Shown one piece after another: positions 1 to 35,675 of a DNA stretch of 35,675 nucleotides; positions within the stretch are counted from its first letter, which is position 1; each line of letters opens with the position of its first letter. Below the pieces are notes generated by a model. It was not told where the DNA came from, did not search any database, and was given only the letters and a program-made list of their open reading frames with translations. A program made the translations under genes and the position numbers. Source of the stretch: a virus; IMG/VR virus record IMGVR_UViG_3300032278_000048, positions 1-35,675 of that record. One strand, 5' to 3'.

Positions 1-1845
1 TACTGGTTACCTGAAGGCGAAATACACGGGCAGATAGATAAGGGTAATGTTTTTAGACGACTTATTAAAGGAGATTTTCATAATCTTCTTGATGAGGGTG
101 ATTACTATAGACACTTAAAGGGTGGTGATGTACAACATACATTAGATGCTGGTGATTACACCAGATGGCTCAAAGCAGGTAATGTTGATCATTTATTAGA
201 TGGTGGATATTATGACTTAACTGTTGCACAAGACACCCATATTAAAACTAAAGGAAGTTATGTTAATAATGCTGATGTAGGTGTAGATGTACGAGCCAAT
301 CAGGCAGTGCATATTGAATCTGCAGATAACAGTGTTCATGTTAAGGCTTTAGGTAGTATTCATAATGAAGCAATATCTGGTTATCATTTTACACGAGCAG
401 GTGCTGGTATTAGAGGCTCTGCCCCAGATTTTCATATTGATGCGGTATTATATAATGGAACAGCATATATTAATAATGTTTATGGAACTTTTTCTCTTGG
501 TAGTGCAAGTGTGAGTCCGGCACATCCTGCAGATGCAGCGTTAATAGCAAATGAAGCATTTCCTGCAAATCCTGCAGAACCTCCTGTGTTACCAGAGTTA
601 ACAGAATGGATTGATGTTTTAGCATATGAAAGTTGTGTTGGCCCAGAGCTTGAACCAACAGATCCGATACGAGTAACTCGATATCCAACTATGGAACCAT
701 GGGGAGGAATTATTGGACCGGGACAAGGAACAGAATACCATATAGATGTAATAACTACAGGAACAAATGATGCAGTTGGTGCTATAACTCCCGAACAGGA
801 ACCAATCCCAGCTGATCCTCTCGATGTTCCAGTTAGGCCCGGAAGTGTAAGTCCTAATGCTGTAGCAGCGCATCCAGTTGATGGTGTGCCTCGTACTGGA
901 ATGAAACCAGGACAATATGCCAGTACTGGATATGACGAACAAGGTAATCCAGTTTATAAGAAAGTAGGTGAGACAACTGCACAAGCAGCTGCTAATGCAC
1001 AATTAGGTGGTAAAGGTGTTGATATGATTAAAAAGTTTGAAGGATTTAACTCACATCAGCATAAAGATGTCCATGGTAATGATGTAGTTGGATATGGACA
1101 TAAGTTAAAAAAGGAATCGGTAGTAACAACTATAATGACAGATATATCGTCACATGTTGATGAGATTACAGTTGGATCAACTGCTGGCTTTGAACAAACA
1201 GGTGAAGCTATTTTAAATCCACCAGAAGTAGTTTCGTATCAAGGAATAACCCATACAAAGTTGTTAGGGGTTACAAGAGGATTAAGAGGAACTGTTGCTA
1301 GGATGCATAAAGCAATGAGTAATATTACTTTTTCTGGTGAAAATTATAATAATATTACAAAATCTAAAGCAATGGAATTATTTAATCGAGATATGGAAGA
1401 AGCAGTTGATACTGTTAGAACGAATGTTACAGTTCCAGTTAATCAAAATCAAGTTGATTCATTAGTAAGCCTTACACGAAATATTGGTCCTGCAGAATTT
1501 AAGAAAAGTAAGCTTTTAAAAGAACTTAACGGTAATAATATGTCAAATGTTACTCATGAATTTATGCGTTATAACAAATTAAATACAGTTGAAGAAAAGG
1601 TTGTTAATGGTGTAAAGAAGCAAGTTCCTATAAAGAAGTTTCACAAAGGTTTGCATAAAAGACGTATTGAAGAAGCACGATTATTTTCACAACCAACTAC
1701 TGTTGCAAATAAAAAATTAGTAAAGTCTTCGCAGAATGTTTCTATTTTGTCTCAGAGTGTATCAAAGTTTAAAACTAGTTTAGTGCCTAATAACATAACT
1801 GGAAAGTATCAAAGTACTATGGTTATTGATGAAGGGAGAGAGTGA
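1..1845 (+). CDS. Baseplate hub / tail-associated lysozyme (gp5-like), 5' end missing
   Basis: The frame is open from base 1, so the gene starts upstream; the GTG at 307 is internal. Numbering from base 1 (614 residues): residues 1-150 are repetitive, Gly/His/Asp-rich, needle-like sequence; about 160-320 is a Pro/Ala-rich linker; about 335-600 is a GH24 phage-lysozyme domain that would cleave peptidoglycan during tail penetration. Glu347 (FEGF), Asp356 and GYGH (364-367) match T4 lysozyme Glu11, Asp20 and GIGH in spacing. The Thr26 position is Val362. A stretch of about 77 residues (about 371-449) with the pattern LLGVTRGLRGT splits the domain before ITKSKAMELFNRDMEEAV, which matches the T4 ITKDEAEKLFNQDVDAAV segment. 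The family-typical GLHKRRIEEARLF is near the end. It lies directly before gp25, as expected for a hub protein. The assignment to gp5 is by lysozyme domain plus position; the OB-fold part is outside the window. Confidence 0.82.
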   Translation, partial: YWLPEGEIHGQIDKGNVFRRLIKGDFHNLLDEGDYYRHLKGGDVQHTLDAGDYTRWLKAGNVDHLLDGGYYDLTVAQDTHIKTKGSYVNNADVGVDVRANQAVHIESADNSVHVKALGSIHNEAISGYHFTRAGAGIRGSAPDFHIDAVLYNGTAYINNVYGTFSLGSASVSPAHPADAALIANEAFPANPAEPPVLPELTEWIDVLAYESCVGPELEPTDPIRVTRYPTMEPWGGIIGPGQGTEYHIDVITTGTNDAVGAITPEQEPIPADPLDVPVRPGSVSPNAVAAHPVDGVPRTGMKPGQYASTGYDEQGNPVYKKVGETTAQAAANAQLGGKGVDMIKKFEGFNSHQHKDVHGNDVVGYGHKLKKESVVTTIMTDISSHVDEITVGSTAGFEQTGEAILNPPEVVSYQGITHTKLLGVTRGLRGTVARMHKAMSNITFSGENYNNITKSKAMELFNRDMEEAVDTVRTNVTVPVNQNQVDSLVSLTRNIGPAEFKKSKLLKELNGNNMSNVTHEFMRYNKLNTVEEKVVNGVKKQVPIKKFHKGLHKRRIEEARLFSQPTTVANKKLVKSSQNVSILSQSVSKFKTSLVPNNITGKYQSTMVIDEGRE

Positions 1846-1885
1846 GTAATTCGTAATTTAATAATAACCCTTTAGAATTTTTCTC

Positions 1886-1893
1886 GATAAATA
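1886..1893 (+). promoter_or_regulatory. T4-type late-promoter-like box (GATAAATA)
   Basis: GATAAATA matches the T4 late core TATAAATA at 7 of 8 positions and lies in the 67-base gap before the gp25-like gene. Using T4 spacing, transcription would begin near 1899, giving a leader of about 14 bases. The twelve bases from 1886 (GATAAATAATTA) recur exactly at 19756. There is no strong Shine-Dalgarno between the box and the ATG at 1913. In such AT-rich DNA a single box is weak evidence; the recurrence upstream of another gene is what supports it. Confidence 0.45.
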
Positions 1894-1912
1894 ATTAAAA
1901 CGGTATATTAGA

Positions 1913-2287
1913 ATGGTCGAAGCATTACACTTTGTAGGATTTAGTACAACTGATAAGTTTAAACCACCTTACACAGTAACGGATATTGAACTAGTAAAAG
2001 TTGATTTGATGAACCATTTTGGTACTCGAAAAGGTGAACGTGTAATGGTTCCTGAGTTTGGTACTATTATCTATGATTTGTTAATGGAGCCAATGGATGC
2101 AAGAGTTAAGAAATTAATTATCGATGATGTTACACGTATTGTTCAGTTAGATCCTCGAGTTAAATCTTCTGATATAAAAGTAACTGAAATTGAACAAGCA
2201 CTTCTCATTGAGATTCAGTTATTATACTTACCAGATGGGATAACGTATGAAATGGCTGTACAATTTAATACGGAAGGACAGGAATAA
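1913..2287 (+). CDS. 25: Baseplate wedge protein, gp25 / GPW family
   Basis: This 124-residue protein has the length of T4 gp25 (132 residues). The family core is visible: a segment RKGERVMVPEFG (39-50) followed by DLLMEPMD (55-62), then a charged helix and a C-terminal beta region. In T4, gp25 is part of the baseplate wedge and is related to the sheath-nucleating component of contractile injection systems. It sits between the hub/lysozyme gene and the gp6-like gene, with only five bases before the next ATG, so the two are probably co-translated. Confidence 0.93.
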   Translation: MVEALHFVGFSTTDKFKPPYTVTDIELVKVDLMNHFGTRKGERVMVPEFGTIIYDLLMEPMDARVKKLIIDDVTRIVQLDPRVKSSDIKVTEIEQALLIEIQLLYLPDGITYEMAVQFNTEGQE

Positions 2288-2292
2288 TTTAA

Positions 2293-5200
2293 ATGGCACA
2301 AGCACAACGACATAGTAATTTATTTGCCGCTGAAGATTTTAGAACAATTTATAGATCTTTTAGTGAGATTAATTTTACTGCATATGATTTTGATACTATT
2401 AAGCAGTCAATGGTTGAGTATCTAGTTCGTAATTTTCCTGAGGAGTTTAATGATTTTATTGAGAGCAGTGAATTTATTGCAATCATTGAATTACTCGCGT
2501 ATATGGGGCAAACAATTGCTTTTAGGCAGGACTTAAATACAAGAGAAAATTTTCTTGATACTGCTGAAAGAGACGAAAGCATTTTGCGATTAGCAAAGAT
2601 GTTAAATTATGTGCCTAAAAGAAATCTCCCAGGCGCTGGTCTTCTTAAATTATATTCAATCCGAACTACAGAAGAGATTTTTGATAGTAACGGAAAGGAT
2701 ATATCTAATCAGACACTTATATGGAATGATGTGAATAATGCAGATTATTTAGAGCAAATTCTTTTAGTTTTAAATGCGGCATTTATTAATCAAAATTCAT
2801 TTGGAACTCCTGTTGCGAAAGGAACAATAAGTGGTGTCGATACAGAGTTATATCATTTTAACAATGTAAAAAGTGTAAAGATTGTATACCCGATCCAGGC
2901 AAATGTGAATAGTGTAAGTGTTCCTTTTGAAGTAGTTAATGTTACATTTGATGATGGATTATTTTTTAAAGAAGTTGAACCTAACCCAGATAGTTCTTTT
3001 GGTATTGTTTACTTAAATGATGGACTAGGAAACAGTAGTAATAATACTGGATTTTTTACATATGTTAAACAAGGTCAGTTGAAATTTGAAGATTTTGATA
3101 TTCAAGTGCCGCTTCCTAATAGGGAAATTAATATAGCACAAGAGAATATTAATAATCTTGATGTATGGGTGCAAACAATTAATTCGGCCGGTACTGTATT
3201 AGATACCTGGGAAAAAGTTCCAGCAGTTTCAGGACATAATGTTGTTTATAATAGTATTGCAAGAGGTACTAGAAAGATTTTTGCAGTTAATTCTGACACC
3301 GAAGGAACTATTAGTTTAAATTTTGCTGATGGTGAATTTGGAGATGTACCGTATGGAACCCTTCGTGTGTGGTATAGGCAGAGTCACAGTGTATCTGTAA
3401 ATGTTAAACCTGAGCATATTGGAACACAAAGTATACAAGTTTCTTATCTCGATAAGAATTCTATTAAACAAACATTAAGTGTGGCATTACAGCTTGAATC
3501 AAATATTAGTAATAATGCACCAGCAGAAACAAATGCTGAAATTAAAACAAATGCTTCGCAAGTATTTTATACTCAAGATCGAATGATTACAGGAGAGGAT
3601 TATAATATCTATCCTGCATTTAAGAATGCAAATATTGTTAAAATAAAGTCACTTAATCGTACTCATGCAGGACATAGTAGATATATTGATATCAATGATC
3701 CAACTGGAACTTTACAGAATTTAAATGTTTTTGCAGAAGATGGTATTATTTTTAAAGATGAGCAAAATAATCAAACAACTTTTAAGTTAACATCATCATT
3801 AACACCAAATACTATTATTATGAATTATATTCAACCTCAGTTGAGTTTAGATGAATTAACAAATTTTTATTATGATATGTATCGAAAAGAAGTTCAAATT
3901 GTTGATGGAAACGCTGCATGGAAATTAATAGCATCTGAAGAACTTGAATGGGTTACAATGCCAGATGCAAAACAATCAAATAAAGGATATCTTATATTAA
4001 ATGGGGCAGATGCTGTTAGTGCAAATTCAATTTCAATTGGAGCAGTTGCAACAGGAAAATATGCTTATCTTATTGAGAAATGTTTGTTAGAATTTAAGGA
4101 TCCAACTGGAGAAATTATTAAATTTGCTACTGCTGAGAATATTATAAACAATGGTGATCCGATTGGATTAGCTACTGGCCCGGTAGAATTAAATGTTGAG
4201 ATTCCTAAAGGTTATACTCTGGCTAGATTTTATCCTCGATTTAAAAGATTATTCAATACCGCAGAAAAGACAGAAATATATACACAACTTAATTTAAAGA
4301 ATACGTTCGGTATTGGTTTCGATTATAAGTTAGGTGGGTTTTATGTTATTGCACCAAATAATTTAGATTTAACATCGACTAATTTTAGTTTATCAAACCA
4401 AAAAGATAATACTAGTTCAAATAAAGATAATAGTTGGATTATTAAAGCAGAATATAATGAAGCAACGGATACAACAGACGCAAGTTATGTTATTACTACA
4501 AGAGGTTTGCGATATGTTTTTGAAAGTGAAGAAGAAGTTCGGTTCTATTTTAATAATGCATTTAAAACTATTGATATAAAAACGGGCCAAGCGCAGAAAG
4601 ATTCTATTACTATATTAAAAGTTAACTTAGATAAGAGAGCAGAGATTGAACGAGTTGCTGTAACAAGTCCAGGATATGGATATATTACTGCTCCAACAGT
4701 TACTTTTAATTTTCCTGGTGAAGTTGAACCAGCAGAAGGAGTAGCATCGCTATCATGGAATACTATAATTGGTGGAACAGGTGGTTCTGGTTATCAACCA
4801 ACAACTCCTGGCATTAATTATTTAGATAGTAATGTTGTAGATGCTGACGGAAAACAAACAGAAATTGTTATTAATAATTTGGGTGTGTTATCATCAACTG
4901 GCCGATCGGTGCAGTTACGAGCTAATTTGTCCGACGCGGCAACAGGAACACTTAATATAACAACAGGATCGGTTGGTACAATAGTACTTACAACAGATGG
5001 AACACATCTAGTTCAGGGCGGATCAGGATATACAGCAACACCAAGTGTTACACTTTCGGCTCCGCCTAGTGGTATTACTGCAACAGCAACAGCAATTGTA
5101 TCATCACAGGTATCAGGAACATCGTTGGTAGCTCCGACTTATGCAGGAGGTGGTTATCAAAATATACCATCATTGTATATCTCGCCTCCGGGTTTTTCTG

Positions 5201-8082
5201 GGCAAGTATGGACAGTTGCTCATGGATTAGGTCAAAAGTTTGTTAATTTTGAAATTATAAACACTAGTCACAATGTTGTGAATACTGTTTATGATGCACC
5301 AACAGTTACGTATTTAGATGCTAACACACTTCGTGTTGTGTGGCCAGCAGTTGTTGGTTCACAAACCGGTTTTATGGATATTATTAAATCACAGTTTATT
5401 AGCCCATTACATTCGTCAGCAAACGAATGGGTTTTTAATCATGGGTTAACTGGTACTGATGGGCTTGTCACTGTTGAAGTCATATATGATAATGATAACG
5501 CTGCACAAGGTGGGCTTTCTTATCCATTAATTGAATATTCAAGTGAAACTGTTTGTACAGTTAGGTTTCCGTCTGGTGTTTTAGCTTCTGGATATATTGT
5601 AGCAACAAATAAATTTGGTGAAAGTGGTACAGTAGGTAGTGCATATACTGGTACATTTACTACATCAGAAGTGTCAACCGGTGTATGGCAAGCTACTATT
5701 ACTCATAATTTAGGTAAACAAGATTTAAATGTTGATGTTGCAGTATTAGGTAGTGAAATTAATTCAGCAATTTATGATACAGCTGCTACCCCATCTTTAT
5801 ATTATAATATTAAAGGAAATTATGATTTTCCGACAATTAATTTTATTGATGGGAATCAATTAACATTAACATTTTTAGCAACAGCAACAGCAACAGGTAA
5901 GGTAATAATTTCAGGCGGAGACTTATTTGGAAATCAAATACAAGCAGCTGGTGTAGTACATATGGAAGTTGGAGACGACTCAACAGCATCGACTAGTTGT
6001 GAACCCATAACGGTAGTTAACGGTGGTAGTGGTTATAATATTGGAGATCAAATTCGACTTAATGGAACCAGTACTACTACTAGTCACTGTACTTTTACAG
6101 TTGCAACTGTTAATTCGGGTGTAGTGTTAACTGGTACAGTGTTAACAGGTGGTGATTATACTGAAGCACTTGGATTAGATGGGCCAATTGCTTGTCCAAC
6201 TACAACAATAACAGGAACTGGAGATAATCAGTTAACAGTTAGTTTGAATTATAAAGTAAAGGAAGTAGAAGTAACAAATGTAGGTGATGGATATCAAACA
6301 GCACCAATTATTACACTTGGTTCTCGAACAGGTACTTGTGGTACAGGAGCAGATGCAACAGTAAGTTCTGCTGTTAATGGTAAAGTAACTGCAATTAATA
6401 TTGATAATCCAGGATCTGGATATACTGTAGAACCAACTGTAACAATTGATTTATCATCAACTACACTTGAAGCAGACAGAGCGATAGGAACATCAGTTCT
6501 TTCAAGTAGTGTTTCTACTGTTACGATTATTGCAAGTGGTGAAAGTTATAATTCGTCAAGTCCACCAGCAGTAACATTTCCTGTACCTTCTAATCCACCA
6601 GCTGGTGTTATAGCAGTAACCGCAACAGGTACTGCTATAGTTAGTGTCGGTGGTAATGTAACAGGAGTTACAGTAGACAATGGTGGAGTAGGTTATACAG
6701 TAGCAGATGCTAGTGCGGCGGTTATTATTGGCGCAAGTGGTGAGATTATGTCTATTGATATTACTGACACAGGTTTTGGATACAGTGGGCAACCAGTACT
6801 TACATACGCAACGACAGCTGGAGGTGTTGGTGCAACAACATTAGCTGTACAGGGATTTGTGAGTAATGTTGAAATGTCTGATGCAGGGCAAGGTTACACT
6901 GATGCTACGTCAGTTGTATTTTCAACACCAACTGGATCCGGTGGAGTTAATGCTACTGGAGCTCCGATTTTAAGAACAAATAAGAGTCTTGAAAGTGATA
7001 TTAAGTTTAATTTATCAGACCTTTTGACATATGAAGATGGATATCAAGATCCACGCAAAGCATTAATTACTTTCGTTGACAGTAATAATGATGGTACCCC
7101 TGATGATCCATTAAGTTTTGATCGTTTTGTTGATACGACTCGTTATATATTCCAAGAAACATTTACTGATTTTGACGGATATGTTTATTACAAACTCAGT
7201 AAGGATGTGCTACAGGCAGTTAATCAGTTAGAAGAAAATATTATTCTCGTTAGTGGTGCAGATTACAACGGAAAATATATTTATAGAAGTGATTTAGAAG
7301 TTTTTAAGAAGATCTCGTTATTAGGAAGTAGTTATATTGCAACAACATTGAGTAATAACAATGCAGATGGTGATAAGAAATTTAGTGCTTTTATAGGACG
7401 AAGTGGTTATCAAACACCTATCATTAATTCTGCAGACGAAACTGTTACAGCACAGACTGAAGAAAATATATTCTTCCAATGGAAGCATTATGCACCAGTT
7501 GATCAACGTATTGATCCGAGTATTACAAATTTAATTGATGTTTTTGTTTTAACATTAGCATACTATAATAATGTTGTGTCATGGAAATCAAACAATAAAG
7601 ATATAACAGAGTTCCCAGAAACACCATCAAGTTCAGAATTAGCAATTTTATTAGCTGATTTGAATGATTTTAAGAGTATTAGTGATGAGATTATTTATCG
7701 TCCAGTGAGATTTAAAATATTATTTGGTTCTAATGCTATACCAGAACTTCGAGCAAATTTTAAAATTGTTAAAATGGTAGGTAGTAATTTAAGTGATAAT
7801 GAACTACGAAGCCTAGTTGTCCAAGCAGTAAATGATTTCTTTAATATTGCTAATTGGGATATGGGAGAAAGTTTTTATTATACTGAGTTAGCTGCTTATA
7901 TACATCAAACTATGCCAACACATCTAAGTAGTATAGTAGTTGTGCCAACACAAACAGAGAGTAATTTTGGTAATCTGTTTCAAGTAAAAGCAGACCCTGA
8001 CGAATTATTTTTAAGTACTGCACAAGTTAGTGATGTTGAAGTAGTTAAAGGATTTACTGAGCAGAATTTAAAAGTTAAATGA
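2293..8082 (+). CDS. 6: Baseplate wedge protein gp6-like, greatly enlarged by a central repeat insert
   Basis: The first 130 residues have the typical gp6 N-terminus (YLVRNFPEEFNDFIESSEF, then LLAYMGQTIAFRQDLNTREN), and the C-terminus (about 1700-1929) carries the gp6-type region with RPVRFKILFG and the NIANWDMGESFYYTEL segment. T4 gp6 has 660 residues; this has 1929. The extra length is mostly residues about 787-1560, which hold about eleven GSGY-type beta repeats and three W-x(4)-HxLG modules. In T4, gp6 dimers hold the wedges together and form the inner iris of the baseplate. The insert probably forms external decorations, an inference from composition only. The stop overlaps the next start as ATGA at 8079. 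Confidence 0.9.
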   Translation: MAQAQRHSNLFAAEDFRTIYRSFSEINFTAYDFDTIKQSMVEYLVRNFPEEFNDFIESSEFIAIIELLAYMGQTIAFRQDLNTRENFLDTAERDESILRLAKMLNYVPKRNLPGAGLLKLYSIRTTEEIFDSNGKDISNQTLIWNDVNNADYLEQILLVLNAAFINQNSFGTPVAKGTISGVDTELYHFNNVKSVKIVYPIQANVNSVSVPFEVVNVTFDDGLFFKEVEPNPDSSFGIVYLNDGLGNSSNNTGFFTYVKQGQLKFEDFDIQVPLPNREINIAQENINNLDVWVQTINSAGTVLDTWEKVPAVSGHNVVYNSIARGTRKIFAVNSDTEGTISLNFADGEFGDVPYGTLRVWYRQSHSVSVNVKPEHIGTQSIQVSYLDKNSIKQTLSVALQLESNISNNAPAETNAEIKTNASQVFYTQDRMITGEDYNIYPAFKNANIVKIKSLNRTHAGHSRYIDINDPTGTLQNLNVFAEDGIIFKDEQNNQTTFKLTSSLTPNTIIMNYIQPQLSLDELTNFYYDMYRKEVQIVDGNAAWKLIASEELEWVTMPDAKQSNKGYLILNGADAVSANSISIGAVATGKYAYLIEKCLLEFKDPTGEIIKFATAENIINNGDPIGLATGPVELNVEIPKGYTLARFYPRFKRLFNTAEKTEIYTQLNLKNTFGIGFDYKLGGFYVIAPNNLDLTSTNFSLSNQKDNTSSNKDNSWIIKAEYNEATDTTDASYVITTRGLRYVFESEEEVRFYFNNAFKTIDIKTGQAQKDSITILKVNLDKRAEIERVAVTSPGYGYITAPTVTFNFPGEVEPAEGVASLSWNTIIGGTGGSGYQPTTPGINYLDSNVVDADGKQTEIVINNLGVLSSTGRSVQLRANLSDAATGTLNITTGSVGTIVLTTDGTHLVQGGSGYTATPSVTLSAPPSGITATATAIVSSQVSGTSLVAPTYAGGGYQNIPSLYISPPGFSGQVWTVAHGLGQKFVNFEIINTSHNVVNTVYDAPTVTYLDANTLRVVWPAVVGSQTGFMDIIKSQFISPLHSSANEWVFNHGLTGTDGLVTVEVIYDNDNAAQGGLSYPLIEYSSETVCTVRFPSGVLASGYIVATNKFGESGTVGSAYTGTFTTSEVSTGVWQATITHNLGKQDLNVDVAVLGSEINSAIYDTAATPSLYYNIKGNYDFPTINFIDGNQLTLTFLATATATGKVIISGGDLFGNQIQAAGVVHMEVGDDSTASTSCEPITVVNGGSGYNIGDQIRLNGTSTTTSHCTFTVATVNSGVVLTGTVLTGGDYTEALGLDGPIACPTTTITGTGDNQLTVSLNYKVKEVEVTNVGDGYQTAPIITLGSRTGTCGTGADATVSSAVNGKVTAINIDNPGSGYTVEPTVTIDLSSTTLEADRAIGTSVLSSSVSTVTIIASGESYNSSSPPAVTFPVPSNPPAGVIAVTATGTAIVSVGGNVTGVTVDNGGVGYTVADASAAVIIGASGEIMSIDITDTGFGYSGQPVLTYATTAGGVGATTLAVQGFVSNVEMSDAGQGYTDATSVVFSTPTGSGGVNATGAPILRTNKSLESDIKFNLSDLLTYEDGYQDPRKALITFVDSNNDGTPDDPLSFDRFVDTTRYIFQETFTDFDGYVYYKLSKDVLQAVNQLEENIILVSGADYNGKYIYRSDLEVFKKISLLGSSYIATTLSNNNADGDKKFSAFIGRSGYQTPIINSADETVTAQTEENIFFQWKHYAPVDQRIDPSITNLIDVFVLTLAYYNNVVSWKSNNKDITEFPETPSSSELAILLADLNDFKSISDEIIYRPVRFKILFGSNAIPELRANFKIVKMVGSNLSDNELRSLVVQAVNDFFNIANWDMGESFYYTELAAYIHQTMPTHLSSIVVVPTQTESNFGNLFQVKADPDELFLSTAQVSDVEVVKGFTEQNLKVK
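4651..6972 (+). repeat. Insert of about eleven GSGY-type beta repeats within the gp6-like gene
   Basis: Degenerate protein repeats of the form V-x-x-x-GxGY-x-x-x-P-x-V-x-(V/I/L) run across residues 787-1560. Examples: VTSPGYGYITAPTVTF, VQGGSGYTATPSVTL, VTNVGDGYQTAPIITL, IDNPGSGYTVEPTVTI, ITDTGFGYSGQPVLTY and MSDAGQGYTDATSVVF. They are conserved in protein but diverged in DNA, so the expansion is not recent. Such repeats are known in phage structural proteins and are probably beta-structured. Confidence 0.75.
5197..5925 (+). repeat. Three tandem W-x(4)-HxLG modules nested in the GSGY insert
   Basis: Three units of about 75-85 residues begin with VWTVAHGLGQKF (Trp973), WVFNHGLTGTD (Trp1046) and VWQATITHNLGKQD (Trp1132). 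Each continues with a beta strand, a 'YD' turn, a segment pairing strands around 'tYlD-x-N-x-L-x-V', and a closing 'tG-x-(I/V)-x' strand. This pattern occurs in phage tail-fibre and virion proteins. The units interrupt the GSGY repeats, so the insert is a mosaic of two module types. Confidence 0.65.
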
Positions 8083-11000
8083 CAATGAATGATCGCGTAT
8101 TTAAAAAATTACCTTTAACTCACCAAACAGAAGTCCTTAATAAATTTTTTAGGGCTACAATAGACCAATGGTTTACTAAAGACAGTGCAGTTAAGTCGTT
8201 AGGTTATGTAGGACAAAAAAATGGAGGAATGTTTAATCCAGTAAAGGATTTTTATTTTCCTGAGGTTGATTTAGCACGACAAAACTATCAACTTGAGCCA
8301 ATACTTACCGTTAAAGAAACAGATACAGCATCAATTGTTAATACATTCTTTTATGATGATGTACTTCGACAGTTATCGATTGAAGGTAGTAATATCTTTA
8401 ATCATGATAGATTGTTTAAATCAAAAGCATATTCGTGGGCACCACCAATTGATATTGACAAATTTCTTAATTATGAAAATTATTATTGGTATGATGACGG
8501 CCCAGTTAAAATTAATGTTACAGCAACACCTACAAATCCTCTTAACGTTAGCACAGACATTATTGGACAAGTATCTTTTACATCAGTAAATGGTGTCGAA
8601 CTTACTAATGGATTAAAAATTGAATTTAGTGGTTCTAATATTACGCCATCGACTTATGTTAATAAAGAATATATTGTCGAAGGAGTAGGTACTAGTATTC
8701 AGTTACTAGAACTTACTAGTAATGATTTGGATCCAGTTCTTCCATATGTAATTTCGTCAAAGGATTCCCCACACATGTGGGATTATGATTTTTGGGATGA
8801 AGTAGTATGGGATGCTACAATTACAACAGAAGGTACTGAATTAGAAGATCGAATAGATTATGTAACAATTAAACGAGGTGCCGCGAATCAAAATCCATGG
8901 AGTCGTACTAATCGATGGTTTCATAAAGATGTTCTTTTAAGGGCAACTGGTAAAGCAACTGGAAAAAGTTATACAACAGAAACATCCGAGATGTGGGATA
9001 ATGCTTTGTATGATTCAACTCCGTGGGATGTAACAATTGCAACTTTTAATGAAACGTTTTCTTTAAATAATTTACGGCAGGCAAAAAGGCCTATTGTAGA
9101 ATTTAGTAATGATTTAGAGTTATATGATTATGGGCTTGAAGGTATAGGGTATACAACTGTAGTTAGTAATAAAACATACGATGAAATTCATTTAGCTACT
9201 GATCCTGTTATTGATGAGCACACATTAGTTACTGGTAATTTAGTAATATTTTTAAATGTAGACTTGTTAAAGTTCAATCCATGGGATGGAACAGAATGGG
9301 ATCCAGGTTCTCATCCTACAAGTCAGCAAACTTCGCCCGGACCATATTTAGATATGCCTGCAGGAACATCAGGTGATTGGGATGTTTCATTACAGACAGG
9401 TGCTGAAAGCTTGGGTGTAGTTTACGAAGTTACAATGAGTTCAGGAGTTTGTACTTTATCTGTTAATAAAGAAGTAATGGTCGGACAAAAAGTTTTTGCT
9501 AAGGCCGGAGCAATATATGAAGGTAAAGAATTACATTGGGATGGTAGTGATTGGAATTTAAGTCAGTTAAAAGCTAAACAAAATGATGAACCATTGTTTC
9601 AATTGTATGATAATGAAATAGTGAAAGTTGATGATAGTGGTTTATATCCTGATAGTATATTTGTTGGCAGTCCGTTGTTCAGTTATAAAGAATCAATTGG
9701 AACAAATGATGCTTTTATTGGAAAGCCACTTGAATATAAAGAATTTGGGCAGACTGCGGATATAGTTTTTTCTAATAATTTTGAAGATGTTATTACATAT
9801 AATTCAACTGATATTGTTCTTGGTTATAAGTATGCTCATCATTATAGTATTGATTCAACTGCATCGGCAACTCTTCCACCTAAAGATAAGTTAATTTCTT
9901 CTTATAATAATGGATGGAATCCAACAAATGTTTTTAGTAAGCAACGAGTTGTAGATCGATTTATTCCTGAAACTGATGGTGCACAAGATCATGTTTTAAG
10001 TGTTTTACCATTAACAAATAGTCCTGCTGATGTTGTTGTTACAGTAGATGGTGTTAGAGCAACACAATCTACAACAGGTACTCCTAAAGATTATAGTATT
10101 ACTGAGAAAACATTAACATTTTCGACTAATAAACCAATAACGGCAAATCAAGTTATTGAAGTAAAATCGCTTACAGCAGATTTGATTAACTTAAATGATG
10201 AAGCTTATTTTGAAGTTCCGAACAATTTAGAAGCAAACCCTGATAATTTAGATCTTGTTAGTGCAACAGCAAGTGAACTTCTTGAGCATTTTAAATCTAT
10301 TATTGAAAATCAGCCCGGAGTTATTGGTAATGCTATAGGCACAAACAATTATCGTGATACAAAGCAAGATAGAAGTCGTGGTTTGAGGATTTTACAGCAT
10401 GAAAGTACATTACTTCCTTTAATGTATTTGCTTTCGAATAAAGAAATTTTTAATGTTACTGAAAGTATTCGATATGGACAGAATGAATATGCTGGCTTTA
10501 AGAGCAGGTTTATTCAGCAAGCTGAGACTTTGTCAATACAAGAACCAATTGATGAAATTAGTGCTTTTGTTGATCATATATTAGAAGCGTTGTATCTTCG
10601 ACGCAGTGAATTAAAAGTTTTTAATGATACTAAAGCAGTTGGTTATAGTACTAACTATGTTGAAACAGTTTACTATCCAGATTATGATGTTGGGTATATT
10701 AATTTAAATATTTTACTTTCAGTTACTGAAATAGTAAACAAGGAAAAAATACTTTACATTTATCGTACAACTCCAGCAGAAAGAGAAGCTGGAAAATATC
10801 ATACATTATTAACAAAGAATGTTGATTATACATTTGAAACACATATTGATGAAGTCGGTAACCAAGTTACACGGGTTATTTTTATTCAACCTTTGTTACG
10901 CAATGAGAAAATTGAGGTTCGTATTTTTGAGAATATACAAAATGCATTTGTTCCTGCAACACCAAGTATGCTAGGAATGTATTCTGTATGGGTTCCAAAA

Positions 11001-14000
11001 TTTGAGACTGACAACACTTATGTTGATGGTAGTCAAGATTTTATTGTTGGGCATGATGGTTCTCGGACATTGAGATATAATGATTATCGAGACGATGTAT
11101 TATTAGAACTTGAAAAGAGAATTTATAATGCAATTCCTGATAAGTTTACTAATGATTATTTGCCACAGTTGAATCATTATCAATTTACACCAGGCAAGTT
11201 TAGAGATATTGATTATATTACAGATGAATATAATAATATGTTAGAGCCAATTGTCCAGCGTTGGGCAAAAGAACATGAAGTAGATCTTTTAACACATCGT
11301 ACATTTGATGAAAGTCTCCCGTTTACTTGGAACTATTCATCGCAGTTAGATCGTGATGGTAAGCTAGTGCCTGGTAGTTGGCGAGGAGTTTATTTACATT
11401 TTTATGATACTGTGCGCCCCCACACTCATGTATGGGAAATGCTTGGATTTACTGATAAACCTTCATGGTGGGATAATGAATATGGAGCAACAGTTAAGAC
11501 TAATACACATCTTTGGAGTGATTTAGAGAATGGTATTATTCGTCATGGTGTTCGTGCAAATTATACAGATAGTAGTTACTTAATTGATAATTCATTCAAA
11601 CGAATTGGTTTAAGTAATTTTATTCCAGTCGATGATTTGGGTGCTTTGCTTGACCCAGTTGCGGCCGGAATTTTCGGCGATCCAACAACACTTATTTCTG
11701 GTGGTGTGTATTCGGCTCCACATGGCACCGAAAGAGGCGATCCGTGGGTGTTTGGTGATATAACTCCAGCAGAATATGGAGCAAGAATTGATTCTGTTTG
11801 GCCATTTATAATGAGTAAATTAGCATTTTTGTGTCGTCCTGCAGAGTTTGCTGTTAAGAACTGGGACACATATAATGTAGATAGATCAAAAGCACAAAAA
11901 GAACAATTTGTTTTTAATGATACTAAGAAAAGAAAACAAGTTAAAGATTTTAGATTTCATCAAGAAACCAGTTCGGATTATGTATATGGATACCAGCAAT
12001 GGCTTTATAATTTATTTGTAGGTTCAGGTAGGGATTACAAATTTGTAATGAATGATATTTTTAAAACTGTTGGAGTTTCTCTTGGATATAAAGCAGGCGG
12101 TTTTATCAGTAACAACTTTAAGGTTATTGCTGATACTTATAGTACTACTCGTACAAGCGATAGTATTTTTGTTCCAGAAGAAAATAAGACAGTTCGTCTC
12201 CATGACGGTGCTAGTGAAGGATTGAGAGTTTATAGTGGCGTTATTGTTACTATTACTGAATCTGGATTTAGTGTTAGTGGATATGATTCATTTAATCAAT
12301 CATTCTATATTTTACCAAGTGTTAATACGGGTGAAAGTACTGTTATTGAAGTAGAAGGTGTTCGAGTTACTCGATATATTTCTCATTATGATGTTGTAAC
12401 TGAAGTACCATATGGGCAAGAATTTGCAAGTATTGACGAAATTTATGATTTTCTTATCTCGTATGAACGATATCTTCTAGCAGTCGGTTTTGTGTTTGAT
12501 AATTATGATTATGATTTAAATTCTATGCTAGATTGGACACATGCTGGAAAAGAATTTGTATTTTGGGCAAGTATGACAGCATGGGATGTTGGTTCGTTTA
12601 TTACATTAAGTCCGTCAGCAAGTCGAATTAAATTATCTACTACTTCTATTGGACGTATTTCAAATGTTAAAGATGTTATTAATAATACATATTCTATTTT
12701 GAATAAAAATGGTAACTTGATTCCTTTTACTGATTTAACTATTAGTAGAGAAGCAGATTATTTTATTATTACAAGTGTCTCAGGTATAGGAATTTATGGT
12801 TTTAAGGTTAACACATTTAAATCAGAACATGCTATTGTTTTTGATAATACAACTAGTTTCAATGATTTAATTTATGATCCTTTGTTAAGATTACGTCAAG
12901 ATAGATTAAAACTTAATATAACAAAGACAGCCGATTGGACTGGTGCTGTTAATGCTGATGGTTATATTGTTAAGGATGATACAATTATTCCAAACTTTGA
13001 ATCAACTGCAAATAATTATCGTAAGTTTCATAATGTGTATAATACTGCAACGTCAACTGCACAAGTAGATAGTGCTCGACATTTAATTGGTTATCAGAAG
13101 AGAGATTACTTAGATAATATTACAGAAGATTCAAATATTTCGTTTGATTTTTATAAAGGTATGTTACAACAAAAAGGAACAAGCGGAGCAATTGATAAAT
13201 TGTTAAGAAGTAATAAACTTAATAATGATAGTATCTCTTTCTTTGAGGAATTTGCATTTAAGGTTGGTGAATTTGGTGCGCTAGGAACTACAACAGATAA
13301 TGAAGTTAAGATTCGGTCGGGTGATGTTAGGGTAAAGAATCCTTTAATAGAATTTACTTATGAAGATAATTCGGTTGATGTTATATATGATGATGTAATT
13401 CAAATTAATTATAATAATGATAATCGATGGTTTCAAAAGCCAAAAATGGCTAAGACAAATGTTTGGCCGAAATTAAGTTTCGGCTATCGCGATACGTTTA
13501 ATTGGTTACCAACCGCCGGTTATGTGCATGACGATGATATTACATTTAAAGTATTTGATAATGCAGGATTAGCTGCATTAAATACATCTCAACGCTATAG
13601 TACTGAACCAGCAAAAGGTGCTATGGCTCAAATAGCACAATGGAATAATAATGAGTTTTCTGTATGTAAATTAATTGAAACTAATTTTCAAGTTTATAAA
13701 GCAGTATTGTTAGATACAGGAAAAACAGAAATTAGTGTTATTGATGAAAATATTCCAACTGTTGTTGGTAATATAACAGATATTTCTGTTAAAATCGACG
13801 ATACTGTTGTTATTTCTCTTGATGGAGGAGCTGGGCAAACTGTTACATTAAGTAGCTTCTCATCAACAATAGAAAATGAACCTTTAATGGTAGTTGGTTG
13901 TTCTGCCGCAGATAATATTCAAAAGGATGATAGTATTTTTATTAATGGAACTGAAGTTATTTTTAGTTCAGTACCTGCTGGTCCGTTTACATTAATAGGA

Positions 14001-17000
14001 AGTGAAATTGAGCCATCAATTACAAGTGCAGGTTCGATTACAATTGATGGAACGACTATAAATTTTGTTGTTGGTGACACTCTTACAACTGCTGGTACTG
14101 GTGGTGTTGCAGGTGGTATTATTGCTAATATTACTGCCGCAGTTACAAATGTAACAGCAACAAGTCATAATGGATATTTGCGTCTTGCAACAACAGGAAG
14201 CACAATTATTATTGTCGATCAGGGCAATGGTATTACAGGAATGTTAGGAATACGTGAAGGTAGTCATCATTATCCGATAACTGTATCCGAGGTACATACA
14301 GATATTTTAGCTGCTAATGTTTCAAATCTTTTTGCAACAAAAGATGAGATACAAGACGAAATACAATTATCGAATACTGATAGCACTATTGCAGTTACGG
14401 CAGGTGTCGGTAGAGCCTTTACTTCGTTATTTTTTAGGAACAGTGATAGTCAAGCAGTTACATCAATTGATAATCGAGTAATTGTTATGTCAGACGTAAT
14501 TGCTAATTTAAATGATGCTGGATTAGATGAAGATTTTTCCGCCGGAGTTACTATTGATGGTTATTTACAATTAACTTATAATGGTGCATCTCTAGGTGTT
14601 ACTGGAACAGCATTGTCTGGTCTAGGAATTCTTGCACAAACAAAAACATTATCATCGAGTGCAGTTACTGAGCATCCGTTTTCACATAAGGATGCTGTAG
14701 TATTGCAAGATGTTAAAAATTCTACTGGAGTTTCAATGGCTGTTGATGGTGGATATCTTATTGAAGAAAAAACAGAAGTAGTTGATAAGTCAATAACTAT
14801 TCTTAATAGTGTTATCACAGTTGCAGATAATACTACTGGAACTTCAACAACGTTAACAAGTACTGGAATTATTTCTTTGTATGATATTGTTTCAGCCGAA
14901 AGAGATTTTATTGAAAAAGTTCTTATAACAGTTAAGACAGCAGTATCGCCAAATGAGATTGTAATGGGCGATCCAGGTTATGTTGGTAATGCAACAGATC
15001 AAGCAACTTCAGCAACTAGAATATTTTCTGCATTTGTTCCATATGTTGGGCAATATGCTACAGGAAAAATAGGTCCTTATACTGCATTAATTGATGGAAG
15101 TGGTAATATTAGTATTAAGACAAGTTCTGGTTCGAATTTTACTTCAGGGAGCATGGATGTTTTAATTTCAATTAAGAAGAAGGGTATTTTTGATATTAAT
15201 TTATTAGTCGAAGAAACTGGAAAAAGTACAGCAAATATTCTTTGGTGGCATTCCAGACGATTTGTAACAAAGACTGATGCACTTGATAGTGTTAAAGGAA
15301 ATAAAGAGTATTATGAATTAACAGATTATGTTTGGGTTGATAATGATCCCGATGGTTGGATTGTTGCAAAACTTGTTAATAAAGATGCTACGACATTTGA
15401 TACTATGTTTACAGTTACCCGGCAAGAAGAGCAACGTGTTAATACTGGATTATTTAATAGTGCGAAATTATACGATAGTGATGCACGAACAGTTGATGCA
15501 AAAATGGAACTTATTGATCATTCAAAAGGTGTTATTAGTGGATTGGCTAATACAGAAATTACGTATAAAGAAAAACGAGATCCAGCAAGGTATAATGTAA
15601 CAGATAATATAAGTTTTCTAGTAGAAGAAGATGATATGTGGGATCATAAACAAGTTGGAAAACTTTGGTGGGATCTTAGCACAGTTTCATTTTATGATGC
15701 AGAACAAGGTGATAATCGTTATAGGCGGCAGTACTGGAATAGTTTGTTTCCGGGGGCAACAGTTGATATATATGAATGGGCTAGTGATATTGTAAGACCT
15801 AGCTCGTATGCAGGAACAGGTACAGTACGAAATGCTAATCAGTATAGTCAAATTGATGAATGGAATATTGAAACAAATCAATTTGATACAAAATATTATT
15901 TCTGGGTTAAAGGTAAAACAACAATTCCAGAGACAAGAAGTAGAGAACGTAGTGCGTTTGATGTCGCAAGATATATTAGCGACCCATCCGGACAAGGTAT
16001 TTCATGGTATTCACCAGTAAGTAATCATTATGAATGGACGTTAGAAGTTACCATTCCTAACACAAGTGCAACACAAAGTTTTAATGCATTGGTATTACCC
16101 ACTGAAATTGTAGGAGTTACATTAAATGGTACTGCAATTTGGAATTACACTGCCGGCACTGCTGATGCAGATGGAAAAATAAGTTCAATTGTTCTTGCAT
16201 CATTACCAACAATTAATGATGTTTTAAGAATTAGTTTTAAGAGACCTGGTGGTGCAATGGTTATAAACAATGTTGATCATTTGCTTACAGCGGATAGTTC
16301 GACGTTGCAATTAAGTTATAATATACAAAAAACAGAAAATAATATTCATAAACAATGGATATTGCTTCGTAATGATGATTCGCGTAGTAAAATTCCAACC
16401 GAGTTTATAAACAAGATGTTTGATAGTTTAGTTGGATTTGATAAGACAGGATTGTCTGTGCCAGATACTGCTTTGTTACATGAAGTTGAAAGATATGGTA
16501 TGAGTATCCGGCCACGGCAGTCATGGTTTGTTAATATTAAAAATGCAAGAAAAGAGTTTGTAGTGCAACTTAATTTAATATTAAGTGTTTTGGATACTAT
16601 CGATGAGAAAACAGGATGGGATCTTGATGTTTATACTAGTTCAATGCTAGAATATATTGATTGGTGGGAAACTGGTTATAGTAATGATACTGTTGTTAAT
16701 TTTACAGTTAATACAAAAGCCGAGAGAGATACTCTTGGCCTTGGTGATATTGTTGATCCAGTTGTTAAAGTATTAAATGCAGGCGGAAATACATGGCGGG
16801 TATATAAGTATTCTACTTCAGCACAAAAATTTACAAAGATAGGTGTCGAAAAACAAACAGTTAAACTTAAAGATACAGTGTATAAAAATGATTTAGCATT
16901 AACTGACAGTACAGAATTACGTAGTGTTATTGAAGCTATTTTTAATAATGTTTTTACAGTTAATTGGGAAGTTTATAAAAATCAGTTGTTCTTTGATATG

Positions 17001-19730
17001 ATAAATTATGTATTAACAGAACAAAATGATGTAAGTTGGGTATTTAAGAGTACATATATAAATGTAACAACAACTGAATCTGATGTAAAACAAACAGAAA
17101 AATTTAAAGTTGATTTAATACCAAATGTACAAGAGTATATAACAGAAGTTAAACCGTACTCAACAAAAATTAGAGAGTTTGTTGGTGTTAAAGAGCTTAC
17201 ACTTGAGGATGCAAATACGCATATTACAGATTTTGATAATCCACCATATATCGATACAGCAGGTTTATTTGGAACTGCTAATGATGTGGTTCCGTTATAT
17301 ACAAATACTTCACCGTCATATGATGAAATATTAGCAACAGGAATTTACACCGATTATCTTCAAAATTATACTAATAATAATTTAATAAGATCGTCTAAAG
17401 TTAGTGTAGTATTCGATCGTGTAAGCACAGAGTTTAGTTCGACAAAAACATATTCTAAAAGGTTTACATCTGGTACTACTGCTTTTGGAACCGATTCGAG
17501 AGTTTTTACAACAAAAGACACGTCAACTGGTGCAATTACTGGAACATTTGTTTATACGCCAACGTCGACAATTGAAGAACGGCAGCGTACTTCAATCATT
17601 GATGTTAATGTTAGAGAGAATGTTGGTTCCTTGCTGAGTATTACGGATAGGGCGGCACATCGTATTGCAAAATATTCATCAACTATTGGTGCAACATTAA
17701 CAGAATTAGCAAAATCAACATTGACAGTTGACACTAATATAAATGTACATCCAGTTATTATAATGAATGATTTACATACAGCAACTACTATATCGTATGA
17801 TCAATTAATGGGCATAGATGTTTATTATTCAATTGCAAAAGGTTATCATGAAGATTTGTCATTAACAGTTATTGAAGCAGTTCAAAGATATGATTTCGAT
17901 GTTAATCAAGTTTATCGATCTGCGGCCGGTAATCCTTCACCTGGAGAAAAAAGTACCGCACAAATAACGATTAATTCATTTATAAATGATTATAATAATA
18001 AACACGAAGCAATGAATAAAAGCATTGAGGCGGAATTTCATGATACGCGAAAACTTCAACTTGATGATGCAAATCGATTTGATTTAACAGCATTTGAAGA
18101 AGATACACCCGAACCACAAGAATGGGGATGGGATAGTGTAGCATGGGATTATCATGAGCAACAAGGTGAAAAAGAAGTTTCATTAAGTCCATGGGATTCT
18201 GGTGGTACTCTTGATAAAATATTTTCTGAGTTTCCAAATTATAGTAGTGAGCAGGATATAACAAATGATAAAGCGCCATGGCATCTTTATAATTTAGAAG
18301 CTAAAACCGGTGTTGAAAAAGTTCAGTATAGTGAAAAGAATATTTATATAACAGCAAGTGGTATCCCAGATCATTTGCATGGTCCTTTCCCAAATGCAAA
18401 TAATACTTTTAAAGTATTGCATCAAAATGCATTTTGGAAAATACCATTAATTGTAACTGTCCTGGGTGCTACAGATAAAGAAAGTTTACCGCATGATTCA
18501 CCTGCAGGATTATTTAGAAATGGTGTTATATTATATAATGCAGTTTCTAATTGGTCTCATGAAGGTGAAAAGGTTTGGTATCATGATCTTGTTAATCGAG
18601 AGCCAGATCTTTATGGTACAGATAGTGCAAATGGAAATGTAAGTCCGCTTGGACAATATTATTATTACCATAATCCTAAAGAAATATACAAAGATGAATC
18701 ATATGCACATAGTCCGTTATTAGGATATGCTTTTGATGGAGTTCCAATTTATGGGCCTCAAAGTTTTGCTAATATAAATGGTACTGGAGAAATTAGGTTA
18801 ATGAGATCTAGTTATAGATTAAAGTCTGGTGCTAGGACTGCTATTGGAAGTGAACAAGTTCCAACTGGTAACTATGATGGATATTATGTTCAAGATTATG
18901 AATATGTTGCAAGTTTAGGTGATCTTGATGAGCACAATGGTCGAATTTGTGTAACACCTGAATACCCAGATGGAGTTTATGCATATTTTGTAACAGTAGA
19001 CGAACTTGGAAAATCTGTTTATCCTTATGTAATTGGACCAAAGTATTATGGTGCTCCTGAAAAAACAAATTACAGTGCTGAGCCTGGACCATATCAAACT
19101 GAAGAATTATTATCTAATGATAATGGTATTCCGAATGTTTCAACTGATCGTCAAGATAGAGATAGTAAAGGATTAGTTCGGCCAACATGGGAGCAATGGC
19201 CAGAAGAGTTTGTTCCGATTACACCAAAAGAAGGATTACAGATTACAGTACAGACAAATGATACTGTAGGATCGGGTGATCCAATTAGTTTTAGAATTTA
19301 TTATGATGCAGATGGTGAGACGAAATATTATGCATTGCCTGATGCAACAAGTACAACAACTAGTTCAGCAATTAGTAGGGATACAGTTGAAATTCCTGTA
19401 ACTAATGCTAAATTATTGCCAATACCAAATGCTGATTCGTACATATCGGGTCATCCGGTACCTGGAGTAGTGTTTATTGGTAACGAAAGAATAGAATATT
19501 TTAATATTGATATTACAAATAATAAGTTATTAAGTTGTCGTAGAGGCACGGGTACAACCGGTGCACAAAGTCATAGTAGCAATACTAAAGTATTCAGTGG
19601 AACAGAAAATAATATATTAACTTATGATACAGAAACTACTTGGAGTCCTGATGCAACACATGGATTGTATGCATCGTTGAGTGCTCAAGCAGTATTTTTA
19701 AAAGACAGAACAGGAAGTGCATTATCATAA
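8079..19730 (+). CDS. Giant virion protein (3883 residues) with C-terminal YHYH domain; probable gp7-position baseplate protein
   Basis: The start overlaps the gp6 stop (ATGA); a second ATG lies two codons in. Position immediately after gp6 is that of gp7 in T4, but T4 gp7 is about 1030 residues and no clear gp7 motif was recognised. The first third is Trp-rich, with a VTIKRGAANQNPWSRTNRWF segment near residue 260 and a WNYSSQLDRDGKLVPGSW segment near 1090. Around 2790-2870 lies a region with VERYGMSIRPRQSWFVNI. A YHYH domain spans about 3510-3660: YYYYHNP (near 3527), GYAFDGVPIYGP (near 3549), DEHNGRICVTPEYPDG (near 3616) and YPYVIGPKYYG (near 3647). A final module (about 3785-3840) carries the LLSCRRGTGTTG pattern also found in the lysozyme gene. 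No stop or frameshift interrupts 11.6 kb. A structural role is inferred from context and family. Confidence 0.8.
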   Translation: MTMNDRVFKKLPLTHQTEVLNKFFRATIDQWFTKDSAVKSLGYVGQKNGGMFNPVKDFYFPEVDLARQNYQLEPILTVKETDTASIVNTFFYDDVLRQLSIEGSNIFNHDRLFKSKAYSWAPPIDIDKFLNYENYYWYDDGPVKINVTATPTNPLNVSTDIIGQVSFTSVNGVELTNGLKIEFSGSNITPSTYVNKEYIVEGVGTSIQLLELTSNDLDPVLPYVISSKDSPHMWDYDFWDEVVWDATITTEGTELEDRIDYVTIKRGAANQNPWSRTNRWFHKDVLLRATGKATGKSYTTETSEMWDNALYDSTPWDVTIATFNETFSLNNLRQAKRPIVEFSNDLELYDYGLEGIGYTTVVSNKTYDEIHLATDPVIDEHTLVTGNLVIFLNVDLLKFNPWDGTEWDPGSHPTSQQTSPGPYLDMPAGTSGDWDVSLQTGAESLGVVYEVTMSSGVCTLSVNKEVMVGQKVFAKAGAIYEGKELHWDGSDWNLSQLKAKQNDEPLFQLYDNEIVKVDDSGLYPDSIFVGSPLFSYKESIGTNDAFIGKPLEYKEFGQTADIVFSNNFEDVITYNSTDIVLGYKYAHHYSIDSTASATLPPKDKLISSYNNGWNPTNVFSKQRVVDRFIPETDGAQDHVLSVLPLTNSPADVVVTVDGVRATQSTTGTPKDYSITEKTLTFSTNKPITANQVIEVKSLTADLINLNDEAYFEVPNNLEANPDNLDLVSATASELLEHFKSIIENQPGVIGNAIGTNNYRDTKQDRSRGLRILQHESTLLPLMYLLSNKEIFNVTESIRYGQNEYAGFKSRFIQQAETLSIQEPIDEISAFVDHILEALYLRRSELKVFNDTKAVGYSTNYVETVYYPDYDVGYINLNILLSVTEIVNKEKILYIYRTTPAEREAGKYHTLLTKNVDYTFETHIDEVGNQVTRVIFIQPLLRNEKIEVRIFENIQNAFVPATPSMLGMYSVWVPKFETDNTYVDGSQDFIVGHDGSRTLRYNDYRDDVLLELEKRIYNAIPDKFTNDYLPQLNHYQFTPGKFRDIDYITDEYNNMLEPIVQRWAKEHEVDLLTHRTFDESLPFTWNYSSQLDRDGKLVPGSWRGVYLHFYDTVRPHTHVWEMLGFTDKPSWWDNEYGATVKTNTHLWSDLENGIIRHGVRANYTDSSYLIDNSFKRIGLSNFIPVDDLGALLDPVAAGIFGDPTTLISGGVYSAPHGTERGDPWVFGDITPAEYGARIDSVWPFIMSKLAFLCRPAEFAVKNWDTYNVDRSKAQKEQFVFNDTKKRKQVKDFRFHQETSSDYVYGYQQWLYNLFVGSGRDYKFVMNDIFKTVGVSLGYKAGGFISNNFKVIADTYSTTRTSDSIFVPEENKTVRLHDGASEGLRVYSGVIVTITESGFSVSGYDSFNQSFYILPSVNTGESTVIEVEGVRVTRYISHYDVVTEVPYGQEFASIDEIYDFLISYERYLLAVGFVFDNYDYDLNSMLDWTHAGKEFVFWASMTAWDVGSFITLSPSASRIKLSTTSIGRISNVKDVINNTYSILNKNGNLIPFTDLTISREADYFIITSVSGIGIYGFKVNTFKSEHAIVFDNTTSFNDLIYDPLLRLRQDRLKLNITKTADWTGAVNADGYIVKDDTIIPNFESTANNYRKFHNVYNTATSTAQVDSARHLIGYQKRDYLDNITEDSNISFDFYKGMLQQKGTSGAIDKLLRSNKLNNDSISFFEEFAFKVGEFGALGTTTDNEVKIRSGDVRVKNPLIEFTYEDNSVDVIYDDVIQINYNNDNRWFQKPKMAKTNVWPKLSFGYRDTFNWLPTAGYVHDDDITFKVFDNAGLAALNTSQRYSTEPAKGAMAQIAQWNNNEFSVCKLIETNFQVYKAVLLDTGKTEISVIDENIPTVVGNITDISVKIDDTVVISLDGGAGQTVTLSSFSSTIENEPLMVVGCSAADNIQKDDSIFINGTEVIFSSVPAGPFTLIGSEIEPSITSAGSITIDGTTINFVVGDTLTTAGTGGVAGGIIANITAAVTNVTATSHNGYLRLATTGSTIIIVDQGNGITGMLGIREGSHHYPITVSEVHTDILAANVSNLFATKDEIQDEIQLSNTDSTIAVTAGVGRAFTSLFFRNSDSQAVTSIDNRVIVMSDVIANLNDAGLDEDFSAGVTIDGYLQLTYNGASLGVTGTALSGLGILAQTKTLSSSAVTEHPFSHKDAVVLQDVKNSTGVSMAVDGGYLIEEKTEVVDKSITILNSVITVADNTTGTSTTLTSTGIISLYDIVSAERDFIEKVLITVKTAVSPNEIVMGDPGYVGNATDQATSATRIFSAFVPYVGQYATGKIGPYTALIDGSGNISIKTSSGSNFTSGSMDVLISIKKKGIFDINLLVEETGKSTANILWWHSRRFVTKTDALDSVKGNKEYYELTDYVWVDNDPDGWIVAKLVNKDATTFDTMFTVTRQEEQRVNTGLFNSAKLYDSDARTVDAKMELIDHSKGVISGLANTEITYKEKRDPARYNVTDNISFLVEEDDMWDHKQVGKLWWDLSTVSFYDAEQGDNRYRRQYWNSLFPGATVDIYEWASDIVRPSSYAGTGTVRNANQYSQIDEWNIETNQFDTKYYFWVKGKTTIPETRSRERSAFDVARYISDPSGQGISWYSPVSNHYEWTLEVTIPNTSATQSFNALVLPTEIVGVTLNGTAIWNYTAGTADADGKISSIVLASLPTINDVLRISFKRPGGAMVINNVDHLLTADSSTLQLSYNIQKTENNIHKQWILLRNDDSRSKIPTEFINKMFDSLVGFDKTGLSVPDTALLHEVERYGMSIRPRQSWFVNIKNARKEFVVQLNLILSVLDTIDEKTGWDLDVYTSSMLEYIDWWETGYSNDTVVNFTVNTKAERDTLGLGDIVDPVVKVLNAGGNTWRVYKYSTSAQKFTKIGVEKQTVKLKDTVYKNDLALTDSTELRSVIEAIFNNVFTVNWEVYKNQLFFDMINYVLTEQNDVSWVFKSTYINVTTTESDVKQTEKFKVDLIPNVQEYITEVKPYSTKIREFVGVKELTLEDANTHITDFDNPPYIDTAGLFGTANDVVPLYTNTSPSYDEILATGIYTDYLQNYTNNNLIRSSKVSVVFDRVSTEFSSTKTYSKRFTSGTTAFGTDSRVFTTKDTSTGAITGTFVYTPTSTIEERQRTSIIDVNVRENVGSLLSITDRAAHRIAKYSSTIGATLTELAKSTLTVDTNINVHPVIIMNDLHTATTISYDQLMGIDVYYSIAKGYHEDLSLTVIEAVQRYDFDVNQVYRSAAGNPSPGEKSTAQITINSFINDYNNKHEAMNKSIEAEFHDTRKLQLDDANRFDLTAFEEDTPEPQEWGWDSVAWDYHEQQGEKEVSLSPWDSGGTLDKIFSEFPNYSSEQDITNDKAPWHLYNLEAKTGVEKVQYSEKNIYITASGIPDHLHGPFPNANNTFKVLHQNAFWKIPLIVTVLGATDKESLPHDSPAGLFRNGVILYNAVSNWSHEGEKVWYHDLVNREPDLYGTDSANGNVSPLGQYYYYHNPKEIYKDESYAHSPLLGYAFDGVPIYGPQSFANINGTGEIRLMRSSYRLKSGARTAIGSEQVPTGNYDGYYVQDYEYVASLGDLDEHNGRICVTPEYPDGVYAYFVTVDELGKSVYPYVIGPKYYGAPEKTNYSAEPGPYQTEELLSNDNGIPNVSTDRQDRDSKGLVRPTWEQWPEEFVPITPKEGLQITVQTNDTVGSGDPISFRIYYDADGETKYYALPDATSTTTSSAISRDTVEIPVTNAKLLPIPNADSYISGHPVPGVVFIGNERIEYFNIDITNNKLLSCRRGTGTTGAQSHSSNTKVFSGTENNILTYDTETTWSPDATHGLYASLSAQAVFLKDRTGSALS

Positions 19731-19755
19731 GTTATATACTATTATAAAGATTTAA

Positions 19756-19763
19756 GATAAATA
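19756..19763 (+). promoter_or_regulatory. T4-type late-promoter-like box (GATAAATA)
   Basis: GATAAATA in the 54-base gap after the giant gene. The twelve bases from here match those at 1886 exactly. Predicted initiation near 19769 would leave a leader of about 16 bases before ATG 19785. No hairpin terminator is visible between the giant gene and this box. Confidence 0.45.
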
Positions 19764-19784
19764 ATTATAACATAGGTTTATGGG

Positions 19785-20486
19785 ATGAAAGATAAACAAG
19801 TTGAACCAAAAAATACCAAGCCAGATGAAGTTGGTGGTGTCAGAATGGATGGGCATATTTTAATTCGTGATGTAACTGATAAGAATAAGCCAGTTGAATT
19901 AGTAAACAAAAGAAATGCTATTCATTTTGGTAATATGGCTAAGCATTTAGCACAATCAATTGCTGGTAAAGCAAATTATGATATTCATTATATGGGTTTT
20001 GGCAATGGCGGTTCAAATGTTAATAATTTAGGAAAAATTACTTACAAAGCGGCAAATGTAAGTGAAGCACCCGACGAAGGTACACCAACATCTAATTTGT
20101 ATGGATTAAAATATTTTAAGGTTGTTGATAATTTAGCATCATCGAATTCAACACCGACAAAGAATAAAATTGAAATATTATCTAGTACTACAAGTTATAC
20201 AGATATTAAAGTAACTTGTACTTTAGATTTTGGTGAGCCGAGCACACAATCATCATTTGACAATAGCACAGATTTTACAGATGATTTTGTTTTTGATGAG
20301 TTGGGATTATTTAGTTTAGATGTTACTACTGGAAATGAAATTTCAGGTACGGCAACTTTGCCCGCAACATTGTTGGATTTTAATTCAAAATGTTACATGT
20401 TAACACATGTTATTTTTCATCCAGTACAAAAATCATTGAATAGGATTATTGAGATTGTATATACAGTCCGAATTCAGATGCAATAA
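19785..20486 (+). CDS. Virion structural protein of unknown role (233 residues)
   Basis: The sequence has a pattern seen in structural proteins of marine T4-like phages: HILIRDV near the N-terminus, NKRNAIHFGNMAKHLAQSI (about 42-60), YMGFGNGG (about 69-76), a central VTCTLDFGEPS segment, FVFDELGLF, and a C-terminal LTHVIFHPVQKSLNR segment ending in a short strand. No catalytic motif, signal peptide or membrane segment is visible. It follows the giant baseplate-position protein and precedes the fibre-like gene, so a baseplate or tail role is likely. It does not resemble T4 gp8, gp9, gp10 or gp11 by eye. Confidence 0.75.
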   Translation: MKDKQVEPKNTKPDEVGGVRMDGHILIRDVTDKNKPVELVNKRNAIHFGNMAKHLAQSIAGKANYDIHYMGFGNGGSNVNNLGKITYKAANVSEAPDEGTPTSNLYGLKYFKVVDNLASSNSTPTKNKIEILSSTTSYTDIKVTCTLDFGEPSTQSSFDNSTDFTDDFVFDELGLFSLDVTTGNEISGTATLPATLLDFNSKCYMLTHVIFHPVQKSLNRIIEIVYTVRIQMQ

Positions 20487-20501
20487 TAGAGAGAGAAAAT
20501 T

Positions 20502-22373
20502 ATGACTTACACAATTAATACATTCGACGGTAATTTTTTAACGAATGTAGCGCCAGGAACAGTCGATACTAATACTTCTCTATCATTACTTGGTAAGAAT
20601 TATAGTGGTTATGGTCAAATCATTGCAAGTAACTTCGTTTACTTGGTGGAAAATTTTGCAAAAACATCTGCGCCATCCAGTCCGCTTAAAGGTCAACTAT
20701 GGTATGATAAGGGCGAAAATGTATTAAAGGTTTGTTCAATTACAGGCGATATAAATTCGTTTGAAAGATTACAAGTAGTGGTTGGTAGTTCATCACCGAC
20801 TACGTCAGCTGAGGGAGATTTGTTTTATGATACTGTTAATAAACAGTTACAAATATATTCCGGAGCTGCATATGCTAACGTATCAATTCCTGGTGCAAAT
20901 GGTACAGAATTAATGTTCGTTAAAGTAACATCAAGAGCTGATCTTACTTCATCGACAGATGCAACTGCAAAAACTTTAATAGCAATGGTTATTAGAGATC
21001 CAGCAACTCCAACTTCAACATTGACAGCAAGTAATGTTGCAGCTGTTTTTGCACAAGAAACATTTCATTTTTCCTCAACGGAGCCATCCGGGCAGGGAGA
21101 ACAAGAGTTAGTTACAGCAATATTTGGTGCTATGGACACCGATTCAGATTTATCAAATAATAGTAAAGTAACACGTGGTATGAATATCAATACTGCATTT
21201 ACTGATGCAACAATTAATAATGCTTCGAATGCAGATAAACTAGGTAATCAATTACCTAGTTATTATCTAGATTATGCAAACTTTACAAACACTGCCGCGG
21301 CAGCTTTTATAAGCACAGCAGGTAATTCATCACCTAATGCTGATAATACACATATTGTTGGCTCGGGTGCGGCAAGATTTGCTAATATTTACAGTGCATC
21401 ATTTACAGGTGCGTTAGTAGGTAATGCTGATACAGCAACAGATTCAACAACTTTAGGTGGTCAACCAGCGTCGTATTATACTAATGCAAGCAATCTTGCG
21501 TCAGGCACAGTGCCTGCAGGAAGGTTAGCAGGTTCGTATGCAATTGATATTACTGGTAACGCTGCTACAGCAACCACTGCATCACAAATTGGTGGTGTTT
21601 CGTTGTCAGGTATTGTTTTAACAACAGGTGATCAAACTGTTGCTGGTAATAAGACATTTAGTAATAATGTTATTATTAATGGTGATTTAAATATTAACGG
21701 TACAACTACGACCGTTGATACAACAAATTTAGTAGTTGAAGATGCAATTATACAATTAGCAAAAAATAATAGTAGCGCTGCCGCATCATACATTGGTATA
21801 CAGGGTGAACGTGGTGCAACAGATGCATATTTTGTTTGGGATGAATCTTCTGATCGTTGGAGATCTACAACATCAACTGATGGAACAACTCATTCCGATG
21901 CAGATATGCAGTGTGCTATACTATATGGACAAGCAACATCGGCACAATATGCTGATATTGCAGAACGATTTCATGCAGACGAAACCATGGAAGCAGGAAC
22001 AGTTGTTGAATTAGGCGGTGTTAATGAAGTAACCGTAACATCAACTTTTTGTTCTACTAACATTTTTGGTGTAGTATCAACAGATCCAGCATACAGAATG
22101 AATTCAGCTGCTGGAACTTCAAATACACATCCTTATATTGCACTATGTGGTCGTGTGCCAGTTAGTGTAATAGGAAAAGTTAATAAAGGAGATCGTTTAA
22201 TTAGTAGTGAAATCCCAGGAGTAGCGCAAGCACTTCCGAAAGATTTTATTAAACATTGTACTGAGAATGGTGATCATTCAACATTTATGTTAGGAGTGAT
22301 TGGCCGTGCTTTAGATAATAAAGACAATGACGAAATTGGCATTGTAGAGGCTTATATCCTCGCAAAGTCATAG
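20502..22373 (+). CDS. Tail-fibre-like virion protein (623 residues)
   Basis: The N-terminal part carries fibre-type motifs: ASNFVYLVENFA (42-53), then GQLWYD (64-69) and the related GDLFYD near 105. The middle has shaft-like repeats of the type 'TLGGQPASYYTNASNLASGTVPAGRLAG', and then a KTFSNNVIINGDLNINGT strand pattern common in trimeric fibres. From about residue 480 comes a distinct domain: YADIAERFHADETMEAGTVV, NIFGVVSTDPAYRMN, RVPVSVIGKVNKGDRLISS. It is somewhat like the C-terminal ADYAE domains of other phage fibres, some of which self-cleave, but no cleavage site can be assigned. It is separated from the gene before by 15 bases with a weak GAGAG-type ribosome binding site, and followed by a terminator. 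Confidence 0.8.
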   Translation: MTYTINTFDGNFLTNVAPGTVDTNTSLSLLGKNYSGYGQIIASNFVYLVENFAKTSAPSSPLKGQLWYDKGENVLKVCSITGDINSFERLQVVVGSSSPTTSAEGDLFYDTVNKQLQIYSGAAYANVSIPGANGTELMFVKVTSRADLTSSTDATAKTLIAMVIRDPATPTSTLTASNVAAVFAQETFHFSSTEPSGQGEQELVTAIFGAMDTDSDLSNNSKVTRGMNINTAFTDATINNASNADKLGNQLPSYYLDYANFTNTAAAAFISTAGNSSPNADNTHIVGSGAARFANIYSASFTGALVGNADTATDSTTLGGQPASYYTNASNLASGTVPAGRLAGSYAIDITGNAATATTASQIGGVSLSGIVLTTGDQTVAGNKTFSNNVIINGDLNINGTTTTVDTTNLVVEDAIIQLAKNNSSAAASYIGIQGERGATDAYFVWDESSDRWRSTTSTDGTTHSDADMQCAILYGQATSAQYADIAERFHADETMEAGTVVELGGVNEVTVTSTFCSTNIFGVVSTDPAYRMNSAAGTSNTHPYIALCGRVPVSVIGKVNKGDRLISSEIPGVAQALPKDFIKHCTENGDHSTFMLGVIGRALDNKDNDEIGIVEAYILAKS

Positions 22374-22391
22374 TAGTTTATAACCTTACCG

Positions 22392-22426
22392 AGTAAAAAG
22401 CAGGACAATTGTCCTGCTTTTTTACT
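22392..22426 (+). terminator. Rho-independent-type terminator, possibly bidirectional
   Basis: Arms AGTAAAAAGCAGGAC (22392-22406) and GTCCTGCTTTTTTACT (22411-22426) pair around an AATT loop with one bulged T. The core GCAGGACAATTGTCCTGC is a perfect palindrome. The T-run on the + strand and the A-run on the left arm suit termination in both directions, though no - strand gene was found. It closes the baseplate/fibre unit 19 bases after the fibre-like gene. Confidence 0.85.
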
Positions 22427-22441
22427 TTGTGTTTAAAATAC

Positions 22442-22449
22442 AATAAATA
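22442..22449 (+). promoter_or_regulatory. T4-type late-promoter-like box (AATAAATA)
   Basis: AATAAATA lies 16 bases after the terminator and so is well placed to restart transcription for the gene at 22554. It matches TATAAATA at 7 of 8 positions. Predicted start near 22455 would give a leader of about 100 bases, much longer than at the other boxes. Confidence 0.4.
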
Positions 22450-22468
22450 CAATTGTGGCAAGATTATT

Positions 22469-22522
22469 ATGTGTGGAGACTCAGACACTATAATAAACGG
22501 GTTAATCGTACTAGCCACATAG
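22469..22522 (+). CDS. Possible 17-codon leader ORF upstream of 22554
   Basis: ATG 22469 to TAG 22520-22522 encodes MCGDSDTIINGLIVLAT, inside the long leader of the gene at 22554. Its stop codon lies in the right arm of the hairpin 22507-22526, so ribosomes finishing it would melt that hairpin. Only a weak purine stretch (GGCAAGA) precedes it. An ORF this short can arise by chance; the geometry with the hairpin is the only reason to list it. Confidence 0.2.
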   Translation: MCGDSDTIINGLIVLAT

Positions 22523-22526
22523 TACG
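22507..22526 (+). promoter_or_regulatory. Leader hairpin before the 22554 gene
   Basis: CGTACTA (22507-22513) and TAGTACG (22520-22526) form a perfect seven-pair stem with a GCCACA loop. A strong Shine-Dalgarno (AAAGGAG, 22540-22546) follows 13 bases later and is not covered by the stem. The hairpin could stabilise the mRNA or control the leader; the sequence alone does not say which. Confidence 0.5.
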
Positions 22527-22553
22527 TGATCGAGTGACGAAAGGAGAAGAAAT

Positions 22554-23465
22554 ATGGCTTACTCTTCCGGTAATACGATCCTAGCAGCTGATTTTAATAC
22601 ATTCCGTACAAGTGTTGAAGATATTTTTGGAGACACTAATTCGGGAAGTGTAGCTCCCGGGGCGTTGATTTTCGGATATGGTGAAACTATGCTCCAAGCT
22701 GCTGTTTCGGCTGGGACTGGTATCACAGCTGCACAATGGAATAATCTTTATATGATGATTCATCGTTGTGCAGGACATCAAGGTTCAACTATAAGTATTG
22801 GGGGTAGCGTAACTGCTGATGCTTACAGTGCAGGCGGATCAATTGGTGTTGACGGTAACTTGGCAGCGGATATTGCAACCGTTGTTGCTAACAAGGGAAA
22901 CGTCGATGCCTCAAATTTGACAACAACAGCTCGCAATGACAAAAGTGGCACTGCAAATTGGAGTGCATCAACTGTTCATAGTTTTACACAAACTTTTGCA
23001 AGTTATGATGCCGCAAGGCATTTTTACAACCAAGGTGGCGCGATGATTATTAGTGCATCTCGCACAGGCGGTAGTGGACATACACAAAATAGTAATTGGA
23101 CAGCATTATTAACTGCTGTCGGAACAGTTACTATGACTGTAGCATCTACTGCACAAAGTGGAAGTGGTGGAACAGCAGGCAAAAGCTTTGATGATATTGT
23201 TGCGGCAGTTAGTACTACGCATGTTATATTCAATCAAGCTGATTCAGGTGCATATGCTTCAAATAACTATAAAATTGAATGCTCATGTAATGCCGCTAAA
23301 ACAGTTTATACATGGACCATTACGTTTACTGATGGACATGCGAATGCTTTTGAAGATTATGTTGATGGTACATTAGCATCAAATGTTTCAGAGAAACGTG
23401 CAACAGGTACATACGTTAATAGCGATGCACCTTCATACAGTGCTGGTTCGTATACGCAATCGTAA
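22554..23465 (+). CDS. Minor structural / tail protein (303 residues)
   Basis: Two patterns common in marine T4-like phage structural proteins are visible: an N-terminal region LAADFNTFRTSVEDIFG ... FGYGETMLQAAVSAGTGITAAQWNNL (about 10-65) and a C-terminal region ARHFYNQGGAMIISASRTGG ... SNWTALLTAVGTVTM (about 153-197). The rest is Ser/Thr/Ala/Gly-rich. No enzyme motif is seen. It has its own terminator-separated unit, a late-promoter-like box, a long leader and the clearest ribosome binding site of the structural block, all suggesting high or separately tuned expression. By eye it uses more G and C than its neighbours. Confidence 0.72.
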   Translation: MAYSSGNTILAADFNTFRTSVEDIFGDTNSGSVAPGALIFGYGETMLQAAVSAGTGITAAQWNNLYMMIHRCAGHQGSTISIGGSVTADAYSAGGSIGVDGNLAADIATVVANKGNVDASNLTTTARNDKSGTANWSASTVHSFTQTFASYDAARHFYNQGGAMIISASRTGGSGHTQNSNWTALLTAVGTVTMTVASTAQSGSGGTAGKSFDDIVAAVSTTHVIFNQADSGAYASNNYKIECSCNAAKTVYTWTITFTDGHANAFEDYVDGTLASNVSEKRATGTYVNSDAPSYSAGSYTQS

Positions 23466-23485
23466 TATAAATTTATAAATTTATA
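23466..23485. repeat. 20-base perfect AT palindrome made of tandem TATAAATT
   Basis: Immediately after the TAA of the preceding gene come two direct copies of TATAAATT (23466, 23474) and a third imperfect one (TATAATTT, 23482). The first twenty bases equal their own reverse complement. Each TATAAATT matches the T4 late core at 7 of 8 positions, so these could be promoter boxes in either direction, or simply AT-rich spacer. Confidence 0.4.
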
Positions 23486-23493
23486 ATTTGAGT

Positions 23494-23520
23494 CCCCTAG
23501 ATAAGTAATATTACTAGGGG
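23494..23520 (+). promoter_or_regulatory. Hairpin covering the ribosome binding site of 23527, with a late-promoter-like box in the loop
   Basis: CCCCTAG (23494-23500) pairs perfectly with CTAGGGG (23514-23520). The right arm plus G23521 is the only Shine-Dalgarno candidate (AGGGGG) for the ATG at 23527, so read-through mRNA would have it masked. The loop includes GATAAGTA (23500-23507), 6 of 8 to the T4 late core and close to the GATAAATA boxes elsewhere. Initiation at T4 spacing (about 23513) would produce an mRNA without the left arm and with a free ribosome binding site. There is no T-run, so it is not a typical terminator. Confidence 0.5.
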
Positions 23521-23526
23521 GTTCTT

Positions 23527-23874
23527 ATGACTACCGATATTGATAAAGCATATGAGTTTGCTAATTTTAGAATAGCATTAATGAACCAAAAACATTTGCT
23601 TAAAGTGCAAACAGAAGAAAGATTAAATTGTTATATTAATGGCGGAATATTTAAAGCCGAACCTGGTTTTATTGCATTCATTGGAGATCTAATTAATTCT
23701 GGACATAGTAAGTTACCAATCCTTGATGTAAATGATACCCCAGTTATGATTGATGATTTACAAGAGTTTAAAAATTTTTTGTTATCTTCATATATTGAAG
23801 TTGTTTATGATTATTGGAATGATTGGATAAAAATAAAAGACGAAAAAGATTTGGAAAAATTAGCTGATGTCTAA
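23527..23874 (+). CDS. Unknown small phage protein (115 residues)
   Basis: A mostly helical-looking acidic protein. Notable segments are DKAYEFANFRIALMNQKHLL at the N-terminus, a CYINGGIFKAEP turn (about 35-46), FIGDLINSGHSKLPILDVNDTPVMIDD in the middle, and a charged C-terminal helix. The general form (an opening helix with YEFAN, then an NGG turn, then 'lD-x-N-x-TPv-x-IdDL') is what I associate with small conserved proteins next to tail genes in T4-like marine phages, but no function is known to me. It opens the glycosyltransferase-like run, overlapping the next gene by 8 bases. Confidence 0.7.
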   Translation: MTTDIDKAYEFANFRIALMNQKHLLKVQTEERLNCYINGGIFKAEPGFIAFIGDLINSGHSKLPILDVNDTPVMIDDLQEFKNFLLSSYIEVVYDYWNDWIKIKDEKDLEKLADV

Positions 23875-24658
23875 AGGCGTATTAATATTTGCTTTCAATA
23901 ATGAACAAATAGACTATGAAAAAATTGCTAAATTAAATGCGTTAATGATAAAGTATAATATGGATGTTCCGGTGCATATTATTACTGATGCAGGCACTGA
24001 TGTAGCAATAGGTAAAAGACATTATAAAGATTTCAATCAGGTATTATCTTTTAATAATGGGTTACGATGGAATTCTTTTGAGTTATCACCATTTGACGAA
24101 ACTTTAGTACTTGATGCAGATTATTTAATAATGAATGATCGGTTGAATGCAGTATGGGGTAATAAAAGTGAATTAATGATTAATACAGATATTGTACCTT
24201 TGTTTGCAGGTGAGTTTATTGAAAATAAACGAGTTGATGAATCCGGTATTACAATGGCATGGGCTACAGCAATTTATTTTAAAAAAACCAAGTTGCCAAA
24301 ATATTTTTTTAATATTATGAAACATGTATCTGAGAACTATTTGTATTATAGGCAGTTGTATAATTTGTCAGGTGGGTTGTATAGAAATGATTATGCAGCT
24401 AGTATAAGTTTACATATGTTAAATGGTTTCAATGAGGGAGTATCGGATATTTTGCCGTTACCAGTTAATAAGATAGTTACTGCAAAACCAGAAGATCAAA
24501 TTATTAGTTTTCCTTCTGTTAATCAAGTTAAAGTTTTAATAACTAAACCTGAAAAGAATGAGTTTGTAGTTAATTCTATAAAAAATACAAATGTGCATTT
24601 TCTTAATAAGAAAACTATATTAGAAAATCATGATAGCATAGCAGAGTGGTATCAATGA
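23867..24658 (+). CDS. Glycosyltransferase-like protein, GT-A type with DAD motif
   Basis: The N-terminal strand-helix (GVLIFAFNNEQIDYEKIAKL) and the VPVHIITDAG strand fit a nucleotide-sugar-binding fold. DETLVLDADYLIMND holds the DxD motif (Asp83-Ala-Asp85), which in GT-A enzymes binds the metal and sugar nucleotide. The later AWATAIYFKKTKLPKYFFNIM segment is of the type seen in GT8-like enzymes. Donor and acceptor cannot be told. The start ATG lies inside the previous gene and the stop overlaps the next ATG (ATGA), so translation is probably coupled. It is similar in plan to the next protein. Confidence 0.65.
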   Translation: MSKGVLIFAFNNEQIDYEKIAKLNALMIKYNMDVPVHIITDAGTDVAIGKRHYKDFNQVLSFNNGLRWNSFELSPFDETLVLDADYLIMNDRLNAVWGNKSELMINTDIVPLFAGEFIENKRVDESGITMAWATAIYFKKTKLPKYFFNIMKHVSENYLYYRQLYNLSGGLYRNDYAASISLHMLNGFNEGVSDILPLPVNKIVTAKPEDQIISFPSVNQVKVLITKPEKNEFVVNSIKNTNVHFLNKKTILENHDSIAEWYQ

Positions 24659-25527
24659 GTGATACGAGAAAAGGTTATTTTATTATAACTCAAAATAATA
24701 AAAAGTATGATTATATACGTATGGCTTATGCTCTTGCATTGAGTATTAAAGTTACGCAAACGGAAGTTAACAATGTTAGTATTGCATTACCTGGATCAGA
24801 AGAACATTTAGTTACAGGCAAACAACGATGGGTATTTGATCATATTGTCGAACTTCCATGGGGCGATGATGCAGAAAATGCAGAATGGAAAGTTAATAAT
24901 AAATGGAAGTATATTCATTGTACTCCGTATAACGAAACAGTTATATTAGATGCTGATATGCTTTTTTTAAATGATTATAGTTATTGGTGGGAAATATTAC
25001 ATAGAAAACCGGTGTGGGCAACAACGTGTGTTAGGACATATAGAAATGAAATAGCATTAGATAATTATTATAGAAAAACATTTGTTAATAATAAGTTGCC
25101 AAATATCTATACAGCATTTATGTATTTTCGTAATGAAAAAATTACTTGGGATCTAGTAAAATTAGTGCAGGAAATTATGCAAAATTGGGAAGTTTATTAT
25201 GCAAAACATTTAGATGCTTCACGACCGACATGGTTAAGTGCCGATGTAGCATATGCTCTTGCAATTAAAATACTTGGAATTGAAAATGAATGCACAAGTA
25301 ATTTAGCAATTCCGTCTTTTGTTCATATGAAAACTCGTATGCAAAATGTTAATAATGCATTAACAGATGAGAATTGGACAAAATATTTTCCTTCATATTT
25401 TACAGATGATTGTAAACTTAAAATTGGTAATTATCAAATTTTTTATCCATTTCATTATCATGTTAAAGAATGGTTAACGGATGATATTGTTAAAAAGTTA
25501 GAGGATGCATATGGAAAGAGTAGTTAA
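24655..25527 (+). CDS. Glycosyltransferase-like protein, GT-A type with DAD motif
   Basis: I chose ATG 24655, which overlaps the previous stop as ATGA, over the in-frame GTG at 24646. The 290 residues include an N-terminal YFIITQNN strand with YIRMAYALALSIK helix, HIVELPWGDDAENAEWKVNNKW, and ETVILDADMLFLND with Asp99-Ala-Asp101 as the DxD motif. The segments KLPNIYTAFMYFRN and WLSADVAYALAIKI fit a GT8-like acceptor half. The C-terminal IFYPFHYHVKEWL is unusual in carrying several His. No membrane segment is visible, so it should act in the cytoplasm. Confidence 0.7.
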   Translation: MSDTRKGYFIITQNNKKYDYIRMAYALALSIKVTQTEVNNVSIALPGSEEHLVTGKQRWVFDHIVELPWGDDAENAEWKVNNKWKYIHCTPYNETVILDADMLFLNDYSYWWEILHRKPVWATTCVRTYRNEIALDNYYRKTFVNNKLPNIYTAFMYFRNEKITWDLVKLVQEIMQNWEVYYAKHLDASRPTWLSADVAYALAIKILGIENECTSNLAIPSFVHMKTRMQNVNNALTDENWTKYFPSYFTDDCKLKIGNYQIFYPFHYHVKEWLTDDIVKKLEDAYGKSS

Positions 25528-26077
25528 ATTTTACGTTTATTTTAACAGTAAAAATGAATTAGTTTCAGTGTCAGGCAATAAAGATGCAACTTCTCATCAT
25601 CGGTGGGCTATTTTTTCAAGAGGAGAAGTTGAAGGTTTTGTTACTGGGAAAAAAAGGCTGAGTGATTATGTTGTTGTTGAGGATAGAAAAACTGGTAAAA
25701 TTATACTTTCTAAAAAGGAATCACATGAGATTGTTGTAAGGACAATTGATAATTTATTGTATAAAGTACCTTCTAATAATGATGTATATGATATTAAGAT
25801 ACGGAATAATAAAAGGGAAAAGATTTTGACATTCTTTTTAAGTGATAATATAAAAAATGCTACTGAGAACACTTCGCAACTTATTGTAAATGGTATAGTA
25901 AAATTGCATTTTTATTTTACAAAAAAAGATGATCCGCATATGCTGAGAAAGCATGTTTCAGTCAATGTAGAAGATATATTTCAAAATAATGTAATAACCA
26001 ATTATACAGAAACCTTAAATAATGTTAGTGTTTTTACAAAAAGAATCTATGAAAATTATTTGTATGAGGAGGTATAA
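25511..26077 (+). CDS. Unknown protein (188 residues)
   Basis: ATG 25511 is preferred to ATG 25505 because GAGG (25501-25504) then lies six bases upstream. The protein is beta-rich in appearance: VVKFYVYFNSKNELVSVSG, then RWAIFSRGEVEGFVTGKKRLSDYVVVED, KTGKIILSKK, IVRTIDNLLYKVP, and a C-terminal half with VKLHFYFTKKDDPHMLRKHVSV. No catalytic motif was recognised. Its alternating strands could be a virion or adaptor fold. It starts inside the preceding glycosyltransferase-like gene and shares bases with the next start (TAATG), so it belongs to the same operon. No function can be proposed. Confidence 0.65.
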   Translation: MERVVKFYVYFNSKNELVSVSGNKDATSHHRWAIFSRGEVEGFVTGKKRLSDYVVVEDRKTGKIILSKKESHEIVVRTIDNLLYKVPSNNDVYDIKIRNNKREKILTFFLSDNIKNATENTSQLIVNGIVKLHFYFTKKDDPHMLRKHVSVNVEDIFQNNVITNYTETLNNVSVFTKRIYENYLYEEV

Positions 26078-26982
26078 TGGCAGAACGTAATTTAAGTGAG
26101 TTTGATGTTTTTTATATTAGTTTTGACGAGCCGAACGCTGAAAAAAATTATGCTGATTTAGTTAATAAAATACCATGGGCACAACGAGTACATGGTGTCA
26201 AAGGATTTGATAGTGCTCATAAAGCCGCGGCAACTGCAAGTAAAACAGATCGTTTTATTACTATCGACGGCGATAATATTGTTGACGAAAAGTTTTGGGA
26301 TACAACATTAGAGATAGATCCAGAAGTAAATGAAAGATCTATTTGGAGTTGGAGCAGTAAGAATATTATCAATGGGTTAGTGTATGGCAACGGTGGAATA
26401 AAACTTTGGCCTAAACAACCTACACTTACAATGAAAACACACGAAGCTGCAGAAAATGAAACTGCCGCTATTGATTTTTGTTGGGATTTAGATTACCAAC
26501 AGATGAATGATATTTATTGTATTAATTACCCTAATGGTAATCCGTATCAAGCATTCCGTGCAGGTTTCCGTGAGGGTGTAAAAATGTCATTAGCAGAAGG
26601 CCAGAAAGTAAGACCCGAACCTGGTGAATTTGAAAGGATGATTTGGCATAAAAATTACAAAAGATTGCTTATATGGGCAACAATTGGTGCCGATGTTGAA
26701 AACGGTCAGTGGTCAGTATATGGCACACGTCTTGGTTGTAAACTTACTAATTTAGATCCACATTTTAATCATCATAATATAAGAGATTATGATTGGTTTC
26801 GAGAGTTTTTTAATACAGAAGTTGGGCCACTTGTTGGCGATGATAATATTCATTTAAAGATTGAAGAACTTGGGGATGAGTTGAGAGGTAAATTAGGTAT
26901 GCAGCTCGGTGAGTTAAATGCCCAAGCATCAGCATTTTTTAAGAAAGTTTATGTAAATCCTCCGCGTGTAGGTTCTAAATGA
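26077..26982 (+). CDS. Glycosyltransferase-like protein with DGD motif; paralogue of 28349
   Basis: The protein opens with FDVFYISFDEPNAEKNYADL, then PWAQRVHGVKGFDSAHKAAA and RFITIDGDNIV, in which Asp64-Gly-Asp66 takes the DxD place. Similar phage proteins are usually named glycosyltransferase, but activity is not shown by motif alone. It shares with the gene at 28349 the segments PWAxRVxGVKG, NxLVYGxGGxKLxP, FxAGFREx-type and GADxENGxW, so the two come from one ancestor. A GAGGAGG ribosome binding site four bases before the ATG is very strong. Its stop overlaps the next ATG. The pair flanks a radical-SAM gene, which hints that the three act on one substrate. Confidence 0.65.
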   Translation: MAERNLSEFDVFYISFDEPNAEKNYADLVNKIPWAQRVHGVKGFDSAHKAAATASKTDRFITIDGDNIVDEKFWDTTLEIDPEVNERSIWSWSSKNIINGLVYGNGGIKLWPKQPTLTMKTHEAAENETAAIDFCWDLDYQQMNDIYCINYPNGNPYQAFRAGFREGVKMSLAEGQKVRPEPGEFERMIWHKNYKRLLIWATIGADVENGQWSVYGTRLGCKLTNLDPHFNHHNIRDYDWFREFFNTEVGPLVGDDNIHLKIEELGDELRGKLGMQLGELNAQASAFFKKVYVNPPRVGSK

Positions 26983-28355
26983 ACGATGCCTTTTTTAATA
27001 ATGTAACTGATATTAAAAAAAAACTAAATCGAGTTAGCAGTAGTCTTTGTTTGGCTAAATGGTCGCAAGTAACTATACATTTACAAAATGGGCATACACA
27101 TAGTTGTCATCACCCAGGAACACATAAAGTACCATTAGAGGAATTAGTTAATAATCCTACAGCTTTACATAATACAAATTTTAAGAAAGCCCGGCGTAGA
27201 GAAATGTTAAATGGAAAACGCCCTAAAGAATGTCAGTATTGCTGGAATGTAGAAGATAGTCCTGGTGAGAATTTTAGTGATAGGCATTTTAAAAGTGCCG
27301 CAACGTGGTCTGAGCCTATGTTTGATGAGATTGTAAATGGTTCATATGATGCTAATCCTAATCCGAGATATCTTGAAGTTAGTTTCGGTAATGTTTGTAA
27401 TTTTAAATGTATGTATTGTTATCCTAACATTAGCAGTCAATGGTATGAAGAATCAAAACAATACGGCCCATATCCAACAAGTAGAAAATTTGGTAGTTTA
27501 GATCATTTAACACATCAAGATAAAACTCCAATACTTGAAAGAGAACATAATCCATATGTTGAAGCATTTTGGAAATGGTGGCCTGACTTATATAACTCAT
27601 TACATACATTTAGAATTACCGGCGGTGAGCCATTATTAAACAAAAATACTTTTAAGGTTTTAGAAGAGATTAATAAAAATCCACGAAAAGAACTTGAGCT
27701 AGCAATAAACACAAATATGTGTGTGCCAGATAAAAACTTTGATGATTTTATTAAACTTATAAAACCTATTTCAGAAGAGTTAGATGTTGTTTCAGTCTTT
27801 ACTAGTGTTGAAGCAACTTATCAACGTGCTGAATATATTCGGTATGGTTTAAATTATGAACAGTTCTGGAATAATATTGATAGGCTGTTAGAGGAAGTGC
27901 CTAGACTTTATATTGCTTTTATGTGTACATATAATGCGTTAAGTGTAACAAGTTTTACAGATTTTTTAAAGACAATATATAAAAAGAGAAAGGAGTTAAT
28001 AATTGATGAAAATCATAATGATTATCCTCAATTAATGGTAAGTATTCCGTATCTTCGTCACCCAGAATTTTTATCTATTAAAATGTTAGATGATTCGTTT
28101 GAAAAATATATTGCTGAAAGTGTTAGTTATATGAGAAATCATTTAGAGGATGATCAAACATCTGGATTTGTAGGATCTGAAATGGAGATGATGTCCCGGA
28201 TTTTAAATTGGTTTCAAGTAAAAAATAATGTTCCAATTGATCGTATTGATTTTGTAAAATATGTTAATGAGTATGATCGCCGAAAAGGAACAAATTTTTT
28301 AAAAACATTTCCAGAGTATGTTAAATTTTATGAGAGGTGTAAAGAATTATGTTAG
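26979..28355 (+). CDS. Radical SAM protein with N-terminal twitch-like cysteine domain
   Basis: Cys140, Cys144 and Cys147 (CNFKCMYC) give the CX3CX2C motif that holds the 4Fe-4S cluster for S-adenosylmethionine cleavage; TGGEPLL (214-220) is the SAM-binding GGEP motif. Upstream, Cys24, Cys43, Cys85 and Cys88, in the order CLAKW ... HSCHHP ... KECQYCW, fit the N-terminal twitch domain of the 'twitch domain-containing radical SAM' family, which is found in marine phages and bacteria and whose substrates are unknown to me. The 458-residue length is similar to the protein at 32201. It overlaps the neighbours on both sides (ATGA at the start, ATGTTAG at the end). An auxiliary iron-sulphur cluster is an inference from the extra cysteines. 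Confidence 0.85.
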   Translation: MNDAFFNNVTDIKKKLNRVSSSLCLAKWSQVTIHLQNGHTHSCHHPGTHKVPLEELVNNPTALHNTNFKKARRREMLNGKRPKECQYCWNVEDSPGENFSDRHFKSAATWSEPMFDEIVNGSYDANPNPRYLEVSFGNVCNFKCMYCYPNISSQWYEESKQYGPYPTSRKFGSLDHLTHQDKTPILEREHNPYVEAFWKWWPDLYNSLHTFRITGGEPLLNKNTFKVLEEINKNPRKELELAINTNMCVPDKNFDDFIKLIKPISEELDVVSVFTSVEATYQRAEYIRYGLNYEQFWNNIDRLLEEVPRLYIAFMCTYNALSVTSFTDFLKTIYKKRKELIIDENHNDYPQLMVSIPYLRHPEFLSIKMLDDSFEKYIAESVSYMRNHLEDDQTSGFVGSEMEMMSRILNWFQVKNNVPIDRIDFVKYVNEYDRRKGTNFLKTFPEYVKFYERCKELC

Positions 28356-29074
28356 AAATTTTTCATTTAAGTTATTATGAACCGTTTGCAGATGAGACAT
28401 ATCAAGCACTTTGTAAAAAATTTCCATGGGCAAAGAGAGTGTCCGGAGTTAAGGGAATTTTTTATGGGCACAAAGAATGTGCAAGACAATCTCTTACAAG
28501 TATGTTTTATGTTGTCGATGCTGATGCTATATTGGAAGAGGGTTTTGATTTTTCGTATACACCGCAAGATGATAAATTCTATTGGAGTAGTGTAAAACAG
28601 ACAGATTGTATACATGTATGGCGTTGTAAAAATTCTGTAAATGATCTTGTGTATGGGTATGGTGGAGTAAAATTATTCCCAACTGAGCCAGTTCGTAATG
28701 CAACAGATTGGCATATCGATTTTACTACTAGTGTTGCTGGTAAGTTTAAAGCAATGGAAGAAATAAGTAATTCAACATATATTAATTCAGATCCATTTTC
28801 AGCATTTAAAAGTGGCTTTAGAGAATGTACAAAACTTGCTTCGAGGGTTATTAAAGATCCTGAAGGATATTATAGTAGTGAAAATGATCCGCGTATTGTA
28901 GAATGGTTAAATGTATGGTGTACTAAAGGTGCAGATCGAGAAAACGGTGAATGGGCTATAACTGGTGCTAAAGCTGGAAGAACTTATGGCGAAATGCATA
29001 AAGGTAACACCGAAGCCCTTGATAAAATTAATGATAGAGATTGGTTGCAAGAACAATATAAACTCTATTGTTGA
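28349..29074 (+). CDS. Glycosyltransferase-like protein, shorter paralogue of 26077
   Basis: The plan follows the protein at 26077: EIFHLSYYEPFADETYQAL, PWAKRVSGVKGIFYGHKECA, then MFYVVDADAIL with Asp57-Ala-Asp59 as the DxD motif, NDLVYGYGGVKLFP, FSAFKSGFRECTKLA and GADRENGEWAITG. At 241 residues it lacks about 60 residues, mostly at the C-terminus. The start lies within the radical-SAM gene. Only two bases separate its stop from the -35 element of the promoter at 29077, so the operon ends here or continues through that promoter. No terminator is visible between them. Confidence 0.68.
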   Translation: MLEIFHLSYYEPFADETYQALCKKFPWAKRVSGVKGIFYGHKECARQSLTSMFYVVDADAILEEGFDFSYTPQDDKFYWSSVKQTDCIHVWRCKNSVNDLVYGYGGVKLFPTEPVRNATDWHIDFTTSVAGKFKAMEEISNSTYINSDPFSAFKSGFRECTKLASRVIKDPEGYYSSENDPRIVEWLNVWCTKGADRENGEWAITGAKAGRTYGEMHKGNTEALDKINDRDWLQEQYKLYC

Positions 29075-29076
29075 TG

Positions 29077-29105
29077 TTGACATTTTTGGTTTTATTTCGT
29101 ATAAT
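29077..29105 (+). promoter_or_regulatory. Perfect sigma70-consensus promoter
   Basis: TTGACA (29077-29082) and TATAAT (29100-29105) are both exact consensus hexamers with the optimal 17-base spacer. Initiation would fall near 29112, inside the purine-rich ribosome binding region, giving a very short leader. T4 early genes use strong host-sigma70 promoters like this, whereas late genes use TATAAATA boxes. It sits in a 50-base gap, the only real gap in the 23.5-34.7 kb region apart from the 14 bases at 32187. It should drive the repeat-methyltransferase gene and the radical-SAM genes after it. Confidence 0.85.
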
Positions 29106-29110
29106 ATAAA

Positions 29111-29118
29111 AGAGGTGA
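29111..29118 (+). promoter_or_regulatory. Strong Shine-Dalgarno for 29125
   Basis: AGAGGTGA is nearly the full complement of the 16S rRNA tail (GGAGGTGA), six bases before the ATG at 29125. Because the predicted transcription start is at about 29112, part of it could lie at the extreme 5' end of the mRNA. It fixes the start of the repeat protein. Confidence 0.8.
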
Positions 29119-29124
29119 TTTCTT

Positions 29125-31095
29125 ATGGAAGTACATGAAATATTAGATAGATATGAAATGTTATACAGTGACAAGATACCTGTATTAAGCGATTTAAGGC
29201 GGACAATTATTGATGAGGATCTTAGTAGTATTTTTAGAATTGCTACTAGTGTTTCAATGGATAAGGATGAAGTTGATGATTTAAGAAAGTCTGTAATGGA
29301 AAAAAACCCACATGCTATGTTTAGAGTTTTTTTGTTTTTTACTGCTCAAGGGTCATTAGGTACTGGACTTATTGATGAACTACGTAAAGTATTGAATGAA
29401 AAAAATCCTCGGTCTGTTTTTAGAATTTTTGAATATATTGGTATTACATCAGTTGATGATTTACGGAAAGCAATTACAGAGAAAAATCATCGTTCGGTTT
29501 TTAGATTAATGGATCATCTTGGAGCAACTACTGAAGATGATGATCTACGAAAAGCAATTACAGAGAAAAATTATCGATCAATATTCCGTGTATTTGATCA
29601 ATATGAATCATCGGAAAACTTAGATGATCTACGAAAAGCAATTACAGAGAAAAATCATCGATCTATATTTCGTGTGTTTGAACACCTTGGCCTGTACAAT
29701 TATCCCGGGTTAGGCCCGGCTATAGACAATTTGCGTAAAGCAATGACAGAGAAAAATTTAAATGCTGTATTTAGAATTTTTGAAGAGCATAAAGATGCTG
29801 ACTTGGATGATATTCGTAAAACTATTATAGAAGAAAACTTACATTCATTATTTAGGTTGTTAGAACATTTTCGTAAAACTCATAATAATTTAGATATACC
29901 GTTGGAAGATTTACGGAAAGCAATTGTTGAAGATAATTTACGTTCATTGTTTAGGCTGATTGAGAATGAAGATACTCTACCTGTTGAAGATTTACGAAAA
30001 GCAATAGTTGAAGATAATTTGCATTCTTTGTTTAGATTAATTGAACATAGAATTAGTCTTTCAGAGGAGAATACTGATTTGCTTAATATATCTATTCTTG
30101 TTCGGCAAGCATCTTTAGAAGATAATTTACATGCCTTTTTTAGATTACTTCCTTTAGTAGCAGATATTGTTGAGCACACTGAAATACTTGATGATTTGCG
30201 TAGAGGAATTGTTGAAGATAATATACATTCACTTTTTCGTGTGTTGTTATATTTTCAGGAGGTTGAGCAACTTCCGTTATCGATGCCAGTTGAAGATTTA
30301 CGGAAAGCTATTCTTGAAGATAATGTGTATTCAATTTTTAGAGTGTTAGCTCGAATTGATTCTGAGAACCGAGAAATGAATTCATTACGGCAAGCTGTAG
30401 TTAATAAAGAGATACGTAATTTGGTCAGTATATTTACTGACAATGAGGATGATGTTCCGCATTTATTTGATACATTACCAAAAGCATTAAAACATTTTCC
30501 TGAATCAAATTTGGAAGATGCATTTTCTCGTGGACAAATTTTAAGTAAAAAATGGCTTATTAGTGAATTAGTAGGTTTAGAACCAGAGCTTGGAACTGTG
30601 TTTATATGTGCTGGTTGGTATGCAACATTAGCATCTCTTTTGTTTGAATCAACTCTTAATATTGAAAAAATTAGATCATTTGATAGTGATGAGAATTGTT
30701 GGCAAATTGCAGATGCAATTAATAGACCATATGTGTTAGATGGATGGAAATTTAAAGCACAAACAGCCGATATTAATAATATTAACTATGCCGAGGAGCA
30801 TACTTATATAACACATAGATATGATCTCGAACCGCAAGAATTAACTGATACGCCAGACACAATTATTAATACAAGTTGTGAACATATAGAAAATTTTGAT
30901 AATTGGTATAGTAAAATACCTGCAGGTAAGTTAGTAGTATTACAGACAAATGATGATGATTCAATTGATGACCATATTAATTGTTCTCAAACACTTGAGG
31001 AGTTTAAAAATAGTTGTCCAATGGCACAAGAACTTTATTCAGGTGTTTTAAATCTTGATAGATATAATAGGCTTATGGTAATTGGATATCGATAA
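29125..31095 (+). CDS. Fourteen-repeat helical protein fused to a SAM-methyltransferase-like domain (656 residues)
   Basis: Residues 22-437 hold 14 copies of a repeat with core D-L-R-K-A-I-x-E-(K/D)-N-x-x-S-x-F-R-(V/L) and variable linkers, spaced 27-36 residues. The LR (or equivalent) positions are 24, 53, 86, 113, 141, 169, 203, 230, 263, 290, 326, 358, 392 and 421. Each unit looks like two short helices, so an alpha-alpha solenoid is likely. From about 466 comes a different domain: KKWLISELVG (475-484), GTVFICAGWYATLASLL (490-506) in the place of the SAM-binding loop, SFDSDENCW (518-526) with the acidic strand end, and DTIINTSCEHI (578-588) followed by KLVVLQTND. This resembles class I methyltransferases of marine phages, where the same GWY and NTSCEH patterns occur. 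I do not recognise the repeat. The catalytic state and the substrate are unknown. It is first behind the sigma70 promoter and its stop shares bases with the next start. Confidence 0.78.
   Translation: MEVHEILDRYEMLYSDKIPVLSDLRRTIIDEDLSSIFRIATSVSMDKDEVDDLRKSVMEKNPHAMFRVFLFFTAQGSLGTGLIDELRKVLNEKNPRSVFRIFEYIGITSVDDLRKAITEKNHRSVFRLMDHLGATTEDDDLRKAITEKNYRSIFRVFDQYESSENLDDLRKAITEKNHRSIFRVFEHLGLYNYPGLGPAIDNLRKAMTEKNLNAVFRIFEEHKDADLDDIRKTIIEENLHSLFRLLEHFRKTHNNLDIPLEDLRKAIVEDNLRSLFRLIENEDTLPVEDLRKAIVEDNLHSLFRLIEHRISLSEENTDLLNISILVRQASLEDNLHAFFRLLPLVADIVEHTEILDDLRRGIVEDNIHSLFRVLLYFQEVEQLPLSMPVEDLRKAILEDNVYSIFRVLARIDSENREMNSLRQAVVNKEIRNLVSIFTDNEDDVPHLFDTLPKALKHFPESNLEDAFSRGQILSKKWLISELVGLEPELGTVFICAGWYATLASLLFESTLNIEKIRSFDSDENCWQIADAINRPYVLDGWKFKAQTADINNINYAEEHTYITHRYDLEPQELTDTPDTIINTSCEHIENFDNWYSKIPAGKLVVLQTNDDDSIDDHINCSQTLEEFKNSCPMAQELYSGVLNLDRYNRLMVIGYR
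29188..30435 (+). repeat. Fourteen LRKAIxExNxxSxFR protein repeats
   Basis: Two subtypes are evident. Units 3-7 read mostly I-T-E-K-N or close to it; units 9, 10, 12 and 13 read I-V/L-E-D-N. Unit 11 (VRQASLEDNLHAFFRLL) and unit 14 (LRQAVVNKEIRNLVSIF) are degenerate, as expected at capping or junction positions. The conserved Arg after Phe (FR) is kept in all but the last unit, and the E-x-N triplet in most. Confidence 0.85.
29455..29706 (+). repeat. Three tandem 84-base units inside the repeat protein gene
   Basis: Units start at 29455, 29539 and 29623. The second and third share their first 33 bases exactly, and the first differs from them by only a few bases in that stretch. The remainder of each unit has diverged. 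This is the only part of the gene where the DNA itself is still nearly identical, so it marks the most recent expansion. Confidence 0.8.
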
Positions 31096-32186
31096 TGTAT
31101 TCTTATGATGATATAAGGACAGTACATTTAGAAATTACACAACGCTGTCAGGCGGCGTGTCCTATGTGTGATCGTAATCAAAATGGTGGTGATGAAAATC
31201 AACACATGACTGATGCTGAGTTATCATTAGAAGATTGCAAAAAGATTTTTAGTGTTCCGTTCATTAAACAATTAAAAACAATGTATATGTGTGGCAACTT
31301 GGGAGATCCAATTGTTGCTAAGGATACATTGGAAGTATTTGCATACTTTAGAGAACATAATCCTACCATGTGGCTAAGCATGAATACTAATGCTGGCGCA
31401 CAAAAAGAAGAATGGTGGGAACAACTTGCTAAAATTTTTGGACGGATGGGTGCAGTTATTTTTAGTGTTGATGGATTAAAAGATACTAACCATTTGTATA
31501 GGCAAAATGTTAATTGGGAAATTGTTGAACGTAGTATGAGAGCATTTATTCGTGCAGGAGGTAGGGCACGTTGGGATTATATTATTTTTGAACATAATGA
31601 ACATCAAGTTGATAAAGCAGAAAAATTAGCAGCTGTAATGGGTTTTGAAAAATTTATGAAAAAGAAAACTGGACGTTTCTTTAGTAGTGCAACATTTAAA
31701 GGAAAGGATAAGCATCAAGCAGTAAATCGTAAAGGTGCTGAAACTCAAACTCTTAAAAAACCCAAAGAAGAAAAATTTTTAAACAAGGCAACTGAAAAAG
31801 AGAATCAGTTAGTAAAACAATATGGTAGTATGATGGATTATTATGATACATGTCAGGTAGATTGTAAAGTTGCCGGAGTAGAAAAAAATATTTTTATAAC
31901 TGCTGAAGGGTTGCTAATGCCTTGTTGTTGGACAGCTGGTCGTATGTATAAATGGTGGCATAATGATCCAACAGTTGAACAAGTTTGGGATTTTATTAAT
32001 AGAGCCGGTGGTAAAGAAGGAATTAATGTTGTTAATAACAGGCTTGAAGATGTTATTAATAGTAGTGGTTTGTTGCAAGATATTAAAAATAGTTGGTCAT
32101 TAAGTAGTTTATCTGAAGGGAAATTGGGCGTTTGTTCTCAGAAGTGCGGTACAGAGTTCGATCCGTTTGCTGAGCAATTTAGATAA
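31095..32186 (+). CDS. Radical SAM / SPASM-type protein, paralogue of 33594
   Basis: Cys18, Cys22 and Cys25 (CQAACPMC) are the CX3CX2C cluster ligands. In place of GGEP is GNLGDP (67-72). FSVDGLKDTNHLYR (123-136) is shared with the protein at 33594. The C-terminal part has Cys253, Cys257, Cys277, Cys278, Cys347 and Cys351, with the SPASM-like run IFITAEGLLMPCCW, able to hold at least one auxiliary cluster. SPASM enzymes usually modify peptides or proteins. A Lys-rich stretch at about 186-232 (KKKTGRFF ... KKPKEEKF) may be a flexible insert or nucleic-acid or peptide contact. The start shares bases with the stop of the repeat-methyltransferase gene. Confidence 0.85.
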   Translation: MYSYDDIRTVHLEITQRCQAACPMCDRNQNGGDENQHMTDAELSLEDCKKIFSVPFIKQLKTMYMCGNLGDPIVAKDTLEVFAYFREHNPTMWLSMNTNAGAQKEEWWEQLAKIFGRMGAVIFSVDGLKDTNHLYRQNVNWEIVERSMRAFIRAGGRARWDYIIFEHNEHQVDKAEKLAAVMGFEKFMKKKTGRFFSSATFKGKDKHQAVNRKGAETQTLKKPKEEKFLNKATEKENQLVKQYGSMMDYYDTCQVDCKVAGVEKNIFITAEGLLMPCCWTAGRMYKWWHNDPTVEQVWDFINRAGGKEGINVVNNRLEDVINSSGLLQDIKNSWSLSSLSEGKLGVCSQKCGTEFDPFAEQFR

Positions 32187-32200
32187 CACTAAATATTACT

Positions 32201-33601
32201 ATGAGCAAATATCCTTCGGATACATTTTGTATTCTTCCATGGGTGCATTTAAGTACCCGTCCTAATGGGCATATGAGAGTTTGCTGTACAGCAAATGCCT
32301 CAAGTGTTGGCCCAACCAATGATAGAGAATTTGGAGGCGAAGTCGGCATCCTTAAAGGTGCTGATGGTAAGCCTGCTAATTTAAATCATAGTGATTTTTT
32401 AAGTAGTTGGAATAATGACTACATGAAAAATACCCGACTGCAAATGCTTAACGGTGAGAAGCCACCATCGTGCCTAAAATGTTATAAAGAAGAAGATGCT
32501 GGTCATAATAGTAAACGCATGTGGGAAACTGACTATTGGGCAAAACGAGTTGACGTAGATGAACTACTTGCAGAGACCGAAGCCGACGGCAGTACTCCTC
32601 CTAAAGTTCGTTATATTGATATGCGGTTTGGTACTAAATGTAATCTTAAATGTGTAATGTGTTCACCACATGATAGTTCATTGTGGGTTAAAGATTGGAA
32701 CACACTATACCCACAGATTGAAAATGAAACATTAAAACAAACAATGATGTGGGAAAATAAAGGAAAGACTAATCATGCTTCTTATAATTGGCATAAAACT
32801 AATCCTGTGTTTTGGGAACAGTTATATGAACAAATACCGCATATGCGACAATTATATTTTGCCGGAGGCGAGCCATTAATTATTGATGAACACTACACAT
32901 TATTAGAACGTGTTATTGAAATGGGTTATGCTGATCAGATGGAAATACGATACAACAGTAATGGTGTTGAATGGCGAGATGATTTATTTGACTTATGGAG
33001 TCATTTTAAATTAGTAAGGTTTCATTATAGTGTTGATGACATTGGCGAACGCAATGATTACGTTAGGTTTCCAAGTAAATGGGAAAGGAACGAAGAAGTG
33101 TTTAATATTTTAGACACCGAAACAGGAGACAATACTGAAGTAACAATTGCTTGTGCAGTTCAGGCATTAAACATACATTACATACCAGATTTTCTAAAAT
33201 GGAAACTTGAATATGGTTTTAAGAAAATTAATATGTGGCCCTTTGGTGCAGGCGGCATTAACTATCATTTTGTGTATCATCCACCGCATCTTAATGTTAA
33301 GATATTACCTGCTTGGTTTAAAGATGAAGTTGAACGTAAGTATGAAGAATTTATTCCATGGTGGGAAGAAAATTGGGAAAAAGGTGTTCCTAGTTGGTAT
33401 AAAGGAAAAGTTACACAAGACCAGTGGCGTACTGCAAGTTATGGTGTGAGTCGTTTACGTGGTATGGTTAGTTTTATGAAAGCGGAAGATTGGTCGCAGC
33501 GTATGGTAGAATTTAGAGAATACATTACTAAACTTGATAAATTGCGTGGTACAGATTTTTGTAAAACATTTCCTGAAATGGCTAGGTTGTTAGATGAGTA
33601 A
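32201..33601 (+). CDS. Twitch-domain radical SAM protein
   Basis: FCILPWVHLSTRPNGHMRVCC (9-29) and the pair CLKC (91-94) followed by an EEDAGHNSKR segment are the N-terminal twitch signature; Cys10, Cys28/29, Cys91 and Cys94 are candidate cluster ligands. The radical-SAM motif is CNLKCVMC (Cys147, Cys151, Cys154) and FAGGEPLI carries the GGEP motif. RYNSNG and HYSVDDIGERNDYVR follow in the expected barrel positions. It has 466 residues and is a diverged relative of the protein at 26979. Fourteen bases separate it from the previous gene, with no clear Shine-Dalgarno; ACTAAATA at 32188 matches the late core at 6 of 8 positions, too weak to call. Two different radical-SAM subtypes side by side suggest sequential steps. 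Confidence 0.87.
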   Translation: MSKYPSDTFCILPWVHLSTRPNGHMRVCCTANASSVGPTNDREFGGEVGILKGADGKPANLNHSDFLSSWNNDYMKNTRLQMLNGEKPPSCLKCYKEEDAGHNSKRMWETDYWAKRVDVDELLAETEADGSTPPKVRYIDMRFGTKCNLKCVMCSPHDSSLWVKDWNTLYPQIENETLKQTMMWENKGKTNHASYNWHKTNPVFWEQLYEQIPHMRQLYFAGGEPLIIDEHYTLLERVIEMGYADQMEIRYNSNGVEWRDDLFDLWSHFKLVRFHYSVDDIGERNDYVRFPSKWERNEEVFNILDTETGDNTEVTIACAVQALNIHYIPDFLKWKLEYGFKKINMWPFGAGGINYHFVYHPPHLNVKILPAWFKDEVERKYEEFIPWWEENWEKGVPSWYKGKVTQDQWRTASYGVSRLRGMVSFMKAEDWSQRMVEFREYITKLDKLRGTDFCKTFPEMARLLDE

Positions 33602-34730
33602 TCAATATTCACCTAATTATACTGGGGTTCAAATTGCGTTAAGTACAAATTGTAATCTGTTATGCCCAGGTTGTAATAGAACACATTTTGACGATGATAA
33701 GTTTAGTTTGAATCCGATCGTTACTAAGAATCAGTTTTTAGATAAACAAGTTTTACTTGATTTTGTAAAAAATAAAGCTAGTGCTTGGTTAACAAATATT
33801 GAGTTTGCTGGATTAGTTGATGACCCATTATCTTATCCGTGGTTGCTTGAACTTCTTAATGAAGTATTAGAAATAAAACCGTCACTTCGTATAACTTTTC
33901 ATACAAATGCAAGTTTACGAACACCAGATTATTTTGTAAAATTAGCAACAATATTGAAACAGTTTAATGGACATTCGGTTAATTTTAGTGTTGACGGGTT
34001 GCGAGATACAAATCATTTATATCGTGTTGGAGCAAAATGGGATAAAATAATGGAAAATGCTAAAGCATTTATAGGTGCAGGTGGTAGTGCAACATGGCAG
34101 TTTATTATTTTTCCATGGAATAAACATCAAGTAGATGATATAAAAATGTTAGCTAATGAAATGGGATTTTCATCTGTTATTATTCGTAATAATCGAGATT
34201 CGTTTTTGGATAATTTAAAATTTTCATCCACTGGCACTAATGATAAACCTTGGTATAATATAAAACAACAGCATACAACTAGTTATTATGTGAAAGTTCG
34301 CCCAGTTGAAGAAATGTTAGAAGATTTTAATGAGAGATTAGAAGAGAATAGTTTTTCTATGCCGTATAATATTGATTGTATATGGCATAATGATAGTAAA
34401 ATTTATATTAGTTATGATGGCACTGTTTGGCCTTGTTGTTATATTGCATTTGATTCATTGAGAAATCCCAAAAGGAAAGAATTGCAAGAATCAAAATTTT
34501 CAATCTATGAGAAGAATTTTAATAATTTATATCATTATTCAATTGATGAAATTATGTCTAAAGAACCATTTTCATCAGATATATTAAATAGTATTACTAA
34601 TGAAAAAGAGCACGGATTAGGTAAAATTGATGCTTATTATACTTGTATTGATACTTGTTCAACAAGAGGTTTTGAATTAAAACCAAACCATATGCAGGCA
34701 CATAAGACTTATGACTATGACATCAATTGA
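33594..34730 (+). CDS. Radical SAM / SPASM-type protein, paralogue of 31095
   Basis: Cys20, Cys24 and Cys27 (CNLLCPGC) are the cluster ligands; the GGEP position reads GLVDDP (73-78), similar to GNLGDP in the protein at 31095. FSVDGLRDTNHLYR (131-144) is nearly identical to that paralogue, as is the FIxAGGxAxW segment. The C-terminal Cys262, Cys281, Cys282, Cys351 and Cys355, with KIYISYDGTVWPCCY, form a SPASM-like domain with one fewer upstream Cys than its paralogue. The start lies inside the stop region of the twitch gene, so the two are probably translated together. The next gene starts inside its 3' end. Confidence 0.85.
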   Translation: MSNQYSPNYTGVQIALSTNCNLLCPGCNRTHFDDDKFSLNPIVTKNQFLDKQVLLDFVKNKASAWLTNIEFAGLVDDPLSYPWLLELLNEVLEIKPSLRITFHTNASLRTPDYFVKLATILKQFNGHSVNFSVDGLRDTNHLYRVGAKWDKIMENAKAFIGAGGSATWQFIIFPWNKHQVDDIKMLANEMGFSSVIIRNNRDSFLDNLKFSSTGTNDKPWYNIKQQHTTSYYVKVRPVEEMLEDFNERLEENSFSMPYNIDCIWHNDSKIYISYDGTVWPCCYIAFDSLRNPKRKELQESKFSIYEKNFNNLYHYSIDEIMSKEPFSSDILNSITNEKEHGLGKIDAYYTCIDTCSTRGFELKPNHMQAHKTYDYDIN

Positions 34731-35675
34731 CATTGAGAAATATAATGGAATTATGTTTCGTAGATTATATACAGACTCGAACTCCGCTGACTCTTGGCCT
34801 CGTTTTTTAGATATAATTGTTGATCCAGCAATAGAACTCGAGTTACAATCTTCATGGCAACGATTACTGCCAATGGTAGATGAAAGGATTAAATATGATG
34901 AGCTTAGTAGTAACATTCATGATTGGATTGAACATAATCCACAAATAGAAAACTCAGGATTAACAAGATTTATCAATAAGGCCGCTATTATTCCATCAGT
35001 CTTTGATGGACTAAGTGAGTCATTTATTCGATATCAATCTCTTAGGCTTCGACATTTGCATGGAGAATATATACCGTTTCATTTAGATAATTCTATTTTT
35101 TTGCCGAAGCATTTTGCCGAGCTGGAAACATCTCGTGATTCAAGAGGTGGCACTAGTCAACGATTATATATTGATAATGATAATGGCAAATATTATGATT
35201 TAGATGAAGGTGATTGGGTACTTATAAGTTTACCATTTTATCCGGCTGGTGATCATATTTTAATGTATGATGGTATTCTTAATCAAGCACAGTTATTGGG
35301 TGTACCTGTTGTTGTTGATTGTAGTCTTTTTCCGTATACGGAAAATATGAAATTTAATTTTGAACATCCAGCAATTACGGAAGTACTTTTTAATCTATCA
35401 ATGGGACTAGGTATTACTGATAGTACGATAGGAGTAAGATACAGTAATTATACTAATGGATTTTTAAATATGAAACATGAACATGGATATATATTAGATA
35501 CTACAAAAGCATTAATTTCACATTTGCTAGATATTGTCCCTTCAGATTATTTTGTTAAAAAATGTAGTACATATAGAGATGAGATTTGTGATGATTTTGG
35601 ATTTACACCAACTAACGTTGTTAGTTTATGTCTTGCATCATATGAAGATGAATTTTTCCTTGATCGCGACTCATC
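34711..35675 (+). CDS. Unknown protein, weakly aminotransferase-like, 3' end missing
   Basis: The frame opens at ATG 34711 (or ATG 34717), overlapping the upstream gene by 20 bases, and runs for 321 codons to the window edge without a stop. By eye, the order of segments resembles a fold-type I PLP enzyme: a strand-helix DWVLISLPFYPAGDHILMYD (168-187), then VPVVVDCS (198-205) in the place of the PLP-ring Asp strand, then FNLSMGLGITDSTIGVRYS (227-245) in the place of the SxSKxxGxxGxRxG region. The Schiff-base Lys would be Met231. If the likeness holds, it is a non-catalytic relative or one that uses another residue. This is a weak reading based on pattern; it could be an unrelated family. Confidence 0.5.
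   Translation, partial: MTMTSIDIEKYNGIMFRRLYTDSNSADSWPRFLDIIVDPAIELELQSSWQRLLPMVDERIKYDELSSNIHDWIEHNPQIENSGLTRFINKAAIIPSVFDGLSESFIRYQSLRLRHLHGEYIPFHLDNSIFLPKHFAELETSRDSRGGTSQRLYIDNDNGKYYDLDEGDWVLISLPFYPAGDHILMYDGILNQAQLLGVPVVVDCSLFPYTENMKFNFEHPAITEVLFNLSMGLGITDSTIGVRYSNYTNGFLNMKHEHGYILDTTKALISHLLDIVPSDYFVKKCSTYRDEICDDFGFTPTNVVSLCLASYEDEFFLDRDS

Follow-up and report, generated by a model that had tools for sequence, protein, structure and literature searches.

The window analysed here is a stretch of DNA of 35,675 nucleotides from a large uncultivated phage (IMG/VR record IMGVR_UViG_3300032278_000048), which ends in five open reading frames placed almost without gaps on the plus strand (29125–31095, 31095–32186, 32201–33601, 33594–34730 and 34711 to the end). 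They lie behind a sigma70-type promoter on the same strand, TTGACA-17-TATAAT (29077–29105; 12 of 12 positions matched, spacer of 17), the sole 12/12 site found between positions 19700 and 35675. This is the arrangement of the preliminary description, which had listed five packed genes behind an exact promoter. Exact 12/12 sites were also present 37–49 nucleotides upstream of the first of these genes, REP, in five other contigs, all diverged (L006, L007, L008/L009, L010 and L015). Loci totalling 3.66 Mb contain 129 such sites as background, so that the promoter ahead of REP exceeds chance; L011 and L017 have no exact promoter at this position. A scan for late promoters (TATAAATA, CTAAATA) showed no enrichment and was uninformative.

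The boundary of the five-gene cassette is not a natural one. It is in part an artefact, since the contig ends inside the last gene, AT, and a contig that continues the window (L012) carries seven additional radical-SAM genes and encodes a protein resembling inosamine-phosphate amidinotransferase. Directly upstream of the REP region there are a fourth radical-SAM gene, rS0 (26979–28355), which was missing from the cassette as first described, and two GT-A-like genes (26077–26982 and 28349–29074). The whole island comes after baseplate and tail-fibre genes, and is inserted in a block, adjoining the latter, that includes two paralogous phrog_1903 proteins (23867–25527, plus strand; 1.6e-5 and 2.3e-6); the module has the same block as its neighbour in 40 of the 80 methyltransferase-anchored loci scanned, which were the 80 best of about 590 matches.

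The gene at 28349–29074 (plus strand, 241 amino acid residues), here called GT, encodes a putative, divergent GT-A-like glycosyltransferase, as judged from an AlphaFold model (pLDDT 93.9) whose best PDB folds were SunS, WrtF and the PBCV-1 capsid glycosyltransferase (E of about 3e-4 to 5e-3, with a weak TM of about 0.4). Searches of Pfam, PHROG and PDB sequences with its sequence gave no match, and profiles of GT and of the methyltransferase, run against PDB sequences, returned nothing useful. Asp57 and Asp59 of a D-x-D motif are invariant in the GT family, which we found in viral contigs only. The gene at 26077–26982 (plus strand, 301 residues), labelled BP, is a GT-A-like paralogue that aligns with the same family, sharing 34% identity and the invariant D-x-D with the GT protein.

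REP (29125–31095, plus strand) is composed of an array of 12–14 helical repeats (about 29275–30480) joined to a class-I methyltransferase domain at about 30412–31092 (pLDDT of the predicted fold 94.6). In a Foldseek search against the PDB, the C-terminus gave 792 matches at E<=1e-3, the top ones among those listed being class-I methyltransferase folds with TM of about 0.5–0.56, in agreement with the methyltransferase-like repeat fusion noted earlier. Motif I is unusual (GWYxxL), and the acidic residues following strand 2 (Asp91 and Asp93) are conserved in the family. The repeats are confined to this methyltransferase family, with 3–14 copies among the members listed; many members have none, and in fusion proteins the repeats sit between the GT and methyltransferase domains. 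Of the two roles that had been suggested for the array, scaffold or substrate, a spacer or scaffold fits, given that the repeats are dispensable and interdomain in fusions, whereas, on the same grounds, the array is no obligatory substrate and a substrate role is disfavoured.

The four radical-SAM proteins encoded in the window, all on the plus strand, score above the PF04055 cut-off and contain the CxxxCxxC motif. Two of them, rS0 (458 residues, with the motifs CNFKCMYC and GGEP) and rS2 (32201–33601), are N-terminal-twitch enzymes that reach 340 and 432 bits, respectively, with model NF033640 (curated cut-off of 170 bits), far above its threshold, although the model of this subfamily names no reaction; rS1 and rS3 fall below that cut-off. 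rS3 (33594–34730) is a probable SPASM enzyme by PF13186 (26.9 bits, cut-off 21.5; 6e-6). rS1 (31095–32186; CQAACPMC) is SPASM-like, its match to the Pfam SPASM model being weak (14.1 bits, cut-off 21.5), and has five family-conserved cysteines (Cys257, Cys277, Cys278, Cys347 and Cys351) and 57–80% identity across 74 viral loci. This order, SPASM-like, twitch and probable SPASM, agrees with the alternation described earlier. No known cofactor equivalog matched at cut-off, and no RiPP maturase model matched above cut-off.

AT (34711–35675, plus strand, partial as it runs off the contig) aligns with fold-type-I aminotransferases, but the Schiff-base lysine expected of an active PLP-dependent enzyme is replaced by methionine (FNLSMGLG versus FSLSKGLG). 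Every other aligned member of the family keeps the lysine, which bears out the suggestion of a pseudo-aminotransferase in the window.

The conserved unit is the succession GT, methyltransferase and rS1, kept in more than 94% of the methyltransferase- or rS1-anchored loci with sufficient flank. GT was present in 40 and rS1 in 39 of 41 such methyltransferase-anchored loci, and GT and the methyltransferase were each present in 43 of 45 rS1-anchored loci, counts that include near-identical contigs and come from scans of the best 80 of about 590 matches. The core recurs in more than 100 aquatic virus fragments; as a rule the GT gene overlaps that of the methyltransferase by 14 or 17 nucleotides, and the two are fused in some cases (GT-GT-methyltransferase in 13 proteins, GT-methyltransferase in one), some fusions having the order GT-GT-repeats-methyltransferase. 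Distance correlations between the three families over 99 loci were significant and moderate (r 0.34–0.43), meaning that they travel together yet also shuffle. As companions in rS1 loci, rS2-like genes are frequent (34/74), and rS3-like (13/74) and AT (10/74) genes are sporadic. The closest relatives of the window (L006–L019) end after rS1 and contain nothing from rS2 on, and on both counts we rejected a five-gene unit. What stands of the dedicated pathway proposed in the preliminary description is a modification-type gene set with a linked core, not a fixed cassette, and of the expected gene order it is the linkage of the repeat protein's methyltransferase to rS1 that was found, not that of the second SPASM gene.

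A small protein of 64–95 residues, CL3, is encoded in 53 of the 80 best-scoring methyltransferase loci (out of about 590 matches), usually between the methyltransferase and rS1, and is conserved along its entire length; the small proteins of this interval had no match in PHROGs. Cultured phages virtually lack the module: among 50,697 sequenced phages, GT, REP and AT had no match and rS1 had none but distant ones. Nor did our literature searches turn up a description of it. In a scan of bacterial contigs, rS1 retrieved one contig from a metagenome-assembled genome with GT, methyltransferase, CL3, CL17 and rS1 in the phage order, probably a phage contig. A second rS1-like bacterial match (G036) had an uninformative neighbourhood.

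Several lines of context point to sugars. The methyltransferase has bacterial relatives at 30% identity in five related large genomes, where they sit in polysaccharide clusters and have GT4 and GT28 glycosyltransferases, a UDP-sugar dehydrogenase and an ABC transporter as neighbours, and one related island encodes a UDP-glucose dehydrogenase-type enzyme. In one island next to its tail-fibre genes, the SAR11 phage Mosig EXVC030M (a Pelagibacter phage, and the closest cultured relative that we found) encodes proteins distantly homologous to the methyltransferase (1.6e-24), rS1 (5e-22; 27% identity) and AT (1.3e-19), alongside a UDP-4-amino-4-deoxy-arabinose aminotransferase, an epimerase and a carbamoyltransferase; unlike the window, it has no GT-family member and no repeats, and its AT retains the PLP lysine. 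The Campylobacter phages CP220 and CPt10 carry an interchangeable module of five clustered radical-SAM genes and an amidinotransferase (PMC2853527), which includes an rS1-like protein (26% identity). The CP220 cluster also has two proteins with nucleotide-diphospho-sugar-transferase domains and lies near baseplate-type genes. The four radical-SAM genes of the window, with the seven and the amidinotransferase-like gene of L012, resemble this content in kind, not through common descent of the whole cluster; the CP220/CPt10 stretch has no homologue of the GT family, the repeat-methyltransferase or CL3. Cassettes of radical-SAM and glycosyltransferase (GT8) genes were likewise described in the hypervariable tail-fibre region for host recognition of pelagimyophages (PMC7029224); the part of that report dealing with this region does not describe a GT-methyltransferase-rS1 unit, and the GT of the window has no Pfam match. 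The marine T4-like phage TARA_ERS488813_N000010 is comparable in gene number, with 12 radical-SAM genes, but was reported solely as a load of Fe-S enzymes (PMC5332604); genomes related to the window have up to 20.

We hypothesize, at about even probability, that these genes belong to an island by which the phage tailors glycans. This reading draws on the linkage and fusions of the core, the predicted folds, the neighbourhoods in bacteria and in Mosig, the amidinotransferase-like protein of L012, the UDP-glucose dehydrogenase-type enzyme of the related island and the recurrent position behind the tail-fibre block; the weak fold match of GT and the unusual motif I of the methyltransferase speak against it. 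The GT-A-like pair (26077 and 28349) would handle a nucleotide-linked sugar, the SPASM and twitch enzymes would oxidise, epimerise or deoxygenate its carbons, and the methyltransferase would cap it by O- or N-methylation, in this putative order, with the helical repeats as a possible spacer or docking arm joining methyltransferase to glycosyltransferase. AT would have lost transamination and, if still working, may be a structural partner. The island most likely builds or decorates an unusual sugar, either on the surface of the host or on the virion, and the glycan would most probably alter the cell surface of the infected host or decorate the virion. Set against the substrates first envisaged (virion protein, host polymer or peptide), the context favours sugars over peptides.

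SPASM proteins frequently modify peptides or proteins, and the SPASM-like traits of rS1 also suit such a role. Together with the methyltransferase, the enzymes could act directly on amino-acid side chains in proteins of the tail or capsid, the repeats being a docking platform. This reading agrees with the position of the island, which in the window and many relatives comes after genes for the baseplate and tail fibres, and with the top fold match of GT, a peptide S-glycosyltransferase. We consider it unlikely, as the core is also found elsewhere than at the tail block, next to the gene pair C8/C10, REP is preceded by a host-type promoter of its own, apart from the upstream operon, and the methyltransferase has its bacterial relatives in polysaccharide clusters.

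In 21 contigs the module adjoins instead a conserved gene pair, C8/C10, and all 14 C10 sequences of the family alignment contain DSGGFQ, which we take to be the active-site signature of tRNA-guanine transglycosylases. A nucleic-acid substrate is thus conceivable, with GT, methyltransferase and radical-SAM enzymes assembling a hypermodified base in the DNA of the phage or in a host tRNA, and a radical-SAM-rich Campylobacter phage also has a QueD-like gene. We regard this as quite improbable: C10 had no match in Pfam, PHROGs or PDB sequences and is absent from the window and most methyltransferase loci, and the island has no nucleotide-handling gene. A similarly low probability is given to auxiliary metabolism, in which the genes would aid the infected host by cofactor or small-molecule biosynthesis; earlier authors saw in phage radical-SAM genes an aid to Fe-S or low-oxygen metabolism (PMC5332604; PMC2853527), but no known cofactor equivalog was matched at cut-off here and GT-methyltransferase fusions are unusual in cofactor pathways. 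Least probable is a RiPP pathway maturing a small peptide, which the recurrent CL3 or the repeats might provide and with which the several small ORFs flanking rS1 agree, as no precursor ORF lies between the cassette genes in the window or in L006–L019, CL3 is conserved end to end, unlike a leader-core precursor, the repeats are dispensable and no RiPP maturase model reached its cut-off.

Radical-SAM islands of T4-like phages are already known, having been noted since 2010 with no assigned function. What stands apart here is the conserved, linked and sometimes fused GT-methyltransferase-rS1 core, nearly confined to uncultured phages, which offers a defined three-gene unit for expression and assay. 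More speculatively, and with a rather low probability, the GT-A pair, the repeat-scaffolded methyltransferase, the strongly conserved rS1 and up to 20 exchangeable radical-SAM enzymes per genome may form a virus-specific machine that installs a chemically unprecedented sugar (or protein) modification and so decides phage adsorption or exclusion on abundant aquatic bacteria. If a modified glycan is the product, as we favour, it would connect the most elaborate enzyme sets of phages with surface-glycan warfare among those bacteria.

Alongside an endolysin, gp25-like and baseplate-wedge genes and one ORF of 3,883 aa, this 35,675-base virus record carries at its right end a dense run of genes, all on one strand. 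The run opens with a block (22554-26077) regularly found at this position in relatives, followed by two GT-A-like paralogues (26077-26982 and 28349-29074, the latter hereafter GT), four radical-SAM genes (rS0, 26979-28355; rS1, 31095-32186; rS2, 32201-33601; rS3, 33594-34730), a fusion of a repeat array with a class-I methyltransferase (REP, 29125-31095) and an aminotransferase-like gene (AT, 34711-35675) that runs off the contig. The preliminary description had placed REP, rS1, rS2, rS3 and AT behind one promoter; these five genes and the promoter are all real, and rS0 and both GT genes had been omitted from the set.

Three of these genes form a conserved core. The identity of rS1 is 57-80% over 74 viral loci, and among viral contigs tblastn confirmed over 580 matches for each of the GT and methyltransferase families. 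Among the best 80 loci per scan, near-identical contigs included, methyltransferase-anchored loci with enough flank contained GT in 40/41 and rS1 in 39/41 cases, rS1-anchored loci contained GT and methyltransferase in 43/45 each, and GT-anchored loci contained methyltransferase in 28/38 and rS1 in 24/38; GT is thus the broader element, with the methyltransferase and rS1 as nearly obligate partners. Fusions were identified as well (GT-GT-methyltransferase in 13 proteins, GT-methyltransferase in one). Companions in the rS1 loci are rS2-like (34/74), rS3-like (13/74) and AT (10/74) genes, and in the closest relatives (L006-L019) rS1 is directly followed by minus-strand genes of different kinds. 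A small protein, CL3 (L012:1469-1690 and 45 more loci; 64-95 aa, conserved over its full length, NNIxxFNKxAHHNSxxWYKAVI...GPGxDV), usually lies between the methyltransferase and rS1 and had no match in PHROG. We also noticed an rS1 relative (L079:323-1411) whose C-terminus switches abruptly to an ending resembling the methyltransferase tail (DNRFMLIGQK), possibly by frameshift, recombination or assembly error, and a Neisseriaceae MAG contig (CANEUJ010000032.1) with GT, methyltransferase, CL3, another neighbour cluster (CL17), rS1 and more radical-SAM-like genes; the order is that of the phages, and the contig is probably a phage sequence binned in error.

The GT model (pLDDT 93.9) weakly matches the GT-A glycosyltransferases SunS, WrtF and PBCV-1 capsid GT (TM ~0.4), and a D-x-D pair is invariant in the family. 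A 1,522-aa protein (L117/L119, 6449-11017) is built of roughly six GT-type domains in tandem, several of them weak, the last being a canonical GT; three to five occur in series at other loci. The fold matches of the methyltransferase domain (pLDDT 94.6) are class-I methyltransferases (TM ~0.5-0.56). The repeat unit DDLRKAIxEKNxxSxFRL, predicted from sequence to be helical, is confined to this methyltransferase family among the listed proteins, whose members have 3-14 copies, the window having the most, and in fusion proteins it is placed between GT and methyltransferase. The array fits a spacer or docking arm; its distribution and placement speak against an obligatory substrate.

The promoter ahead of REP (TTGACA-17-TATAAT, 29077-29105) is the sole 12/12 site within 19700-35675. 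Identical hexamers lie 37-49 nt upstream of the REP start in L006, L007, L008/L009, L010 and L015, with a spacer of 17 or 18 and otherwise differing sequence, against a background of 129 exact sites per 3.66 Mb of loci; L011 and L017 lack exact hexamers ahead of REP. In most other phages, by contrast, the GT gene runs 14 or 17 nt into the methyltransferase gene; REP and the downstream genes thus have their own host-type promoter in this clade. Further exact promoters of this type precede other genes in L010 (11889, 12736 and 17034), which suggests that its phage uses host-type promoters there too. In AT, the PLP lysine, kept in all other aligned members, including the homologue of SAR11 phage Mosig, is replaced by Met in the window alone, and a neighbouring conserved Arg is also lost (one assembly).

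The island probably continues on L012, a 21.7-kb record, as an adjacent piece of one phage from the same assembly graph: the window's final 127 bases (35549-35675) are identical to L012:1-127, the kind of overlap that a k=127 graph produces. L012 has seven PF04055 matches (further radical-SAM genes), CL3, a 181-aa protein that by eye is short-chain-dehydrogenase-like, with no Pfam match, and a minus-strand amidinotransferase-like protein (8824-10035; StrB1/HsvA/SxtG match, 2.7e-9) similar to inosamine-phosphate amidinotransferase, whose gene adjoins radical-SAM genes as in the CP220 module. Related records have up to 20 (G008, 231 kb), 19 (G007, 303 kb) and 18 (G014, 110 kb) radical-SAM matches, and in L020-L030 a radical-SAM protein that weakly matches a B12-binding domain (e.g. 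L023:5696-7318, minus strand) adjoins the module.

BtrN and NeoN are twitch/SPASM radical-SAM enzymes acting on sugars, and three genomic contexts point to sugars as what the module may act on. Bacterial methyltransferase relatives (30% identity; five related large genomes) sit among polysaccharide-type neighbours (GT4 and GT28 glycosyltransferases, UDP-sugar dehydrogenase, ABC transporter). In Mosig, distant methyltransferase, rS1 and AT homologues lie together in an island adjoining tail fibres, alongside genes with UDP-Ara4N aminotransferase, epimerase and carbamoyltransferase annotations. Half of the methyltransferase loci have the island next to the tail-fibre block; for pelagimyophages, LPS-type genes and radical-SAM cassettes have been reported from this region (PMC7029224). 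Nucleic-acid modification is also possible, since in 21 contigs the module adjoins two neighbour clusters, C8 and C10, and C10 (L053:12588-14087 and relatives; 500 aa, conserved, adjoining C8; no match in Pfam, PHROG or PDB) has a TGT-like DSGGFQ motif in 14/14 aligned sequences.

Clusters of many radical-SAM genes with an amidinotransferase are known in T4-like phages since CP220/CPt10 (PMC2853527), and a TARA phage has 12 radical-SAM genes (PMC5332604). In the phage collection, GT (queried with a relative from L055), REP, AT and CL3 had no match, rS1 matched at 25-27% identity only, and the Mosig methyltransferase was detected by profile search only. The new elements are the conserved, virus-specific GT-methyltransferase-rS1 core with its fusions, a repeat arm that varies in copy number, the promoter conserved ahead of REP, and an aminotransferase that has lost its lysine.
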